Part shown: in pieces, positions 1 through 64,000 of the stretch
Layout: every line of letters starts with the position of its first letter
Numbering within the stretch: the first letter of the stretch is position 1
NCBI GenBank assembly: GCA_017433825.1
Contig: JAFRGL010000016.1
Location: 1-64,000, forward strand
Length of the DNA: 64,000 nt
Direction: 5' to 3'
Origin: Eubacterium sp.
Lineage (GTDB): Bacteria; Bacillota; Clostridia; Lachnospirales; Lachnospiraceae
Notes under the pieces: model-generated
Database searches by the model: none
The model's input: only the letters and a program-made list of their open reading frames with translations
Told to the model about the DNA's origin: nothing
Translations under genes and position numbers: made by a program

Positions 1-127
1 TAGTTGGCATTGTAGGAAAATCCAAAAGTTTAGATTTTCCCACAATGCTTATCTTTTGGTCTTTGGTTCGGAATAGTGTAGTGCTGGCGGTCTATCTCTT
101 GTTTTCGGTTGCTTGCTTCCTTACCGT
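1..127 (-). mobile_element. possible end of an insertion element
   Basis: The first ~125 bases do not fit the ene-reductase gene that follows. The frame in register with it translates to a hydrophobic stretch with no resemblance to the TIM-barrel sequence expected there, as judged against the paralogues at 14003, 19733 and 21993; recognisable homology begins at about base 128 (HYVPKAHNV). Bases 11-22 and 33-44 form a 12 bp inverted repeat with one mismatch (arms TGTAGGAAAATC and GATTTTCCCACA), as at the end of a transposable element or a terminator. On the minus strand a short open frame ends in this hairpin. No transposase is visible and the family cannot be named. A chimeric assembly end would look the same. 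Confidence 0.3.
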
Positions 128-1268
128 ACATGAGCATTATGTGCCGAAGGCCCACAATGTGCCTTTTGCGAGGGAATTCAAAAAGCGTCTCCATATCCCG
201 GTATGTGTTGTTTCCGCCATGGATCTGGATACGGCAGAAGCGGCTATCGAAGCAGGCGACATTGATATGGCAGCCATGATCCGCACGATTCTCGCGGACA
301 CCTGCTGTGTAGAGAAAGCCCGCCATGACCGTGAGGAGGACATCCGTCCCTGCATCCGCTGCAATACCTGCATCTCCAGAACCCACTCCGAATTCAAGGA
401 AGTCCGCTGCGCGGTCAATCCGGTTGTCGGCCGGGAAACCTGGTTTAACCTGAACGTGCCTGCCCGGGTAAGCAAAAAAGTCGCGGTTATCGGCGGCGGC
501 CCCGCAGGCCTTGAAGCTGCCAGGGACTGCGCTGACCGCGGCCATTCCGTGGTTCTTTTCGAGAAAAATGACAGTTTCGGCGGCAACCTGAATCTTGCCA
601 CCGCTTCCGCCATGAAAAAGGATCTTAAGGATTATCTGGCGTGGTCGGTACGTCAGTGTGAGAAAAATGAAAACATTGAATTAAAGCTCGGCTGCGAAGC
701 CACGCCGGAAGCCCTGAAGGCGGAAAACCCGGACGCGGTTATCATCGCAGTTGGTTCAAAGCCCATCATCCCGGCGTTTTCGGCTTCCGGTACGGACAAG
801 GTGCTGTGGGTCGGCGATGCGGAAGGAAGCAGCAAGGTCGGAGATACCGTAGTTGTCTGCGGCGCTGGCTGTACAGGCCTGGAGGCTGCCCTGGATTTCG
901 CAAAGCAGGGCAAAAAGGTCACCATCGTGGATATGGTGCCTTATGACAGAATCGGCGCCGGCGGCGCCGCCATCAACCTGATTGCACTGAAAAACATGCT
1001 GGAGGAAGAAAAGGTTGAAATCAGATGTGAAGTAAAGGTTGAGGATATCACAGAAGAAGGCGTCATCATTTCTTCAAACGGCGAAAAGGCGGTGCTTCCC
1101 TGTGATACGGCTGTGCTTTCCTTCGGTTTTAAGACTGACAGTGCTGTTGTGGACAGCTTCAGGGATATTACGCCTGATTGCTTCGTCATCGGTGACTGCG
1201 ACGGCCCCGGCGGCGGAAATGTGTGGAAAGCCGTCACGTCCGCATTCAATGCAGCGCAGAGGATTTAA
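3..1268 (+). CDS. C-terminal part of an Old Yellow Enzyme-like NAD(P)H:flavin oxidoreductase, 5' end missing or disrupted
   Basis: The frame is open to the left edge, so no true start can be given; the first in-frame ATG is at 45. From about base 128 the protein matches the end of the FMN TIM barrel of the FadH/BaiCD/BaiH-like ene-reductase family. It then has a [4Fe-4S] cysteine cluster (RPCIRCNTC followed by C in RCAVNP), an FAD-binding GxGxxG (VAVIGGGPAGLEAA) and a second Rossmann NAD(P)H domain (VVVCGAGCTGLEAA), ending near a GDCDGPGGGNVW motif. Such enzymes use NAD(P)H to reduce activated C=C bonds. It is a more distant relative of the three tandem paralogues at 14003-24026. It is either a full gene cut by the window or a pseudogene broken by an insertion; bases 3-127 look foreign to it. 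Confidence 0.75.
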   Translation, partial: VGIVGKSKSLDFPTMLIFWSLVRNSVVLAVYLLFSVACFLTVHEHYVPKAHNVPFAREFKKRLHIPVCVVSAMDLDTAEAAIEAGDIDMAAMIRTILADTCCVEKARHDREEDIRPCIRCNTCISRTHSEFKEVRCAVNPVVGRETWFNLNVPARVSKKVAVIGGGPAGLEAARDCADRGHSVVLFEKNDSFGGNLNLATASAMKKDLKDYLAWSVRQCEKNENIELKLGCEATPEALKAENPDAVIIAVGSKPIIPAFSASGTDKVLWVGDAEGSSKVGDTVVVCGAGCTGLEAALDFAKQGKKVTIVDMVPYDRIGAGGAAINLIALKNMLEEEKVEIRCEVKVEDITEEGVIISSNGEKAVLPCDTAVLSFGFKTDSAVVDSFRDITPDCFVIGDCDGPGGGNVWKAVTSAFNAAQRI

Positions 1269-1338
1269 TGTTTTTATAATATCCGGGACTTCACCACTGT
1301 CCCGGCAGAAGAACGGTCGGCAGGTCGTTTCAGCCTGA

Positions 1339-1772
1339 AAAATATACAGCTGCGAAACCGTCTGATTTCGGGTACCGGCCTGATTCGACGAGTTCTCTGA
1401 TGACAACTCGCCTCAACAGGCCTCAAAAAGAATTGCTCCGAAGCAACTTTTTGCCCCTCATCAGCCGTTTCCGACGGCTGTATTTTTCATGGCTTTACTC
1501 CAATCCCGGCCTGTTCTTTCTGCCGGGACGGCTGCTTTGCAGTTCCCGGGCCGGGCCCCAAAGCAGGCAGTTTTCGGCCGGAAATCAACCGAGCTGAACG
1601 AGGCCGTATTGGAGCAAGCAGACAAAGAAATACCGAAAATGAGAAGACCGATGAGGGGCGGAAACTGCGCTTACCATGCCAGGTTTCCGAGCGAAAGAGG
1701 GAGAGTTGTGATCAACAGAACTCACCCTCTCCCCGCGGTACCCGAAATCGGGCTTCGAATATTCGGTATATT
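1339..1772. repeat. large imperfect palindromic element with nested hairpins
   Basis: The 584 bp between the oxidoreductase and scpB hold no convincing gene but are packed with inverted repeats. A 14 bp perfect pair lies at 1364-1377 and 1736-1749 (GATTTCGGGTACCG and its complement), another pair at 1453-1462 and 1650-1659 (GCCCCTCATC), and another at 1498-1504 and 1608-1614. Each arm also carries its own local hairpin of the form GAGTTCT..TGAT..ACAACTC (around 1390-1410 and 1704-1722). This is the pattern expected of two related ~215 bp units placed head to head, or of one long structured RNA. A simpler hairpin (CCGGGAC/GTCCCGG) lies at 1283-1306. Confidence 0.65.
1462..1487 (+). terminator. 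hairpin with T-run inside the palindromic region
   Basis: CAGCCGT and ACGGCTG form a 7 bp stem with a 5 base loop, followed by TATTTTT. It could end transcription from the upstream oxidoreductase gene, though it sits about 190 bases after the stop and is also part of the larger palindrome. Confidence 0.45.
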
Positions 1773-1852
1773 TCTTTCTGCGAAGCGACCTACGGCCGGT
1801 TCAGCCGGTTGATTATGCCGTAAACAGTATGCTTTCTAATAGTATATTTAAT

Positions 1853-2395
1853 TTAGACCTCCACATCTTCCTCGGAGAGTTCGGGTTCGAAGTCATCTTC
1901 GGGAAGCATGGATTTGGATTCCAGTCCGAAACGGCGCAGGAATTCATCGGTGGTGCCGAACAGAATCGGCCTTCCAGGCGCATCCAGACGCCCCACTTCC
2001 TGGATAAGATTATATTCCACGAGGCGGTTCACTGCATGGTCAGATGAAACGCCTCTTATTTTTTCGATTTCGGATTTGGTAACCGGCTGCTTGTAAGCGA
2101 TAATGGAAAGCGTCTCCATCAGGACATCCGTAAGGCGCGGTTTCTCCGGGTGGCTTGCGATGGTTATCAGATTCGGATAGTATTCCGCTTTCGTTACCAG
2201 CTGATATGCGTTCTCCAGACGAATAAGCCTGATACCCCTGTCTTCGCTTTCATAATCCGCTTCCATCTGCGCCAGCACAACCTGCAGCTCAAACTCCGTC
2301 GCTTCGCAGGCCGCGGCCAGCTGGGACAGCTTCACCGGCTCCCCGAAGGCAAAAAGCACGGCCTCTATAATCCCCTTGATCCTCTTGTTCTCCAT
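1853..2395 (-). CDS. scpB: segregation and condensation protein B
   Basis: 180 residues, the usual size for ScpB. The protein shows the two-winged-helix architecture of the family: an N-terminal IKGIIEAVLFAFGEP segment, a central TLSIIAYKQPVTKSEIEKIRG helix-turn-helix and a second wing with LGRPDAPGRP-like sequence (VGRLDAPGRPILFGTT), then an acidic tail. ScpB dimers bind ScpA and the Smc ATPase to form the condensin that compacts and segregates the chromosome. It lies 23 bp downstream of scpA in the same operon, the normal order in Firmicutes. Confidence 0.95.
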   Translation of the reverse strand: MENKRIKGIIEAVLFAFGEPVKLSQLAAACEATEFELQVVLAQMEADYESEDRGIRLIRLENAYQLVTKAEYYPNLITIASHPEKPRLTDVLMETLSIIAYKQPVTKSEIEKIRGVSSDHAVNRLVEYNLIQEVGRLDAPGRPILFGTTDEFLRRFGLESKSMLPEDDFEPELSEEDVEV

Positions 2396-2418
2396 CGACT
2401 TGTCAATCAGCCTTTCTT

Positions 2419-3207
2419 TTAGTCAAACGTATCGGAAAGCTCATAATTCCCCGCTTTTTCGATATCTGTTTCCAATGCTTCAATGATTATATCGCTGTCC
2501 GCTGTTTTCTGCGAAATCCTTATGCGTCCCAGATTAATGAGTTCCAGCACAGCCAGGAATGTCACCACGATATCTTCCCTGTCGGAATTGTCTTCCAGCA
2601 CGCTGACAAAGGTCACACTTCCTTTCAGGATGGCAGATATTTCCACTTTGCGCATGCAGTCCGGCAGAGATATCCGTTCTTTCCGGATTTTGCCGAAACG
2701 CATTGCCCTGGGATCGATCTTCTCCTGGTTCCTGCGCAGGATTTCCCGGAAAACCCGGTTCAGCTTATCCAGCGTCACGCCGACCAGAAGTTCGTCCAGA
2801 TTGACAGGCGGTTTGTATTTCCTGACTTCGGCAGGCAGGTCCTGCAGCCGTTCGTAAACCGTGCCGGTTCCTTCCAGCCTCTCCTTAAGCACACCGGACA
2901 GATACTTGAACTTCTTGTATTCCAGAAGTCTTCTGACCAGTTCCTCCCTCGGATCCTCTTCTTCCTCAGACTCCTCGTCAGCCGGAAGAAGCATGCGGCT
3001 TTTAATGTCCAGCAGTGTGGCTGCCATTAAAAGGAAGCTGCTGGTTTCCTCCAGGTTTTCCGTATCCAGGTCATTGATGTACTCGAAATACTGGTCGGTG
3101 ATAACCGCAATCGGAATATCGTAAATATCTATTTTATTTTTGTCAATAAGATGCAGCAGCAGGTCCAGCGGACCTTCGAAGCCTGCCAGTTTTACGGAAA
3201 GCGACAT
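2419..3207 (-). CDS. scpA: segregation and condensation protein A (kleisin)
   Basis: 262 residues, typical of bacterial kleisin ScpA. The start is preceded by AAGGAG. The N-terminal FEGPLDLLLHLIDKNKIDIYDIPI is the Smc-neck-binding helical region, followed by the conserved LLMAATLLDIKSRMLLP helix, an acidic linker (EESEEEED) and a C-terminal winged helix (VVTFLAVLELINLGRI) that binds the Smc head. It bridges the Smc dimer heads together with ScpB, encoded just downstream. The gene starts 2 bp after the metallophosphoesterase stop, so the three are probably one transcript. Confidence 0.95.
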   Translation of the reverse strand: MSLSVKLAGFEGPLDLLLHLIDKNKIDIYDIPIAVITDQYFEYINDLDTENLEETSSFLLMAATLLDIKSRMLLPADEESEEEEDPREELVRRLLEYKKFKYLSGVLKERLEGTGTVYERLQDLPAEVRKYKPPVNLDELLVGVTLDKLNRVFREILRRNQEKIDPRAMRFGKIRKERISLPDCMRKVEISAILKGSVTFVSVLEDNSDREDIVVTFLAVLELINLGRIRISQKTADSDIIIEALETDIEKAGNYELSDTFD

Positions 3208-3209
3208 GC

Positions 3210-4013
3210 TTACTCCTTGTGATTGCAGATATCGATAATAACAAGTTCCCGGGGATTGGAAATCCGGAACGGGATGGTATGCTCCCCCAGGCCGGAACTG
3301 ATAATCCCGAGACGGCCTTCCACGTTAATGCTGCCCCTGGTATAACGGGCGGTAAGGTCGAAATCCGGACTGATAAGCCCGCGGTTGTCGGAAAGGCCGA
3401 TAACACCGCCGTGGCAGTGGCCCGACAGTACGATGTCCGCGCCGAAACGAAGATAGTTCCTCATATGCCTTGGCAGGTGGGCCATGAGTATATTGATCCG
3501 CTCACTGTCCGGTACGCCCAGCTTCTTCTTCAGCAGGGCCATGGGGAGATATTCCCGGCGGAACCTCTTGTAGAAAAAAGGAGGTATATCCAGGCCGTAA
3601 ACGGTAAGCGGCACATTCCGCACCATAATATCCGCCTTCCCGTCAGCAAGGATGACCGCAGAGGTCTTTCCCACTTCATCCAGGTATTCCTGATACATAC
3701 TTCCGTAAACTTCCGGGTAAAGCCGGAGGCGCAGCTCGTGGTTGCCCACGCCCAGATATACCGGCCAGCTTTCTGAAAGCCGGCGGATGAGCGAAAGGCC
3801 TTCTTCCATGTCCGTGCCGGGATGGGCGGTGATGATATCGCCTCCGCATAAAACCAGATCCGGCTTCTCCGCTTTGATAAGCGACAGAAGAAGGCGGTTA
3901 TGCTCTCCCCAGGTGCAGTTGTGCAGATCCGTCAGAAATGCGATGCGCACGGGCTTTTCAGACTCCGGTATCTTTTCCGTATTCAGTTCATAGTGAGTGA
4001 CTGTCTTTTTCAT
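3210..4013 (-). CDS. metallophosphoesterase, YkuE-like
   Basis: 267 residues with the calcineurin-like motif series: FLTDLHNC (D-x-H), CGGDII (G-D-x-x), GVGNHE (G-N-H-E), a histidine in LMAHLP and the final SGHCHGG (G-H-x-H). These residues bind two metal ions and hydrolyse phosphoester or phospholipid-head-group bonds. No signal peptide or membrane segment is seen, unlike the TAT-exported YkuE of Bacillus, so it is probably cytoplasmic; the substrate is unknown. It is the first gene of the scpAB transcript. The ribosome-binding site is weak (GGTAAG). Confidence 0.85.
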   Translation of the reverse strand: MKKTVTHYELNTEKIPESEKPVRIAFLTDLHNCTWGEHNRLLLSLIKAEKPDLVLCGGDIITAHPGTDMEEGLSLIRRLSESWPVYLGVGNHELRLRLYPEVYGSMYQEYLDEVGKTSAVILADGKADIMVRNVPLTVYGLDIPPFFYKRFRREYLPMALLKKKLGVPDSERINILMAHLPRHMRNYLRFGADIVLSGHCHGGVIGLSDNRGLISPDFDLTARYTRGSINVEGRLGIISSGLGEHTIPFRISNPRELVIIDICNHKE

Positions 4014-4040
4014 ACTTACCGTAACGCGGACGTTCTTCCA

Positions 4041-4081
4041 TGAATACTAAATACAGCCACACATGTTTCCACGGTGGCTGT
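4041..4081 (-). terminator. terminator after rpsU
   Basis: On the minus strand ACAGCCAC and GTGGCTGT form an 8 bp stem at 4053-4081, followed by ATTTAGTATT. It lies just after the rpsU stop. The T-tract is poor, so some read-through into the metallophosphoesterase gene is possible. Confidence 0.5.
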
Positions 4082-4094
4082 AATCATCTCTTAA

Positions 4095-4271
4095 TTAATT
4101 GTATTTGCGCTTTCTTGCAGCCTCGGATTTCTTCTTACGACGAACGCTGGGCTTTTCATAATGCTCACGCTTACGAATCTCCTGCTGAATACCGGCCTTT
4201 GCGCAGCTGCGTTTGAATCTGCGAAGCGCGCTGTCAAGGGTTTCGTTTTCTTTAACAATGATACTCGACAC
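4095..4271 (-). CDS. rpsU: 30S ribosomal protein S21
   Basis: 58 residues starting [18 protein letters not shown] and ending in a basic [15 protein letters not shown] tail, the normal size and ends for S21. I chose the GTG at 4271 because GGAGGGAGGG lies just before it; a longer frame to 4325 adds 18 residues foreign to the family. S21 binds the small subunit near the 3' end of 16S rRNA and helps start-site selection. It has its own promoter at 4332-4359 and a downstream hairpin. Confidence 0.97.
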
Positions 4272-4331
4272 TTTTCCTACCCTCCCTCCGGTTTTGGATT
4301 TGACACCGGGTCTTGCCCGATGCACCAGATT

Positions 4332-4359
4332 ATTATATCAGAATAATCCGGTTCGTCAA
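4332..4359 (-). promoter_or_regulatory. promoter of rpsU
   Basis: On the minus strand TTGACG and TATAAT are separated by 16 bases, close to the sigma-A consensus, ~60 bases before the rpsU GTG. Confidence 0.8.
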
Positions 4360-4383
4360 GTGCTGAATTCTCACACCTGAGTG

Positions 4384-4456
4384 AGCCGGAAATCAGACTC
4401 GAACTGACGACCCCTTCATTACGAGTGAAGTGCTCTACCGACTGAGCTATTCCGGC
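4384..4456 (-). tRNA. tRNA-Thr (anticodon CGT)
   Basis: The 73-base sequence folds as a cloverleaf: acceptor GCCGGAA/TTCCGGC, D arm GCTCAGTCGGTAGAGC, anticodon stem CTTCA/TGAAG with loop CTCGTAA, and T arm with TTCGAGT. The anticodon CGT reads ACG threonine codons. The genomic 3' end is T then CAC, so CCA is added after transcription. A good promoter precedes it, with a short leader hairpin (AGCCGTC/GACGGCT). Confidence 0.95.
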
Positions 4457-4491
4457 CTGCAGCCGTCACTTCCAGGACGGCTACCTTAAAC

Positions 4492-4519
4492 ATTATACAT
4501 ATGGTGAAAAATAAATCAA
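4492..4519 (-). promoter_or_regulatory. promoter of tRNA-Thr
   Basis: On the minus strand TTGATT and TATAAT are spaced by 16 bases, about 35 bases before the mature tRNA end. Confidence 0.75.
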
Positions 4520-4552
4520 GTAAAATTTACAAGGATTCTTCACCTGTCGGGA

Positions 4553-6088
4553 TTAATATTCAGGCTCTACCATTCTTACCCTGTTGGGCTGGCTGTTCAT
4601 TTCTTCCGTTTCCGCCTTTGCGGCCTCAATGGCATCCGGCAGGACTTTGAGGAATTCATCCACTTCTTCTTCCGTATTGTAAATGCCGAAGCTTACCCTG
4701 ATCATGCCGGGGGTATCGATGCCAGCGCAAGATTCAAAGCTAATCATGGCCTGGTCGGAATATCCCAGCAGTCTCCAGACATAGGGATTCGCACAGAAGG
4801 CACCCCTCCTGGTGGCAACGCCGCCTACCTTGGAAAGCTGTTCTGCCAGAAGCATGGAATTCACGTCGGTAAAGTTAAAGGTTACCACGCCGACCCGGTC
4901 GGCAATGTTTTCGGTATCGCCGAAAATAACGCAGGTATCATATTCCTTCAGTCCGTCTATAAGCTTCCGGATCAGCACCTGCTCATGCTCTTCGATGGCG
5001 TCAAAGCCGATTTCCTTCAGCACTGCCATGGCCTTGCCCATACCGACAACGCCGGGATAATTGGGTGAACCGGCTTCGTATACTTCGGGAGCGGTTTTAT
5101 ATTTAACCTCGTAGTCACGCACAATCTGGATGGTGCCGCCGCCGTAGAACTCCGGCATATGCTCGTCCAGCACATCCTGCAGGCCCACAATCGCGCCGCC
5201 GCCGTAGGGAGAATACATCTTATGGGCGGAGAATACCAGGAAGTCGATGTTTTCTTCCGGCGTATCACCCAGCATGGAGAATTCCCTGTGGGCCACAATC
5301 TGCGCGCCGTCCACGATGATTTTCGCGCCGTGCGCATGAGCCATTGCGGCTACACGGTGCACATCCGTCACATAACCGGTAACATTGGAGGCAGCCGTAA
5401 CGGTGACGTATTTGACGTCATTTTCGGAAAGAAGCTTTTCTATTTCGTCATAAATGATACGTCCCTGTTCATCCACTTCCGCGTAAACCACCTTGCAGCG
5501 TTCACGCCAGGAAAGGTCGTTGGCATGATGCTCCATCCTGGTGGCAAGGACAATGTCATCTTCACTCTCCACCAGGGCGGAAGCCAGCTTGTTCAGGCCG
5601 TCCGTCGTTGAATTCACGTAAATGCAGGTATAGGTATCCGGATCCGCGTTGACGAAATCCAGCACGATGTTCCGGGTGTCGTTATATATATCTGTGGAAT
5701 AATTGGATTTCTGTGAAAAGCCCCTTCCGATGGAACCGTACATGAGGAGCTTGCTGTCCACTTCGTCCATGACCATCTTAAAGGCAGGCGTGGTAGCCGC
5801 ATTATCAAAGTTGATAAGGGGCCTGGTGCTTCCGTCCGCCAGCTCGACGGGCTGGTCCACACCCACAACATACTGCCTGATATTGTCCAGTGTGTACTGT
5901 TCCGGTTCGGAAGGTTCCGCAGGAACTTCGGAACCGGCTTCATCTGCGGATGAAGCGGAAACGGAAACCGCAGCCGTACTTTCGGAACCTGACGAAGAAG
6001 TGCCCGACGCGCCGCAGCCGGCAAGAAGGGCACCTGCCAGAACCAGGCAGAGTACGGAGGATAAGGCTTTGTTAAATGTTTTCTTCAT
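4553..6088 (-). CDS. lipoprotein-anchored class V aminotransferase / cysteine desulfurase-like protein
   Basis: 511 residues from the ATG at 6088, chosen for the GAAGGA ahead of it and because it places a lipoprotein signal at the N-terminus (hydrophobic core, then LAGC lipobox, Cys at about residue 25). A low-complexity Ser/Glu/Pro linker follows. From about residue 90 it is a fold-type I PLP enzyme of the class V (SufS/CsdA-like) group: FDNAATTP, EHHAND, IVDGAQ, the PLP lysine in SAHKMYSP (about residue 290), and a cysteine in RRGAFCANPY. All expected PLP-site residues are present, so it looks active, yet the signal predicts attachment outside the membrane. The preceding gene, 17 bp away, is a polysaccharide deacetylase. 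The substrate is unknown. Confidence 0.8.
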   Translation of the reverse strand: MKKTFNKALSSVLCLVLAGALLAGCGASGTSSSGSESTAAVSVSASSADEAGSEVPAEPSEPEQYTLDNIRQYVVGVDQPVELADGSTRPLINFDNAATTPAFKMVMDEVDSKLLMYGSIGRGFSQKSNYSTDIYNDTRNIVLDFVNADPDTYTCIYVNSTTDGLNKLASALVESEDDIVLATRMEHHANDLSWRERCKVVYAEVDEQGRIIYDEIEKLLSENDVKYVTVTAASNVTGYVTDVHRVAAMAHAHGAKIIVDGAQIVAHREFSMLGDTPEENIDFLVFSAHKMYSPYGGGAIVGLQDVLDEHMPEFYGGGTIQIVRDYEVKYKTAPEVYEAGSPNYPGVVGMGKAMAVLKEIGFDAIEEHEQVLIRKLIDGLKEYDTCVIFGDTENIADRVGVVTFNFTDVNSMLLAEQLSKVGGVATRRGAFCANPYVWRLLGYSDQAMISFESCAGIDTPGMIRVSFGIYNTEEEVDEFLKVLPDAIEAAKAETEEMNSQPNRVRMVEPEY

Positions 6089-6105
6089 GATATATATTCC
6101 TTCTG

Positions 6106-7143
6106 TCAATTAAAGATTTCCTGGTGTGAAGTAAATGCGTCCCTGGTAATCGGCCTGAACTCATAGCCGTTATTCAGGTAATACTCAATAATCGAAGGCA
6201 GCGCCGCAAGGGTGGTTTCCTTGCCGCCGCAGTCATGGGAAAGAAGCACGATGTTCTCCCAGTAATCCACGCTGGTGGCTGCGGCAATCAGCTGGTTCAC
6301 GTCATCCACCACCGCGCCGTCGCCGGAGCTGCAGTTCCAGTCAAAATACTGGTAGCCCCTCTCCTGCACCGCTGTGGAGAGATATGTCATGATGCCCTCA
6401 CAGTAATCATGAGAAACATAGTTGCAGCTTCCGCCCGGGAAGCGGATAAATGCCGGCACATAACCGATCTGGTCGGCTACCACCTGCCCGATGGCGTCCA
6501 GGTCTGCAAAGAATGCCTCCGGGGAAGAATATACCGTCGCATAATCATGGCTGTAGGAATGAAGGCCAATGGTGTGCCCGCGGTCGTAAGCCTCCCTGAT
6601 AAGGTAGAAATACTCCGGGTCCTGGGCAGTGACAAAGAATGTGCATTTCACATTGTAATGGTCAAGCACATCCAGGAACTGGGGCGTAAGGTAAGACGGA
6701 CCGTCATCCAGTGTCAGATATACAACCTTTTCTTCCGTCATATGGTTGTTGCCGCAGGGCACGCCGGGCTGTACCGCGAAATTTGACCGGTCCACGGGAT
6801 AATCCGCTGCGCGCAGTGTGTTTTCAGCCTGCGCCTCGGGCGCTGTTTCCTCGGGTACTTCTGTCTGTTCCAGCGGAATTTCGGAAACCTCAGGTGCTGC
6901 AGTCTCCGTTTCCGGATTCTGTGTACCGGATGAAGTTTCCTGCACTGCCGGGATATTCCGGCTTGTCTCCTGCTGCGGCTGGTTCTGCGCTTCTTTTTTC
7001 TTCCTCTGGTGCGCCGCCACCGAAACAACCACAACAAGAAAAACAGCTATCGCAATCACCGCGATGGTTACGCGCTGCCTTATCTGCCTCTGTCTTCTTT
7101 TCTTGATTGCCCTAGCCCTTCTCTGTCTCTCCCGTTCTGTCAT
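6106..7143 (-). CDS. membrane-anchored polysaccharide deacetylase (NodB domain)
   Basis: 345 residues from the ATG at 7143, preferred over 7170 because GGGAGG lies before it and the likely promoter (TTGTCC, 17 bases, TACAAT on the minus strand) reaches close to 7170. A very basic cytoplasmic N-terminus is followed by one membrane helix (VTIAVIAIAVFLVVVVSVA), a Gln/Glu/Pro-rich linker and a C-terminal NodB fold. Motifs are YLTLDDGPS (catalytic and metal Asp), HSYSHD (metal His), RFPGG, DWNCSSGD and LLSHD. Such enzymes remove acetyl groups from peptidoglycan GlcNAc/MurNAc or related glycans at the cell surface. It is co-transcribed with the lipoprotein aminotransferase. Confidence 0.88.
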   Translation of the reverse strand: MTERERQRRARAIKKRRQRQIRQRVTIAVIAIAVFLVVVVSVAAHQRKKKEAQNQPQQETSRNIPAVQETSSGTQNPETETAAPEVSEIPLEQTEVPEETAPEAQAENTLRAADYPVDRSNFAVQPGVPCGNNHMTEEKVVYLTLDDGPSYLTPQFLDVLDHYNVKCTFFVTAQDPEYFYLIREAYDRGHTIGLHSYSHDYATVYSSPEAFFADLDAIGQVVADQIGYVPAFIRFPGGSCNYVSHDYCEGIMTYLSTAVQERGYQYFDWNCSSGDGAVVDDVNQLIAAATSVDYWENIVLLSHDCGGKETTLAALPSIIEYYLNNGYEFRPITRDAFTSHQEIFN

Positions 7144-7188
7144 CGGATGGGATACCTCCCGTCTTGCCATGATACTTTATTGTAACCT

Positions 7189-7229
7189 AAAAAGAGGCCC
7201 GGGACAAGACTGTCCCGGACCATTTTTTT
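7189..7229. terminator. bidirectional terminator between stomatin and deacetylase genes
   Basis: An 11 bp stem with one mismatch (GGCCCGGGACA with TGTCCCGGACC, 7196-7221) is flanked by A-rich sequence on the left and ATTTTTTTG on the right. In the minus direction it ends the stomatin transcript; the -35 box of the next promoter seems to lie inside the stem. Confidence 0.75.
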
Positions 7230-7244
7230 GAATTTTACACTGTT

Positions 7245-8231
7245 TTAGTATTCCATATCATGGAATGTATCCGCATCGTCCTCTTCCGCTGCCGGAATAT
7301 CTTCCGTATTGGCAGCGCCTTTGATTCCGGCTACCAGGCCGGTAATGCTCTGGATTTCAGAGGGGATGATAATCTTTGTGGCTTTGCCGTTTGCCGCAGT
7401 CTTGAACGCGTCATATGCATGCAGCTTCAGGATATCGTCCGTATCAAAGCCTACATTCCTAAGCTGACGGACGCCTTCCGCATCCGCTTTCTTCAGCATC
7501 ACGATACCTTCGGATTCCGCCTGTTTGTGAAGCCTGATGGCTTCGGCATGGCCTTCCGCCTCTTTGATCATTTCGATCTTCTGGGCTTCCGCACGAAGAA
7601 CGGCAGATTCCTTTTCGCCCTCCGCACGAAGTACGGCGGATTTCTTCTCGCCTTCCGCAATCAGGATGGCTTCACGGCGTTCACGCTCGGCTTTCATCTG
7701 CTTCTCCATGGATTCCTGAATGGCTCTGGGAGGCATGATGTTTTTCAGTTCCACCCTGGTCACTCTGATGCCCCAGGGATCGGTGGCGATATCCAGGATA
7801 TCACGCATCTTCGAGTTGATAATCTCCCTGGAAGTCAGGGTTTCGTCCAGTTCCAGCTCACCGATGATGTTACGGAGCGTGGTAGCTGTCAGGTTTTCAA
7901 TTGCAAGCACCGGATTGACGATGCCGTAGGTGTACAGCTTGGGATCGGTGACCATGAAGAATACAACCGTATCAATCTGCATGGTTACGTTATCTTTTGT
8001 GATAACGGGCTGCGGCGGGAAGTCCGCCACTCTTTCACGCAGGTCTATTTTTCTCACTACTCTTTCAATGAAAGGTACTTTGATGTGCAGACCTGCATTC
8101 CACACATGCTTGAATTTACCAAGCCGTTCGATAATTTCTACTGTGGCCTGGGGAACAACCCGGATGTTGGCCAGCAGTATTGCAATTACAATGATGGCAA
8201 TAATTATTCCGAGTACTACTTTGGGATTCAT
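7245..8231 (-). CDS. SPFH/Band 7 (stomatin, QmcA-like) membrane protein
   Basis: 328 residues. One N-terminal membrane helix (VVLGIIIAIIVIAILLANI) is followed by an SPFH domain (residues ~25-180: VEIIERLGKFKHVWNAGLH, VITKDNVTMQIDTVVFF, DPWGIRVTRVELKNI) and a long charged helix with near-repeats of AEGEKKSAVLRAEGEKESAVLRAE-like sequence (~185-240). Proteins of this family oligomerise into rings on the inner membrane and are tied to membrane microdomains and FtsH-type proteolysis. A partner NfeD gene is often adjacent but is not seen here. It is transcribed alone from its own promoter, with a strong terminator after it. Confidence 0.92.
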   Translation of the reverse strand: MNPKVVLGIIIAIIVIAILLANIRVVPQATVEIIERLGKFKHVWNAGLHIKVPFIERVVRKIDLRERVADFPPQPVITKDNVTMQIDTVVFFMVTDPKLYTYGIVNPVLAIENLTATTLRNIIGELELDETLTSREIINSKMRDILDIATDPWGIRVTRVELKNIMPPRAIQESMEKQMKAERERREAILIAEGEKKSAVLRAEGEKESAVLRAEAQKIEMIKEAEGHAEAIRLHKQAESEGIVMLKKADAEGVRQLRNVGFDTDDILKLHAYDAFKTAANGKATKIIIPSEIQSITGLVAGIKGAANTEDIPAAEEDDADTFHDMEY

Positions 8232-8292
8232 TTCTACTTCCTTTCATTTCCGCCCTTATGGGCGGCAGACATTGTTAACTTGTATTACAGTT

Positions 8293-8322
8293 ATTATATG
8301 TTGGAAATATTGTATCCGTAAA
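8293..8322 (-). promoter_or_regulatory. promoter of the stomatin gene
   Basis: On the minus strand TTTACG and TATAAT are spaced by 18 bases, ~60 bases before the stomatin ATG. The leader contains a short hairpin (CCGCCC/GGGCGG). Confidence 0.6.
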
Positions 8323-8355
8323 CAGGTAAAAGGGTAAAATATGAATATTTATTTT

Positions 8356-8384
8356 TTGCAAATCGGCGTATTATGCGGTAAAAT
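8356..8384 (+). promoter_or_regulatory. promoter of the SGNH hydrolase gene
   Basis: TTGCAA and TAAAAT are spaced by 17 bases, ~35 bases before the ATG at 8420. Confidence 0.7.
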
Positions 8385-8419
8385 CTATAGAAGTAAATAA
8401 TTCGCAGGAGAAGAAAGAA

Positions 8420-9067
8420 ATGAAAAACATTTTATGTTTCGGTGATTCAAACACCTACGGTCTGAATCCCGAATGGGTGAAGGGCAATTTCGGGCGTCAT
8501 CCGAAGAATGTCCGCTGGCCCGGTAAGCTGCAGGAAATCCTCGGCAGCGAATACTATATTATTGAAGAAGGACTTTCCGGCAGGACCACCGTATTTGACG
8601 ATCCGACCATGCCGAACCGCAACGGCAGTGCGTATCTGGTACCCTGTATCGAAAGCCACACCCCGCTGGATTTGATCATCTTCATGCTGGGCACCAACGA
8701 TACCAAACCGCTTTACAGTGCACGTACCGTGGAAATCGCCCAGGGTATGTCCCGGCTTGTCCGCATGGCAAAGGACCCGGGTCTTTACATGGGCATGCTG
8801 GTGCCGAAAATCCTGGTAGCCGCGCCTGTACCCTTAAATGAAACAGCGCTTACACTGCCGGATCATATCACCACGCCGGAGATGATTAAAAAATCCGAAG
8901 AGCTGGCCGCGGACTACGAGCCGATGTGCAGGATGTACGGGGCTGAATTTATCGACCTGAAGCTTTATGCGAAAACCAGCAACCTGGACGGCGTCCACCT
9001 TCTTCCCGAAGCACACGAAGCAGTCGCCAAGGCATTTGCTGCCAAAGTCAAGGAAATGATCGGATAA
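8420..9067 (+). CDS. SGNH/GDSL-family esterase
   Basis: 215 residues, cytoplasmic (no signal peptide). Family blocks are all visible: CFGDSNTYG with the nucleophile Ser at the N-terminus (block I), the glycine of EEGLSGRTT (block II), MLGTND (block III Asn) and DGVHLLPEAH (block V Asp/His). It resembles the arylesterase-like subgroup that hydrolyses short-chain acyl esters. It is a single-gene unit, preceded by AGGAG and closed by a strong terminator. The natural substrate is unknown. Confidence 0.88.
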   Translation: MKNILCFGDSNTYGLNPEWVKGNFGRHPKNVRWPGKLQEILGSEYYIIEEGLSGRTTVFDDPTMPNRNGSAYLVPCIESHTPLDLIIFMLGTNDTKPLYSARTVEIAQGMSRLVRMAKDPGLYMGMLVPKILVAAPVPLNETALTLPDHITTPEMIKKSEELAADYEPMCRMYGAEFIDLKLYAKTSNLDGVHLLPEAHEAVAKAFAAKVKEMIG

Positions 9068-9081
9068 ATAAGGTACATATG

Positions 9082-9131
9082 AAAAGAACTGATGCAAACA
9101 AACTTACAATCTGCTGCATCAGTTCTTTTTT
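9082..9131. terminator. bidirectional terminator
   Basis: A 15 bp perfect stem, AAAAGAACTGATGCA at 9082-9096 and its complement at 9115-9129, ends in TTTTTT. It serves the SGNH gene and the convergent cytidylyltransferase gene, whose stop overlaps it. Confidence 0.85.
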
Positions 9132-9843
9132 ATAATAGTTCCCGGGCGAGAGTTTCGGCTATCTTCAGGTCTTCCGGTGTGGTGATTTTGATGTTCAGGT
9201 AAGAGCCTGCAGCCATATGCACCGGGTAATCCCTCACCGAGCAGATACTGCAGGTATCCGTAAGATGTACCTTCTGGTAGGGCGTCAGCCTGGCATACAG
9301 CTCTTTGAGCAGTCCGATACGGAAGGTCTGCGGCGTCTGCGCCTGGTAAAGCCGGCTTCTGTCCGGTACGCAGGTTACCGTCTCTCCGTCCGCGCTGTCA
9401 TAAACCGTATCGACCGTCTTAACCGCCGTTCCCACCGCGCCGAATTCCTTTGCCAGCCGGATATTGTCCGCGATAATCTCATCTGTCACAAACGGACGCA
9501 CCGCATCGTGGGTCAGGATAATATCCTCCGCCTCGGAACCGAATCTCTCTTCGATGGCGTCAATGATGCGGAAAACGGTTTCATTCCGGTCATCCCCGCC
9601 GGGAATTATGAATATCTTCTCCCGGTACGCGGGCAGGAAGCTGCAGATAAGATCTTCAGTATAGGAAATCCAGTCTTTATGCACGCCGATAAAAACCGCG
9701 TCAATGCCGTCAAGGGAAGCAAACTTTTCCGTCGTATGTATCAGAATCGGCCTGTCTTTCAGCGGAAGGAACTGTTTCGGAATGTCCGCGCCCATACGGG
9801 AGCCGGTGCCCCCGGCCGCGATTCCCGCAAATACGCGCGTCAT
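9130..9843 (-). CDS. IspD/TarI-family cytidylyltransferase
   Basis: 237 residues of the nucleotidyltransferase fold that makes CDP-sugar alcohols. Visible motifs are AAGGTGSRMG (CTP binding), PKQFLPL, HDAVRPF, VPDRSRLYQAQTPQTF and a C-terminal NIKITTPEDLKIA. IspD makes CDP-methylerythritol in the MEP isoprenoid pathway; TarI makes CDP-ribitol for teichoic acids. The PKQFLPL..RPILIHT start and the GGDDRNET segment read more like TarI-type sequences, but no TarJ-type dehydrogenase or ispF lies nearby to decide. The start overlaps the stop of the upstream DUF1292 gene by 4 bp, so the two are translationally coupled. Confidence 0.85.
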   Translation of the reverse strand: MTRVFAGIAAGGTGSRMGADIPKQFLPLKDRPILIHTTEKFASLDGIDAVFIGVHKDWISYTEDLICSFLPAYREKIFIIPGGDDRNETVFRIIDAIEERFGSEAEDIILTHDAVRPFVTDEIIADNIRLAKEFGAVGTAVKTVDTVYDSADGETVTCVPDRSRLYQAQTPQTFRIGLLKELYARLTPYQKVHLTDTCSICSVRDYPVHMAAGSYLNIKITTPEDLKIAETLARELL

Positions 9844-10133
9844 TTCTCTTCCTTCTCCACTTCAGCAAGGAATATGTCAAATACAGCGTCCAGGATTGCT
9901 TCATCTCCCACGCCGTAATATTCCTTCTCGCCCTTTTTATTGGTTTTCACCTGCAGGATAATGCAGACGCCGCCTTCCTCCTCGTCGTCAAAGTAATCCT
10001 CGTCATTCTGGGATTCCAGTACGGCGTATTTTTTCCCTTTGTACTCCACGGTCTTCAGATACCTGTAATAGGTTTCTTCACCGTTGTCGTCCGTCAGTAC
10101 AAATGTTTCTTCCCTGTCATTGTTTTTTGCCAT
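9840..10133 (-). CDS. DUF1292 family protein
   Basis: 97 residues from the ATG at 10133, which has AAGGAG ahead of it; a longer frame to 10157 lacks one. The sequence has the DUF1292 pattern: FVLTDDNGEETYYR, GKKYAVLES, an acidic DDEEEGG turn, and an alternating strand plus a final LAEVEKEEK helix. Small proteins of this family are common in Clostridia; no function is established. It is translationally coupled to the cytidylyltransferase gene. Confidence 0.8.
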   Translation of the reverse strand: MAKNNDREETFVLTDDNGEETYYRYLKTVEYKGKKYAVLESQNDEDYFDDEEEGGVCIILQVKTNKKGEKEYYGVGDEAILDAVFDIFLAEVEKEEK

Positions 10134-10195
10134 TTTACTACTCCTTGCATACGGCATTCTGCCTGATTTTCCGGCTGTATGCCGGAACAGTCCGT

Positions 10196-11275
10196 TTACT
10201 GCTTCTGAACGCCGGCCGCGATTTCCTTTGTAATATACACGCCGGAGCCGGCCAGGGCCGACACGTTGACGGCGCAGTCAAATTTGGCCGTAATGTCTTT
10301 TACTGTCTGGATTATCACGTCCCAGCTGCTGTCATAAGCCATCCGCAGCTTTCGCATATCGGTGAAACACCGCAAAGCCGTACGGCCTTCCTTGCCGCTG
10401 ATAGTGGGCATTTTCAGTTTTGTGCCCTTGGGCATCGTGATTTTATCACCGTTTCTTACCGGCCGTTTGCCTTCATACGTTACGGGCACCATCAGGCGGG
10501 CGTTCGGTATCTGCTGCACCAGCAGATTATAGATAACTTTGTAAGAAAGCCCCGGTTCTTCCCCTTCCGGCTTGGAAATCTGGCCAAGCAGCAGAATCCA
10601 GCGCTCCAGATCCGGATTCAGGACAGGCCTGGCTTCCGGTTTCAGCCTGCTGTAATCCGGCTTCGGAGCCAGCATGCCGCAGGGAATTCGCACCGCTTCG
10701 GAAAGCACCGCGCACTCATGGGCGCCGTTGGCATAGAAGCAGTCTGCCAGGAAATTCAGGATGCCTTTCCTGTTCTCCCCGTTTTCTATTTTTTTCACTT
10801 CGAACAGTTCCGGACTTAACATGGCCATTTCCGCATTTTCGGCCTGCTGCGCCGCAATGTAAATATACGGTGCAGCCACGGTATAATTGCCGTTGCCCTT
10901 GTCCACAATTTTCGTATACATATGCGGCTCGCCGGTACGTTTATTGAAAACGCACCAGATTTCATCCGCCGCCAGAATCTTGGCCGCCATGGCCGTATCC
11001 ACGGCTTTCAGCCTCTCTTTTAAAATTTCCGTCTCTTCCGGCGTATTCACAGGCTTCTTATCCGCCCGGTTTCTTAAGAACAGCCTGTGCAGCTCTGCCA
11101 GCTGGGAAAACGTACATTTCTCCATCACGTCTCCCGGGATGTCCAGCCCGGCCGCATAGGCGGTCAGCGCGGAAGCGGATACGCTTCCGTCCGACGAGAA
11201 GATTTCTTCCGGACCCACGTCTTTTTTCTCATTACCGCTTTTCAGCATGCTTTTCAGGTTCGGGAAAAGCGCCAT
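10196..11275 (-). CDS. SseB-like protein
   Basis: 359 residues from the ATG at 11275, which follows AAGGAGATAAAAG; the frame continues upstream to 11341 without a good site. The middle and C-terminal parts resemble SseB-type domains: ARLMVPVTYEG, a strand-rich LKMPTISGKEGRTALRCFTD segment and an end with WDVIIQTVKDITAKFDCAVN. SseB-like domains occur in poorly understood Firmicutes and enterobacterial proteins. The N-terminal ~150 residues are helical. No signal peptide. It probably starts the short operon with the DUF1292 and cytidylyltransferase genes. Confidence 0.6.
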   Translation of the reverse strand: MALFPNLKSMLKSGNEKKDVGPEEIFSSDGSVSASALTAYAAGLDIPGDVMEKCTFSQLAELHRLFLRNRADKKPVNTPEETEILKERLKAVDTAMAAKILAADEIWCVFNKRTGEPHMYTKIVDKGNGNYTVAAPYIYIAAQQAENAEMAMLSPELFEVKKIENGENRKGILNFLADCFYANGAHECAVLSEAVRIPCGMLAPKPDYSRLKPEARPVLNPDLERWILLLGQISKPEGEEPGLSYKVIYNLLVQQIPNARLMVPVTYEGKRPVRNGDKITMPKGTKLKMPTISGKEGRTALRCFTDMRKLRMAYDSSWDVIIQTVKDITAKFDCAVNVSALAGSGVYITKEIAAGVQKQ

Positions 11276-11485
11276 ATCTTTTATCTCCTTATCACAGCAG
11301 TTATTTTTCAGCGTAAATATATTTTCTATAAATAATAGCATATAAAATATGAGATTTCCAGTTTATATTGCTTTCAGTCCATACGGAAGCCACAGATTTG
11401 AAAGCCTCGCAAGAAATGATGGCAGGAAAACGCAGAATATGGTAAAATCAGTAAATACAGGAAAATCAAACATGCGGAGGCAGAA

Positions 11486-12688
11486 ATGAAATACGATTTT
11501 GAATCACTGATTGAACGAAAAGGCCACGACGCAATCGCCGTTGACGCCCTTGGCGCAGGCGGAATGGCTCCCGGCGCACCGAAGGAAGGTTTTGACGCCA
11601 TCCCCATGTGGGTAGCGGACATGAACTTCCCCACTGTACCGGACATTCCGGAACAGATTATAAAAAGAACAAACCATCCGGCTTTCGGCTACTTTATGCC
11701 GAAGGATGAGTATTTTGACGCTATCATCAACTGGCAGAAGGTCAGGAACGGCGTGGAAGGGCTGACAAAAGATAATATCGGCTACGAAAACGGCGTCCTG
11801 GGCGGCGTAGTAAGCGCCGCCAACGCGATTCTTTCCAGAGGCGATAAGATTCTCCTGCACTCTCCCACCTATGTCGGTTTCACAGGCTGTCTGACAAACA
11901 ACGGCTATGACCTCATCTTAAGCCCCATGTACAAGGATGAGGACGGTATCTGGCGTATGGATTTCGAGGACATGGAGAAGAAAATCGTGGACAATAAAAT
12001 CCACCTGACGGTCTTCTGTTCTCCCCACAATCCCTGCGGCCGTGTCTGGGAAAGATGGGAAATCGAAAAGGCGATGGAGCTTTTCGCGAAATATGACGTA
12101 TATGTAATCTCGGACGAAATCTGGTCCGACCTGATTATCGGTGACCACAAGCATATTCCGACGCAGTCCGTCTCTGAAGACGCGAAAATGCGTACCATGG
12201 CATTCTACGCACCATCCAAAACATTCAACCTGGCCGGACTGGTGGGCAGCTATCACATTATTTACAACAGTTTCCTGAAGGACCGTATCGCTAAGGAGAG
12301 TTCGCTGTCGCATTATAATTCAATGAACGTGCTGTCCATGTACGCATTAATCGGCGGATACAGCGAAAACGGAATGATCTGGGTGGATGAGCTGAAATCA
12401 GTGCTTACGGACAACGTGAACTTTGCGTGCGATTTCATCGCCGAAAACTTCGAGGGTGTGACGGTTTCCAGGCCCCAGGGCACTTACATGCTTTTCGTGG
12501 AATGCAGGGATTGGCTGGAAGCCCACGGCAAGACGCTGGATGAACTGCTTAAAGCCTGCTGGGACGTTGGCTGCGCCGTGCAGGACGGCAGAGGTTTCCA
12601 CGGAGAAACCAGTATCCGCATGAACCTGGCCCTGCCGACTGCCCGCGTGAAAGAAGCCTTCCGGCGCATGAAAGAATTTGTCTTTTAG
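11486..12688 (+). CDS. PatB/MalY-type aminotransferase (putative C-S lyase)
   Basis: 400 residues, fold-type I PLP enzyme. The PatB/MalY signature runs through the protein: PMWVADMNFPTVPDI near the N-terminus, GYFMPKDEYFDAIINW, SPHNPCGRVW (substrate/PLP Asn), ISDEIWSDLI (PLP Asp), and the PLP lysine in APSKTFNLAGL. Enzymes of this subgroup cleave cystathionine or cysteine conjugates to a thiol, pyruvate and ammonia. The start has GCGGAGG before it. It is monocistronic; the structured repeat at 12735 forms its terminator. Confidence 0.85.
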   Translation: MKYDFESLIERKGHDAIAVDALGAGGMAPGAPKEGFDAIPMWVADMNFPTVPDIPEQIIKRTNHPAFGYFMPKDEYFDAIINWQKVRNGVEGLTKDNIGYENGVLGGVVSAANAILSRGDKILLHSPTYVGFTGCLTNNGYDLILSPMYKDEDGIWRMDFEDMEKKIVDNKIHLTVFCSPHNPCGRVWERWEIEKAMELFAKYDVYVISDEIWSDLIIGDHKHIPTQSVSEDAKMRTMAFYAPSKTFNLAGLVGSYHIIYNSFLKDRIAKESSLSHYNSMNVLSMYALIGGYSENGMIWVDELKSVLTDNVNFACDFIAENFEGVTVSRPQGTYMLFVECRDWLEAHGKTLDELLKACWDVGCAVQDGRGFHGETSIRMNLALPTARVKEAFRRMKEFVF

Positions 12689-12734
12689 AATTATCTCTGA
12701 AAAGCAATTAATTGGTATATAATCCATACAATAC

Positions 12735-12940
12735 AATTGCCTCTCATGTATTATTCTCTGAAGGGGTCTCCGCAGCCCCGGTACTCTGCGATTCGTGAAC
12801 GAATGTGAACGAGAGCAGTAGTACCGCTGGAGCGAGGGCGCTGAGTGCCTGTGGCACTCGCTTAGCGCCGACCGAGTCGGAAGACGAGACCAAGCGAGAG
12901 CGGGCCCCTGGGAGAATATACATGAGAGGCAATTTTTTTA
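12735..12940. repeat. structured repeat inserted in a terminator (copy 1)
   Basis: AATTGCCTCTCATGTAT at 12735-12751 is an exact inverted repeat of 12918-12934 and is followed by TTTTTTATAATTTT, as in a rho-independent terminator. Its loop is a 166 base insert with a core (GCGATTCGTGAACGAATGTG) shared with the copy at 21808-21948. This copy has ~50 extra bases (about 12838-12890) forming their own GGCGCT/AGCGCC and CCGACTCGG-like hairpins. The outer stem differs between the two copies, while inner stems show paired changes. Confidence 0.8.
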
Positions 12941-12957
12941 TAATTTTGTATAAGTAT

Positions 12958-13788
12958 CTATCTCTGATATACACCTTCATTACTGGCGGAGAAGTGGATA
13001 AACGGCTGCGCAAGTGCAGGCACCAGAATCGGGCTGTGCTCTACCCCTTTGGGAATAAATATCACACAGCTTTCTTTCGATGACGCCGTCTCCCCGTCAA
13101 TATAAAAAGTAATCTCCCCGTTCAGTTCCTCAGGATTTTCCGGCGAACCTCCCAGAAATCCTATCAGCTCGTCAAAATCATGCACATGCGTCTCCGGCCC
13201 GGTATCGTTCGTCGTGAGGAACCGGACGGTTTCCATGTACGGCGCACCGGCCAGCTTCTGTCCGTCCAGCCACAGAAGGAAAGTCAGGAATCCCTCCGGG
13301 GCTTCCGGTATAATGCCGCTTAAAGGCTCATAGCGGAAAACAGCATTGTTCGTATAGGTTCCCTCCGGGTCAGCAGGCACAGCGGATTCACACCTGTAAT
13401 ATGCTTCCGTAAGCTGGTAAGTGTAACACAGCACCGGTTTTGAAAGTCCGGTAAACCGGATATTTCCGTGGGCTTTTCCCTTCGGCACATAAACGACGCA
13501 GGTTTCGGTCAATGCCAGCTCGTCATTTTCGATCTGAACCGTTACCGTACCGTTCAATGCCTCGTGATTATCCCGGTCAGCACCGATGAAGATGATCACT
13601 TCATCGGAATCATGCTTCACAAGGCCCGGGATTATACCGTCTTTTACCAGCCAGAAAGCATGAAAACACATCGTAGTATCCACGTCGTCACCATTCATGG
13701 AAACCGAATTCACCAGCGCGTCTGCAGGTATGGCTTCAAACGGCAGCGGCCTTCTGTGATTGCGTGAGAAATATTTTTCAGCGGACAT
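12958..13788 (-). CDS. two-domain cupin protein
   Basis: 276 residues with two tandem cupin-like barrels. The first has GLVKHDSDEVIIFIG and VVYVPKGKAHGN; the second has ETHVHDFDELIGFLGG and VIFIPKGVEHSP. The His/Asp/Glu residues in HDSDE, HVHDFDE and the late His (KAH, VEH) are in place to bind a metal. No enzyme class can be named. No helix-turn-helix is present, so it is not an AraC-type regulator. It is divergent from the ene-reductase gene at 14003, which may hint at a related role, but there is no direct evidence. Confidence 0.65.
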   Translation of the reverse strand: MSAEKYFSRNHRRPLPFEAIPADALVNSVSMNGDDVDTTMCFHAFWLVKDGIIPGLVKHDSDEVIIFIGADRDNHEALNGTVTVQIENDELALTETCVVYVPKGKAHGNIRFTGLSKPVLCYTYQLTEAYYRCESAVPADPEGTYTNNAVFRYEPLSGIIPEAPEGFLTFLLWLDGQKLAGAPYMETVRFLTTNDTGPETHVHDFDELIGFLGGSPENPEELNGEITFYIDGETASSKESCVIFIPKGVEHSPILVPALAQPFIHFSASNEGVYQR

Positions 13789-13920
13789 GGCGCACCTCCT
13801 TCTCTTTAAGCTTTATTTTATCCCGCGCCGGCTGCCCGGTCAACCGGTTTGCATCTGCATTACAAAGCCTGAATCACGGACTATCATTATTTTTTTATAG
13901 CATTTTCGGTCTTTACGTAA

Positions 13921-13958
13921 TATAATTTGCTTAAATGAATGTATTCCTGCATTCGTTT
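13921..13958 (+). promoter_or_regulatory. possible promoter and operator before the first ene-reductase gene
   Basis: A TATAAT box at 13921-13926 without a clear -35 is followed by an imperfect inverted repeat, AAATGAATG (13933-13941) and CATTCGTTT (13950-13958), placed where a repressor would block a transcript. The two neighbouring paralogues do not show the same repeat. Confidence 0.35.
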
Positions 13959-14002
13959 AATTGAAAAAACATTTATTACAAAAGAACATCAGGAGGTACA
14001 CT

Positions 14003-16024
14003 ATGGGTTCAAAGAAATACCCGCATGTTTTCTCGCCAATCCGCATCCGCGGCATTGACTTCAAGAACAGAATTGTTCTTGCGCCGCCCTCTCCCAACCT
14101 GGCAAGCCGTGACGGCAAGATCACGCCGGAATTTATCGACTGGTTCAGGATGTTTGCCAGAGGCGGCGTCTGCACCCTGTATGTCGGCAACTCTTCCATC
14201 GATATCACCGAGTGCAAGGATGAAGCCTACCAGCTTGACTTAAGCAATGAAGACGGTGTCCGCGAACTTGCCCGCTATGCGGATATGTGCAAGGAATACG
14301 ACTGCCACGCATCCCTGGAAATCAACCACAACGGCGAAAATACAGCATTCGAAACCGTAGGCCATGCGCCTTACAGCTCCTCACCCAACATTTCTTCCAC
14401 TGAGAGAGCCCGTGCCGCGCGTCTCGGCCGTGAGCCGATTGCCGCCATTGAGATGACCAAAGAGAAAATTAAGGAAACCGTCAATAAATTCGGTGAAGCG
14501 GCTGCAAAAATGAAACGCGCCGGTATGGACGTCTGTCTGGTACACGGAGGCCACGGCAACCTGATTTCCCAGTTTACTTCTCCCCTGTACAACCACCGTA
14601 CGGACGAATACGGCGGCAGCACGAAGAACCGTGCCCGTTTCGCCATTGAAGTCTGCGATGCCATCCGTGAAAAGGCCGGCGAGAATTTCGTAATCGAATT
14701 CCGTATTTCCGCCGATGAAATCGCCGAGGAAGGCATGCATTTCGACGAAACCCTGGAGCTTATCGGCTATCTGAAGGACCATATCGATATCCTCCATGTT
14801 TCCGCAGGTCTTCACTCTGACTTTAATATGAAATACTTCCGCAACTGGTGCCAGAACTATCTGATGGACAGAGGCTTCAACGTACACTTCGCTGCAGACG
14901 TGAAGAAGCGCTATCCGGATCTGCTGGTTACCACCGTCGGTTCCATTACCAGCATCGATATGGCGGAAGAAATCATCGCCTCCGGCCAGGCTGACTTTGT
15001 CGCCATGTGCCGTGCCCTGATGGCAGACCCCGATATGCCCAACAAATATGCAAAGGATATGCCCGAAGAGCGCCGTCCCTGCCTGCGCTGTCAGACCTGC
15101 TGCAAGCATCTGATGGTGCCGAAGCCGATTTACTGCGCAGTCAACCCCATGTCCGGTATGACCAGCGTCCTGCGGGACGGTGTGGTGCCGAAAGCAGTTG
15201 AAAAGAAAAAAGTTGCCGTTATCGGCGGCGGCCCCGGCGGCATCCAGGCGCTGATGACGCTTTGCGAACGCGGCCATGACGTCACCCTTTATGAGGCAAC
15301 CGGCGAGCTGGGCGGAATGGTCAGCAAGGCTGCACTGCCCGATTTCAAGATTGATGTTAAGGACTATCTGGTATGGCTTCGTTATCAGGCCAATAAATAT
15401 GCTGAGAAATACGGCGCGAAGATCCTGCTGAACACCAAAGCCACGAAAGAAATGATCGATGCGGAAAATTATGACGCGGTTATCATCGCCATCGGCGCGG
15501 AACCCATCGTTCCGAAGGTTCCCGGCATTGATCTTCCGCATGTTGCCTGGGCTCCCGATGCGGAAGAAGGCAAGGCAAAGGCCGGCGATAAAATCGTCAT
15601 CATCGGCGGCGGCGGCATCGGTATCGAAGCTGCTATGGATTTCAATGCGCAGGGCAAAGACGTAACGGTAGTGGAAATGGCCGACGAGATGAAAACCTTT
15701 ATGTCCTGGATGAGCAACGGCGGTGCCGGCGCTGAAATCAGGAACATCGTTGAAGAAAGGAAGATCCCCATCTCCTACAACACGAAGCTTGTGGAAGTAA
15801 CCCCGGACAAGGTTATCTGTGAGAAGACAGATACCGGCGAAAGAGTAGAATTCGAAGCGGATACCGTCCTTCTGGCTGTCGGTACCAAAGCCAAACTGGA
15901 AGAAGCTGACACCTTCCGTCACTGCGCTCCGGAATCCGACGTATTCGTCATCGGGGATGCGAAACGCGCCGCAACCATTTCCGAGGCAGTCAACGAAGCC
16001 TTCCAGCATTGTCTGCACATCTAA
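14003..16024 (+). CDS. FMN/Fe-S/FAD ene-reductase, FadH/BaiCD-like (paralogue 1)
   Basis: 673 residues from the ATG at 14003, which follows AGGAGG; in-frame codons up to 13961 are unlikely. Domain order: FMN-binding TIM barrel (residues ~1-350; FSPIRIRG.DFKNRIVLAPPSP, HGGHGNLISQF, YGGSTKNRARF), [4Fe-4S] cluster (CLRCQTCC then C in YCAVNP), FAD-binding Rossmann fold (VAVIGGGPGGIQALM) and NAD(P)H domain (IVIIGGGGIGIEAAM), ending HCLHI. Family members reduce C=C bonds in dienoyl-CoAs, bile-acid intermediates or other activated alkenes; the substrate here is unknown. The first ~500 residues are nearly the same as paralogue 2, after which the two diverge sharply. Confidence 0.9.
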   Translation: MGSKKYPHVFSPIRIRGIDFKNRIVLAPPSPNLASRDGKITPEFIDWFRMFARGGVCTLYVGNSSIDITECKDEAYQLDLSNEDGVRELARYADMCKEYDCHASLEINHNGENTAFETVGHAPYSSSPNISSTERARAARLGREPIAAIEMTKEKIKETVNKFGEAAAKMKRAGMDVCLVHGGHGNLISQFTSPLYNHRTDEYGGSTKNRARFAIEVCDAIREKAGENFVIEFRISADEIAEEGMHFDETLELIGYLKDHIDILHVSAGLHSDFNMKYFRNWCQNYLMDRGFNVHFAADVKKRYPDLLVTTVGSITSIDMAEEIIASGQADFVAMCRALMADPDMPNKYAKDMPEERRPCLRCQTCCKHLMVPKPIYCAVNPMSGMTSVLRDGVVPKAVEKKKVAVIGGGPGGIQALMTLCERGHDVTLYEATGELGGMVSKAALPDFKIDVKDYLVWLRYQANKYAEKYGAKILLNTKATKEMIDAENYDAVIIAIGAEPIVPKVPGIDLPHVAWAPDAEEGKAKAGDKIVIIGGGGIGIEAAMDFNAQGKDVTVVEMADEMKTFMSWMSNGGAGAEIRNIVEERKIPISYNTKLVEVTPDKVICEKTDTGERVEFEADTVLLAVGTKAKLEEADTFRHCAPESDVFVIGDAKRAATISEAVNEAFQHCLHI

Positions 16025-16048
16025 AAATTGATATTTTCCAAATATTTC

Positions 16049-16097
16049 GTATACCATGTATATTTCTTTTAAAGGAGTATACATGGTATACTTTTTT
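16049..16097 (+). terminator. terminator between ene-reductase 1 and the methyltransferase-like gene
   Basis: A perfect 14 bp stem (GTATACCATGTATA, 16049-16062, with 16078-16091) is followed by TTTTTT. It shows that the two genes are not simply one operon. Confidence 0.85.
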
Positions 16098-16142
16098 CAG
16101 TTTATATAGCAGAAATTTAAGTGTATCAGGAGGAATTCATCT

Positions 16143-17402
16143 ATGACGCCCGAGAATAAAGCAAAATATGATGCGAAGCTGAAACGTATCAATGACGCGA
16201 TTGCGCTTACCGAACCGGATATGGTTCCGATCAAACCGTCACCCGCTATTTTCCCGATTCTGGACGCGGGTTATACCGTAGCCGAATCCATTTACGACGA
16301 CACGCTCGGCGTATACCGTGACGCATTGTTCAAATACCTTCACAAGTACGATCCGGACGCAGGCGTGGGCACGGGTACCAACCTTGCAGGCCAGGGTAAA
16401 ATCATGGAACTGCAGGATCCGAAGAACATGCGCTGGGCCGGCATGCCCGGAGACGTCATCGACAAAAACTCCATTCAGCAGTACATCGAGTATCCGTTCC
16501 TGCTGGATGACGAGTTCGAGGAATTCTTCACGGACCGCACAGGCTGGTCCATCCGCAAAGCCTATCCCCGGACCAGCAACATTACCGAATGTCTGAAGGA
16601 CTTCAATCTGGAATTCGGTTATTCGGGCGTGGCAGGTCTGGCCACCCAGTTCTCGAAGCCCGCAATGAAGGAGCTGATTCAGAAGCTCTGGGTTATCAAT
16701 GACATGCTGGCCGAGTACGGAAAGAAAGCTGCCCAGCTGGCCAAAGACGTGGAGGAAGACGGCTATCCCATCGTCCAGGGCGGCGGCGCAGGTGTGCCTT
16801 TTGATGCGTACAGCGATCATTTAAGAGGCACCATCGAGTCCCTCGCAGACCTCTACACCAGGCCGGAGGACGTGGAACGCTATATTGCCGAAGAGCATCA
16901 GAAAACCCTGGCCATGATCCGCAGCATGAAAGGTAAAATGGAAGGCAAGCACATCTTCATGGCACTGCATAAAGGCATGGACGGCTTCATGAGTGATGAG
17001 CATTACGAGCACTTTTACTGGAAGCATCTGCAGGAAATCATCTGCACCATTATCGAAGCCGGACAGGTACCCTACATTTACACCGAGGGCAATTACAACA
17101 GCCGTCTGAAATTCCTGGCTGACGTGCCCAAAGGCAAGGTGCTGTATCACTTCGAAACTGTGGATATGGCGGAAGCCAAGAGAATCCTCGGCGACGTGGC
17201 CTGCATCTCCGGCGGCTTTGCCACCCAGACGCTTACCTTCGGCACCAAGCAGCAGGTTATTGACGAAGTCAAGCGCCTCATTGACATCTGTGCACCCGGC
17301 GGCGGCTTCATTTTCGAGACCTCCTTCGGCATGGACTACTGCAAACGTGAAAACGTGGAGGCCATGTTCGATACCGTCAGGGAATATGGAAAATACAAAT
17401 AA
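16143..17402 (+). CDS. uroporphyrinogen decarboxylase-like (URO-D/MtaA superfamily) protein
   Basis: 419 residues; start preceded by AGGAGG. The sequence fits the URO-D-fold methyltransferase group rather than HemE: long N-terminal helices, FSKPAMKELIQKLW, a glycine-rich QGGGAGVPFDAYSD loop, HKGMDGFMSDEHYEHFYWKHL, YIYTEGNYNSRLKFLADVPKGKVLYHFE and GGGFIFETSFGMDY. In this group the TIM barrel binds zinc and moves a methyl group between a corrinoid protein and a substrate or cofactor. No corrinoid protein or activase is in the window. It sits between two ene-reductase paralogues, so a shared role in breaking down a methoxylated or unsaturated compound is possible. Confidence 0.75.
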   Translation: MTPENKAKYDAKLKRINDAIALTEPDMVPIKPSPAIFPILDAGYTVAESIYDDTLGVYRDALFKYLHKYDPDAGVGTGTNLAGQGKIMELQDPKNMRWAGMPGDVIDKNSIQQYIEYPFLLDDEFEEFFTDRTGWSIRKAYPRTSNITECLKDFNLEFGYSGVAGLATQFSKPAMKELIQKLWVINDMLAEYGKKAAQLAKDVEEDGYPIVQGGGAGVPFDAYSDHLRGTIESLADLYTRPEDVERYIAEEHQKTLAMIRSMKGKMEGKHIFMALHKGMDGFMSDEHYEHFYWKHLQEIICTIIEAGQVPYIYTEGNYNSRLKFLADVPKGKVLYHFETVDMAEAKRILGDVACISGGFATQTLTFGTKQQVIDEVKRLIDICAPGGGFIFETSFGMDYCKRENVEAMFDTVREYGKYK

Positions 17403-17422
17403 AAAGAATGAATGAATTATTA

Positions 17423-17456
17423 AAGGGCGGAGGAGATTTCTCTCTTCCGCCCTTTT
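17423..17456. terminator. terminator after the URO-D-like gene
   Basis: AAGGGCGGAGGAGA (17423-17436) pairs with 17441-17454 and is followed by TTTTGC; it also suits the convergent lipoprotein gene. Confidence 0.8.
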
Positions 17457-17503
17457 GCATATCCTCTCAAACAAAAGAATGGTTATAAACTTTATCCGTT
17501 TGT

Positions 17504-17869
17504 TCAGAATCCGGTCATCATAGTTGTCTCATTATCTGCTGGCTCTCCGGACTCCTGCGTGGTCTGACCTGCGGATACAGTCTCCGGTTCAATTGCCGGG
17601 ATTTCTTCAGGCTGGGTATTATCACCTGCTGTCTGTCCGCTCTCCCCTTCACGCCCCGTCGTAACCGGAGCTTCCTCAGCTTCTATTTCAGACTTTTTTT
17701 CTTCGCTTTCGGAAGCCAGCTCCGCATCAGCCGCAGAAGAAGAATCGGCGTCCACTGATATCTCTCCCCTGTCCTGCACATGACCTGAGCTGTTCTTTCT
17801 TTCACAGCCCTGCAGCATAAAGGAAGCCGCTGCCAGAGCGAGTATCAGATATACAAGTCGTTTTTTCAT
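17504..17869 (-). CDS. small low-complexity lipoprotein
   Basis: 121 residues from the ATG at 17869. The N-terminus MKKRLVYLILALAAASFMLQGC is a lipoprotein signal with an LQGC lipobox. The rest is almost only Glu, Ser, Thr, Ala, Gly and Pro, with no visible fold. The upstream gene ends in the same bases (TTGA overlap with a TTG that also opens the frame), so the two are co-transcribed. The function is unknown. Confidence 0.6.
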   Translation of the reverse strand: MKKRLVYLILALAAASFMLQGCERKNSSGHVQDRGEISVDADSSSAADAELASESEEKKSEIEAEEAPVTTGREGESGQTAGDNTQPEEIPAIEPETVSAGQTTQESGEPADNETTMMTGF

Positions 17870-17880
17870 TATTATCATCC

Positions 17881-18720
17881 TCAAGAATCAGGGCCGCCCT
17901 CCCACATATCCAGCTCGTATTTCAGGCTGCCGGGCAGATATCTCGGCCCCCGGACTGCCAGTACGTGGAAGTCCTCCGTCATACGGGAAAGCGGCATCAG
18001 TTCACGGCCGTAGTCACACAGGAGCTCAATCTCCATCAGCCGGTCGATATGCAGCATTTCATCCGGCGGATCCAGGGGAATGTTTACCCGGACGGCACGG
18101 CATTTATAGCGGATGGCGCTCACCGGTGCGGCAATGTACAGGTACACCAGGTCACCTTCACGGACATCGGTGCTCTGCTTCCATTCAATCACTTTCCGGT
18201 GCCGGAATGCTTCCTCCACGTCATAATATTTCGGATTTGCCGGCACCAGCCAGTTTTTCGGGCCGCGGGCGGCTTTCAGGCTTTTCCTGCTGCCCGCAGG
18301 CAGCGTAAGTACATAGCTGTCATCCAGCAGGCGGTAAATACTCTTATCTTTTACAGTACCGTCAAGAATGACGGTAACCCAGCTCTTCTTTGTCATATGA
18401 TAGGCCGGGTATATGCATTCCGACATTGTAAGCAGCGGCACTGCTTCCGGGTCTGTCTTGACATTTAAGACATAAACCTGTTCGTTTTCCTCCTCACCCA
18501 GGTATTTACGGTTAACAAGCATAATGATGCCGAAGAGCTTTCGTTTCGTACCGGAACCGCCTTCTTTATGGAAAAACACATGGGAATCAGGTTTCCATTT
18601 CGGTTCCTTTGTCGGAAGAATGCCATAAGTTTTTTTAACGTAGTCGAAAACTTTCTGTCTCTGCGGTTTTGTCATTTTGTACCTGATCCGCCGCACCGGA
18701 AGGCGGGCGGTTTCCTCCAA
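17881..18720 (-). CDS. MmcQ/YjbR domain fused to an EVE/PUA-like domain
   Basis: 279 residues. Residues ~15-120 resemble the MmcQ/YjbR (CyaY-like) fold: RQKVFDYVKKTYGILPTKEPKW, CIYPAYHMTKKSWVTVILDGTVKDKSIYRLLDDSY. Residues ~150-270 resemble an EVE-type PUA domain: NWLVPANPKYYDVEEAF, WKQSTDVREGDLVYLYIAAPVSAIRYKCRAV. PUA/EVE folds often bind modified bases in DNA or RNA. This two-domain fusion has no known pathway; it may be a nucleic-acid-binding protein. It lies between the PgeF-like gene and the small lipoprotein on one transcript. Confidence 0.65.
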   Translation of the reverse strand: MEETARLPVRRIRYKMTKPQRQKVFDYVKKTYGILPTKEPKWKPDSHVFFHKEGGSGTKRKLFGIIMLVNRKYLGEEENEQVYVLNVKTDPEAVPLLTMSECIYPAYHMTKKSWVTVILDGTVKDKSIYRLLDDSYVLTLPAGSRKSLKAARGPKNWLVPANPKYYDVEEAFRHRKVIEWKQSTDVREGDLVYLYIAAPVSAIRYKCRAVRVNIPLDPPDEMLHIDRLMEIELLCDYGRELMPLSRMTEDFHVLAVRGPRYLPGSLKYELDMWEGGPDS

Positions 18721-18736
18721 AAAGATGGGTTTCCTG

Positions 18737-19555
18737 TCATGGCTTCATCTTCAGTCCGATAACCGCGGCGCTGCGGCCTGAAGCCGCCTTGTCGGCGCGG
18801 TAGCTGTGTACCATATCCGAATGACAGACGGTGCAGATGCCGGAATCAATAATGTTTTCCGGTTTAAGGCCGGCATTTTCCAGCATACGGATATTTAAAG
18901 CTGTGGTGTCAATATAGTATTTGTTTCTCTCCGGTTCGAAACGCACAAGCTTTTCAAAATCCGCAAAATCCGTGAATTCATTTCTGAAAAGCAGGTATAC
19001 GTCCTCATCCACCTCGAAATGGCATTTCCTGATATGCGGGGCAATACAGCAGATGAGATCGTCCGGCCTGCTGCCGAAGGCATCCTCCATGGCTTTCACC
19101 GCTTTCGCGCCGATTCTCTGACACGTTCCCCGCCAGCCGGAATGAATATTACCGACGGCTGCGTGTACCGGATCGTAAAACAGAAGCGGCGTGCAGTCTC
19201 CGAAGCCCAGCAGGAGGAATTTCCCCGGAAGGCCGGTGACAAGCCCGTCCGTATCTTCAAATGACTCATCATAGATGCCTGCGTCTTCTGCTTCCACTGT
19301 TTTAATATGATCCGAGTGGGTCTGGCAAGGCCGGCAGACGTCCGCGTCTTCCGCATCCAGAACCATCTGCATGTTTCTGACATCAGCCAGCGCACTTTCC
19401 TTTTTCTCCTCCCAGGTGGAAAGGGCTGCGATATCGGCAGGCTTTAAGGAAAAAAGATGATAGATTTCCGGATATTCTGAAAGCTTCTTAAACTGCAGGT
19501 AAGAAAGACCGTTTTTATTTAACTGAATCACATTTTCATTTGATAAATCTTTCAT
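18737..19555 (-). CDS. multicopper-like purine nucleosidase/laccase-domain protein (YfiH/PgeF family)
   Basis: 272 residues from the ATG at 19555; an upstream extension to 19612 does not look like the family. The three metal-ligand positions of the YlmD/YfiH/PgeF fold are present: QTHSDHI (His), GDCTPLLFYD with HSGWRGT (Cys, His) and the following CIAPHIRKCHFEV. Family members have been assigned peptidoglycan-editing and purine nucleoside phosphorylase/adenosine deaminase activities. It leads the transcript with the MmcQ/YjbR fusion. No clear Shine-Dalgarno is seen before the chosen start. Confidence 0.85.
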   Translation of the reverse strand: MKDLSNENVIQLNKNGLSYLQFKKLSEYPEIYHLFSLKPADIAALSTWEEKKESALADVRNMQMVLDAEDADVCRPCQTHSDHIKTVEAEDAGIYDESFEDTDGLVTGLPGKFLLLGFGDCTPLLFYDPVHAAVGNIHSGWRGTCQRIGAKAVKAMEDAFGSRPDDLICCIAPHIRKCHFEVDEDVYLLFRNEFTDFADFEKLVRFEPERNKYYIDTTALNIRMLENAGLKPENIIDSGICTVCHSDMVHSYRADKAASGRSAAVIGLKMKP

Positions 19556-19667
19556 GCATTTATCATACACCAATCTTTCCGTGAATGCACGGGATTTCTC
19601 CCGGAAGCACAATCAGTTTTTAGAAATACTTCCAAATAAAATGCATTAATTTCTGTTTATTTTTGGT

Positions 19668-19683
19668 TATAATGCGGTATAAT
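19668..19683 (+). promoter_or_regulatory. tandem -10 boxes before ene-reductase 2
   Basis: Two TATAAT hexamers lie 10 bases apart (19668-19673 and 19678-19683) before the gene at 19733. No good -35 box is seen for either, so an activator may be needed. Confidence 0.4.
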
Positions 19684-19732
19684 GAAGCGTAAGCATATAC
19701 TCAAAAGCAAGAATTATATGGAGGTAAGCAAA

Positions 19733-21763
19733 ATGGGTTCCAAATTATTCCCGCACGTATTTTCCCCTATCAGAATCAGGGGCGTTGATTTCAAGAACAG
19801 AATTGTTCTGGCACCCCCCTCTCCCAACCTGGCAAGCCGTGACGGCAAGATTACGCCGGAATTTCTCGACTGGTTCAGGATGTTCGCCAGAGGCGGTGTG
19901 TGCACACTGTATGTAGGCAACTCTTCCATCGATATCACCGAGTGCAAGGACGAAGCATACCAGCTTGACCTGAGCAATGACGACGGCGTCCGCGAACTTG
20001 CCCGCTATGCGGATATGTGCAAGGAATATGACTGCCACGCATCTCTGGAAATCAATCACAACGGTGAAAATACCGCATTCGAGACCGTAGGTCATGCGCC
20101 TTACAGCTCCTCACCCAATATCTCTTCCACTGAGAGAACAAGGGCAGCCATGCTGGGCAGGGATCCGATCCCGGCCATCGAGATGACCAAAGAAAAAATC
20201 GAAGAAACCGTTAACAAATACGGCGATGCCGCAGCCCGTATGAAACGCGCCGGCATGGATGTTGTACTGGTTCACGGCGGCCACGGCAACCTGATTTCCC
20301 AGTTCACTTCCCCGCTTTACAACCATCGTACCGACGAGTACGGCGGCAGCACTGAGAACCGGGCCCGTTTCGCCATTGAGGTATGTGACAACATCCGTAA
20401 GAAATGCGGTGAAAACTTCGTTATCGAGTTCCGTATTTCCGCCGATGAAATCGCCGAGGAAGGCATGCACTTCGACGAGACCCTCGAACTCATCGGATAC
20501 CTGAAGGATCACATTGATATCCTCCATGTTTCCGCAGGCCTGCACTCCGATTTCAATATGAAGTATTACCGCAACTGGTGCCAGAACTTCATGATGGAGA
20601 GAGGCTTCAACGTTCATTACGCAGCAGATGTCAAAAAGCGCTACCCGGACCTTCTGGTTACTACCGTAGGCTCCATTACCAGCATCGAAATGGCCGAAGA
20701 AATCATCTCCACCGGCAAGGCCGACTTCGTTGCCATGTGCCGTCCGCTCATGGCTGACCCGGATATGCCGAACAAATATGCCCATGACATGCCCGAAGAG
20801 CACCGTCCCTGCCTGCGCTGCGATACCTGCGTACGCCATCTGATGGTACCGAAGCCCATCTTCTGCGCTGTTAACCCGATGTCAGGCATGACCAGCGTAC
20901 TCCGCGACGGCGTGGTTCCGAAGGCTGTTGACAAGAAGAAAGTTGCCGTAGTAGGCGGCGGCCCCGGCGGCATCCAGGCTCTCATGACCCTGTGCGAACG
21001 CGGACATGACGTAACGCTTTACGAAGCTTCCGGCGAACTGGGCGGCAATGTTACCAAGGCAGCCAATCCTTCCTTCAAGATCGATATGAAGGACTATCTG
21101 AAATGGCTGCGTTACCAGGCAAATAAATACGCTGACAAATACGGTGCGAAGATCCTGCTTAACACCAAAGCCACGAAGGAAATGCTGGATGCCGAGAATT
21201 ATGATGCCCTCATCATCGCCATCGGCGGCGACCCGGTTATCCCGAATGTTCCCGGTATTGACAAACCGAACGTAGCGCATTCCTGGGACGGCGAGGAAGG
21301 CAAGATCGAAGTCGGCGACAAGGTTATGATCATCGGCGGCGGCACCAACGGTATTGAAGCTGCCCTGGAATTCGGCATCCGTGGCAAACAGGTGGAAGTT
21401 GTCGAAATTCTCGACGAAGACGCCCTCTTCATGCAGTGGAGAGCCAAGGGTTCAGGCTCCGCAGCCAAGGAATTCCGCACCAAGATCGAGGAACTTGGCA
21501 ATATCAACATCCATTACCGCAGCAAACTGAAAGAAGTAAAGGACGGCTGTGTTGTTGTTGAAGATCTGGAAACCGGTGAAGACAAAGAGCTTGCCTGCGA
21601 TTCCGTTCTTCTGGCCTGCGGCCTTACTGCGAAGCTTGCAGAGGCGGATTCCTTACGCCACTGTGCACCTGAGACAGATGTGCACATCATCGGTGACGCC
21701 AAGGAAGTCAGGACCATTTACGAAGCCGTAAATGAAGCGTTCCGCACCTGCCTGCATATTTAA
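19733..21763 (+). CDS. FMN/Fe-S/FAD ene-reductase, FadH/BaiCD-like (paralogue 2)
   Basis: 676 residues from the ATG at 19733, which follows TGGAGG. Same domain order as paralogue 1: FMN barrel (FKNRIVLAPPSPNLASRDG, HGGHGNLISQF), Fe-S cysteines (CLRCDTC then C in FCAVNP), FAD domain (VAVVGGGPGGIQALM) and NAD(P)H domain (VMIIGGGTNGIEAALEF). Up to residue ~500 it differs from paralogue 1 at only scattered positions. From there on it is closer to paralogue 3 (RGKQVEVVEI, NIHYRSKLKEV, DSVLLACG), which suggests recombination or gene conversion among the copies. The substrate is unknown. Confidence 0.9.
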   Translation: MGSKLFPHVFSPIRIRGVDFKNRIVLAPPSPNLASRDGKITPEFLDWFRMFARGGVCTLYVGNSSIDITECKDEAYQLDLSNDDGVRELARYADMCKEYDCHASLEINHNGENTAFETVGHAPYSSSPNISSTERTRAAMLGRDPIPAIEMTKEKIEETVNKYGDAAARMKRAGMDVVLVHGGHGNLISQFTSPLYNHRTDEYGGSTENRARFAIEVCDNIRKKCGENFVIEFRISADEIAEEGMHFDETLELIGYLKDHIDILHVSAGLHSDFNMKYYRNWCQNFMMERGFNVHYAADVKKRYPDLLVTTVGSITSIEMAEEIISTGKADFVAMCRPLMADPDMPNKYAHDMPEEHRPCLRCDTCVRHLMVPKPIFCAVNPMSGMTSVLRDGVVPKAVDKKKVAVVGGGPGGIQALMTLCERGHDVTLYEASGELGGNVTKAANPSFKIDMKDYLKWLRYQANKYADKYGAKILLNTKATKEMLDAENYDALIIAIGGDPVIPNVPGIDKPNVAHSWDGEEGKIEVGDKVMIIGGGTNGIEAALEFGIRGKQVEVVEILDEDALFMQWRAKGSGSAAKEFRTKIEELGNINIHYRSKLKEVKDGCVVVEDLETGEDKELACDSVLLACGLTAKLAEADSLRHCAPETDVHIIGDAKEVRTIYEAVNEAFRTCLHI

Positions 21764-21807
21764 ATCACTGTAAAACTGTCGTTATCTAACTAAATAAAAA
21801 GATCATG

Positions 21808-21948
21808 CATGTCCATGAATGTTTTCTGAAGGGGACATCCGCAGCCCCGGCACTTTGCGATTCGTGAACGAATGTGAACGAGCGCATTAGTGCCGCTGGA
21901 GCGAGGACTAAGCGAGAGCGGTCCCCGGAAGAAACATTCATGGACATG
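21808..21948. repeat. structured repeat inserted in a terminator-like hairpin (copy 2)
   Basis: CATGTCCATGAATGTTT at 21808-21824 is an exact inverted repeat of 21932-21948. The 107 base insert between them shares the core of the 12735 copy (TCTGAAGGGG, CCGCAGCCCCGG, GCGATTCGTGAACGAATGTG, CGCTGGAGCGAGG). In the inner stem, CGGCACT/AGTGCCG here corresponds to CGGTACT/AGTACCG in copy 1, a paired change. It lies between ene-reductase genes 2 and 3. Confidence 0.8.
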
Positions 21949-21992
21949 CCGTTTATTTATCAACGGCAGTTATTTTAATGAAAGGAAAGACT

Positions 21993-24026
21993 ATGTCTTC
22001 TAAATACTCCCATGTATTTGAGCCCATCCGCATCCGCGGCGTGGACTTTAAAAACAGAATTTTCCTCGCACCTGCAACGCCCGTCCTCTCCACAGCCGAC
22101 GGCCTGGTTACGCCCGAACTGGTGAACTGGATGCGCATGTTTGCCCGCGGCGGCGCAACTACGCTGTATCTGGGCAACTGCTCCGTTGATTTGAGCGAAA
22201 ACAAAGACCAGGGCTACCAGCTGGATTTGGGCCGGGATGACGGCATCCGGGAGCTGGCACGTTACGCAGACATGTGCAAAGAATATGACTGTCATGCTTC
22301 TCTGGAAATCAACCATGCAGGTGAAGGCATCGGCTTTGAAACCTTCGGCAGGCCCGCCTACTCCTCCTCTTCCTTTATTTCCTCCGACGAAGAAATCCGC
22401 GCCCGCATGCTCGGCCGGGATCCGATTCCCTGTGACGAAATGTCAAAGGAAAAGATAAAAGACGTTATCCGGATGTTTGCCGACGCGGCGTACAGGATGA
22501 AACGCGCCGGTATGGACATCGTCATGGTCCACGGCGGACACGGCAACCTGATTTCCCAGTTCACCTCGCCGAAATTCAACAAACGTACGGATGAATACGG
22601 CGGAAGCACGGAAAACCGCGCCAGGTTTGCCATCGAACTTTGCGACGCCATCCGGGAAAAATGCGGGGAAAACTTCGTCATTGAATACCGCTGCTCCGGC
22701 GATGAAGAAGATCCGGAAGGCATGCACATCGACGAAACCATTAAGCTTGCGGGACTGTTAAAAGGTCATATTGATATCCTTCATGTATCCGCAGGCCTTC
22801 ATTCCCTGCCTTTCGGCAAGGATGAGTATTACCGGAACTGGTGCCAGAACACCCTGATGCCTAGGTGCTTCAACGTGCATTATGCCAGGGATATCAAGGA
22901 AGCACATCCTGACCTTCTGGTCAATACCGTCGGCTCGATTACCAGCATCGATTACGCGGAAGAAATCATTTCCAGAGGCTGGGCTGATTTTGTCTCCATG
23001 TGCAGGCCGCTGCATGCGGATCCCGATATGCCCAGGAAATATGCGGAAAACAGGCCGGAAGAACGAATCCCCTGCCTCAGATGCGATACCTGCTCGAAGC
23101 ATATCATGGTGCCGAAGATGATTTACTGCGCGGTCAACCCCATGTGCGGCATGACCGACGTGCTCCGGGACGGCGTTGTTCCGAAAGCGGAAAAGAAAAA
23201 GAAGGTGGCGGTTGTCGGAGGCGGCCCGGGCGGCATCTATGCGATGATGACGCTCTGCATGAGAGGACATGACGTCACCCTTTATGAAGCTTCGGGCGAA
23301 TTCGGCGGAATGATTGTCAAGGCTGCCAATCCTTCCTACAAGCTGGATATGAAGGACTACCTGGCCTGGCTTGTGACAAGGCCCGCCAAATATGAAAAGG
23401 AATACGGCGCGAAAATCCTTCTGAACACGAAGGCCACGAAGGAAATGCTGGATGCGGAGAACTATGACGCCGTAATCATAGCCATAGGCGCGGACCCTGT
23501 TACACCGAAGGTTCCCGGAACAGACCTTCCCAATGTTGCCTGGGCACCGGATGCGGAGGAAGGCTGCATTGAAGTCGGCGACAGGGTTGTCATTGTCGGC
23601 GGCAGCACCAACGGCATCGAATCCGCTTTCGAATTTGCCTTAAGGGGAAAAAAGGTGGAAGTCATCGAAATGAACGATGAAGCCGGTCTGTCCAGACAGT
23701 GGATGATGAAAAGTTCCGGCTCACAGGCAAGGGAGTTTAAACTGAAGCTGTCAAATGAACCGAATATCCATATCAATTACCGCAGTGCCTTAAAGGAAAT
23801 CCTTCCCGACGGCGTTGTCTATGAAGATATGGATACCGGCGAAGTCCGCACCCTTTCTTCCGACAGCGTACTTCTCGCCTGCGGCATGCGGGCAAAGCTG
23901 GAGGAAGCCGCGGCCTTAAGGCACTGCGCGCCGGAATCCGACGTCTTTGTCATCGGTGACGCGAAAGAAGCAAGAACCCTGGCGGAAGCCACCAACGAAG
24001 CCTTCCGCATCTGCCTGCATATATAG
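21993..24026 (+). CDS. FMN/Fe-S/FAD ene-reductase, FadH/BaiCD-like (paralogue 3)
   Basis: 677 residues from the ATG at 21993 with GAAAGGAAAG before it. FMN barrel (FEPIRIRGVDFKNRIFLAPATP, HGGHGNLISQFTSPKFN), Fe-S cysteines (CLRCDTC then C in YCAVNP), FAD domain (VAVVGGGPGGIYAMM) and NAD(P)H domain (VVIVGGSTNGIESAFEF). The barrel differs clearly from paralogues 1 and 2: PATPVLSTADG replaces PPSPNLASRDG, and there is an insertion at SLPFGKDEYYRNW. It probably acts on a different substrate. Head-to-tail tandem arrangement shows origin by duplication. Confidence 0.9.
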   Translation: MSSKYSHVFEPIRIRGVDFKNRIFLAPATPVLSTADGLVTPELVNWMRMFARGGATTLYLGNCSVDLSENKDQGYQLDLGRDDGIRELARYADMCKEYDCHASLEINHAGEGIGFETFGRPAYSSSSFISSDEEIRARMLGRDPIPCDEMSKEKIKDVIRMFADAAYRMKRAGMDIVMVHGGHGNLISQFTSPKFNKRTDEYGGSTENRARFAIELCDAIREKCGENFVIEYRCSGDEEDPEGMHIDETIKLAGLLKGHIDILHVSAGLHSLPFGKDEYYRNWCQNTLMPRCFNVHYARDIKEAHPDLLVNTVGSITSIDYAEEIISRGWADFVSMCRPLHADPDMPRKYAENRPEERIPCLRCDTCSKHIMVPKMIYCAVNPMCGMTDVLRDGVVPKAEKKKKVAVVGGGPGGIYAMMTLCMRGHDVTLYEASGEFGGMIVKAANPSYKLDMKDYLAWLVTRPAKYEKEYGAKILLNTKATKEMLDAENYDAVIIAIGADPVTPKVPGTDLPNVAWAPDAEEGCIEVGDRVVIVGGSTNGIESAFEFALRGKKVEVIEMNDEAGLSRQWMMKSSGSQAREFKLKLSNEPNIHINYRSALKEILPDGVVYEDMDTGEVRTLSSDSVLLACGMRAKLEEAAALRHCAPESDVFVIGDAKEARTLAEATNEAFRICLHI

Positions 24027-24100
24027 GCTTTTGAGTTCCTGTTTAGCAATATTTCACAGAATTTTCGCAGTTTTTAGTACATTATCACCTGTTTGGGGTA

Positions 24101-24129
24101 TTGTCTGCCGGATAAAAATATAGTATGAT
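24101..24129 (+). promoter_or_regulatory. promoter of the 24179 lipoprotein gene
   Basis: TTGTCT and TATGAT are spaced by 17 bases; the transcript would begin ~40 bases before the ATG. Confidence 0.7.
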
Positions 24130-24178
24130 CTCACTTACCATCAACTAAAAACCAAATTAATAAGGAGAACACATTATT

Positions 24179-24748
24179 ATGAAAAAGAAAATCTTTGCAG
24201 CGGCTGCAATGCTTCTGGCATGTGTAACCGTACTTTGCGCCTGCGGCGGCGGTACCAGCAACACAGGCGGCACCGATGAGCCGAAGGAAATCACCGGCGA
24301 GACCATCGATACCGGTATTTTCTCCGCTCTGTGTCCGGACGGCTGGTGGAACTGCCCGCAGCAGGACATCTGGGCTGAAGAAGAAGGCGCTCTGGATCCC
24401 GAAACCCTTCAGTTCTTCAAGGGTGGCTCACCCGACGACTACTTCAGCAAGCCTTTCGTAACCATCAACTATGCCTCACCTGACAACTATTTCTTCAGCA
24501 CCAAGGGCTTCTATGATGAAGTTACCGATCTGGAAGGCGTAACCTTCCAGGGCAAAGAAGTAGAAGAAGCGTTTACGGCCGTTTACAACGGAATCGGCAC
24601 AAAATACACTTATACCATCTTCGATTATGTCGGCGAAGATGCCCAGTGGCACGTCACCATCCTGACCGAGCTGGATGGCAAGGCCACCGGCCTCGGCTTC
24701 GAAGATCCGGAAACCATGGCTATCCTGAACAGCATTACGCTTGACTGA
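24179..24748 (+). CDS. lipoprotein of unknown function
   Basis: 189 residues. A lipoprotein signal ends in LCAC (Cys near residue 22), then a Gly/Thr linker and a compact domain of ~145 residues rich in aromatic residues (CPDGWWNCPQQDIW, YFSKPFVTINYASPDNYFF) that alternates predicted strands and ends ETMAILNSITLD. It has the look of a small PsbP/DUF-type extracellular lipoprotein domain, but I do not recognise a family. AGGAG precedes the start, and a strong terminator follows. It is not part of the riboswitch-controlled unit. Confidence 0.8.
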   Translation: MKKKIFAAAAMLLACVTVLCACGGGTSNTGGTDEPKEITGETIDTGIFSALCPDGWWNCPQQDIWAEEEGALDPETLQFFKGGSPDDYFSKPFVTINYASPDNYFFSTKGFYDEVTDLEGVTFQGKEVEEAFTAVYNGIGTKYTYTIFDYVGEDAQWHVTILTELDGKATGLGFEDPETMAILNSITLD

Positions 24749-24764
24749 TCCGGAACTGCCAGAG

Positions 24765-24798
24765 AACGGCACCCTAACAGACAGGGTGCCGTTTTTTA
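24765..24798 (+). terminator. terminator after the lipoprotein gene
   Basis: AACGGCACCCT pairs with AGGGTGCCGTT and is followed by TTTTTATA. Confidence 0.9.
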
Positions 24799-24829
24799 TA
24801 AAAAAAATGCATTTTTCCTTGAGATACTG

Positions 24830-24858
24830 TTGACTTTAGCGGTTTGCTGTGTTAGATT
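24830..24858 (+). promoter_or_regulatory. promoter of the lysine riboswitch transcript
   Basis: TTGACT and TAGATT are spaced by 17 bases; the start site would lie just before the riboswitch P1 stem. Confidence 0.7.
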
Positions 24859-24870
24859 ACAAAAAACCGA

Positions 24871-25050
24871 AGCAATGATAGAGGCGCGGACTTCATCAGT
24901 ACTTCAGCTTAGCTTCCTTTGAAGGCAATGACGTTGAAGAAAAGGGAATTTCGCCGAAGCGGTTATGATTCAGGGATGGTAACCGCTGGGCGTCAGGAGA
25001 ATATCCTGCCGACTGTCACATTATTATGTGGAGAGCTGTCGTTAGTTGCT
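24871..25050 (+). promoter_or_regulatory. lysine riboswitch (L box)
   Basis: The leader contains the conserved L-box pieces in order: GATAGAGGCGCGGACTTCA, AAGGCAATGACGTTGAAGA, AAAAGGGAATTTCGCCGAAG, GCTGGGCGTCAGGAG, GCCGACTGTCAC and GTGGAGAGCTGTC. AGCAATGATAG at its start pairs with CTGTC..TTGCT at its end to form P1. It is known in Firmicutes to turn off lysine biosynthesis and uptake genes when lysine binds. The downstream hairpin at 25076-25113 is the expected terminator, so this is a transcriptional OFF switch for the ABC importer. Confidence 0.93.
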
Positions 25051-25075
25051 TAATTTTATTTTGTGTGAAATTTTG

Positions 25076-25113
25076 CGGCGGAAGCGACATGCGCTTCGGC
25101 CGATTTTTATTTT
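25076..25113 (+). terminator. riboswitch-controlled terminator
   Basis: CGGCGGAAGCG and CGCTTCGGCCG form a stem with a short loop followed by ATTTTTATTTT, directly before the AGGAGG-like site (ACGGAGG) of the binding-protein gene. Confidence 0.85.
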
Positions 25114-25129
25114 ACGGAGGAAATGAAAA

Positions 25130-26041
25130 ATGAAAAAGATCACAAAGATTTCAGCTCTTATCCTTGCCGGATTGCTGGCTGTATCACTTACCGCCTGCGG
25201 AGGCGGCGGTGCGGATACGGCAGATGAAAGCACTCCTGCTGCATCTGCAGAATCTGCAGCTTCCGAAGCTTCTGTTCCTTCCGGCGTGGAAGACGGCGTG
25301 CTTACCGTTGCCATGGAATGCGCCTACGCTCCTTACAACTGGGCACAGATGGACGATTCCAACGGTGCTGTGCCGATTAAGGATTCCAGCATGTATGCCA
25401 ACGGCTACGACGTCATGATGGCCAAAAAGCTGTGTGAAGCCAACGGCTGGGAACTGGAAATTGTCCAGCTTGACTGGGACTCCCTGATTCCTGCGGTACA
25501 GTCCCGCACCGTTGACGCTGTTATCGCCGGCCAGTCCATGACCGCGGAACGTATGGAAACCGTAGACTTCGCAGGCCCGTATCTGTATGCCACCATCGTC
25601 TGCCTGACCCTGGAAGGCTCCGACTATGCTGATGCCAAAGGCATCTCCGACCTGTCCGGCGGTTCCTGCACCAGCCAGTCCGGCACCATCTGGTATTCTG
25701 TATGCCTGCCCCAGATTGAGGGCGCAAACATCCAGCCGCCCGTTGAAAGCGCTCCTGCCATGCTGATGAATCTGGAAACCAAGACCGTTGATTTCGTCTG
25801 CACCGATATGCCTACCGCCCAGGGTGCCCTTCTGGCCTATCCGGACATGGTTCTCTTGGACTTTGCGGGATCCGGCGATGATTTCGAAGTATCCGATGAA
25901 GAAGTAAACATCGGTATTTCCGTTGCCAAGGGCAACACGGTTCTTCTGGATGCCATAAACAGCGTACTCTCCCCGATGACCGCTGATGATTTCAATGCTA
26001 TGATGGCTGACGCCATTGCCATCCAGCCCCTGGGAGAATAA
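25130..26041 (+). CDS. amino-acid ABC transporter substrate-binding lipoprotein (probably lysine)
   Basis: 303 residues. A signal with LTAC lipobox is followed by a Ser/Ala-rich linker and a family 3 solute-binding fold: GVLTVAMECAYAPYNW, NGYDVMMAKKLCEANGWELEIV, WDSLIPAVQSRTVDAVIAGQSMTAERMETVDFAGPYL. Proteins of this family capture polar amino acids outside the membrane and hand them to the permease. The lysine riboswitch upstream makes lysine the most likely ligand; arginine or another basic amino acid remains possible. The gene is first in the three-gene importer operon. Confidence 0.9.
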   Translation: MKKITKISALILAGLLAVSLTACGGGGADTADESTPAASAESAASEASVPSGVEDGVLTVAMECAYAPYNWAQMDDSNGAVPIKDSSMYANGYDVMMAKKLCEANGWELEIVQLDWDSLIPAVQSRTVDAVIAGQSMTAERMETVDFAGPYLYATIVCLTLEGSDYADAKGISDLSGGSCTSQSGTIWYSVCLPQIEGANIQPPVESAPAMLMNLETKTVDFVCTDMPTAQGALLAYPDMVLLDFAGSGDDFEVSDEEVNIGISVAKGNTVLLDAINSVLSPMTADDFNAMMADAIAIQPLGE

Positions 26042-26085
26042 TTAACCTCATATCAAAATATAAGTAAACGAAGGAGTATTTCCTT

Positions 26086-26949
26086 ATGTTTATCGATCGT
26101 CTGACACAGCTTGGCACTGATATTGCGAAACTGTGGGCGCAATACGGCTCCGTCTTCCTGGAAGGCGTCCGGAATACGCTGATCCTCGCAGTCGTGGCTA
26201 CGGCCATCGGCTGCGTGATCGGCTTTTTCTGCGGTGTGCTGCAGACCATTCCCTATACAAAAACGGACCATATCCTGAAACGCTTTTTCCTGAAGCTCAT
26301 CCGGGTAATTATCCGTGTATATGTGGAAATTTTCCGCGGTACGCCCATGATCCTGCAGGCGGTATTCATCTTCTACGGCCTGCCCTATTTCTCCGGAAAC
26401 GCGCTGCAGTTTACCAACAAATGGGTCTGCGCCATCATCGTCGTATCCATCAATACCGGGGCGTATATGGCGGAATCCTTCCGCGGCGGCATCATTTCCA
26501 TTGATCCCGGCCAGACGGAAGGTGCGAAAGCCATTGGCATGACGCATTTCCAGACCATGAACAGCGTTATCCTGCCCCAGGCCTTAAGAAATATCATGCC
26601 GCAGATCGGCAACAACTTCATTATCAACGTGAAGGATACTTCGGTCATGTTCATCATCGGCTTTACGGAGTTTTTCGCTTACCACAAGATGGTTACAGGC
26701 GCCACCTTCAAATACTTCCCCTCGGCAGTCATTGAGATGGTGGGCTATCTTATCATGACCATTGTGGCTTCGATTATCCTGCGTAAGATTGAAAAAAAGA
26801 TGGACGGTTCCGGCAGCTACGAACTGGTAAACGACGACCAGCTGGTTATGGCAGCCGGTACCTACAACAATCCGAAATCCGGTTCGCCTTATGATGAAAG
26901 AAGCAAGGAGTTTACCGGTACGGACAATCAGGGAGGGCGGACAAGATGA
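26086..26949 (+). CDS. amino-acid ABC transporter permease (HisM-like, probably lysine)
   Basis: 287 residues with about five membrane segments, beginning with the family signature [23 protein letters not shown]. The cytoplasmic coupling loop is visible as [43 protein letters not shown], split here only for its key residues E, G and P. The C-terminal ~45 residues after the last helix are hydrophilic and longer than usual ([13 protein letters not shown]..). It overlaps the ATPase gene by 4 bp. Works as a dimer with the ATPase encoded next. Confidence 0.9.
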
Positions 26950-27686
26950 GTGAGACAATTCTGGAAATCCGCCACCTTTCCAAGGCTTTCGGCAGTCATA
27001 CGGTCTTAAAAGACATCGATTTCACGGTAAAAACAGGTGATGTAACCAGTATCATCGGTGCGTCCGGATCTGGTAAATCCACGCTTCTGCGGTGCATCAA
27101 CCTGCTGGAAACACCCACCAGCGGCGACATCCTCTATCACGGGCATTCGGTAGTGGCCAGGGGCTTTAATCCCTCGTCCTACCGTGCAAAGGTGGGCATG
27201 GTGTTCCAGAGCTTCAACCTTTTCAACAATATGACCGTGCTGGAAAACTGCTGTGTCGGACAGATTAAGGTTTTAAAAAGGAACAAAGAAGAAGCAAGGG
27301 AAAAGGCGCTCTTCTATCTGAACAAGGTAGGAATGGTGCCGTTCATGAACGCCAAGCCCCGGCAGATATCCGGCGGCCAGAAGCAGCGTGCTGCCATAGC
27401 CAGAGCACTGGCCATGGACCCGGAAATCCTGTTGTTCGACGAACCGACTTCGGCCCTTGACCCCGAAATGGTGGGCGAGGTACTGGAAGTTATGCGCAAC
27501 CTTGCAGCGGACGGCATGACCATGCTGGTGGTCACACATGAAATGGCTTTTGCAAAAGACGTGAGTTCAGACGTGGTATTCATGTCGGACGGCGTTATCT
27601 GCGAGCATGGCGGCCCGAAGGAAATCTTCTCCAATCCCAAAGAACAGAAAACCCGGGACTTCCTGGCCCGGATTATCAACAAATAA
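26946..27686 (+). CDS. amino-acid ABC transporter ATPase (GlnQ/HisP-like, probably lysine)
   Basis: 246 residues, the usual size. Walker [11 protein letters not shown]-loop VFQSFNLF, signature ISGGQKQR, Walker [13 protein letters not shown] and switch His in VVTHE are all intact. It powers import by the permease encoded upstream. It is the last gene of the riboswitch-controlled operon and is followed by a terminator. Confidence 0.95.
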
Positions 27687-27709
27687 TAAAGTTTCATGCT
27701 CTATGAAGA

Positions 27710-27749
27710 AAGGCTGGACAAAACCGCAAGGTTCCGTCCAGCCTTTTAT
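27710..27749 (+). terminator. terminator of the amino-acid importer operon
   Basis: AAGGCTGGAC and GTCCAGCCTT form the stem, followed by TTATTTA. Confidence 0.75.
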
Positions 27750-27790
27750 TTACGGCATCAGACACATACTGCCCTCTGATATATTCCGGA

Positions 27791-28267
27791 TCAGTTCCAG
27801 TCGGATACGACGGACTCAAAATCCCGTGTACGGTTCAAAAGCTTTCCGGAAAGGAAAACGGCATTCCCGTTGCAGCAGGCTTTGCAGTCCGCCACAGACC
27901 TTCCCATACCGCCGCCGCCGGAGGTGGCAAATACGGCGATGGTCTTGCCGGAGAAATCATAGGATTCCAGGAAATTGCGTACGATGGTGGGCACGGTGCC
28001 GCACCAGATGGGGAAGCCCAGATAAATGAAATCATAGTCTTCCATGTTTTCGCATTTTCCCTTAATGGCCGGCCTGGATTCGGGATGATATTTGGTCTCC
28101 TGGACGCTGCGGCATTTTTCGTTCGGCCAGTAAAGATCTTCCCTGGTATACGGCTCAACAGGTGTAATTTCATAAAGATCCGCGCCTGCGGCTTTTGCCA
28201 GCTTTTCGGCAGTGCCCCTGGTTTTGCCGAATTCCGCGGAAAAATAAGCGACAAGTTTCTTTGACAT
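27791..28267 (-). CDS. flavodoxin-like protein
   Basis: 158 residues; GGGAGG precedes the start. The flavodoxin fold is shown by KLVAYFSAEFGKTRGTAEKLAK (FMN phosphate loop, less canonical than T/S-x-T-G-x-T), DYDFIYLGFPIWCGTVPTIVRNFLE and TIAVFATSGGGGMG. Such NAD(P)H-dependent or electron-carrier flavodoxins are frequent in gut Clostridia. It is followed by no obvious partner; the STAS gene lies 32 bp upstream and may be co-transcribed. Confidence 0.85.
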   Translation of the reverse strand: MSKKLVAYFSAEFGKTRGTAEKLAKAAGADLYEITPVEPYTREDLYWPNEKCRSVQETKYHPESRPAIKGKCENMEDYDFIYLGFPIWCGTVPTIVRNFLESYDFSGKTIAVFATSGGGGMGRSVADCKACCNGNAVFLSGKLLNRTRDFESVVSDWN

Positions 28268-28299
28268 TTTCTTACCTCCCGTAAAAGGCCCTGATTAAA

Positions 28300-28620
28300 T
28301 CAGGCCTCTTCCTCCGGTTCATTTTCCACCGTCAGGATATCGGCAAAGCCTGTCACTTCAAAAATCTCCATGATGGTTTCATTTACATTGGTTACCTTCA
28401 TGGCGCCCTGCTTGTTCATGATCTTCTGCGCGGCAAGAAGCACACGAAGGCCTGCGGAAGAAATGTACTCCAGTTTGTCAAAATCCAGTACCACATCCGT
28501 CTTTTCTGCGATGTCATCCATCAGGCATTTTTCCAGATCCGGCGCAGTGGAAGTATCCAGGCGGCCTTCCAGCGTAATTGTCAATGTGGTTTCTTCAATT
28601 GTTTTTTCTAAATTCAACAT
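28300..28620 (-). CDS. STAS-domain anti-sigma factor antagonist
   Basis: 106 residues made of one STAS domain: ITLEGRLDTSTAPDLEKCL, VVLDFDKLEYISSAGLRVLL and an IFEVTGFADIL end. The SSAGLR motif holds the serine that is phosphorylated in SpoIIAA/RsbV. In those systems the unphosphorylated form releases a sigma factor from its anti-sigma kinase. No anti-sigma kinase or sigma gene is next to it, so its partner must be elsewhere. Confidence 0.88.
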   Translation of the reverse strand: MLNLEKTIEETTLTITLEGRLDTSTAPDLEKCLMDDIAEKTDVVLDFDKLEYISSAGLRVLLAAQKIMNKQGAMKVTNVNETIMEIFEVTGFADILTVENEPEEEA

Positions 28621-28791
28621 TTTTTCTTCTCTTTTTCTATATTAATTTCCTGATTAAGTTGCAGCCGCGGAATGCTCTTCCGCTTCATTTTTCACTATTA
28701 TAACACCCTTTTCACAGCTTTGCATCCTCATTTTACAGATGTTTAAAGCAAATATCTTCCGAATTGTCTGATAAACAATCCCGGCCGCGGG

Positions 28792-31032
28792 TTACATTCT
28801 TACCTTAACGCCCCTGGAGTCTCTTTTTCCCAATTTCAGCTTGTTCAGTGAAAGCTGCTTTTCATTGTATTCGATGATATATTCCACACGGCCGGCGACC
28901 AGGTAGGCGGCATCCAGCACTTCGCCTTCATTCAGCCGCATGCCCCGCACACCGATGGCAGTCTTTTTCTTGTCGGGAATTTCCTTTAGGGTCATCCGCA
29001 GGAAATAACCGTCCGCGGATTTGAGTACCAGGTAATCATAGTCCCGGATAACAGCCGCCTGAATGAGCCGGACGCTTTCATCCGCCAGTTTCGTCGCGGC
29101 AATGGTCTTTCGGCTGACATCGAATTCGCTGCCCTCTACCAGTTTGATAAAGCCGTCGGAAGACACAAATACCATTTTGGATGCTTTGATGCTCTCCATG
29201 CTGTCCATGCTTACAATGGCTTCCTTTGCCGAACTGTAGCCGGACAGGTTATCGATTGGCACGCCCTTGTCCCGGAATTTTCCCAGAGGGATCTTGTCGG
29301 CACGTATGGTATGCATATTGCCGGCGTCCGTAAAGACACAGAGCCTGTCAGTGCTCATGATATTCAGGATGAACCGGTTTTCCTTGTCAGCTGCTTCCTT
29401 GTTGCGCTCATACACGGCCGGATCCACCATACGGATATAGCCGAAACGGTCACAGAGTACCACAGCCGGATATTCCGCCACCGGCTCCTCTTCCACCACT
29501 GCCGCTTCCGCGTTGGCCAGCTCGGTACGCCTTTTTACCGCGTACTCCTTCTTAATCGCTTCCAGGTCCTTAATAATCACATTGGTCATGGAATCGTAAT
29601 TGTTCAGGATATCTTCATATTCGGCTATCTTCGCCAGGGTTTCCTGGTATTCCTTCTGCAGGGCCAGGATTTCCAGTCCGATGAGCCTGTACAGACGCAT
29701 TTCCAGGATGGCTGTGGCCTGCCTCTGGGTAAAGCAAAGCTTTTCCGCAGCCTTTCTGCTGGCAGCCTTTTTGAATTTGATGCCCTCGGTAATGCCCATG
29801 GTCAGGCAGTCCTTCACCTGCTTCTGGTTTTTGCTGCCTCTTAAGATTTCTATAATCAGGTCAATGATATCGCAGGCTTTGATAAGGCCTTCCTGTATCT
29901 CCTGCTTCTCCAGCTGGGCCGCCAGGAGCTTCTGGTATTTCCGGGTGCAGATTTCAAACCGGAAATCCACATGCTGCTCAATGATTTTCTTTAAGGAGCA
30001 GGTTTCCGGCCGGTTCCCGGCTACCACCAGCATATTGACGCCGAAGACATCCTCCAGCCTGGTCTTCTTGTACAGCAGGTTTTTCAGCTTCTCCGTATCC
30101 GTGCCTTTCTTAAGCTCCAGTACGATACGGATGCCTTCTTTTGAGGACTGGTTGGAAATATCGATGATTTCCGGGGCTTTGCGGGTTTCCACCAGTTCCG
30201 CCACGTCATTTAAAAACTTGCCGATGCCAGCACCGATCATGGTGTAGGGAATCTCCGTAATCACCAGGGCAAGCTTTCCGTTTTTGCCTTTTTCAACCTC
30301 CACCCTGCCGCGGATGCGGATACGGCCCTGGCCGGTTTCGTAAATATTCAAAAGGTCGGCCTGGTTGACCACGATGCCGCCGGTGGGGAAATCCGGGCCT
30401 TTGATGTATTTCATCAGTTCCCGGTCGGTCATGTCACTGTCTTTCAGGAATGCCTTGACCGCGTCCACGATTTCACCGAGATTATGCGGCGGGATGCTTG
30501 TGGTCATGCCGACGGCAATGCCTTCCGATCCGTTCAGCAGTATATTCGGTATCCGGACCGGCAGTACCTCCGGCTCCTTTTCCGTTTCATCGAAATTGGG
30601 CAGGAAATTGACGATATCCAGGTTCAGATCCTTTAAGAACACCTCCTGGGTTATTTTCGCAAGTCTGGCCTCGGTATAACGCATGGCTGCTGCTTCGTCG
30701 CCCTCAATGGACCCGAAATTGCCGTGGCCGTCCACCAGAATCTGGCCCTTCTTGAAGTCCTGGGCCATAACCACCAGGGCATCATAAATGGAAGTATCGC
30801 CGTGGGGATGGTATTTGCCCATGGTATCGCCCACGATCCTCGCGCATTTACGGTAAGGCCGGTCATAGAAGGTACCCAGCTCCTGCATATCGTAAAGCGT
30901 CCTTCTCTGTACCGGCTTCAGGCCGTCACGCACATCCGGAATGGCACGGGATACGATAACGCTCATGGCATAGTCGATGTAGGATTTCTGCATCAGCTCG
31001 GAATATTCTGTTCTGATAATCTGTTCTTCCAT
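28792..31032 (-). CDS. parC: DNA topoisomerase IV subunit A
   Basis: 746 residues. N-terminal breakage-reunion domain with [17 protein letters not shown], the quinolone-determining region [14 protein letters not shown], the catalytic tyrosine in [10 protein letters not shown], and a C-terminal beta-pinwheel. The QRRGGKG GyrA-box is not found and the length is nearer to ParC than GyrA. No gyrase neighbours (dnaA, recF) are near. It removes links between daughter chromosomes together with ParE, whose gene lies 12 bp upstream. Thr stands where many homologues have Ser83; this is common among Clostridia and is not evidence of resistance. Confidence 0.88.
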
Positions 31033-31044
31033 GCTTAATCCTCC

Positions 31045-32967
31045 TTACACATCCAGCTGGGCATCCCGGGCATGCTCGTAAATGAAGTTCCTGCGAGGCG
31101 CCACGTCGGTGCCCATGAGAATCTCCGTAAGCGAGGAAGCCAGCTTGCCGTCCTCGATCTCCACCCTTCTCAAACGCCTGGTTTTCGGATCCAGCGTAGT
31201 CTCCCACAGCTGCTGGGCGTCCATTTCACCCAGGCCCTTGTAGCGCTGCAGGGTAAATTTCGCGCCTTTATGCTTCTTTCTGTACGCTGCCAGGGCTTCG
31301 TCATCATACAGATACTCGCCCTCGCCCTTGGCCGGGACTACCTTGTAAAGCGGCGGCATGGCCACATACACATGCCCCTCGTAAATCAGCTCCGGCATAA
31401 ACCGGTAAAACAGGGTTAACAGCAGGGTGGAAATATGTGCGCCGTCCACGTCCGCATCCGCCATGATAATAATCTTGTCGTAACGAAGCTTTGAGATATC
31501 GAAATCATTGCCGTAGCCTTCGGAAAAGCCGCAGCCAAACGCGTTGATCATGGACTTGATCTCCGCATTTGCCAGCACCTTGTCCATGGAAGCCTTCTCC
31601 ACGTTCAGGATCTTTCCGCGGATAGGAAGGATGGCCTGGTAATTCCTGTCCCTGGCGGACTTCGCGGAACCGCCGGCGGAATTGCCCTCTACGATGAATA
31701 TCTCGCACATGGAAGGATCCTTCTTCTCACAGTTGGCCAGCTTGCCGTTGGAATCGAAGGAATACTTCTGCTTTGTCAGCATGTTGGTCTTGGCCTTCTC
31801 GGCGGTATGGCGGATTTTCGCCGCCCGCTCCGCGCAGCCGAGGACGTTCTTTAAAACTTCCAGATTGCGGTCGAAATACCGCTGGATTTCATCCGCCGTC
31901 ACCTTGCCGGTTGCCTTTGCCGCATCCGGATTGTCCAGTTTTGTCTTGGTCTGGCCTTCAAACCGGGGATCCGGGTGTTTGATGGAAACCACGGCCGTCA
32001 TGCCGTTTCTGATATCCGCGCCGGTGAAATTGCCGTCCTTCTCCTTCAGCACGCCTATTTCCCGGGCATAGCTGTTCATTATCTGGGTATACTGGGTTTT
32101 AAAGCCCGTCAGATGGGTGCCGCCTTCCGCATTGTAAATGTTGTTGCAGAAGCCCAGGATATTTTCCTGGAATTCATTTACATACTGGAAAGCTATTTCC
32201 ACGGTGATGCCGTCGGACTCGCCCTTGATGAAAACCGGGTCGCAGATGGCTTCCTTGTGCTCGTTCAGCTCACGGATAAAGCCCACGATGCCTTCCGGCT
32301 CATGATAGGTGATATGCACATCCCGGCCGTCCCTCAAATCCGCAAATTCTATGGTGAGTCCGGGATTGAGATAAGCAGTTTCGTGCAGGCGGCTTTTCAG
32401 TTCCGTGGAGGCGAACCTGGTTTTCTCGAATATTTCCGGATCCGGCTTAAATGTAACGGCCGTACCGGTTTCCTTTGTCCTGCCCAGCTTCGGAAGCAGG
32501 CCGTCCTCCAGTTCAAGCACCGGAACGCCCCGCTCATATTTATCCTTATAACGCCAGCCGTCCACGCAGATGGTAACCTCCAGGGATTCGGAAAGCGCAT
32601 TTACCACGGAAGAACCCACGCCGTGCAGGCCTCCGCTGGTTTTATAGGCTGTATTGTTGAATTTTCCCCCCGCATGAAGTGTGGTGAAGACAAGCCTCTC
32701 CGCCGGCACGCCTTTTTCATGCATGCCCACGGGGATACCGCGGCCATTGTCCGTCACGGTACAGCTGCCGTCGTCTGACAGCGTAACCGTAATCAGGGTA
32801 CAGTAACCGGCCAGATGCTCGTCCACCGCATTGTCCACGATTTCGTAGATGAGATGGTTCAGACCTTTTCTTCCCGTACTGCCGATATACATGCCCGGAC
32901 GTACCCGGACAGCCTCCAGCCCCTCCAGTACGGAAATACTGTCTGCCGTATAGTCAGATTTTTTCAT
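31045..32967 (-). CDS. parE: DNA topoisomerase IV subunit B
   Basis: 640 residues. GHKL ATPase domain (IYEIVDNAVDE, VTDNGRGIPV, TLHAGGKF, GGLHGVGSSVVNALS), transducer, and TOPRIM domain (VEGNSAGGSAK, PIRGKILNVEKA, IIMADADVDGAHI) ending in a typical QRYKGLGEMDA segment. It is the ATP-using partner of the ParC protein encoded next. Calling it parE instead of gyrB rests on the adjacent parC. Confidence 0.88.
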   Translation of the reverse strand: MKKSDYTADSISVLEGLEAVRVRPGMYIGSTGRKGLNHLIYEIVDNAVDEHLAGYCTLITVTLSDDGSCTVTDNGRGIPVGMHEKGVPAERLVFTTLHAGGKFNNTAYKTSGGLHGVGSSVVNALSESLEVTICVDGWRYKDKYERGVPVLELEDGLLPKLGRTKETGTAVTFKPDPEIFEKTRFASTELKSRLHETAYLNPGLTIEFADLRDGRDVHITYHEPEGIVGFIRELNEHKEAICDPVFIKGESDGITVEIAFQYVNEFQENILGFCNNIYNAEGGTHLTGFKTQYTQIMNSYAREIGVLKEKDGNFTGADIRNGMTAVVSIKHPDPRFEGQTKTKLDNPDAAKATGKVTADEIQRYFDRNLEVLKNVLGCAERAAKIRHTAEKAKTNMLTKQKYSFDSNGKLANCEKKDPSMCEIFIVEGNSAGGSAKSARDRNYQAILPIRGKILNVEKASMDKVLANAEIKSMINAFGCGFSEGYGNDFDISKLRYDKIIIMADADVDGAHISTLLLTLFYRFMPELIYEGHVYVAMPPLYKVVPAKGEGEYLYDDEALAAYRKKHKGAKFTLQRYKGLGEMDAQQLWETTLDPKTRRLRRVEIEDGKLASSLTEILMGTDVAPRRNFIYEHARDAQLDV

Positions 32968-33043
32968 TAATTACCCCTCTTAATTTTATACACCTTTACT
33001 GCGGGAAATAATCCGAACATAGTTTCCCACAATAAATCAATTT

Positions 33044-33072
33044 ATCATAGCATATCTTGGAAAGAAATGCAA
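33044..33072 (-). promoter_or_regulatory. promoter of parE-parC
   Basis: On the minus strand TTGCAT and TATGAT are spaced by 17 bases, ~75 bases before the parE ATG. Confidence 0.6.
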
Positions 33073-33118
33073 GAAAGACTACTACATATAGTACCATTGA
33101 TTGTAATGAGATTTCTTC

Positions 33119-33147
33119 TTGTAATTGAAGGCAAAACTGTCTATGAT
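33119..33147 (+). promoter_or_regulatory. promoter of the barnase-barstar pair
   Basis: TTGTAA and TATGAT are spaced by 17 bases, ~38 bases before the barnase ATG. Confidence 0.65.
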
Positions 33148-33185
33148 TAAAGAAAGAAATAATAAAACGCGTTTCAGAGGACATT

Positions 33186-33680
33186 ATGAAAAGAAAATTT
33201 GCACTGTTTCTGGCCATTGCGCTGGCACTTTTAACGCTCCTGTCCGGCTGCGACGGCGTTGTCGTTTCGGATGATTCCCATGACGGCACCGCTTTTGAAT
33301 CCATTGTCGTGGAGAGTTTCCCGGAGATTTACGAAGACGGGGAGTATTACGAAAAGGATGAGGTTGCAGCCTATATTTACATGTACGGCCATCTTCCGTC
33401 CAACTACATTACGAAGAGCGAAGCCCAGGATCTCGGCTGGAATTCGCGCAAGGGAAATCTGTGGGATGTGGCTTACGGAAAATGCATCGGAGGTGATTAT
33501 TTCGGCAACTATGAAAGAAAATTGCCGAAAGTCTCAGGAAGAAAATATTATGAATGCGACGTGAATTACTACGGCGGCTACCGGTCGGATGAAAGGCTGA
33601 TTTACTGTAAAGACGGATACATTTATTATACCGAGGATCACTACAATTCTTTTGAAATGCTGTACGGAGGATATAACTGA
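33186..33680 (+). CDS. barnase-family ribonuclease, lipoprotein type
   Basis: 164 residues. An N-terminal signal with LLSGC lipobox is followed by a short acidic linker and the barnase fold: YGHLPSNYITKSEAQDLGW, a conserved GNLWDVAYGKCIGGD, GRKYYECDVNYYGGYRSDERLIY and TEDHYNSFEMLYG. Candidate active residues by family comparison are Glu123, Arg137 and His152. The enzyme cuts RNA; here it is likely exported and may be anchored or released. The barstar gene starts 2 bp after its stop, so the pair is a toxin with its inhibitor. The fold match rests on motif order and is strong. Confidence 0.9.
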   Translation: MKRKFALFLAIALALLTLLSGCDGVVVSDDSHDGTAFESIVVESFPEIYEDGEYYEKDEVAAYIYMYGHLPSNYITKSEAQDLGWNSRKGNLWDVAYGKCIGGDYFGNYERKLPKVSGRKYYECDVNYYGGYRSDERLIYCKDGYIYYTEDHYNSFEMLYGGYN

Positions 33681-33682
33681 TC

Positions 33683-34021
33683 ATGGATGAATATTATATC
33701 GACGCGGCTTACTTTACGGATGACAAGGAAGAAACGCAAAAATACCTGGCGGAGCGGCTGGATTTCCCGGATTACTACGGACGGAATCTGGATGCTTTGT
33801 TCGACTGCCTGACGGAACTTCCGGAAACGGAAATCTACATTGATCATGAGGATGAAGCTTCGGCTTACGGCCGTCTCGTCATCAATGTTTTTCTGGAAGC
33901 GGTTGAAGAAAACCCGAATCTTACGGTTTACCTTATCAATGACGAAGGCGGAGATGAAGATGTGCTGACGCCGGAAGAAGAAGCTGAGATTATTACTGCA
34001 CTTTTTGATGATGAAGAATAA
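33683..34021 (+). CDS. barstar-family ribonuclease inhibitor
   Basis: 112 residues with the barstar signature DYYGRNLDALFDCL (Asp37 and Asp41 near the enzyme-binding helix) and a following strand with ETEIYI. It is acidic throughout, as expected for a protein that binds the basic active site of barnase. GGAGG lies before its start inside the end of the barnase gene, so translation is coupled. It protects the cell from the neighbouring RNase before export. Confidence 0.92.
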   Translation: MDEYYIDAAYFTDDKEETQKYLAERLDFPDYYGRNLDALFDCLTELPETEIYIDHEDEASAYGRLVINVFLEAVEENPNLTVYLINDEGGDEDVLTPEEEAEIITALFDDEE

Positions 34022-34062
34022 AAAAGATGCCGGGACAGTTGTTAGTGTTCCGGCATCTTTTT
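34021..34062. terminator. bidirectional terminator
   Basis: AAAAAGATGCCGGGA (34021-34035) pairs with TTCCGGCATCTTTTT (34048-34062). It closes both the barstar gene and the convergent YhiN-like gene. Confidence 0.85.
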
Positions 34063-34069
34063 AATTGAT

Positions 34070-35248
34070 TCATGCATGTATTATATTTTGGGCGGCGGCG
34101 GCGGCGCTGGCGAAAGCCCAGGTCAGATTGAAGCCGCCGCATTTTCCTGTAACGTCACAGGCCTCTCCTGTAACGTAGAATCCCGGTACATTAACTGCCT
34201 GCAGATTCTCATCCAGGCAGTCCAGGCTTACGCCTCCCGCAGCCGCCTGCGCCCGTTCAAACCCGCAGGTACTCTTCGCTTTCATTTCAAAAGCTTTTAC
34301 CAGTCCGGCAGCCTCTGCCGGATTTTCCGCATGTGCGGCAATCACTTCCGCCAGCTTCTCGGGCAGAAGTCCGGAAAGTGCGCGGAAAAGCGTATAAGCA
34401 CTGTGCTTTTTCATTGATTCGGAAAGGAACGCTTCCACGCTGCTTTCTTCCATATCCGGAGAGAAATCCATGACAAATCTTACGTCCCTTCCTTCCGCCA
34501 GTGCGGCAGCCGCCTGTATGGAAAGCTGGAATACCGGAATACCGGAGATGCCGTAATCGGTCAGCTGCAGTTCTCCCTCTTCCATGCCTGCAATCCGGCC
34601 GTCTGTGAGGAGGAAAACACAGGCATTCACCCGCACGCCTGCCCATTTTCCGTACCGGTTTTCATCACCGCGTATCCCTGTAAGTGCTGCAATAGCCGGA
34701 TAAACGAAAAGGCCCATATCTTCCGCTATGTTCCAGGAAGCAAACTCCTTCGCATCGTCCAGAAAAGCACGGCTGCCGCAGGAAAGTATCACGCAGTCCG
34801 CAGGATATTTCCAGGTGTTCGTCTGCACTTCAAAGCCGTCCTCTGTCCTTAAGACTTTCACAACGGTTTCATTGGTTTTCACCTTTACCCTGCAGGCTTC
34901 CGCTTCCAGCTGCAGGAAACGCCTTACCAGGGCCGCGGAGTCATTTTCCGGATAAATCCAGCCGTCACGGCTTTTGGTCTTAACACCAAGGTCAAGAAAG
35001 AATTCCCTGATTTTCGCACAGTCAAAGCGGGAAATGATATCCAGTGCCTTCTCCCCGTTCCTGCTGAAAATATTGTCCGCGGGATCCGCCGTATTGGTCA
35101 GGTTGCACCGGCCGTTTCCGGTAACGAGAAGCTTCTTAAGCGGCGCGTCGTTTTTCTCCAGTATGGTAACCTTCTGTCCTTTACGGGCCAGAAGGATGGC
35201 GGCCATGAAGCCGGAGGCCCCGCCGCCGATGATAATGATGTTTTTCAT
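34070..35248 (-). CDS. HI0933/YhiN-family FAD-dependent oxidoreductase
   Basis: 392 residues. FAD-binding N-terminus IIIIGGGASGFMAAILLAR, the family motif LLVTGNGRCNLTN, a middle KSRDGWIYPENDSA segment, and a C-terminal FAD contact with VPGFYVTGEACDVTGKCGGFNLTWAFASA, quoted here only in its key residues G, E, D and N. Members of this family are widespread but uncharacterised; the reaction is unknown. It precedes no obvious partner; the methionine gamma-lyase-like gene lies 30 bp upstream on the same strand. Confidence 0.88.
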   Translation of the reverse strand: MKNIIIIGGGASGFMAAILLARKGQKVTILEKNDAPLKKLLVTGNGRCNLTNTADPADNIFSRNGEKALDIISRFDCAKIREFFLDLGVKTKSRDGWIYPENDSAALVRRFLQLEAEACRVKVKTNETVVKVLRTEDGFEVQTNTWKYPADCVILSCGSRAFLDDAKEFASWNIAEDMGLFVYPAIAALTGIRGDENRYGKWAGVRVNACVFLLTDGRIAGMEEGELQLTDYGISGIPVFQLSIQAAAALAEGRDVRFVMDFSPDMEESSVEAFLSESMKKHSAYTLFRALSGLLPEKLAEVIAAHAENPAEAAGLVKAFEMKAKSTCGFERAQAAAGGVSLDCLDENLQAVNVPGFYVTGEACDVTGKCGGFNLTWAFASAAAAAQNIIHA

Positions 35249-35278
35249 TTAATTACCTGTTTGGTACTTTTCTATTAT

Positions 35279-36553
35279 TCAAATCCGTACAATGCCGGCT
35301 TCTGTCAGTTTCTGCAGGCTTGAGAGGATACCGAGCTTTGCGGAAGGCCAGGTAAGGCCTCCCTGGAAATAGACGTTGTAGGGCTCCCGCAAAGGGCCGT
35401 CCGCGGACAGTTCGATGGACGATCCCTGTACAAACGCACCGGCCGCCATGATAACCTGGCTGTCGTAACCGGGCATGTCGCCGGGAACCGGGTCCACATA
35501 GCTGTCCACCGGGGAACCGGCCTGGATGCCTTTGCAGAAGGCAATCAGCGCTTCCGGAGATTTCAGGGTGACTGCCTGGATAATATCGTGTCTGGATTCC
35601 ACCGAATCCGGAATGACCGGGAACCCCAGCTTTTCATAAATATTTGCCGCAAATATGGCGCCTTTCAGGGCTGCCGCGGTGACAACCGGCGCCAGGAAGA
35701 AGCCCTGGAAAAATGAACGGTTCACTTCAATGGAAGCGCCGACTTCCTTGCCCAGGCCGGGTGTCGTCAGCCTGTAGGCTGCCCTTTCCACACATTCTTT
35801 CGTGCCGGCGATATAGCCGCCTGTGGCAGCCAGGCCGCCGCCCGGATTCTTTATCAGGGACCCCACAACCATATCTGCTCCCACATCCGATGGTTCGATG
35901 CGCTCGGTGAATTCTCCGTAGCAGTTGTCCACCATGATGATAAGCTCCGGCTTGATTTTCCGCAGGAAGGCAATCAGTTCGCCAATCTGTCCGACAGAAA
36001 ATGAAGGCCGGCTCTGGTAGCCTTTGGAACGCTGGATGGTGGCCATCCTGGTCTTTTCGTTTACCGCGGCCCTGATTGCGTCATAATCGAAGCCGCCGTC
36101 CGGCTTAAGATCCACCTGCCGGTAGGTAATGCCGTATTCCGCCAGGGAGCCGACAGAAGGCTGTATGCCGATAATTTCCTCCAGGGTATCATATGGTCTT
36201 CCCACAGGGGATAAAAGCTCGTCTCCCGGCCTTAAATTGCCTGCCAGGGCAATACCGAGGGCATGTGTGCCGCAGGTAATCTGCTGACGCATCAGGGCGT
36301 CCTCCGTGTGAAAGGTATCCGCATAAACCTTTTCCAGCACATCTCTACCCAGGTCGTCATAGCCATAGCCGGAGGACGACGCGAAACAGGCCGCACTGAC
36401 CCGGTTTTTCTGCATGGCAGAGATGACTTTCAGCTGATTGTACTCCGCATTTTCGTCTATTTCTTCAAAGCGGGTTTTCAGGCCGGCAAGTATTTCTTCC
36501 CCGAACCGCAGCACTTCTTCGGAGATGCCCAGATTCTCGTATATATTTTTCAT
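35279..36553 (-). CDS. methionine gamma-lyase family / YnbB-like PLP protein
   Basis: 424 residues, close to the family length. Fold-type I PLP enzyme of the group once called aluminium-resistance proteins: SSGYGYDDLGRDVLE, GTHALGIALAGNLRPGDELL, IMVDNCYGEF (PLP Asp) and GSLIKNPGGGLA (PLP Lys). In Firmicutes it is often next to miaA and hfq or mutSL, as here. The reaction in vivo is not known; cystathionine or methionine cleavage is assumed from the fold. The start overlaps the miaA stop by 4 bp. Confidence 0.88.
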   Translation of the reverse strand: MKNIYENLGISEEVLRFGEEILAGLKTRFEEIDENAEYNQLKVISAMQKNRVSAACFASSSGYGYDDLGRDVLEKVYADTFHTEDALMRQQITCGTHALGIALAGNLRPGDELLSPVGRPYDTLEEIIGIQPSVGSLAEYGITYRQVDLKPDGGFDYDAIRAAVNEKTRMATIQRSKGYQSRPSFSVGQIGELIAFLRKIKPELIIMVDNCYGEFTERIEPSDVGADMVVGSLIKNPGGGLAATGGYIAGTKECVERAAYRLTTPGLGKEVGASIEVNRSFFQGFFLAPVVTAAALKGAIFAANIYEKLGFPVIPDSVESRHDIIQAVTLKSPEALIAFCKGIQAGSPVDSYVDPVPGDMPGYDSQVIMAAGAFVQGSSIELSADGPLREPYNVYFQGGLTWPSAKLGILSSLQKLTEAGIVRI

Positions 36554-37506
36554 GACAGTTCAGTTTCCTTTAATGACGCGGCATCGCGCATGATTATTTC
36601 CAGTATTTCTTCATCGGACAGTTTATCCTTGTCCAGCCAGACAACATCCTTTTCCCTTCGAAACCAGGTAAGCTGCCGTTTTGCGAAATGCCGTGTATCC
36701 TGTTTGATTTTCTCCACTGTTTCGGCCAGTGTGCATTCCCCCCGGAAATACGGGAAGAATTCCCTGTAGCCGATGCCTTTCATGGAAGTGCAGTTCTCCG
36801 TAAGCCCTTCACGGCATACAAGGGTGCGGACTTCGTCCTCCAGCCCGTCAGCCATCATCTCGTCCACACGGCGGTTTATCCGTTCGTACAGCTTTTCCCT
36901 GTCTGTATACAGCACATAATATCTGTAATCAAAGGGAGAGGACTTCGCCATCTGTTCTTCGTTATGCTCCGAAATCCGGTTTCCGGTCTCTTCAAAGAAT
37001 TCCAGTGCCCGGATGACGCGCTTTATATTATTCGGATGAATGGCAGCCGCCGCCTCCGGATCCGCTTTTTCAAGCAGCCGGTGCAGAGCCCCGGGGCCTT
37101 CCTCTTCCGCCATTCTTTCGTATTTATCGCGAAGGTGTGGCATCTGCCCGGTTTCCGTAAAATCCACGTCTTTTATCACAGCCTGGATATAAAAGCCGGT
37201 TCCGCCGGCAATGATCGGAATTCTCCCTGCGTTTTCAATATCACGGATGGCCTCCATGGCCAGTTTGCGGAACAGGAAGACGTTGAATTCCTCGGAAGGC
37301 TCCAGGATATCGATAAGATAATGAGGAATATCCCCCATTTCCTCTTTCGAAATTTTCGCTGTGCCGATATCCATCCGCCGGTAAACCTGCATGGAATCCG
37401 CGGAAATAATCGACCCGCCGATCCGTTCCGCTATTTTTAACGACAGCCCGGTCTTTCCGGCAGCCGTAGGCCCGGTCAGGATCAGCAGGGGTTTCTTTTT
37501 GTCCAT
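36550..37506 (-). CDS. miaA: tRNA dimethylallyltransferase
   Basis: 318 residues. P-loop LTGPTAAGKTGLSLKIAER, SADSMQVYRRMDIGTAK and IAGGTGFYIQAVIKD are the family motifs, followed by MKGIGYREFFPYFRG and a tRNA-binding RQLTWFRRE segment. It adds a dimethylallyl group to A37 of tRNAs reading UNN codons, before MiaB (encoded at 42183) adds methylthio. AAGGAT precedes the start. It heads the two-gene unit with the YnbB-like gene, ~145 bp after mutL. Confidence 0.95.
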   Translation of the reverse strand: MDKKKPLLILTGPTAAGKTGLSLKIAERIGGSIISADSMQVYRRMDIGTAKISKEEMGDIPHYLIDILEPSEEFNVFLFRKLAMEAIRDIENAGRIPIIAGGTGFYIQAVIKDVDFTETGQMPHLRDKYERMAEEEGPGALHRLLEKADPEAAAAIHPNNIKRVIRALEFFEETGNRISEHNEEQMAKSSPFDYRYYVLYTDREKLYERINRRVDEMMADGLEDEVRTLVCREGLTENCTSMKGIGYREFFPYFRGECTLAETVEKIKQDTRHFAKRQLTWFRREKDVVWLDKDKLSDEEILEIIMRDAASLKETELS

Positions 37507-37526
37507 TACACAATCCTTTTAAAACT

Positions 37527-37645
37527 GTTCAAAACCTTTCAGGTTTTGAACGTTTTACGGTTTTGATTACAATTCGCCTTCGGCGAATGCAAAACCGTTC
37601 TCCTGAATCACGTTTTTACGCCCTCAGCAGCAAGTGCTTCGGGCT
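37527..37645 (-). repeat. cluster of three hairpins between mutL and miaA
   Basis: GTTCAAAACCT and AGGTTTTGAAC form a perfect 11 bp stem (37527-37551). ACGGTTTTG..CAAAACCGT encloses an inner ATTCGCC/GGCGAAT stem (37557-37598). GCCC..GGGC forms a third (37620-37645). They could end the mutL transcript or control read-through into miaA. I see no gene in this gap. Confidence 0.55.
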
Positions 37646-37650
37646 GTCAT

Positions 37651-39540
37651 TTACACTCTTTTAAACTTCTTTTCCAGATCTGTTTTCGACATGGTCACAT
37701 AGGTAGGCCGACCGTGGGGACAATGGTAGGGATCGTCCAGGGACATCAGCTCGTCGATAAGCGCGTTAAGCTCCAGTCCGGAAAGCCGCATATTGCCCTT
37801 TACCGCGGCTTTGCAGGAAGCGGTGGCTATCCGGGAGGCCAGAAGCTTCGTATCCCTGCGGAATTCACCACCGTCCACTAGTTCGGTAAAAAGCTCTTTC
37901 ACGTCCGTTCCGAACAGGTTGACAGGGATGCCGGTAATCCGGAAGGTGCGCGCACCGAAGGGCTCGATTTCAAAACCCAGGGCGGCAAAATCGTCCAGAT
38001 TTGCGGATATCTGCTCGTATTCCTTTAAGGACAGGTTAATTACCACAGCCGGAAACAGCTGCTGTGTCTGGATGGTCCGCTCCGCCAGATCCTTCATAAA
38101 CTGCTCGTACATGACTTTTTCATGGGCAGCGTGCTGGTCAATCAGCAGCAGCTTGTCGCCGTCCTCCACCAGCACATAGGTCTTAAAGACCTGGCCGATG
38201 ATGCGGTACGTTTTCTTCTTCGCAGGCGCAGCTTTTTCATTGTCGAAAATGGTCATCTGCCGCTCCGCCACCAGTTCGGGTACGGAAGGCCGTTCATCCT
38301 TTCGGGAGGTATGATAAGGCGCCTTTTCTTCCGCAACCTTTATGACAGGGGCTTCAGATGCCTGTCTGAGGAACGCTCCTGACGATGATTTCTCCTTCTG
38401 TACGGGTGTATCCGGTACATTGTTTTTCGCCTGTGTTTCCGGAACTGCATTTTCAGGCCGAACCGGCGGAATATGGTTAACCGGCGTCTCCGGTTTTTCA
38501 GCCTCACGTTTTTCCGGCTTCTCCTTCGCAGGCTCCAGCTTCGGCATTACACGGTATTCCGCGATTGCTTCCTTTACGGCGTCCCGGATTTCCGCGTAGA
38601 TTTCCTCCTGCCTGGAAAACCTCAGTTCCAGCTTGGCAGGATGCACGTTCACATCCACCTTCTCCCGGTCAATTTCCAGAGACAGAATGACGAAGGGATA
38701 CCTGTGTTGCATCAGATTGCCCGCATACCCCTCTTCTATGGCTGCGGAAATCAGTTTGCTTTTCACATACCGGCCGTTGACAAAATAGTTTTCAAAGCCC
38801 TTATTTCCCCTCGACACCTCCGGCGTACCCAAAAATCCGGTTATCCGTACAAAATCCTTTTCCTTGTCAATGGGAATCAGCTTCCCGGCAATATCCCTGC
38901 CGTAAATGTGAAAAGCCGCTTCTTTGAGTGATCCGCTGCCGTAGGTCTGCAGCTTCACCTGCCCGTTTACAATGTACTTGAAGGCAATATCAGGCCTTGA
39001 CAAAGCCAGCTGCTCCACAAAGGCCGTCACCTTATTGCCCTCGGCCAGTGCGCTTTTCAGGAATTTTGCCCGGGCGGGCGTATTGTAGAAAAGCTGCCGC
39101 ATGATGATGGTTGTGCCGTAAGGCGCACCGATTTCCTCAAAACTTTTCTCCTGTGCGCCTTCTATAAGGTACCGCACGCCCGTAACCGAATCCCTGGTCC
39201 TGGTGATGATTTCCACCTTTGAAACGGCCGCTATACTGGAAAGCGCCTCGCCCCTGAAGCCCAGGGAAAGGATGGTTGTCAGGTCATTTATACTGCGGAT
39301 TTTGCTGGTGGCGTGCCGCAGGAAGGCCGTACGCACTTCCGCAGCGGGAATGCCGCAGCCGTTGTCCGTCACACGGATAAAGCCGATGCCGCCGTCCTTA
39401 ATCTCCACCGTAACGGTATTCGCCCCGGAATCAATGGCATTTTCCATCATCTCCTTCGCCACATTGGCAGGACTTTCCACCACCTCGCCGGCAGCTATCT
39501 TATCTATGGTAGCAGCATCCAAAAGTTCTATTTTCGGCAT
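37651..39540 (-). CDS. mutL: DNA mismatch repair protein MutL
   Basis: 629 residues. GHKL ATPase N-terminus (IAAGEVVESPANVAKEMMENA, DNGCGIP, FLRHATSKI, LGFRGEALSSI), a variable Pro/Glu/Lys linker (~335-430) and a C-terminal dimerisation domain. The endonuclease motif DQHAAHEKVMYEQ starts at about residue 468, with SCKAAVK and CPHGRP completing the metal site. Thus it is a nicking MutL as in most bacteria without MutH. It starts 1 bp after the mutS stop and acts with MutS. Confidence 0.96.
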   Translation of the reverse strand: MPKIELLDAATIDKIAAGEVVESPANVAKEMMENAIDSGANTVTVEIKDGGIGFIRVTDNGCGIPAAEVRTAFLRHATSKIRSINDLTTILSLGFRGEALSSIAAVSKVEIITRTRDSVTGVRYLIEGAQEKSFEEIGAPYGTTIIMRQLFYNTPARAKFLKSALAEGNKVTAFVEQLALSRPDIAFKYIVNGQVKLQTYGSGSLKEAAFHIYGRDIAGKLIPIDKEKDFVRITGFLGTPEVSRGNKGFENYFVNGRYVKSKLISAAIEEGYAGNLMQHRYPFVILSLEIDREKVDVNVHPAKLELRFSRQEEIYAEIRDAVKEAIAEYRVMPKLEPAKEKPEKREAEKPETPVNHIPPVRPENAVPETQAKNNVPDTPVQKEKSSSGAFLRQASEAPVIKVAEEKAPYHTSRKDERPSVPELVAERQMTIFDNEKAAPAKKKTYRIIGQVFKTYVLVEDGDKLLLIDQHAAHEKVMYEQFMKDLAERTIQTQQLFPAVVINLSLKEYEQISANLDDFAALGFEIEPFGARTFRITGIPVNLFGTDVKELFTELVDGGEFRRDTKLLASRIATASCKAAVKGNMRLSGLELNALIDELMSLDDPYHCPHGRPTYVTMSKTDLEKKFKRV

Positions 39541-39541
39541 A

Positions 39542-42154
39542 TCAGTCTTTCAGTTCCTTCTGCAGATCATACAGTAAATTCAATGCTTCTATGGGGGTCA
39601 TCACGCTTAAGTCCACGTCCCTGATCCGGTCGCAGACAGCGGCGTCCGGTCCGATATCGAAGAAGGACAGCTGCCGGTATTCCGGAAGCTTTGCAGCTTT
39701 TTCCGCATTGTCGGTGATGTCCTTGATGGTGGCGGTTATATCGCTGTCAGACAGTTTCCCCACCAGCTCCTTCGCCCGGGAAATAACATTATCCGGCACA
39801 CCTGCCAGCTTGGCCACCTGGATACCGTAGCTCTTGTCCGCACCGCCCCGGATGATTTTCCTTAAGAATACGATATCATCTCCCCGTTCCTTGACGGCAA
39901 TACAAAAATTCCGGATGCCGGAAATCTTGCCCTCCAGCTCCGTCAGCTCATGATAATGGGTGGCAAAAAGCGTTTTTGCCTTTATCCTCTCCGCTATATA
40001 CTCAATCACGGCCCAGGCAATGGAAAGTCCGTCGAAAGTGCTGGTGCCCCGGCCGATTTCGTCAAGGATGAGCAGGCTGGCTTTGGTGGCGTTCCTTAAG
40101 ATGTTGGCTACCTCGGTCATCTCCACCATGAAGGTGCTCTGGCCGCTGGCCAGGTCGTCGGAAGCGCCTACCCGGGTAAAAATCCGGTCCACCAGGCCGA
40201 TATCCGCCTCCGACGCAGGCACGAAGGATCCCATCTGGGCCATCAGCACGATAAGTGCAGTCTGGCGCATGTAAGTGGATTTACCGGCCATGTTCGGGCC
40301 GGTTATGACGGCAATCTGCTGGGAGACATTGTCCAGATATGTGTCGTTGGGGATGAACATGTCATTTTCCGTCATACGTTCCACCACAGGATGCCGTCCG
40401 TCCGTAATGGTGATAATGCCTTTATCGTTCAGCTTCGGCCGCACATAGCGGTTATTGGAAGCTGCCTGCGCCAGGGACGCCAGGACATCGAGCCTCGCCA
40501 CGGCAGACGCGGTCCTCTGAATGACCGTAATCTGTTCCGCCACTGTCTCTCTTAAGGAGTTGAACAGCTCGTATTCCAGGGCGTTCAGCTTCTCATCGGC
40601 ACCGAGGATGGTTTCCTCCAGCTTCTGCAGCCGTTCCGTGGTATAACGTTCCGCATTGGACAGCGTCTGTTTGCGCAGCCAGTCCTCCGGCACCAGGTTT
40701 TTGAAGGAATTGGTAACCTCCAGATAGTAGCCGAAGACCCGGTTATAGCGGATTCTCAGGTTTTTGATGCCCGTCCTGGCTTTTTCTTCTTCTTCCATAT
40801 CGGAAAGCCACTGTCTGCCGTTCGCCTTTGCTTCCCGCAGCTCATCCACTTCCTTGCTGTAGCCGTCTTTGATAATACCGCCTTCCTTAACGGTCACAGG
40901 CGCGTCTTCGGAAAGCGCGGCGGTCAAAAGGCTGCACAGTTTTTCACAAGGGTCCAGGTCTTCGCAGATGGACGCAAATGATTCCTCCGGCAGGTTTTCG
41001 GCAATCTGGCGGATGGCCGGCAGCACGGACAGTGAACCGTTAAATGCCAGCATGTCCCTGGGATTGGCGCTTCCGGCCGCAATCCGGGAAAGCAGCCTCT
41101 CCAGGTCATAGACCGACGAAAGGTACTCCCTCATTTCCTCCCGGTACAAAGGCTCGTCCTTCAGGGCCTCCACCCGGTCAAGCCGCTCATTGATTTCCTT
41201 CATGTCGATAAGCGGTTCGGTGATCCAGTTTCTTAAAAGCCTTGCGCCCATGGCAGTCCTGGTTTTGTCCAGCACCCACAGAAGAGAACCCCTTTTCTGT
41301 TTCTCCCTTAAGGTCTCCGTCAGCTCCAGATTCCTTCTTGTGGAGGAATCAATGAGCATGTATTTGTCCGCGACATAAGGCGTGATGGTATTCATCTGGG
41401 ACAGATGCGCTTTCTGGGTCTCGTACAGATACATGAAAAGCGCGCCTGCACTTAGGATTCCTACGGGGAAATCCGCAAGCCCCAGCCCGGTAAGGTCCGC
41501 GCAGCCGAACTGTTCCAGGAGCGCGGTTACACAGGCATCCTGGTCGAAATACCGGTCCGGCAGGTCGGAAAGGGAAAGATTTAAGCGCATCCTCAGTTCA
41601 TTTTCATCGAAAACGCCCATAAGCACGGAGGAGTTGCAGAGAATTTCCGCCGGGGTAAACTTGTAAACTTCATCCAGAAGCCTTCCCGTATTGTCGATTT
41701 CCGTTACCATGCACCTGCCGGTGGAAATATCCGCAAAGGAAAGGCCGAAGGTATCGTCTACCCGGACGATACAGCACAGATAATTGTTCCGGCTTTCGTC
41801 AATGCTTCCCTGGTCGGTTATGGTACCCGGTGTCACCACCCGGATGACTTCCCTTTTGACCATTCCCTTGGCCAGCTTCGGATCCTCCATCTGCTCGCAG
41901 ATGGCCACCTTATAGCCCTTGTCAACCAGTCTTTTGATATATGTGTCCGCAGCATGAAAAGGCACCCCGCACATGGGCGCCCGTTCGTCAAGGCCGCAGT
42001 CCCTGCCGGTCAGCGTCAGTTCCAGCTCCTTTGACGCCAGCTTTGCGTCGTCGAAGAACATCTCGTAGAAGTCCCCCAGCCGGTAGAACATCAGCGTTCC
42101 CGGATACTGCTCCTTCATCTGCATGTAATGCTGCATCATTGGTGATAATCCCAC
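39542..42154 (-). CDS. mutS: DNA mismatch repair protein MutS
   Basis: 870 residues from a GTG at 42154 with GAGGTGAAACC ahead. Mismatch-binding domain with FYRLGDFYEMFFDDA (Phe-x-Glu wedge region), connector and clamp domains, and the ABC-type ATPase with GPNMAGKSTYMRQ, the DEIGRGTSTFDG Walker B and THYHEL. It finds base mismatches and recruits MutL. Direct neighbours mutL and miaB confirm the usual clostridial repair/tRNA-modification cluster. Confidence 0.97.
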   Translation of the reverse strand: MGLSPMMQHYMQMKEQYPGTLMFYRLGDFYEMFFDDAKLASKELELTLTGRDCGLDERAPMCGVPFHAADTYIKRLVDKGYKVAICEQMEDPKLAKGMVKREVIRVVTPGTITDQGSIDESRNNYLCCIVRVDDTFGLSFADISTGRCMVTEIDNTGRLLDEVYKFTPAEILCNSSVLMGVFDENELRMRLNLSLSDLPDRYFDQDACVTALLEQFGCADLTGLGLADFPVGILSAGALFMYLYETQKAHLSQMNTITPYVADKYMLIDSSTRRNLELTETLREKQKRGSLLWVLDKTRTAMGARLLRNWITEPLIDMKEINERLDRVEALKDEPLYREEMREYLSSVYDLERLLSRIAAGSANPRDMLAFNGSLSVLPAIRQIAENLPEESFASICEDLDPCEKLCSLLTAALSEDAPVTVKEGGIIKDGYSKEVDELREAKANGRQWLSDMEEEEKARTGIKNLRIRYNRVFGYYLEVTNSFKNLVPEDWLRKQTLSNAERYTTERLQKLEETILGADEKLNALEYELFNSLRETVAEQITVIQRTASAVARLDVLASLAQAASNNRYVRPKLNDKGIITITDGRHPVVERMTENDMFIPNDTYLDNVSQQIAVITGPNMAGKSTYMRQTALIVLMAQMGSFVPASEADIGLVDRIFTRVGASDDLASGQSTFMVEMTEVANILRNATKASLLILDEIGRGTSTFDGLSIAWAVIEYIAERIKAKTLFATHYHELTELEGKISGIRNFCIAVKERGDDIVFLRKIIRGGADKSYGIQVAKLAGVPDNVISRAKELVGKLSDSDITATIKDITDNAEKAAKLPEYRQLSFFDIGPDAAVCDRIRDVDLSVMTPIEALNLLYDLQKELKD

Positions 42155-42182
42155 GGTTTCACCTCAGTCTTTCAATCATATT

Positions 42183-43616
42183 TTAAGCAGGCTCTCCCAG
42201 ATAATAAAAGCCATGGCATTTCAGAAGGCGTACATTTACAATCTGACCGATGAGGCTTTCGTCTCCCGGAAAATGTACGGTAATGTTATTTGCAAGCCGG
42301 CCGGTAACCAGGCTTTCATCCTGGCTGTTTTTCATTTCCACAAGTACCGGCAGGGTCTGACCTTCAAAACGGGCGCAGCTTTTCTTCGCCTTTTCCTGCA
42401 CCAGGGCCAGCAGCCTGTCAAAACGTTCTTTTGCGGTCTTTTCATCCACCTGGTTTTCCATCTTTGCGGCAGGCGTACCGCTTCTTTTGGAATACAGGAA
42501 TGTAAAGGCGGAATCAAAGCCCACGCGCTCCACCACGTCCAGGGTTTCGGCGAAATCTTCTTCCGTTTCCCCCGGGAATCCCACGATAATATCCGTGGTA
42601 AGGGAAATATCCGGGCATTTTTCACGGATTTTCCGCACCAGTTCCAGATAGTCTTCCTTCGTATACCGGCGGTTCATCTTCTCAAGGATCCGGGTGCTGC
42701 CGGACTGCAGGGGCAGGTGAAGGTGCGGGCACACCTTCGGTTCGGAAGCCATGACTTTTATCAGTTCATCCGACAGGTCTTTCGGATGGGAGGTCATGAA
42801 CCGGACGCGTTCGATTCCGGGTACGCGGCAGGCCTTCGAAAGCAGTTCCGCGAAGGTTACGGGTTCATCAAGGCCCTTGCCGTAGGAGTTCACGTTCTGG
42901 CCCAGCAGCATGATTTCCTTCACGCCGTCTTCCGCCAGATGTCCGATTTCACAAATGATTTCTTCCGGCCTTCGGGACCTTTCCCGTCCGCGGACGTAGG
43001 GCACGATACAGTAGCTGCAGAAATTATCGCAGCCGTAGGTGATATTGACGCCGGATTTGAAGGCGTACATCCTGTCCACAGGCAGTTCCTCCACCGTCAC
43101 ATCCGATTCCTGCCAGATATCGACAATCATGCCCTTCTGCGTAAATACCTGGTACAGAAGCTCCGCCAGGCGGTAAATATTATGGGTGCCGAAGATCAGG
43201 TTGACGAACCGGAAGCTTTGCGTCAGCTTTTCCACCACATGGGCTTCCTGCATCATGCAGCCGCACAGGCCGATGATCATTTCCGGATTGCCCTTTTTGT
43301 AATGATTCAGTCTTCCAAGCCTTCCGTAAACACGGACATTCGCGTTTTCCCGGACGGTGCAGGTGTTGTAAAGCACCAGGTCTGCCTCTTCGCTTTCGAT
43401 ATTCTCATAGCCGATCTCTTCCAGGATACCCCGCAGCTTTTCCGAATCCCGGGCATTCATCTGGCAGCCGAAGGTTTCCACATGACAGGTAAGCTTCCTG
43501 CCGGCATCCTTCTCTTTTTCCGCCAGGATTCCTTTGCATCTGTCTATATAATAATACTGCCGCCTGCGTTCCGCATCAGAACTGCTTTCAGGCACTGCAT
43601 TATTTTTTACGGTCAT
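42183..43616 (-). CDS. miaB: tRNA-2-methylthio-N6-dimethylallyladenosine synthase
   Basis: 477 residues from the ATG at 43616, chosen for the GGAG nearby and because earlier codons have no family resemblance. N-terminal UPF0004 domain with three cysteines (ETFGCQMNARDSE, YNTCTVRENA, GLCGCMMQ), radical-SAM CxxxCxxC (YGCDNFCSYCIVPYVRGRE) and a C-terminal TRAM domain. It adds the methylthio group to i6A37 of tRNA. It begins inside the end of the Sel1-repeat gene (17 bp overlap) and may be transcribed with the secretion-like cluster. Confidence 0.95.
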   Translation of the reverse strand: MTVKNNAVPESSSDAERRRQYYYIDRCKGILAEKEKDAGRKLTCHVETFGCQMNARDSEKLRGILEEIGYENIESEEADLVLYNTCTVRENANVRVYGRLGRLNHYKKGNPEMIIGLCGCMMQEAHVVEKLTQSFRFVNLIFGTHNIYRLAELLYQVFTQKGMIVDIWQESDVTVEELPVDRMYAFKSGVNITYGCDNFCSYCIVPYVRGRERSRRPEEIICEIGHLAEDGVKEIMLLGQNVNSYGKGLDEPVTFAELLSKACRVPGIERVRFMTSHPKDLSDELIKVMASEPKVCPHLHLPLQSGSTRILEKMNRRYTKEDYLELVRKIREKCPDISLTTDIIVGFPGETEEDFAETLDVVERVGFDSAFTFLYSKRSGTPAAKMENQVDEKTAKERFDRLLALVQEKAKKSCARFEGQTLPVLVEMKNSQDESLVTGRLANNITVHFPGDESLIGQIVNVRLLKCHGFYYLGEPA

Positions 43617-44559
43617 TTGTCTTTTTTTCTCCATCTGTGATTTTACCGCTTTTGCGCAGTCTGTCAATGTGGCGTGCGGCTGCTTTGTAACCCAGTTTTG
43701 CGGCCTGTTCATACCATTTCACGGCTTCTTTCAGGTCGCAATCCACGCCTTTGCCGTTCTCATACAGACGCCCGATATAAAAGCATGCCAGGTAGTTGTT
43801 CCTGTCCGCAGCCTTCCTGTACCAGTTCAGGGCTTCCGTATAGTCTTTTTCCACACCTTTGCCCTTTTCATACAGGATGCCGATGAAAAGCGCGCCCAAG
43901 TCATCTCCCTGGGCAGCCGCTTTTGTATACCATTTCAGAGCTTCCGCATAATCCGTTTTCACGCCTTTTCCCACCTGGTAAAAGGCGCCAGTACGGTCCT
44001 GGGCAAGGCTGTAATTCTGCTCAGCCGCCAGCTTGTACCATTTCAGGGCTTCCTTTTCATTCTTCTCTGTGCCGATGCCCTCTTCCCAGAGTTCGCCTAA
44101 ATGAAACTGTGCGTGATAATCGTCCATTTCCGCGGCTTTTTCATACCACACGCGGGCTGTATCCGCATTTTTATCCACACCCCGGCCGTATCTGTAGCAG
44201 TTGCCCAGGCAGGTCATGGCAGCTGAATTCTTCAGTTCCGCCGCATTCCGGTACCAGGAAACCGCTTCATTTATATCCGCATCGACCCCCAGGCCGTTTT
44301 CGTACATCCGTCCGAGATAAAAAGCGGCAATGGAACTGCCCTGGGCGGAAGCATCCCGGAAGCAGTCCAGGGCTTTCAGATAATTTCTGTCTTCATAGGC
44401 GGAAAGGCCTGCCATCAGCAGACCTTCATCCTCCGGTTTTGAAAGCTGGCCGGACGGTTTCTTTGAAAATACGGAAAGGAAGGAGTCGCGGGAATAATCA
44501 AATCCGCAGTCCGGACATTTTGCCTGGCGGATGGTTCTCCCGCATTTCAGACATTTCAT
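43600..44559 (-). CDS. zinc-ribbon and Sel1-repeat protein
   Basis: 319 residues from the ATG at 44559; the frame open further upstream overlaps the preceding gene and is unlike the family. The N-terminus CLKCGRTIRQAKCPDCG is a four-cysteine zinc ribbon. From about residue 60 there are about seven Sel1-type repeats of ~36 residues (pattern A.yyLG.mYe.G.GV..D..eAl.WYrkAAe). Sel1 repeats form a helical scaffold for protein contacts. It is the last member of the WxD/E1-E2-JAB cluster, 25 bp after the previous gene, and may serve as its adaptor, but it could also be unrelated. Confidence 0.8.
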   Translation of the reverse strand: MKCLKCGRTIRQAKCPDCGFDYSRDSFLSVFSKKPSGQLSKPEDEGLLMAGLSAYEDRNYLKALDCFRDASAQGSSIAAFYLGRMYENGLGVDADINEAVSWYRNAAELKNSAAMTCLGNCYRYGRGVDKNADTARVWYEKAAEMDDYHAQFHLGELWEEGIGTEKNEKEALKWYKLAAEQNYSLAQDRTGAFYQVGKGVKTDYAEALKWYTKAAAQGDDLGALFIGILYEKGKGVEKDYTEALNWYRKAADRNNYLACFYIGRLYENGKGVDCDLKEAVKWYEQAAKLGYKAAARHIDRLRKSGKITDGEKKTNDRKK

Positions 44560-44584
44560 GAAATACAACCTCACATTATTTAAA

Positions 44585-45034
44585 TCATCGTCTGCTGCAG
44601 ACGGGGCCGACCACTTTAGAAAGCACCTCTGCCGGCAGCAGCCGGCTGAACAATTCCCTGCAGCCGGATACGGTCTCCGGGTCGGGAGCGCCGCTTTCCG
44701 CAAGCAGCCTTCCAAACAGACTGACGTAACGGTCTCTGCCGGCAAGATAACTGTCATAATCCGTCACCGCCAAAGCCTGCGAAAACGAAATATCCGCGCC
44801 GAAACGGCCTTTCAGTTCATCCGGGGAATATGCCGTCACTTTCCCGTCGGATACGGAAACGCACAGCATTCGTTTCAGAATCCAGCTGTTCTCTTTCACA
44901 CGGCTGTACAGGAACGCAATCTTTGCTTCCCCTCTGTCGGAAAACAGGAAGGGAACCTCTTCCTTCCATGCGTCGGGAATCCCGGCCATTTCTTCGGATT
45001 TCCGCAGGGCGTTCACACAGGCTGTATAGTCCAT
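44585..45034 (-). CDS. unknown protein, possible immunity protein for the upstream peptidase
   Basis: 149 residues from the ATG at 45034, which has AAAGGA before it; the ATG at 45052 overlaps the upstream stop by 4 bp but lacks a ribosome site. No family is recognised and there is no signal peptide or membrane segment. It is a compact alpha/beta sequence with a SWILKRMLCVSVSDGKVTAYS strand pair and a Leu-rich helical end. Its place right behind the W-x-D/peptidase gene, with coupled translation, is the usual place of an immunity gene. That role is an inference only. Confidence 0.6.
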   Translation of the reverse strand: MDYTACVNALRKSEEMAGIPDAWKEEVPFLFSDRGEAKIAFLYSRVKENSWILKRMLCVSVSDGKVTAYSPDELKGRFGADISFSQALAVTDYDSYLAGRDRYVSLFGRLLAESGAPDPETVSGCRELFSRLLPAEVLSKVVGPVCSRR

Positions 45035-45048
45035 ACCGGCATTTCCTT

Positions 45049-46092
45049 TCATCGAATAATATTATCCGTGATATTGGCAGGCCTTCCGCTTAATGCAGCC
45101 GCCAGTTCCGCGGCAGGGATAACGTCCATCCTGCCGGTACCCGTATCACTGTAGATAAAGTAAGAACCGTCTTCCGTCACACTCAGCAGGGAAATGGCAT
45201 GGCCGCCGCTCTGGCCGTTGCGCCACAGCCGTTCCACATCCACACTGACGATAACGCCGTGCCCCCGCTGTATGTAAGCTGCAAGCGTATGTATGGTTTC
45301 CGCCCGGTTTTCGTCCACGGGCAGGGTAAATGTGGAAAGCCCGCAGCGATTCAGGATTTCCTGCCTGCCCGAGGCGGAGGTTCCTCCGCGTTCCGAAGGA
45401 TCCGGGTCGGACAGCTCCAGGCCTTCAACCACGTTCGGTGAACAGTTAAGCGCGCAGCTTATGATCTGGTCCTCCGTGGTCTGCACCCCGGCCATGGTCA
45501 GAAGATTTGCGCACTGGCACAAGCCGCAGCTGCCTCCCATCGGATAACTGCTGTGGCCCTGCACCTTTATCAGCTGTGTATAGGTGCCGATGGGATCGTC
45601 ATATACGGACATATTCTGTCCGTCAATCACCATCTCCCGGTACATCTGTTCTGTTCTCTGCAGCGACCTGGGGACGCCTTCCGGTTCCGGCCCGGGGATA
45701 AACCCGGCCGCCCGGGCGGCATTGCCGCTTATGACATCATCGGTGAAAAACCTTCCCCCGTCTGTACCCTGCACGGTACTGCCGCCTGCACTGCCTGCCG
45801 CGCCGCCGACTGTACCCGCCGAAAATACGCTGTCATATTCCTCCACAATCCGGATCAGGGAATCCAGATACGCGGATGCATCCAGCATGACGGGATAGAC
45901 GGTTTTTACTGCTTCCACACAATCGCCGACAATGTCTTCCAGCTGCCGGTAGCTTTCATCATCCCATTCGGCAGCCGCTTCCTTCATCCTGGCCAGCAGG
46001 TGCGCCAGGGCGGCATCGACCCCTTCTTTTGCCCGCAGGATGCTTTCCCGGCATATGACGATTCCTTCGGCCGTCGTATTGATATCACTCAT
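45049..46092 (-). CDS. WxD-type T7SS-like domain fused to a papain/C39-like cysteine peptidase
   Basis: 347 residues. Residues 1-90 match the free WXG100-like protein encoded at 55034: both have W-x-D-E-x-Y, then L..IV..CV.A.K and a final IRI...... F. A Gly/Ser/Thr-rich linker (~92-115) follows. The C-terminal ~200 residues look like a C39/papain-like peptidase: GGSCGLCQCANLLTMAG (nucleophile Cys189, with Gln178 as a possible oxyanion residue), GGHAISLLSV (His298) and YSDTG (Asp316). By family logic it would be a secreted effector or a processing protease. The start overlaps the ATPase stop by 4 bp. Confidence 0.7.
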   Translation of the reverse strand: MSDINTTAEGIVICRESILRAKEGVDAALAHLLARMKEAAAEWDDESYRQLEDIVGDCVEAVKTVYPVMLDASAYLDSLIRIVEEYDSVFSAGTVGGAAGSAGGSTVQGTDGGRFFTDDVISGNAARAAGFIPGPEPEGVPRSLQRTEQMYREMVIDGQNMSVYDDPIGTYTQLIKVQGHSSYPMGGSCGLCQCANLLTMAGVQTTEDQIISCALNCSPNVVEGLELSDPDPSERGGTSASGRQEILNRCGLSTFTLPVDENRAETIHTLAAYIQRGHGVIVSVDVERLWRNGQSGGHAISLLSVTEDGSYFIYSDTGTGRMDVIPAAELAAALSGRPANITDNIIR

Positions 46093-49000
46093 TGATTAAG
46101 GCTTTCAAAATATTCTTCCAGTTCGTCTGCGGTCGGAGCCGTGTAAGGCTTCAGCTGGAATGTGTCGGCAATGCCGTCGGTATAATATACCAGGTTGCTG
46201 TTCAGGCCCGCAACGGATACGCCCTCCACCAGGTTTACGGCATCGTTGCTGCTTAAGGCAAATACAACTCTCTCCGGGAAGCGGCCCAACACATTTTCAC
46301 CGAAACGCATGGTCTCTTTAACCGTGGCGTAATCCGAACAGGTAATCACGAAATGAATGCCGAATCCGGAACCGTCGTCGATAACCTTCAGAAGTTTTTC
46401 ATTGGAAAAGCCTTGTGCCTGCCGTCTGGCAGCTGCGTCAGCGGATGCCTGCCTGGTATTTCTGGCGGCAACCACCGAATTGAAGGCGGCAAAGATATCC
46501 ATGGGATCGCTCTCCGGCTCCAGAACGGTTTCTTCCGCTTCTTCCGCTTCTTCGGCGTCCAGATATTCGCTTTCTTCCACCCGGTCGCCCTTGAACATGG
46601 CTTTTATCAGGTCAAGGTACTGAAGGTTGCGGATGAGCATGCAGATAATGCCCTTCTCGTTTTTCTTCTTCCTGGCCTGGTATTCCTCATAAATATCGTG
46701 GATAAACCGCACGATATCCGCCCTGGACTCTGCAGTATACAGTCTTCCGGTATGGTCTTTCAATACCTGGTAAAACTCTTCCGATGCGCCTTCGCCTATC
46801 ATGGTCTCACCGTCCACACAGTAGAGTGTAGTGTTTTTATTAAGCAGCGCAGATACCATGTAGTCTGTAACCAGATGGTTCGTCATCACCGTATTGGTGC
46901 CGCAGATGAGCAGGTTGTGCTTCTTCTTCCTGTCCAGGGCAAGCGCGAAGGGAGGAGCCACTTTGATCTTGGAACCCATATGCACCCGCACCGGCAGTTC
47001 TTCCGTATAGCCGATATTGTTTGCGGCAAGGTAATCGGTCAGCTTCTCTGTACGGCTTCCCTCGAACACCTGCGTGGTGCAGGGATATTCCGCGTATTTC
47101 TCACTGATGGCCGCCAGGTATTTCTCCTTGGAAGCATCATCGCAGAAGGCCACACGCAGGGCGATATTGCCCAGCTGCAGGCCGGAATCGTTGTTCTCGG
47201 GAGATTCCGTATAGTCTTCGTTCAGAACGGCGGTACCCTTCGGACCCATCATCTTCGTCTTGGCGTCCGAGCTGTACAGATCGGAGAACAGATACCTGGT
47301 ATCTGCCTCGCCGCACTTTAAGCCCATACGGATACGCATCTGTTCGATGGTGCCGCGGTCGAGGGTCAGCGAGCTGATAATGTTCGCGGACTGGGTGGCC
47401 ATCACCAGGTGCAGGCCGTAGGCACGGCCTTCCGTCACAATCCGTTTCGCCAGGTTCGCACAGTTTATGGCCACCTTGCGGTTGGTGGCGTCGTTGAACA
47501 GAATCTGGAACTCGTCCATGATGATGAGAATCCTGGGCATTGCATTCCCGGTCGTCCTCACATAGTCCGCAATGTTGGTAACGCCGCCTGCTTCCTTGAA
47601 GCGCACCGAGCGTTCATCCATCTCGGCCACCAGACGTTCCAGGATGCTCTCGCCGAATTCCTGCATGGCGTCCAAAGCCAGAAGATTAATGCTGGGCAGC
47701 CGTTCGGATTCGTAAATCTTGAATTCCGTACCGCCCTTGAAATCCATCAGGTACAGCTGCAGCTCGTCCGGGGAATAATTCATCATGCCGCTCATGATAA
47801 TCGTGTGCAGCAGGGTGGATTTGCCGCCGCCGGTACCGCCGCCCACCAGACAGTGGTGCGACGTGCCTTCGCCGAAAATAATGCTGACAACCGCATCCTC
47901 GTCGCCGATGCCGATGGGGATATCCAGCAGTCTGGAAGCCTTCTTCGAATACAGGGCTTCCGGCAGGATGTCTTCAAAGGCAATGGCCTTGTGCTTGATG
48001 ATATTGGCGGCTTCGGTGTAGTCCTTAACGAAGGCCGCAATCTCAGCCGGGGATTTCGGATTTTCGATGTAAACCGGCAGTCCGAAAGGAAGAAGCTGGT
48101 AATTGCCGTCCTTGTATTCCACGGAAATACTGTATTTCTCAATCTGGGCCAGACGGTCGTCAATACTCTCATAGCGGGAAAGCTGCACATCCGGATCATG
48201 GCAGATAATGGTGTAAATTCCGCATTTTCCGCCGTTCCTTAAAATATTGATGAGCATGTCCACGCTTCTGGCATCCAGGCCCCGCGGGAAATCATACAGA
48301 AGAAGCACAGTGACGGATTCGGAACGCTTAGGCGTATTCCGGTTGTATTCCAGGATATTCTCATACCGGGACCCCAGCTTGTTCTGCGTAATGTCGTCTA
48401 TCTGGGCATTAACTTCTTTTAAGAGGTCGTATACCTTATCCTGGCTGGTAATAATGGTAAACAGCTCCGGCAGGGCCTTCCTCAGATCTGAGAACGGCTT
48501 CGTACTGCTGCGGTTTTCCACGTCGACCGCCTTAAAATTCACCTTGGTGACCGGCAGGAAGGATAAAAGCGTCCACATGATATGGTGGGTAAAGGCGCGG
48601 ATCTCCTCCGCAGTCTGCTCCGGGCTGGTACACAGCACATTGAAGGTGTTGTTCAGATCCAGGTTCAGCGGCAGCTTGAGCTGATTGATAAGCCGGATTT
48701 CCCCGTCTTCGTTAAATGCCCTGCGGATGGTTTCAAAATGCACGCTGTCGCTGAAAATATCCGCCGGGTACAGCACTTCACCCAGTGTAATATTGTCCGG
48801 GAAGGTGCTTTCCGTGGAAGGAATCGTGAAATAATTCTTCTTATAGGCATCCGTCATGCCTTTGATGAACCGGATATGGTTCTCCAGTTCATTTTCATTT
48901 CTGGTATCCACCAGCTTCTTGATAAGCGGCGAGAAGGCGATGCCGCGGTTCTTGATGCCTTCGTACAGAAGCATGTATTTGCCGAAGAACTTGTTGAATT

Positions 49001-50561
49001 CCGTTCTCTCCGGCATTGGATGATACAGCAGGGGTATGCCGCGCATGGTAAAGGAATTGTCCGCGTAGGCAATGCCGAAGGTAAGTCCCTCGATGGCTTT
49101 CAGCCCCTTGGCATATTCGTCCGGCCTGCCGTTTAAGGTATTGTCCGGAGAAGTCAGGATTATGGTATAAATGCCGCAGCGGCTTCCGTAGCGCAGCACA
49201 TTGCGGAGCCCGGACAGGCTCTGCTCGTCAAAGCCTTTCGGATAATCATAGACGACAAGGAGCTCGGGTGTAACTTCATAATCCTCCCGCGCCTGCGCAT
49301 AGTCATAAATGGTATCGAATTCCGTCCCCAGCCTGTTCTGCAGCACGTCCTCGACCACCTGGCCCAGGGCGTTCATCTTCGCGAAAATCTCATCCCTGGT
49401 GATATAAATCTTCTCCCCGAAAAGATCGGGCAGCTTCTTTTTCGCGTCAAAATAAGGCGAAATACTGGTGCCCCGGTTCTCCGGATCGATGACTGAATAC
49501 GTCAGCTTGGCAATCGGGCAGGAAGAAAGGAAGCCGAACATCATGGCATGGGAGAAGGCTTTTAAGGAACTGCTCTCCGCCGCGTCGGAAGTCACAAGCC
49601 ATGCAGGCGCGTCCAGCGTGGTCATGGCAATCGGGAAACGGATCGAACCGTCCACCATGATATCCGCGCACTTGTCCTTAATCAGGGAGGAAACCACGGA
49701 AGACTGTACAAAGAAATCCACCGGGTAGTCCACAAAACACATGTACAGAATACCCTGCTGGATTGTTCCGGTATTGTTTACCTTCTGCCTGCGGTCTTCA
49801 TAAGAGGAAATCACGTTGTACAGGTAATTAATCAGTTCCTCCGGGAGCACATTGTCCAGGTCCTCGCAGATCTGGCCTGCCACGTCGTCCAGCGCGGCAT
49901 AGTAATTCTGCTCGAGCGTATTCAGGTCACGCTGGGCAGCCGCGTTGATTTCTTTCCTTTTGGCAAAATATGCTTCCTTCTGGTACGCCAGGCTTTCGCT
50001 GGTAACGGCAGGCAGCTCTTCTTCGATTTCAGCCACAAAGGAACGTATCGTATTCAGCAGGATGATAAGTTCCTCATAATCCTGCTTTCTTTTATTGGAA
50101 AACAGATAGTTGATACCGTTTACGAGCTTGGGCAGGATATCCCTGGAATATTTGTCGGAAATGGCCCGGTATTCGGATTTTATCTGCTGCAGGATAGTGA
50201 AATAATTGTCCGTATCGTCGAACCGGTCGGTGGTGGTCCCTGCAAGCTCCGCTTCCTTTTTCTGCTTTGTCTTCAGGTAATACTTGTCAGCATGCTGCAG
50301 ACGGTAATCCAGATTTTCCATATCAGCCTGCATCTGCCGCGCGTCATTGATGGTATTCCTGGATTTCGCGGAGACAGCGTCACAGTTGTTCTTGTAATTC
50401 GTCTCCAGCTGGGAAAGCGCCGCATTGAACCGGGCGGTCATCTGCTGTCTGTTCTGCTCATAGGCCGTCCTGCTGGCATTTATCCTTGCTTCTGAACGAT
50501 CTGCAAAATCGTTGATTTCACCGATGAGCTGAAACACTTCCACAGAAGTCATTGCGTCCAT
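46089..50561 (-). CDS. FtsK/SpoIIIE-like ATPase of a type VII secretion-like system (EssC-like)
   Basis: 1490 residues. Residues 1-230 are long charged coiled-coil helices. Two degenerate ATPase-like modules follow (~320-510 and ~640-830) that are clearly copies of each other (VIDPENRG and AVDVENRS, VVYDYPKGFD and LLYDFPRGLD, GIYTII in both). Residues ~880-1140 form the one intact module: Walker A GGGTGGGKST, Walker B ILIIMDE, and MATQSA/RIRMGL. A last degenerate module (LLICGTNTVMTN) fills ~1190-1470, after an acidic stretch. Unlike EssC there is no FHA domain and no membrane helix. It would work as the motor of the cluster, with substrate the WxD proteins. Confidence 0.85.
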   Translation of the reverse strand: MDAMTSVEVFQLIGEINDFADRSEARINASRTAYEQNRQQMTARFNAALSQLETNYKNNCDAVSAKSRNTINDARQMQADMENLDYRLQHADKYYLKTKQKKEAELAGTTTDRFDDTDNYFTILQQIKSEYRAISDKYSRDILPKLVNGINYLFSNKRKQDYEELIILLNTIRSFVAEIEEELPAVTSESLAYQKEAYFAKRKEINAAAQRDLNTLEQNYYAALDDVAGQICEDLDNVLPEELINYLYNVISSYEDRRQKVNNTGTIQQGILYMCFVDYPVDFFVQSSVVSSLIKDKCADIMVDGSIRFPIAMTTLDAPAWLVTSDAAESSSLKAFSHAMMFGFLSSCPIAKLTYSVIDPENRGTSISPYFDAKKKLPDLFGEKIYITRDEIFAKMNALGQVVEDVLQNRLGTEFDTIYDYAQAREDYEVTPELLVVYDYPKGFDEQSLSGLRNVLRYGSRCGIYTIILTSPDNTLNGRPDEYAKGLKAIEGLTFGIAYADNSFTMRGIPLLYHPMPERTEFNKFFGKYMLLYEGIKNRGIAFSPLIKKLVDTRNENELENHIRFIKGMTDAYKKNYFTIPSTESTFPDNITLGEVLYPADIFSDSVHFETIRRAFNEDGEIRLINQLKLPLNLDLNNTFNVLCTSPEQTAEEIRAFTHHIMWTLLSFLPVTKVNFKAVDVENRSSTKPFSDLRKALPELFTIITSQDKVYDLLKEVNAQIDDITQNKLGSRYENILEYNRNTPKRSESVTVLLLYDFPRGLDARSVDMLINILRNGGKCGIYTIICHDPDVQLSRYESIDDRLAQIEKYSISVEYKDGNYQLLPFGLPVYIENPKSPAEIAAFVKDYTEAANIIKHKAIAFEDILPEALYSKKASRLLDIPIGIGDEDAVVSIIFGEGTSHHCLVGGGTGGGKSTLLHTIIMSGMMNYSPDELQLYLMDFKGGTEFKIYESERLPSINLLALDAMQEFGESILERLVAEMDERSVRFKEAGGVTNIADYVRTTGNAMPRILIIMDEFQILFNDATNRKVAINCANLAKRIVTEGRAYGLHLVMATQSANIISSLTLDRGTIEQMRIRMGLKCGEADTRYLFSDLYSSDAKTKMMGPKGTAVLNEDYTESPENNDSGLQLGNIALRVAFCDDASKEKYLAAISEKYAEYPCTTQVFEGSRTEKLTDYLAANNIGYTEELPVRVHMGSKIKVAPPFALALDRKKKHNLLICGTNTVMTNHLVTDYMVSALLNKNTTLYCVDGETMIGEGASEEFYQVLKDHTGRLYTAESRADIVRFIHDIYEEYQARKKKNEKGIICMLIRNLQYLDLIKAMFKGDRVEESEYLDAEEAEEAEETVLEPESDPMDIFAAFNSVVAARNTRQASADAAARRQAQGFSNEKLLKVIDDGSGFGIHFVITCSDYATVKETMRFGENVLGRFPERVVFALSSNDAVNLVEGVSVAGLNSNLVYYTDGIADTFQLKPYTAPTADELEEYFESLNQ

Positions 50562-50614
50562 ATTGTCATCCTTTCTTAAGCCCGTTGTATAGTAACCGGC
50601 GGTTCATCCCGCCT

Positions 50615-51757
50615 TTATTTTTCTTCAATAACCTCGTATCTGCATCTGCCTTTGCAGTTTTCACCGAAACCTACCCGTAAGGATGTGGTCACCTGCAGCG
50701 GATAGCTGAAGATTTCCACCATTTCCCCTCCGATCTCCGGGTCGGATGTATTGCTCACCAGGGTGTACTGGGTCAGGTGCCCCAGAAGCCTCGGTCTGTA
50801 ATCCGGGTTGTTTTTATTTAAAATATCGATGATAAGCTTGATGCCGATGGTGGTGATGAAATTGATATCCACGGAAATGCCGGGTTCGAATTTCATTCCT
50901 TCCGTGCTTTCCTGGTTGGAATATATGTGATGGTTCGCCTCGGCCCTTGCGGAAGGGTTGCTGCCGTTGCCCAAGGCGCATTCATAGCAGGGCATGTTCT
51001 CTCCCGGGATATGGTAGAAAATCTCGCCCGCGAAAGCCCTCTCCCAGAAACCGATGGACAGGAAGGCCGCGCCGTAGTAAATGCTGATGCGGTTGGAATA
51101 TACGTCAGCCGTTCGGTTGTCCGCACAGCCCACAAATACCGTGTCGCCCGGCACGCAGAATTCATCCAGAATCTGTTTGGGAATGTTCTGGATCTCCCCG
51201 CCGAAGGTTTTGATATTTACGGAAGGATTGATGTTTTTCAGCTTCCTGGTAAGACAGTTCACCTTCAGGTCGCCCACGTCTTCTATACCGCACTGGTGGC
51301 GGCAGATGTTGTGGTACTCCATGGTATCCGGATCGACCAGCACGAAATTGCCCACACCGGCCCTGGCCAGTTCCATGGCCACAAGGCTTCCTACGGAGCC
51401 GCATCCTAAGATGACAGCCCGCTTTGACTGCATGACCGGGGTTTCCAGGATGCCTTTGTTTCGGGAGAAAATGCTCTGGTACAGCTCGTAGGATTCCACC
51501 TCCAGCTTTTCACCGTCAAAGAAAAACTCGGCTGAAGCGCCTTTTTTCACCGCACAGAAGCCTTCCGCGGGAGCACTTCCTTCCGGCAGCACATTTCCCA
51601 GAAAATCCCCTCTTCCGCGAAGCTCTTCCGGGAATATATTTATAATCTCCGTATCGGCAATATACTTGCCGCGCATTTCGCCTTCCGGCATATTTTCCAG
51701 CTGTTCTTTGGAAATAAATACGGTCTTTTTAATCTCTTCTCCGAAAAAGTTCAGCAT
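50615..51757 (-). CDS. E1/ThiF-like ubiquitin-like activating enzyme
   Basis: 380 residues. A ~110 residue N-terminal extension precedes the ThiF/E1 adenylation fold: AVILGCGSVGSLVAMELARAG (GxGxxG 118-123), VDPDTMEYHNICRHQ (Asp142, Asn150, Arg153), DLKVNCLTRKLKNINP (Asp163, Lys165) and FVGCADNRTAD. Zinc ligands are CYEC (257, 260) and CKGRC (368, 372). Such enzymes use ATP to adenylate the C-terminus of a small modifier. The usual catalytic Cys of the crossover loop is not obvious. It starts in the last base of the JAMM peptidase gene and is followed by the ATPase gene 53 bp on. Confidence 0.82.
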   Translation of the reverse strand: MLNFFGEEIKKTVFISKEQLENMPEGEMRGKYIADTEIINIFPEELRGRGDFLGNVLPEGSAPAEGFCAVKKGASAEFFFDGEKLEVESYELYQSIFSRNKGILETPVMQSKRAVILGCGSVGSLVAMELARAGVGNFVLVDPDTMEYHNICRHQCGIEDVGDLKVNCLTRKLKNINPSVNIKTFGGEIQNIPKQILDEFCVPGDTVFVGCADNRTADVYSNRISIYYGAAFLSIGFWERAFAGEIFYHIPGENMPCYECALGNGSNPSARAEANHHIYSNQESTEGMKFEPGISVDINFITTIGIKLIIDILNKNNPDYRPRLLGHLTQYTLVSNTSDPEIGGEMVEIFSYPLQVTTSLRVGFGENCKGRCRYEVIEEK

Positions 51758-52800
51758 TATTTCTTATCCCCCTTCTTCACGGGTGCCACAGCCTTTTTGA
51801 TTCTGTCCATAAGGGAAGCATACATGGGGACGTCCGGTTTTTTGGATGCCTTCTCCTCTTTACCCTGGGTCTCTTCCTTCACGTCATCTGTTTCCGTTTT
51901 CTCCGCCTTTGCGGCTTCCCAGGCATTCTTAAAGCAGTCCGCTTTATAAACATAGCATTTATCGTCCAGCGCGAAAATCAGGCTGTCCGTTTCGTCCATG
52001 TATTTGAACCAGAGCGTCACCTCCGCATCGCTGTCCGCGCTATCCGACAGGCAGACATAGGCGCCTTTTCTGGTAATGAACAGCTTCACGCCCAGTTCAT
52101 CCGACAAAAAGCCCACATCTTCCACGATTTCATCAATAATCCTGTCCGCCGCGAAATCCGCATCCGCCTTCGTTTCCGGAATCACGCCGGTGTATTCGTC
52201 AAGCTTCGGCAGCGCCTTATCCAGGAATGTGCGGAAATCCATATCGGCTGAAGCTTTAGCGGCTTCTTCCGGTACCGGCGTCCTTCCCATGACGCGCTGC
52301 ATGATTTCGTTGAATTTCTCCGGTTTGCGCAAAGCCAGAAGTTCGTCGGGAATCAGGTAATCCCCCACTTCGTACTCAATCTCGCTGTACCGGCAGGGTC
52401 TTCCCACATGGTAGCAGGTAAGCCGGAAATCCGGGTCCACATTCACCAGGCAGGAAATCGCTCCTTCCTTTCGCATGGCAGCATATTTGGCATTGGTGCC
52501 GTCATCCGTAGATGAAAAGATATCGAAGGAACCCGGGTGCCGGTGCCACAGGCCGATGAGCTCCAGGGGTTCCTCATATAAATGGGCGATTTTATTGATT
52601 AAATGCTGGGTGTAGGCCTGGTCATATTCAAAATAAGCAACCTGGAAGATGGATTTCGGGCCGGGATCGATGGCTTCGACCACATACCAGTCGCTGCCGT
52701 CCGTCTTGCCCAGAAACAGTCCTCCGGTCTCGGTTTTAATCTTCTCGCAGGTCTCGGAAAGGATGCCCGCATAAGCTCTTTCCGAAAAAATGATCTTCAT
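51757..52800 (-). CDS. JAMM/MPN isopeptidase
   Basis: 347 residues from the ATG at 52800, chosen for GGAGACTTGAAA ahead. Residues 1-140 carry an intact JAMM zinc site: Glu24 in TETGGLFLG, His86 and His88 in LWHRHP and the S-x-x-D of FSSTDD (Ser96, Asp99). The rest (~150-320) is a second alpha/beta domain and a charged Lys/Glu-rich tail. JAMM enzymes cleave ubiquitin-like modifiers from targets or process modifier precursors. The E1-like gene overlaps its stop by 1 base. Confidence 0.85.
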   Translation of the reverse strand: MKIIFSERAYAGILSETCEKIKTETGGLFLGKTDGSDWYVVEAIDPGPKSIFQVAYFEYDQAYTQHLINKIAHLYEEPLELIGLWHRHPGSFDIFSSTDDGTNAKYAAMRKEGAISCLVNVDPDFRLTCYHVGRPCRYSEIEYEVGDYLIPDELLALRKPEKFNEIMQRVMGRTPVPEEAAKASADMDFRTFLDKALPKLDEYTGVIPETKADADFAADRIIDEIVEDVGFLSDELGVKLFITRKGAYVCLSDSADSDAEVTLWFKYMDETDSLIFALDDKCYVYKADCFKNAWEAAKAEKTETDDVKEETQGKEEKASKKPDVPMYASLMDRIKKAVAPVKKGDKK

Positions 52801-52816
52801 TTTCAAGTCTCCTAAA

Positions 52817-52860
52817 AAGCGCACCAGGAACATCCTTTTAGACGCGTTCTTGGTGCGCTT
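52817..52860. terminator. hairpin inside the cluster, between the E2-like and JAMM genes
   Basis: AAGCGCACCAGGAAC (52817-52831) pairs with GTTCTTGGTGCGCTT (52846-52860), 14 of 15 bases Watson-Crick. T-runs lie on both sides (CTTTTTAG on the minus strand). A smaller hairpin, CTTCTTAA/TTAAGAAG, lies at 52887-52910. It may lower transcription of the ATPase half of the operon. No convincing promoter is seen after it. Confidence 0.65.
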
Positions 52861-52918
52861 ATTTTTACATTGCTGTTTCCTGCAGGCTTCTTAAGATGAG
52901 TATTAAGAAGCGGGGTTC

Positions 52919-53467
52919 TTAATAGTTTCCTTCCATCGCCACATCATCGCTGATTTCGCCGTTCAGCCACATCTCGCAGAGCATAATCCATTTGCATGCC
53001 CAGGAGAGCGCGGAAGCGGCGGATGTGGACCTGCTCTGGCCGGTTTTGAAGTACTTCGGGTCAGCGGAGCAGATAAAATACTCCTCATTACGGCCGAAAT
53101 TGCTGCGGTAAATATGCGGCAGGCCCAGGCCGAAGCCCCTCTTTACGCAGTTTTCGTAGCTGCCGTAGGTCTCTTCCAGAAGAGGCATCATTTTCTGCGC
53201 AATATCCTTCAGGCGGGGGGAAACGGGCAGAATCTGGATAGACCCGCCGTATTCGTCCTGGCCCGCATGGGGATGGTTGTTTTTATAAATAAGCATCAGA
53301 TCCCAGACCATGCCGCCTTCGCCCATGGGCTGAACTTTTCCGCGCCAGTACAGTCTGCCGGAGCCGTCCTGCAGCTGATTGATCTGGAAGGAAGGGAAAT
53401 ACTTGCGCATGGCCAGAACTTCCGCCTTGTACAGCTCGGGATCATTTTCATACCAGTAAGATGCCAT
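52919..53467 (-). CDS. E2 (UBC)-like protein
   Basis: 182 residues. The pattern fits the bacterial E2-like family seen next to E1-type enzymes: a strand-rich core (RLYWRGKVQP, VWDLMLIYKNNHP, GGSIQILPVSP), a His in LPHIY (118), the candidate catalytic Cys133 in YFICSADPKYF, and a helical end SALSWACKWIMLCEMWLNGE, quoted as its key Trp, Cys and Glu residues. E2 proteins carry a ubiquitin-like protein as a thioester from the E1. The call is a pattern match, supported by the E1 and JAMM genes next door. The gene begins 15 bp after the 56-residue protein gene. Confidence 0.6.
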   Translation of the reverse strand: MASYWYENDPELYKAEVLAMRKYFPSFQINQLQDGSGRLYWRGKVQPMGEGGMVWDLMLIYKNNHPHAGQDEYGGSIQILPVSPRLKDIAQKMMPLLEETYGSYENCVKRGFGLGLPHIYRSNFGRNEEYFICSADPKYFKTGQSRSTSAASALSWACKWIMLCEMWLNGEISDDVAMEGNY

Positions 53468-53482
53468 GATTTCTCCTTTGCT

Positions 53483-53653
53483 TTATGCGAGCTTTCCGTC
53501 CGGAACCTGGATGGCGGTCATGCCGGTATCCTGCATCTCTTCTTTGGTGGCCACCTGTCCGCTGGGGGATACCACTACGGGCTCTCCCTGACGAAGGGCT
53601 TCCGCCAGTGCACGTCTTCTTGCCGCTACAACATCATTGTTATTGTTATCCAT
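53483..53653 (-). CDS. 56-residue protein, candidate modifier or chaperone of the cluster
   Basis: 56 residues from the ATG at 53653, which follows GGAGG. A polar MDNNNND start is followed by an alanine/arginine-rich helix (VVAARRRALAEALRQG), a short strand pair (EPVVVSPSGQV) and the end MTAIQVPDGKLA. It is too short for a full ubiquitin fold. The Gly three residues before the end is of interest, because a JAMM enzyme could cut there to leave a C-terminal glycine for E1 activation. This is a conjecture. No family is recognised. Confidence 0.7.
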   Translation of the reverse strand: MDNNNNDVVAARRRALAEALRQGEPVVVSPSGQVATKEEMQDTGMTAIQVPDGKLA

Positions 53654-53678
53654 GATATTCCTCCTTGTTTGGTATAAG

Positions 53679-54734
53679 TTAAGCCGCGAACTCGCGGATA
53701 ATCTCTCCGTTTTCCGCAATCCTTGTTACGCATTCGCGCATGTAGGCTTCGGTCTGGTCTTCGCCCTGTTCCAGCATCATGCGGGCGATATTGTTGTTGT
53801 ACAGTTCGCCGCCTTCCTGCATCAGGGTCTCCAGGTCCACGCCGCGGTTATTCTGCATAACCATGGTGTATTCCATATAGTCGTTCATATTCTGCAGCGC
53901 AGCGCTGTCGGACTCTATGAAGCCGGAAGTTTCCTTCATATACGACAGGTAATCTTTCAGCTTCGCAACCGTCTCGATAAAAGCCATAATCGCGTATACG
54001 AAGAAGCTTATGCCGCAACGTATGGCGCCTATTATTATATCCAGCAATATACTGCCGGTCATGGCGAAGAAACTGGGTACATCGCCGAAGAACCTTTTGA
54101 AGAAATTCAGAGCGCTTCCGCCGATGGCGCCGAAAATAATACCGAAGAAGATACCGGCACCGACGCTGTCGCTTTCCGCACCGATGGCGCATCCTAAAAA
54201 TACACCGATAGCGATACCGATCAGGAAGAAAATGAACCTGAACCGGATAGTCTTATAGTTTTTCTGCAGGGTGACTACGTTATCCTGCACCAGTTCCTGC
54301 GTACAGTCGTAACAGAGGAACTTGCCCTCGTATTCGCCGGCAGATACGCCGTAGGAGTCACAGCAGTCCCGGCAAAGGGGCTTTCCGCAGCGGGCGCAAA
54401 CGCCGTAGGCGGGCTCTGACTGATGATAATAGCAGGACTTTCCCTGAATCCTCTGTCTTCCCGGGCTGGAGAAGGTGGGAATATCATCTCCCCGCGGTGC
54501 AGAGAAAGTGGGAATGTCATCGTTTTTCGGCGCGGAAAATGTGGGAATACTATCATTTTTCGGTGCCGTGAATGTCGGAATGTCAGCCGAAGCGTTCGTC
54601 TGCCGTGTATTCTGTCTTGGCTGCATCCTGGGCGTCTGGTTCTGGGGTTTCGGAACAGAAGCCGTAGGCGTTCCGCAGTAACGGCAGAATTTGCTTCCGT
54701 CGTCTATCTGCCTGCCGCATGATGTACAAAACAT
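53679..54734 (-). CDS. zinc-ribbon, B-box-like and membrane protein of the cluster
   Basis: 351 residues. N-terminal zinc ribbon (CTSC, CRYC), then four copies of a ~10 residue repeat DDIPTFSAPK (residues ~50-92), then an eight-ligand cross-brace zinc finger resembling a B-box: Cys101-x2-His104, CARC (113, 116), CRDC (121, 124) and CYDC (141, 144). Residues ~165-260 hold two to three membrane segments (FIFFLIGIAIGVFLGCAIG, GIFFGIIFGAIGGSAL, ILLDIIIGAIRCGISFFVYAIM). The last ~90 residues are cytoplasmic and helical. B-box and RING folds serve as E3 adaptors in eukaryotes, so this could be the membrane anchor or E3-like part. GAGGAGG precedes the start. Confidence 0.8.
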   Translation of the reverse strand: MFCTSCGRQIDDGSKFCRYCGTPTASVPKPQNQTPRMQPRQNTRQTNASADIPTFTAPKNDSIPTFSAPKNDDIPTFSAPRGDDIPTFSSPGRQRIQGKSCYYHQSEPAYGVCARCGKPLCRDCCDSYGVSAGEYEGKFLCYDCTQELVQDNVVTLQKNYKTIRFRFIFFLIGIAIGVFLGCAIGAESDSVGAGIFFGIIFGAIGGSALNFFKRFFGDVPSFFAMTGSILLDIIIGAIRCGISFFVYAIMAFIETVAKLKDYLSYMKETSGFIESDSAALQNMNDYMEYTMVMQNNRGVDLETLMQEGGELYNNNIARMMLEQGEDQTEAYMRECVTRIAENGEIIREFAA

Positions 54735-54751
54735 TGTTGTTCCTCCTCTAG

Positions 54752-55021
54752 CTAAAAACGTTTTGAAGTATATTCATCCATCAGCTGGGCCAGCCGCTCC
54801 AGCTTCGGAAGTGCTTCCCGTAAAGAATCCACCGGTGATTCGATCATGTCTGCTACCCTGCCCATGGCGTCGCCGAATTCGGCGGCCTTCTGGTCATCCC
54901 AGCCGGACGCAGACCGCACGCCCTGCCGGATACCGGCGCTCATGTCCGTCAGATCGGCAATGGTTCTTGCGATATCATTTTTAATCTCCCGCACGGTGGC
55001 GGAATTGCCGCGTATTGCCAT
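54752..55021 (-). CDS. WXG100-like protein with WxD motif (second)
   Basis: 89 residues, two helices around a turn. The turn reads SGWDDQKAAEF (Trp41, Asp43), in the position of the WXG100 W-x-G. The C-terminus EYTSKRF has no clear YxxxD/E export signal. WXG100 proteins form four-helix dimers and are type VII substrates. It lies 18 bp upstream of the zinc/membrane protein gene. Confidence 0.78.
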   Translation of the reverse strand: MAIRGNSATVREIKNDIARTIADLTDMSAGIRQGVRSASGWDDQKAAEFGDAMGRVADMIESPVDSLREALPKLERLAQLMDEYTSKRF

Positions 55022-55033
55022 CTTTCCTCACCT

Positions 55034-55309
55034 CTAGAATATTTCTTCTGTCTGATCCAGAATACGGATCATTTCGTTAATCGTCCGTTCCGAATCCTGA
55101 ATACCAGGAATCGGTTTCTTTAAGGCATCCACGCATTCCTGCACGATTCTGCCCAGTTTGGCATAATTCTCGTCGCTCCAGCCGCTTCCGGCATTGGAGT
55201 AACTGCTCTGCAGATTTGCTGCAACCGTTTCCAGTACGGAAATCGAGCTTTCACATACTTTGATTCCCGCTTCCAGACCGGCGCGTTCAACGGAAATACC
55301 GTCTGCCAT
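55034..55309 (-). CDS. WXG100-like protein with WxD motif (third)
   Basis: 91 residues. SGWSDENYAKLGRIVQECVDALK (Trp44, Asp46, Tyr49; shown only to 20 key residues around the motif) sits at the helix turn. The N-terminal domain of the peptidase at 45049 aligns with it over its full length, which links the free protein to the fusion. An IRILDQTEEIF tail lacks YxxxD/E. It is one gene before the 54752 protein, with a 12 bp gap. Confidence 0.78.
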   Translation of the reverse strand: MADGISVERAGLEAGIKVCESSISVLETVAANLQSSYSNAGSGWSDENYAKLGRIVQECVDALKKPIPGIQDSERTINEMIRILDQTEEIF

Positions 55310-55334
55310 ACTGTCCTGTCTCCTTTTCGTTCAA

Positions 55335-56078
55335 TCAGCGGAAAACCGCTTCCATTTCATCCACCAGGTCAATGCACTCGTCGATAACCAGATGCTTCCT
55401 TGCGGCTTCGTCCTCCGCTTCGCTTTCGAACTGCACCACCGCATTGACGTAGGTATTAAAATCATCATTTACATTCCACTGGGCGGTTTTTAAGCGCTGC
55501 AGCTTGTCCTGGTAACGGTACAGCCGTCTTTTCGCTTCCGCGAGACGGTTTTCACATTCATTTTTCTCCATTTCCAGGTCATTTATCTCGGACCTCAGGC
55601 GGGTGCACTCCGCTTCTGCCTCGTAAATGGCATTTTCCGTATCGGTAATCTCGCTTCTGACCTGCGACATGGCGTTGCGCACGTCAGACAGCGCGCTGTC
55701 AATACCGCTTATATCATCGTCCTCATCCGCCCGGGAACGCATATTCATCAGCTCGGATTCCCGGTTGTTCAGTTCCTGCAGGGTATAGTTCAGGTGGTTC
55801 AGCCGGTCATACATGGAAGGCAGCGCCGTCTCCAGCTTGTGCAGCCGGAACTGACAGTCGTCAATCCTTTTCTCCAGTCTCGCGATCTGCGCCTCCAGTT
55901 CCTTAACCAGTTCTTCCAGCTCCGCCACCATATCCTCGGTACGGGCTACCTCATACCGGCAGTCCGAAAGGCAGGCATCCCTGCGGGAGGCTGCCGTATA
56001 TCCCACACCGGCCATATCCGCCCGGAAAACGCCCAGGGCAGTCCGCACTATGACCAATCCTTCCCGCGCAACATCCAT
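55335..56078 (-). CDS. coiled-coil protein of the cluster
   Basis: 247 residues, almost wholly charged heptad-like helix (ELEELVKELEAQIARLEKRID, TDTENAIYEAEAECTRLRSEI; quoted in short pieces), with a non-coiled N-terminus and a C-terminal QWNVNDDFNTYVNAVVQF segment. No signal peptide, membrane segment or known family. It lies 4 bp after the first WXG100-like gene. Its likely role is structural, perhaps like the helical proteins that partner WXG100 proteins. Confidence 0.8.
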   Translation of the reverse strand: MDVAREGLVIVRTALGVFRADMAGVGYTAASRRDACLSDCRYEVARTEDMVAELEELVKELEAQIARLEKRIDDCQFRLHKLETALPSMYDRLNHLNYTLQELNNRESELMNMRSRADEDDDISGIDSALSDVRNAMSQVRSEITDTENAIYEAEAECTRLRSEINDLEMEKNECENRLAEAKRRLYRYQDKLQRLKTAQWNVNDDFNTYVNAVVQFESEAEDEAARKHLVIDECIDLVDEMEAVFR

Positions 56079-56082
56079 CTCT

Positions 56083-56316
56083 TCAGTACTCCTCTTCCGC
56101 TATGGCAAAAAAAGCGTTGATAGAATCACACAGGCGATCACCCGAAACCAGAACGTCCCTGGAATGCAGCGCGATGGCGGAAATCCCGGATGCCAGTGAA
56201 GCGTACTGGGCGTCCCTCCACAGAAAAGAGGCTGACTGTACGCCGCCGGAAAGCTTCTGTACACAGCCCTGGAAAGAATCGATATCCGATTTGATATTCG
56301 CCGAATGAGAATTCAT
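56083..56316 (-). CDS. WXG100-like protein with WxD motif (first)
   Basis: 77 residues, first gene of the cluster. Two helices flank FLWRDAQYASLASG (Trp33, Asp35, Tyr38). The end is AFFAIAEEEY. Relation to WXG100 is by helix-turn pattern only; the overall sequence is shorter than the usual ~100 residues. Confidence 0.65.
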   Translation of the reverse strand: MNSHSANIKSDIDSFQGCVQKLSGGVQSASFLWRDAQYASLASGISAIALHSRDVLVSGDRLCDSINAFFAIAEEEY

Positions 56317-56361
56317 CTGCCAGCCTCTGATGGATAAATATATATAATAATCTAATGTAAT

Positions 56362-56391
56362 ATTTTACTCCAGAAATCGGTTGATTGTCAA
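56362..56391 (-). promoter_or_regulatory. promoter of the WxD/E1-E2-JAMM cluster
   Basis: On the minus strand TTGACA and TAAAAT are spaced by 18 bases, ~45 bases before the first ATG. A 9 bp inverted repeat (CACTGTAAA at 56412-56420 with TTTACAATG at 56423-56431, one wobble) lies just upstream and might be an operator; it overlaps the end of the lipoprotein gene. Confidence 0.7.
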
Positions 56392-56423
56392 TGTTTTCAA
56401 TGCCCCGCAGGCACTGTAAATGT

Positions 56424-58589
56424 TTACAATGTTACCTCTTTCGGATTCGTCAGAATCAGTGAAATTGAATCAACGGTGCAGTGATATTTCCAGCCGTCCA
56501 GAATCAGATCGGGGGTGGATTTCGTCTTGTCCTTCGGGAAATATTCATAGTATTTCGCGTTATACTCTTCTTCGCTGCAGGATTTCAGGGTGCTTTTTCC
56601 CATGGAATATTCTCCGAAATTTACCTGCAGCTGGTAAACGGTTTCCAGTTTTCCCTTTTTGATTTCCTGCACCAGGATGGAAGATTTCATACTGCCCACC
56701 GGCTGGTTGTTGCAGATGAGGTTGCCTTTCTCCTTATAGGAAAAGGATGAAAACCAGCCCACATCCCCCAGCTTGACCACCTTGCCTTCATACCAGCAGA
56801 ACAGTTCCACCTGCGCGAATCTGTCCGTACCGTTAAAGCCTATAGCCAGCTCCGGAATATTGTCATCGTCAATGTAGCACAGCGCAAAGGTCGGCGCGTT
56901 TTCTTCCCAGGTGTAATCCAGATACAGGAAATCATAATATCCCTGCTGCCAGGAAGTGTCTTCCGCCGGATTGTCTGACGGTGTAGTGCTGGAGGGTGCC
57001 GGCGTAACCGGGGTCGTGGTGGTGGATGGGTTTGTGGTGGCCGGTGTGCTGGAAGGTGCGGTATTGGATGCAACGGGCTGGGCGTTGGATGAGCCGCCCT
57101 GGCTGTAATCGTAGAAGCCGTAAAGATAACCGTTAAAACGGACGAACCAGGTGCCGTTTTCCGAATCCTCGAGATATTCCAGTTTGTCGCCCGGTGCCAG
57201 CGCTGTTACTTCCTCCGCATTGGAGGGCCGTGGCCAGCCGTAGATACAGGTGTAGTTTACCACATAGAAGGTACTATAGGCGGACGGCACTTCCGCGCCG
57301 GAATTCGGTGTCATGTAGGATGCCAGGGCATAACCGGTCTTTCCGCCGTACTGTACATGATAGAAGCCCCTCGAACCGAAATCCAGCACCGTCACGGTGG
57401 AACCGGACGGAATCTTCATGATTTCACCGGAATCCAGCGAGGTGCCGGGCCGCATGGTAATGGTATCCGTAGTCGTATAAGTGCCTTTATTGGACTGGCT
57501 GCTGCTGTTACCGGAAGAATTGCTGCCGGAGGAACTGCTGTTTCCGGAGGAACCGCTGCTGCCCGCATTTACTTCCAGTTTTTCAAATTTCCAGGGCATC
57601 GGGGCATCCGGGTCGCTGACAGAGAAGGTGGCGGTAAAGAGAATCTGCCGCTTTGCACCGCCCAGTTCGGAAATCATGCCGTCCACGATGAGCGTGTCTT
57701 TTTCGATTTTCCACCCGGTGATATCCCTGAAATTGAAATATCCTGCGTCGCCCACAATGGCCACCGTGGAAATATCGATACCGTCTCCCTGCCAGCAGGA
57801 ACGCAGATAGTCAATGATTTCATCACAATAGGCGTTATCCTTAAATCCGGTCAGTTCAAAAAGAACTGATCGTGCATCTTCTTCCGACAAGGTGTTGAAT
57901 ACTTCGCCGTAATTACCCGCAGTAAAGGAGCTGATACGGCTGTCATTCAGCTTGTTGAAACCAATGTACAGATACATATTCCGGCTCCAGACCTTTGATG
58001 GAATCTCGTCTTTATTGAACACGGTTTTCGTTATCTGCGGGTTCACGTAGCCGTTATTCGCATCTTCAAACATGGTCTGCAGCCAGAATCTGATCAGTGT
58101 CTGATGGTCGTCGGTAAGGATAAAACCGGACATATCCACCGCTTCCGTCATGGCGATATCCCCGTATTCCAGCGTCTCACCCGCTTTCACTTCGTAGCCT
58201 AAAGTAACCGGGTCGTAACCCAGCTTCTCGAAGGTAATTTCATAATGCCCTTTGGCTTCAAAAGAAAAGCTGCCGTCAGAGGCTACCGTCACCTTGTCCG
58301 TCGGCGCTTCGTCCGCTACCAGGGTATAGGTGACATTGACGAGGGTTTTCCCGGTTTTCGAATCCACGACCCTGCCGGTTACGGTTCCCCACAGTTCGGT
58401 CTTTTTGGATTCTTCCACTGTGTTTTCCAGGCTGCTTTCAGAAGGCGCGGCGGCCGTTTCCTGGCGATTGCCGTCCGGGGTGTTACGTTCTTCACCTGCG
58501 GAACGTCTGCCGCAGGAAGAAAGAAGAACAGCAGCCAGGAGTACGGCTGCTATTGAAACGATTGATTTCTGTAGTTTTGAATGATGCAT
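56424..58589 (-). CDS. large lipoprotein with carboxypeptidase-regulatory-like and SH3-like domains
   Basis: 721 residues from the ATG at 58589, with AGGAAAACC ahead. Signal with LSSC lipobox; CarboxypepD_reg-like/PEGA domain at ~60-140 (GTVTGRVVDSKTGKTLVNVTY, DGSFSFEAKGHYEITFEKLGY, key residues only); a central alpha/beta region with no known family; a Ser/Gly linker; one or two bacterial SH3-like domains (ITMRPGTSLDSGEIMKIPSG, TGYALASYM); a Pro/Thr/Ser linker; and a C-terminal domain with DIDDDNIPELAIG-like calcium-loop sequence (YIDDDNIPELAIGFNG). It is exported and cell-surface-bound. It is upstream of the WxD cluster but has its own promoter, so a functional link is not proven. Confidence 0.8.
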   Translation of the reverse strand: MHHSKLQKSIVSIAAVLLAAVLLSSCGRRSAGEERNTPDGNRQETAAAPSESSLENTVEESKKTELWGTVTGRVVDSKTGKTLVNVTYTLVADEAPTDKVTVASDGSFSFEAKGHYEITFEKLGYDPVTLGYEVKAGETLEYGDIAMTEAVDMSGFILTDDHQTLIRFWLQTMFEDANNGYVNPQITKTVFNKDEIPSKVWSRNMYLYIGFNKLNDSRISSFTAGNYGEVFNTLSEEDARSVLFELTGFKDNAYCDEIIDYLRSCWQGDGIDISTVAIVGDAGYFNFRDITGWKIEKDTLIVDGMISELGGAKRQILFTATFSVSDPDAPMPWKFEKLEVNAGSSGSSGNSSSSGSNSSGNSSSQSNKGTYTTTDTITMRPGTSLDSGEIMKIPSGSTVTVLDFGSRGFYHVQYGGKTGYALASYMTPNSGAEVPSAYSTFYVVNYTCIYGWPRPSNAEEVTALAPGDKLEYLEDSENGTWFVRFNGYLYGFYDYSQGGSSNAQPVASNTAPSSTPATTNPSTTTTPVTPAPSSTTPSDNPAEDTSWQQGYYDFLYLDYTWEENAPTFALCYIDDDNIPELAIGFNGTDRFAQVELFCWYEGKVVKLGDVGWFSSFSYKEKGNLICNNQPVGSMKSSILVQEIKKGKLETVYQLQVNFGEYSMGKSTLKSCSEEEYNAKYYEYFPKDKTKSTPDLILDGWKYHCTVDSISLILTNPKEVTL

Positions 58590-58644
58590 GGCGGTTTTCC
58601 TTTGGGTCACATTATATAGTGTAGCGTTTATACTCTTACTACTG

Positions 58645-58673
58645 ATCTTAGTGTGAGACGGGGGAACTGTCAA
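58645..58673 (-). promoter_or_regulatory. promoter of the SH3 lipoprotein gene
   Basis: On the minus strand TTGACA and TAAGAT are spaced by 17 bases, ~50 bases before the ATG. Confidence 0.75.
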
Positions 58674-58704
58674 GGCAGAAATGAAATAACCTTTTAGTAT
58701 AATA

Positions 58705-59643
58705 CTACCTCGTTTTATTCTTTCTTACATATACACCGATTAAAACAGCCACAGCAATAATTACAACAGTGAAAACAACAGCTTTGACGTTAAGTCCGGC
58801 GTTTCCGTCAGTCCCGGATGTATCTTTCTGAGTGTTTTCATCTTCGTGTCCCGGTACACTATCTGCTGATTTGTCCTCTGACTTAGGATTTGCTTCTCCG
58901 GAATCAGCCTGCGAAGAACCCGTCGTATTCTTTGAACTTTCTTCTGTACCGTCCTCTTCCGTTAAATCAATTTCGACAGTCTCCATGGCGGTACCGGTTT
59001 CCTCATTCGTTACCTGCATGCTGCCGTCGTCAGTATGCACGACAACCTGGTTGCTGTTGCCGTCTTCAAAAGAAACCGTGACGCCGTCCGTGACTTCTAT
59101 CACCGCACCGGATTCGCTCACAATGGTCAGATTTCCCTCATCATCCGAATTCCGGTAATAGTCCTGCGTATCATCCAGGACTCTTTCATTTCCGTTCGAA
59201 TCCACCAGAAGAAGATTTCCCTCGTCGTCTGTGGTAATCAGATTGCCGTAATCGTCATAAATGCCCAAAGGCTGCGCCGGTGTATCCGGCTGCTGCGTAT
59301 CACCGCTGTCGTTTTCCGTATATCCGCAGGTGTAAATAACCGACTGTCCCGGGCCAAATGCGCCTGTTTCCACACTCATGATGGTATCCGGCAAATAAAC
59401 GACGGTAACCGTCGTGTTATTCGCAAATGCCCCGGCAGCAATGACATTGACCGGATTTCCGCCAATCATCGCCGGCACCGTAACCGCTGTTTCATTGCCC
59501 AGATAGGCGGTAATCGTCACGGAATTATCCTCGACCGTATACCGGAAATACTCGTGAATGTAGTCGGCGTAGGCGGAAGCGTGCATGGTCATTATCAGAA
59601 TAATGGCAATTAAAAAAGCAAACAAATGCTTAAGGTGTTTCAT
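58705..59643 (-). CDS. BspA-type leucine-rich-repeat surface protein with C-terminal membrane anchor
   Basis: 312 residues. A signal peptide ending at ASAYA is followed by a short LRR_5/BspA-like unit (VTITAYLGNETAVTVPAMIG, VIAAGAFANNTTVTVVYLPDT, VETGAFGPG), a Asp/Gly/Asn-rich region with repeated D-x-G-N-L turns, a low-complexity Ser/Glu/Asp spacer and a final membrane helix (AVVFTVVIIAVAVLIGVYV) with a basic tail (RKNKTR). It is predicted to be held on the outer face of the membrane; no LPXTG is present. The function is unknown; relatives are adhesion-like. Confidence 0.8.
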   Translation of the reverse strand: MKHLKHLFAFLIAIILIMTMHASAYADYIHEYFRYTVEDNSVTITAYLGNETAVTVPAMIGGNPVNVIAAGAFANNTTVTVVYLPDTIMSVETGAFGPGQSVIYTCGYTENDSGDTQQPDTPAQPLGIYDDYGNLITTDDEGNLLLVDSNGNERVLDDTQDYYRNSDDEGNLTIVSESGAVIEVTDGVTVSFEDGNSNQVVVHTDDGSMQVTNEETGTAMETVEIDLTEEDGTEESSKNTTGSSQADSGEANPKSEDKSADSVPGHEDENTQKDTSGTDGNAGLNVKAVVFTVVIIAVAVLIGVYVRKNKTR

Positions 59644-59715
59644 TTAAGAATCCTCGGAAATAGTCTGTGTCTATTGGTTTGCATATCAAATATGCTTTTT
59701 AAGTTCTTTTGGAAA

Positions 59716-59739
59716 GGCAGGCAGCGCACGCTGCCTGCC
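59716..59739 (-). terminator. hairpin after the 32-residue peptide gene
   Basis: GGCAGGCAGCG and CGCTGCCTGCC form a near-perfect stem (59716-59739), but the T-tract on the minus strand is weak (CTTTCC). Confidence 0.5.
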
Positions 59740-59748
59740 CTATCATTT

Positions 59749-59847
59749 TTAATCTTCAAACTCATCGTCTGGTCCGGACTCAGTAATTATATCTTCGTTA
59801 TTAAAACTTATCACTTTAATAATTAACTGCTGGTATAACTCCTTCAT
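59749..59847 (-). CDS. 32-residue peptide with EDIIT-x-SG motif
   Basis: The frame starts at an ATG after a strong TAAGGAGG site and encodes 32 residues. The N-terminal half is helical and hydrophobic (ELYQQLIIKVISF), then comes EDIITESG and an acidic end PDDEFED. Short peptides with a (F/L)xxEDIITxSG pattern are, to my knowledge, frequent in gut Clostridia, without a known role. It lies 16 bp downstream of the giant surface protein gene and before the BspA-like gene. Good ribosome site, a hairpin after the stop and this motif support it being real. Confidence 0.6.
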   Translation of the reverse strand: MKELYQQLIIKVISFNNEDIITESGPDDEFED

Positions 59848-59863
59848 TTATTCATCCTCCTTA

Positions 59864-62800
59864 TCAATTTGATAAATTCAATTCATTATAAGTTACTGAA
59901 ACGAGCTCACTATAATAGTAATCTGTTACACCTGTTGATTCATTCAACAAAATCATGTATCCTCTCATGGATACTACCATATCATCACTTGTCACTGAGA
60001 GATTGACCCTGTCTGTACCGTTCAAATATGTATTATTTGACTTAAACTTTTTAAGAATAGAACCATCAACGTTTTCATATCTAAAGTATTCGTCTATTCT
60101 TAAAGAGCTAACTAAATCTTTTGCATATAGAATCCCATGTTCAACAAGCGTATATCCATCAGGAACATCTCTTGTCGCAACGCCACTGACTTTATGTACC
60201 GAACCTGATGTGATACTGAAATCTCCAATTGTAACTATTGGATATTTTTCAATTTCATGATCACTATATACGGCTATCAGTGTATAATTACCGGACACCC
60301 TGTAATAATAGCTATTATTATATCCAAGAACTTGACCTGCTTCGTTTCTCCAATAATTGAAGATATATCCATCCATTTCCGGTGCTTGCGCTGTGTATCC
60401 TGATCCAATCGCAAGATTGGAATATTCATCAGGTTCTCTCTCCGCCCCTTCATATTGCACCGTTAATGAATAGTATATTTCTTCTTTTATATACTCTGGC
60501 TTAATAATAATCGTCGGTTCTGAACCTAGTTTTTCAATAATACTATCCGGTGTTGCTTCCTCAGATGTACCTTTAAACACCCATCTGTTGAATGCATAAC
60601 CCAGTTTTAAAGGTGCACCATCAGGGAATACAATAGCATCATCTGCTGAATACGTATCAGCCGTCAGTACTTGATCATAATCGCTCTCAAATTGCACATA
60701 GGATTGACCTGGATATTCATCATTGCCCTTATATACCAGTGTTATCGAAGTATTGCCACTTACAGTAAAAGTGAATTCAGCACTTCTCTTAATAATCTTC
60801 TGGCTTTCATTTTGCCAATGTAGTACTTTATCTGTATCTACTGCAGAAAGAGTCAATGAAGAGCCTACCGGAACAGTCATAATGCTGCCGGTTCTTATGG
60901 TCGAGCTTCCTCCCACTGTATATCTTCCAAAGTTTACAGTATTGACAGAAACTGTAGCATTGCCTTTTGAATTATACTTTGCCACAAGTGATGTATTGTC
61001 TGTAATAACAAAACTATACGACAAGTCTTTCGAAAGGGCTTCTTCATTCAAATGGCCTTCTAAATACCAGCCGGCAAAGTTGTAGCAGGCAACTACTGGT
61101 GCCGTCAATGTTACTGTTTCATATTGGTAAATTTCGCCATCCGGTGTGATGCTGATATTTCCAATAGAATTACCTTTGCCATCATCCGTCTGTACAGAAA
61201 GATAAACAACTTCATCATTCCTGTAGATATGGAAATAGCATTCCCAAGTGTTCTGATACCTGTCTGTTACGATACAGCGATACCAAGTATAATCCTGTGT
61301 AACAGGGTCAGTGATAACACTTCTGACATTGTCACCATCAAGCGCTATGTCCTCGCCGTATTCGCCCATCTTATACCACTGGCAGGTCAGATCCGTGTAA
61401 TCGTCTGCCTTTACTATCACCTCCAAAGTTACTTCTTCGCCGGTTCTTGCATAGACATTATTTCCATCCAATCTGGCACTGCAGCTTTGCGTAACGGAGA
61501 GATGATTCTCTATATGGACATAGAACCTTACATCGCAGTCATTTCCATAGTCGTCAGTGACATGACAATAATACTCAGCGTATTCCGTCACGGGTTCTGT
61601 TGTAAATACATTGTTTCCGCTTGAAACCTGGCTCCATTCTTTGTGTATTCCGTTTTCATCCTGCACTTCGACGAGTCCATACCAGTCGTATGTAAATGAA
61701 CTGTCATATATCGTTTCATTTACAATGACTTCCAGTTCTAAGGAAGTATTCGGTTCAACATAGAAATTATTTTGCCAATCCTTCGCATATGCACCAAAGT
61801 CATTGTTTATGGAACAATAGAAATATGCATCCGCTGCATTACCGTATTTATCTTCCACGTGACATTGATACGTGGTAAACGTATTGATGGTTTCCGTCGT
61901 ATATTCTGTCCCGGAAGCATCCGAAATCAGCTGACCATCTTTATACCAGCTGTATGTCAGTTCAAGGTCATCTAGACTATAATCTGCGGTACAGTAAACG
62001 GATAGTTCTCTGCTCTCATCCAGTCCAATCCAGTATTCCATACTGTTTATGTCGTAATCTAAGCCTTCAATATAAACCTGAAGATTAGTATATACGTACT
62101 CTTTCCAAACAGCATAAAGCTGCATGTCGCCGTTTACGATAATGTTGTCCATCGGAGCAGTCGCATATCTATCAGTTGACCAGCCAAGGAATTGATAACC
62201 TTCTATTTCCATATTGGGCTGATACTCCCAGTTTCTGATTTCACTTCCTTGCAAAAGGATTTCACTGCGATTTGTCACAGGAACATCCGTTTGCTGATCT
62301 TCATCCCATACATAACCATAATTTGCATACGGATGGTTCGCATCGAAAGTCACTGTATATTGAGGTTTCCAAATAGCATATACTGTTTTTGCGGAATCAA
62401 TTGTTATACTGTCAAACGGCTCTCCGTTAGGCTCCAAAGCCCAGCCGGCAAAGCCTAAACTGCTGTTGTTTTGGCTAGGAGCATAACCTAATTCCTGTCC
62501 GTACAGTACACTGTCTTCCTCAAAAGTATTTGTTACAGATGCATCATCGATTATCCATACATTCTCTTCCCAGTGACCTCTATAATAAGCGTTATCATCA
62601 TTCGCATGGAACGTTACTTCATACAAGTTTTTCCATACTACATAAAAGTCCTTATTGTCCTCGCTAACAATCGGATCCTCTGTATCTTCAGCGTCCGCTT
62701 TCGTAGACCAGCTCGAGCAATTAACAGAACTGTCATCAATGGCAGGCCAGGTCCAAGGACTAAATGATTCACCTAACGCCATTAATCTGGAGACTTCCGT

Positions 62801-64000
62801 AACACCAGGCTCACCAAAATATGCACCATCCCGGTTTGCATGGAAAGTTACTAATACAGCATCAATTTTTGAAACCGAACAATTACAGGTGATTACAGCA
62901 TTATCGTCAGCCATCAACTGGAAATAGAAAGTCTCTCCTTCGTTGAGTACGAAGTCACTATGCCAGTCTCCGCCGACCCATGTCGAACATGAATCACAAT
63001 CAAACAACACGGAACCATATGAAGTATCGTAATCCCACTCTGTGAGCTTTATACGATACAGACCTTCCTCCGAAGGCGTAAACTCATACAGTCTTTCATC
63101 ATTATTCTGTATGCTGACAGCAATAGTTTCTCCAAGCGAGAGAGGCTGAACTTCGACAGTGTCAATAATTACATTAATTAAATCTTCATTATATGCCCTT
63201 AGCTTAAAGTAATATGTATTATCTTGGGCCTTAAGTATTCTGCTGTATTCTTCTATCCAGCTATTTGAATACAGTGTGTTAAAACTCTCATCATACAGAG
63301 TAATCTCACACGCGCTGTCCGAAAAAGTGAAGCGGTATTTCCCGGTTGACGCAGGAGTTAATTTATACCACTCTGCTTGACCTGAACCATCACTATTAAA
63401 ACTGAATGATGTCTGACCGGTGATATCAGTTACATTATCAGCAAGATAGACATAGAACCAAACGGTACATTCATGACCAAATCTATCATAGACATCACAG
63501 TGGTACTCTTTCTGTTCCGTAACAGTCACCTCATAGGCACTTGTATCTTCAGCAATCAGATTTCCTTCGTCATCATACCAGTAATACCTCATGCCGGTAT
63601 AATCTATAGCCTGAACAGATACAGACAGATTAACAGATACTCCCGAATTAACAATAATGTATTCTTCGCTTGTTAAAGTATTCGTAGAACAAGCTGAAAA
63701 GTTATTGTCTATGCCGATATGGAACCATACATTTGTACTGTTTCCAAATACATCAGCAACCTCACAATAGTAGATTTTGTCTGAAGTAATGTTATCTACC
63801 GTACAGGTTTCATCTGTATAATTTGTCATCAGAACATCGTTACTGTTGCTTTCTCCGGTATCAGGGTCATAGATAATAGTTCTTTCATACCATGCATAGG
63901 TAATATCATTCGTAATGATTGTACTTGAACCTACAGCAACCGCCATCGTAACGCTGTCACCGGAAGCCACAACGAATTCATCAGTTCCATCTGCTTCAGC
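59864..64000 (-). CDS. giant surface protein with Ig-like, PPC-like and InlB/Flg_new repeats (3' part)
   Basis: The frame is open through the right edge, so the N-terminus is missing; at least 1378 residues are in the window. Repeated ~90 residue Ig-like units end in YxCxVxDxYGN (for example CHVTDDYGNDC, CHVEDKYGNAA, CIVTDRYQN). Between them are two PPC-like domains (ASTGKYRFTFSDSACEITLYD) and three tandem InlB/Flg_new repeats ending in LYAVWK-like sequence (about residues 375-630). No LPXTG, TM anchor or cell-wall domain is seen at the C-terminus (NELNLSN). The DNA is visibly more AT-rich than its neighbours, which suggests recent gain. Adhesion is the likely role. Confidence 0.88.
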   Translation of the reverse strand, partial: AEADGTDEFVVASGDSVTMAVAVGSSTIITNDITYAWYERTIIYDPDTGESNSNDVLMTNYTDETCTVDNITSDKIYYCEVADVFGNSTNVWFHIGIDNNFSACSTNTLTSEEYIIVNSGVSVNLSVSVQAIDYTGMRYYWYDDEGNLIAEDTSAYEVTVTEQKEYHCDVYDRFGHECTVWFYVYLADNVTDITGQTSFSFNSDGSGQAEWYKLTPASTGKYRFTFSDSACEITLYDESFNTLYSNSWIEEYSRILKAQDNTYYFKLRAYNEDLINVIIDTVEVQPLSLGETIAVSIQNNDERLYEFTPSEEGLYRIKLTEWDYDTSYGSVLFDCDSCSTWVGGDWHSDFVLNEGETFYFQLMADDNAVITCNCSVSKIDAVLVTFHANRDGAYFGEPGVTEVSRLMALGESFSPWTWPAIDDSSVNCSSWSTKADAEDTEDPIVSEDNKDFYVVWKNLYEVTFHANDDNAYYRGHWEENVWIIDDASVTNTFEEDSVLYGQELGYAPSQNNSSLGFAGWALEPNGEPFDSITIDSAKTVYAIWKPQYTVTFDANHPYANYGYVWDEDQQTDVPVTNRSEILLQGSEIRNWEYQPNMEIEGYQFLGWSTDRYATAPMDNIIVNGDMQLYAVWKEYVYTNLQVYIEGLDYDINSMEYWIGLDESRELSVYCTADYSLDDLELTYSWYKDGQLISDASGTEYTTETINTFTTYQCHVEDKYGNAADAYFYCSINNDFGAYAKDWQNNFYVEPNTSLELEVIVNETIYDSSFTYDWYGLVEVQDENGIHKEWSQVSSGNNVFTTEPVTEYAEYYCHVTDDYGNDCDVRFYVHIENHLSVTQSCSARLDGNNVYARTGEEVTLEVIVKADDYTDLTCQWYKMGEYGEDIALDGDNVRSVITDPVTQDYTWYRCIVTDRYQNTWECYFHIYRNDEVVYLSVQTDDGKGNSIGNISITPDGEIYQYETVTLTAPVVACYNFAGWYLEGHLNEEALSKDLSYSFVITDNTSLVAKYNSKGNATVSVNTVNFGRYTVGGSSTIRTGSIMTVPVGSSLTLSAVDTDKVLHWQNESQKIIKRSAEFTFTVSGNTSITLVYKGNDEYPGQSYVQFESDYDQVLTADTYSADDAIVFPDGAPLKLGYAFNRWVFKGTSEEATPDSIIEKLGSEPTIIIKPEYIKEEIYYSLTVQYEGAEREPDEYSNLAIGSGYTAQAPEMDGYIFNYWRNEAGQVLGYNNSYYYRVSGNYTLIAVYSDHEIEKYPIVTIGDFSITSGSVHKVSGVATRDVPDGYTLVEHGILYAKDLVSSLRIDEYFRYENVDGSILKKFKSNNTYLNGTDRVNLSVTSDDMVVSMRGYMILLNESTGVTDYYYSELVSVTYNELNLSN

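What the first reader, a model, noticed from the sequence alone, without database searches (positions are those of the whole stretch)
43600..56391. Type VII secretion-like machine combined with E1, E2 and JAMM proteins
One operon from a single promoter codes for WXG100-like proteins, an FtsK/SpoIIIE ATPase, an E1-like activator, an E2-like protein, a JAMM isopeptidase, a B-box-like zinc membrane protein and a peptidase. Ubiquitin-like E1/E2/JAMM modules are known in Bil and CBASS defence, and YukD-type ubiquitin-like proteins are known in T7SS, but I know of no characterised system with this whole set. It suggests secretion or effector activity controlled by protein conjugation. Whether earlier genome surveys noted it I cannot check.
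Basis: partly seen in the sequence, partly recalled or inferred. Interest (0 to 1): 0.92.

Follow-up and report, generated by a model that had tools for sequence, protein, structure and literature searches.

The report
Secretion-like operon with ubiquitin-type conjugation enzymes
Some gut bacteria keep, as one conserved gene cluster, a toxin-export-like machine together with enzymes of the kind that attach ubiquitin to proteins and remove it; if it works as it looks, reversible protein tagging would help control the machine, using a tag that may not be ubiquitin-shaped.

Summary
A minus-strand operon (about 43600-56391) encodes three WXG100-like proteins, a coiled coil, a zinc/B-box membrane protein, an E2, a JAMM isopeptidase, a ThiF-type E1, an EssC-like FtsK ATPase and a WXG-domain, C39-peptidase-like effector with a probable immunity protein.

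A scan of about 85,000 species genomes gave 28 loci: 25 with this gene order as far as the contigs reach, three divergent. E2, JAMM and E1 are recognisable. The E1 has no conserved crossover-loop cysteine. The window ATPase shows no membrane helix by hydropathy, and no YukD, YukC or ThiS was found in this genome, so it is not a plain T7SSb.

Likely function: a CBASS-like E1-E2-JAMM cycle conjugating an operon-encoded protein, perhaps not beta-grasp, through a C-terminal Ala, controlling a WXG/EssC effector machine. Candidates: the 56-aa protein (invariant IxVPxGKLA) and the B-box protein (C-terminal Ala in 21 of 25 loci). Conjugation and secretion are inferred. My limited paper searches found no description.

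The parts
56362..56391 (-). promoter-like site, TTGACA-18-TAAAAT, about 45 bases upstream of the first gene
   Evidence: 11 of 12 matches; the scan as a whole is not above chance
56083..56316 (-). WXG100-like small protein 1 (77 aa, W-x-D)
   Evidence: no Pfam hit alone; joined to the other WXG-like genes by the iterated profile
55335..56078 (-). coiled-coil protein, perhaps YwqH-like (247 aa)
   Evidence: PF16888 1.6e-7, just below its cut-off, among 143 coiled-coil-type hits; in 22 distinct loci (duplicate L037 removed)
55034..55309 (-). WXG100-like protein 2 (91 aa, W-x-D)
   Evidence: profile; no significant Pfam hit
54752..55021 (-). WXG100-like protein 3 (89 aa, W-x-D)
   Evidence: PF06013 E 0.011, below cut-off; profile
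53679..54734 (-). membrane protein with zinc ribbon, B-box-like zinc domain and predicted membrane helices (351 aa), ending ...FAA
   Evidence: eight Zn ligands (CxxH, CxxC, CxxC, CxxC) in 26 of 26 rows, one a duplicate; C-terminal Ala in 21 of 25 distinct loci
53483..53653 (-).
   Evidence: RBS and codon-position pattern; separate ORF in 27 of 29 distinct loci; C-terminal motif invariant in 26 of 26 rows
52919..53467 (-). E2-like conjugating enzyme (182 aa), candidate catalytic Cys133
51757..52800 (-). JAMM isopeptidase with C-terminal extension (347 aa)
   Evidence: Prok-JAB 8.7e-8; E-HxH-S-D in 27 of 27 rows
50615..51757 (-). ThiF-type E1 (380 aa)
   Evidence: ThiF 5.7e-29; nearest solved chains include UBA5, MccB, Cap2, MoeB; no Cys at residues 261-302 in 25 of 25 rows
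46089..50561 (-). EssC-like FtsK/SpoIIIE ATPase without a predicted membrane helix (1490 aa)
   Evidence: FtsK_SpoIIIE 3.2e-22; EccCa 3.9e-30 and EssC 4.5e-29, both below cut-off; hydropathy
45049..46092 (-). putative effector: WXG-like N-terminal domain plus C39-like cysteine-peptidase domain (347 aa)
   Evidence: related C-terminal domain on a different N-terminus in control locus L049
44585..45052 (-). 155-aa protein overlapping the effector stop; probable immunity protein
   Evidence: homologue follows the effector also in L014, L017 and L020
43600..44559 (-). zinc-ribbon plus Sel1-repeat protein (start inferred); possible accessory
   Evidence: Sel1 8.1e-57; Sel1-type relatives within the cluster region of L010 and L032

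Best explanation
A WXG/EssC-type effector-handling machine (probably export of WXG-domain toxins) is combined with its own reversible protein-conjugation cycle. Proposed steps: (1) the E1 adenylates the C-terminal Ala of an operon-encoded protein, most likely the 56-aa protein (about 0.4), otherwise the membrane B-box protein (about 0.3); (2) because the E1 has no conserved crossover-loop cysteine, the acyl-adenylate passes more or less directly to E2 Cys133; (3) the E2, perhaps helped by the zinc B-box protein as an E3-like membrane platform, joins it to a component of the machine; (4) the JAMM removes it, and may trim the 3-4 residue tails seen on some small proteins. The modification would gate assembly or activity of the ATPase at the membrane. 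Shown here: gene content, conserved order, conserved catalytic-type residues and tails, E2-like predicted fold. Inferred: conjugation, identity of modifier and target, secretion.
For: Gene order kept in divergent hosts. A small-protein relative stays with E1/E2/JAMM even in L006, where no ATPase gene was found nearby, as three tandem repeats by eye. The small protein's C-terminus is its most conserved part. B-box protein: Ala at the end in 21 of 25 despite a variable linker, against 10 of 240 other ORFs of 250 aa or more. Precedent: CBASS Cap2 conjugates the non-beta-grasp cGAS through a C-terminal Gly or Ala (PMC10097602, passages). The nearest E2 fold listed is a CBASS E2. No YukD or ThiS found in this genome; YukD in 1 of 24 and ThiS in 10 of 24 relatives' genomes. 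Effectors: a WXG-like N-terminus with varied C-terminal domains.
Against: No experiment. 11 of 26 small proteins carry 3-4 residues after KLA. In L034 and L035 repeats like the small protein (by eye; the profile did not find them) lie in front of the E2 in one ORF, so no free C-terminus without cleavage. The small protein's divergence tracks the ATPase (r 0.73) better than E1 (0.47), E2 (0.31) or JAMM (0.12), which suits a part of the machine rather than a partner of the E2. Four of 25 B-box proteins end in Val or Glu, and B-box was not found in the three divergent loci. The small protein's model is poor (pLDDT 67, pTM 0.39), so 'not beta-grasp' is only suggested. The ATPase looks soluble, odd for a secretion motor. 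The own genome is 92.66% complete and completeness of the 24 relatives is not given.
Confidence: 0.5

Rival explanations
1. The small protein is not conjugated but is a docking or E3-like partner of the E2 or of the machine, and the protein whose C-terminus is activated is the membrane B-box protein, tethering targets to the membrane.
For: Small-protein-like repeats in front of the E2 in one ORF in L034 and L035 (by eye); B-box C-terminal Ala 21 of 25 with variable linker; small protein's divergence follows the ATPase (r 0.73) and B-box (0.57) more than the E2 (0.31); Foldseek lists several RING and U-box chains for the small protein, all at E 1.8 or worse.
Against: VIA Z no higher than 2.4 for any match of the small protein, so the U-box likeness is not supported; B-box was not found in three divergent loci that keep E1/E2/JAMM; 4 of 25 do not end in Ala.
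Confidence: 0.25
2. Anti-phage defence: a CBASS/Bil/Bub-like immune operon in which the EssC-like ATPase and WXG proteins are effectors.
For: E2, JAMM and E1 match CBASS-type models; the ATPase domain matches SspH (4.1e-23) and mads_8 (5.8e-17) models.
Against: No CD-NTase match in the scans run; WXG-like proteins and WXG-fused variable effectors with an immunity-like gene point to effector delivery. The E2 had no confirmed relative in viral contigs and no match in phage records, though a host defence gene need not be in either.
Confidence: 0.1
3. The E1 serves sulfur transfer or peptide processing (ThiF/MoeB/MccB-like) and its neighbours are unrelated passengers.
For: E1 has no conserved crossover-loop Cys, as MccB and MoeB by recall; both are among its closest solved relatives.
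Against: E2 and JAMM lie beside it in all 29 distinct loci, a set found through the E2, with catalytic-type residues kept; no ThiS found in this genome.
Confidence: 0.07
4. The C-terminal -AA or KLA ends are ssrA-like degrons and have nothing to do with E1 activation.
For: C-terminal Ala-Ala is read by ClpX (recalled).
Against: Does not explain the conserved E1/E2/JAMM set; acceptance of a C-terminal Ala by a related E1/E2 is known from CBASS.
Confidence: 0.08

Closest known systems
CBASS type II Cap2 (E1-E2) and Cap3 (JAB), with cGAS-like CD-NTase
   Same: E1, E2 and JAMM together; a CBASS E2 heads the VIA list and CBASS E2 models match; the conjugated protein there is not beta-grasp and ends in Gly or Ala (PMC10097602, passages)
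   Different: Here E1 and E2 are separate genes; no CD-NTase match in the scans run; Cap2's E1 has a predicted catalytic Cys that has no conserved counterpart here; linked to WXG/EssC genes
T7SSb and T7SSc-j (Garrett, Higginson and Palmer 2024, PMC11217815; parts 1-4 of 7 read, plus a term search)
   Same: WXG100-like proteins, EssC-like FtsK ATPase, WXG/LXG-type effectors with immunity-like genes
   Different: The paper describes the ATPase as membrane bound and finds a YukD-like TsxB in all new subtypes but T7SSd; ThiF, JAB and E2-like occur 0 times in its main text. Here no membrane helix in the window ATPase, no YukD found, and E1/E2/JAMM present
Bil and Bub bacterial ubiquitination-like operons
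   Same: E1- and E2-type enzymes (Bil: passages; Bub: passages, and recall)
   Different: They use ubiquitin-like proteins and are not linked to WXG/EssC as far as I recall; the primary papers tried for Bub and Bil were not held
Loci L049 and L050 with related ATPases
   Same: EssC-like ATPase without predicted membrane helix; WXG-like genes by profile in L050 and small genes of that size in L049; L049 has a related C39-like effector domain
   Different: They carry kinase with DnaK/GrpE/DnaJ-like genes (L049) or vWA/PP2C/kinase (L050), labels by eye, and no E1/E2/JAMM by profile
YukD-like Ubl with E1/E2/RING/JAB (Burroughs et al. 2011, recalled; not held)
   Same: Predicted link of a T7SS-type Ubl with conjugation enzymes
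   Different: No YukD found here; the paper could not be read to check overlap

Membership tests
T7SS (any subtype) | EccC/EssC-family FtsK ATPase | tested here: met
   FtsK_SpoIIIE 3.2e-22 over cut-off; EccCa 3.9e-30 and EssC 4.5e-29, both below curated cut-offs
T7SS (any subtype) | ATPase membrane-anchored by N-terminal helices | tested here: not met
   Hydropathy scan only: no peak in the window ATPase; 22 of 30 rows none, 8 of 30 marginal peaks of 1.62-1.81, five of these at residues 276-362. Controls: 7 of 7 EssC with peaks in the N-terminal part, 6 above 2.0, one at 1.74
T7SS (any subtype) | WXG100 proteins | tested here: inconclusive
   Three small genes plus effector N-terminus; best Pfam WXG100 in the window 0.011, below cut-off; motif is W-x-D by eye
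T7SSb | EsaB/YukD and EssB/YukC present | tested here: not met
   0 in own genome, 92.66% complete; B. subtilis control positive. YukD in 1 of 24 relatives' genomes
T7SSb | EssA and EsaA present | not tested
   no search run
T7SSb | ATPase groups with T7SSb EssC | tested here: not met
   26-row domain tree: the 7 EssC controls form a group (99/99) without the window clade (95/96); long branches make deeper joins unsure
E2 superfamily | E2 fold | tested here: met
E2 superfamily | catalytic Cys | tested here: inconclusive
   Cys133 in 28 of 29 rows; that it is the catalytic one is judged from its place in the predicted fold, no residue alignment seen
JAMM isopeptidase | E-HxH-x7-S-x2-D metal site | tested here: met
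   27 of 27 rows
Ubiquitin-type E1 | adenylation domain | tested here: met
   ThiF 5.7e-29; invariant columns
Ubiquitin-type E1 | catalytic Cys in the crossover loop | tested here: not met
   No Cys at residues 261-302 in 25 of 25 rows; 3 of 25 (L012, L016, L033) have one at 303, so none is conserved. The loop's limits are judged from a partial UBA5 alignment and recall
CBASS type II | CD-NTase gene in the operon | tested here: inconclusive
   No CD-NTase match among the genes scanned; not every window gene was scanned
Ubiquitin-like modifier | beta-grasp fold | tested here: inconclusive
   56-aa protein modelled as alpha-beta-beta-alpha-beta at low confidence; no significant Pfam family
Ubiquitin-like modifier | covalent attachment to targets | not testable with these tools
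   needs biochemistry

The most novel reading that the evidence does not exclude
A second ubiquitin-like pathway, after CBASS Cap2, that activates a protein without a beta-grasp fold through a C-terminal alanine, here used to control a toxin-export machine from the membrane, with an E1 that hands the adenylate to the E2 without its own thioester.
Probability: 0.35. Interest if true: 0.93.

Novelty: new variant of a known kind. Interest (0 to 1): 0.82.

Why it matters
[quoted passage not shown] This operon is a concrete, conserved candidate for a second, with modifier candidates named. It would also be the first case that I could find of an E1/E2/JAMM module belonging to a WXG/EssC machine; two related machines carry kinase- and phosphatase- or chaperone-type genes instead. 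By record titles it occurs mostly in gut Clostridia, including a strain record, Faecalibacterium prausnitzii ATCC 27768 (L016), and the cycle could be reconstituted from a few small proteins.

Tried and rejected

C-terminal tails of the other proteins: no conserved terminal Ala or Gly in the three WXG genes, JAMM, E1, ATPase or effectors; coiled coil 2 Ala and 2 Gly of 22; E2 ends in Tyr in 26 of 30.

Correlated divergence: ATPase against E1, E2, small, B-box and coiled coil r 0.61-0.84, 0 of 500 permutations as high; JAMM poor (ATPase-JAMM r 0.17, 40 of 500; JAMM-small 0.12, 74 of 500), perhaps because its C-terminal part is absent in several loci; E2-small only 0.31 (1 of 500). The last speaks against the small protein as the E2's partner; I lowered its share from 0.45 to 0.4 on rechecking.

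Mobile context: E1 not found in 72,556 plasmid records, E2 not in 50,697 phage records; 24 pattern hits in viral contigs, none confirmed.

Rarity in draws: E2 in 3 of 246 genomes of the order, 2 of 391 of the class, 1 of 398 of the phylum, each including the own genome.

Profile search of the PDB with the E2: one chance hit, 0.38. An ATPase homologue in G172 (L046, 20 kb of a 32.8 kb contig) has no E1/E2/JAMM nearby by profile.
Full report
What is there. On the minus strand between about 56391 and 43600 lie, in order: a WXG100-like gene, a coiled coil (YwqH-like, just below cut-off, with many other coiled-coil hits), two more WXG100-like genes, a zinc-ribbon/B-box membrane protein, a 56-aa gene, an E2, a JAMM, an E1, a 1490-aa EssC-like ATPase, a WXG-like/C39-like effector, a 155-aa gene and a Sel1 protein (families). 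Junctions are short or overlapping and most genes have a Shine-Dalgarno-like sequence by eye. A good sigma-70-like match sits just upstream of the first gene, but the scan as a whole is at chance level.

Is it conserved? Searching the order with the E2 gave 3 of 246 genomes including the own one; one of them, G061, carries the same operon with extra genes. A scan of genome contigs (84,980 species) with a four-row E2 alignment gave 28 loci. The scan uses short patterns, so this is a lower bound. Distinct counts with the duplicate removed: E2 (the search anchor) 29, JAMM 29, E1 29 (cut by contig ends in L009 and L034), ATPase 27 (none in the 20 kb of L006 scanned; L009 ends inside the E1), separate small gene 27 (not L034, L035), B-box protein 25 (not found in L006, L034, L035; L024's contig starts at the small gene), coiled coil 22. 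Exactly three small WXG-like genes were found in 22 loci. Record titles name Lachnospiraceae, Oscillospiraceae, Ruminococcus, Christensenellaceae, Bacilli, one Spirochaetes and one Phycisphaerales bacterium, and F. prausnitzii ATCC 27768; most are metagenome-assembled genomes whose names I did not check.

What is conjugated? No YukD-like gene was seen in the operon. Neither YukD, YukC nor ThiS was found in the own genome (92.66% complete). In the genomes of 24 of the 28 loci YukD is in 1 and ThiS-like in 10, three of these partial matches. Two operon proteins have ends that fit C-terminal activation. The 56-aa protein is a real gene: differences fall mostly on third codon positions (core 2067, 1116, 5346; tail 456, 186, 1897 for positions 1, 2, 3; 26 rows). 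Its last nine residues hold seven of its 17 invariant columns. With the duplicate removed, 15 of 26 end exactly at KLA and 11 add three or four residues. In L006, where no ATPase was found nearby, a relative persists beside E1/E2/JAMM, with three repeats by eye; in L034 and L035 similar repeats precede the E2 in one ORF (by eye). Its divergence, however, follows the ATPase (r 0.73) better than the E1 (0.47) or E2 (0.31). The B-box protein ends in Ala in 21 of 25 loci, 20 of them Ala-Ala, though the stretch after its conserved NGEI[IV]RxF varies in length; 10 of 240 other ORFs of 250 aa or more in these loci end in Ala (related sequences and unverified ORFs, so no true P value). In CBASS, 1,583 cGAS proteins from operons with Cap2 and Cap3 end in Gly or Ala with variable penultimate residues (PMC10097602, passages). 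That parallel is the core of my reading.

The machine. By hydropathy the window ATPase shows no membrane helix; of 30 ATPase rows 22 show none and 8 show marginal peaks of 1.62-1.81. Of seven control EssC proteins all show peaks in the N-terminal part, six above 2.0 and one at 1.74, so the contrast is clear for the window but not absolute for each relative. In a 26-row domain tree the window clade is apart from T7SSb EssC and SpoIIIE-type proteins; long branches make deeper joins unsure. The B-box protein, with eight zinc ligands kept in 26 of 26 rows (one duplicate) and two or more predicted membrane helices in 26 of 26 rows, may be the membrane anchor. After the ATPase, 16 of 29 loci have a WXG-like N-terminus fused to variable C-terminal domains: C39-like in the window, L014, L029 and weakly L033 by Pfam, and L017 and L020 by the effector profile; a papain-fold Gln_amidase in L018 (1.8e-12); HExxH proteins in L011, L013, L015, L016 by eye. 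An immunity-like homologue follows in four loci, the window included. A membrane M48/HtpX-like peptidase (label by eye) follows in 15 distinct loci, not in the window region searched. A class-wide search with the ATPase (391 genomes, E 1e-30 or better) found, besides G000 and G571, only two genomes. Their loci, L049 and L050, hold more distant ATPases without predicted membrane helices and, by eye, kinase and chaperone genes (L049) or vWA, PP2C and kinase genes (L050), with no E1/E2/JAMM by profile; L049 has a related C39-like effector domain (2.7e-41). This suggests exchangeable regulatory modules on related machines.

Known or new. The T7SS survey PMC11217815 (parts 1-4 of 7 read) describes T7SSc-j without conjugation enzymes; ThiF, JAB and E2-like occur 0 times in its main text. 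The 2006 survey PMC1779556 (passages) links YukD to ESAT-6 loci and notes that YukD is not conjugated. Searches (listings, with passages of a few papers) showed no description of this cluster in the held library; subscription papers and preprints are mostly missing, including the 2011 prokaryotic RING/E2 survey, which I recall as proposing YukD conjugation and B-box/peptidase links. So 'not described' is provisional.

Verdict. The cluster is real, conserved and unusual. Conjugation is likely, its substrate is a reasoned guess between two proteins, and export is plausible, but an apparently soluble ATPase is a genuine puzzle.

Noticed in passing
L005 441-1313 (-) and 14 further distinct loci: A membrane M48/HtpX-like peptidase gene (label by eye) follows the ATPase or effector region in 15 distinct loci but was not found beside the window operon.
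   Followed up: partly
L049 458-12469: EssC-like ATPase without predicted membrane helix, with kinase, DnaK-like, GrpE-like and DnaJ-like genes (by eye) and a related C39-like effector domain on another N-terminus.
   Followed up: partly
L050 5211-13778: vWA, PP2C and kinase genes (by eye), WXG-like genes and an EssC-like ATPase without predicted membrane helix together.
   Followed up: no
L035 1-20468: Divergent E1/E2/JAMM cluster beside TraG/VirD4-like, ClpP-like and SprT-like genes (by eye); its E2 carries several repeats with a VPKTVV-type motif.
   Followed up: partly
L012 6238-10521 and L033 13183-17576: The ATPase gene is split in two ORFs; assembly error or broken gene.
   Followed up: no
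window 53679-54734: The linker of the B-box protein repeats a DxIPTFSAPxxD-type unit, with similar IPTF motifs in several relatives.
   Followed up: no
L022, L024-L029: JAMM proteins are short (172-207 aa) and lack the C-terminal extension of the window JAMM.
   Followed up: no
window 56424-63970: Upstream genes encode an SH3-domain lipoprotein-like protein, a 312-aa protein without Pfam hit and a 1368-aa surface-type repeat protein (by eye).
   Followed up: no
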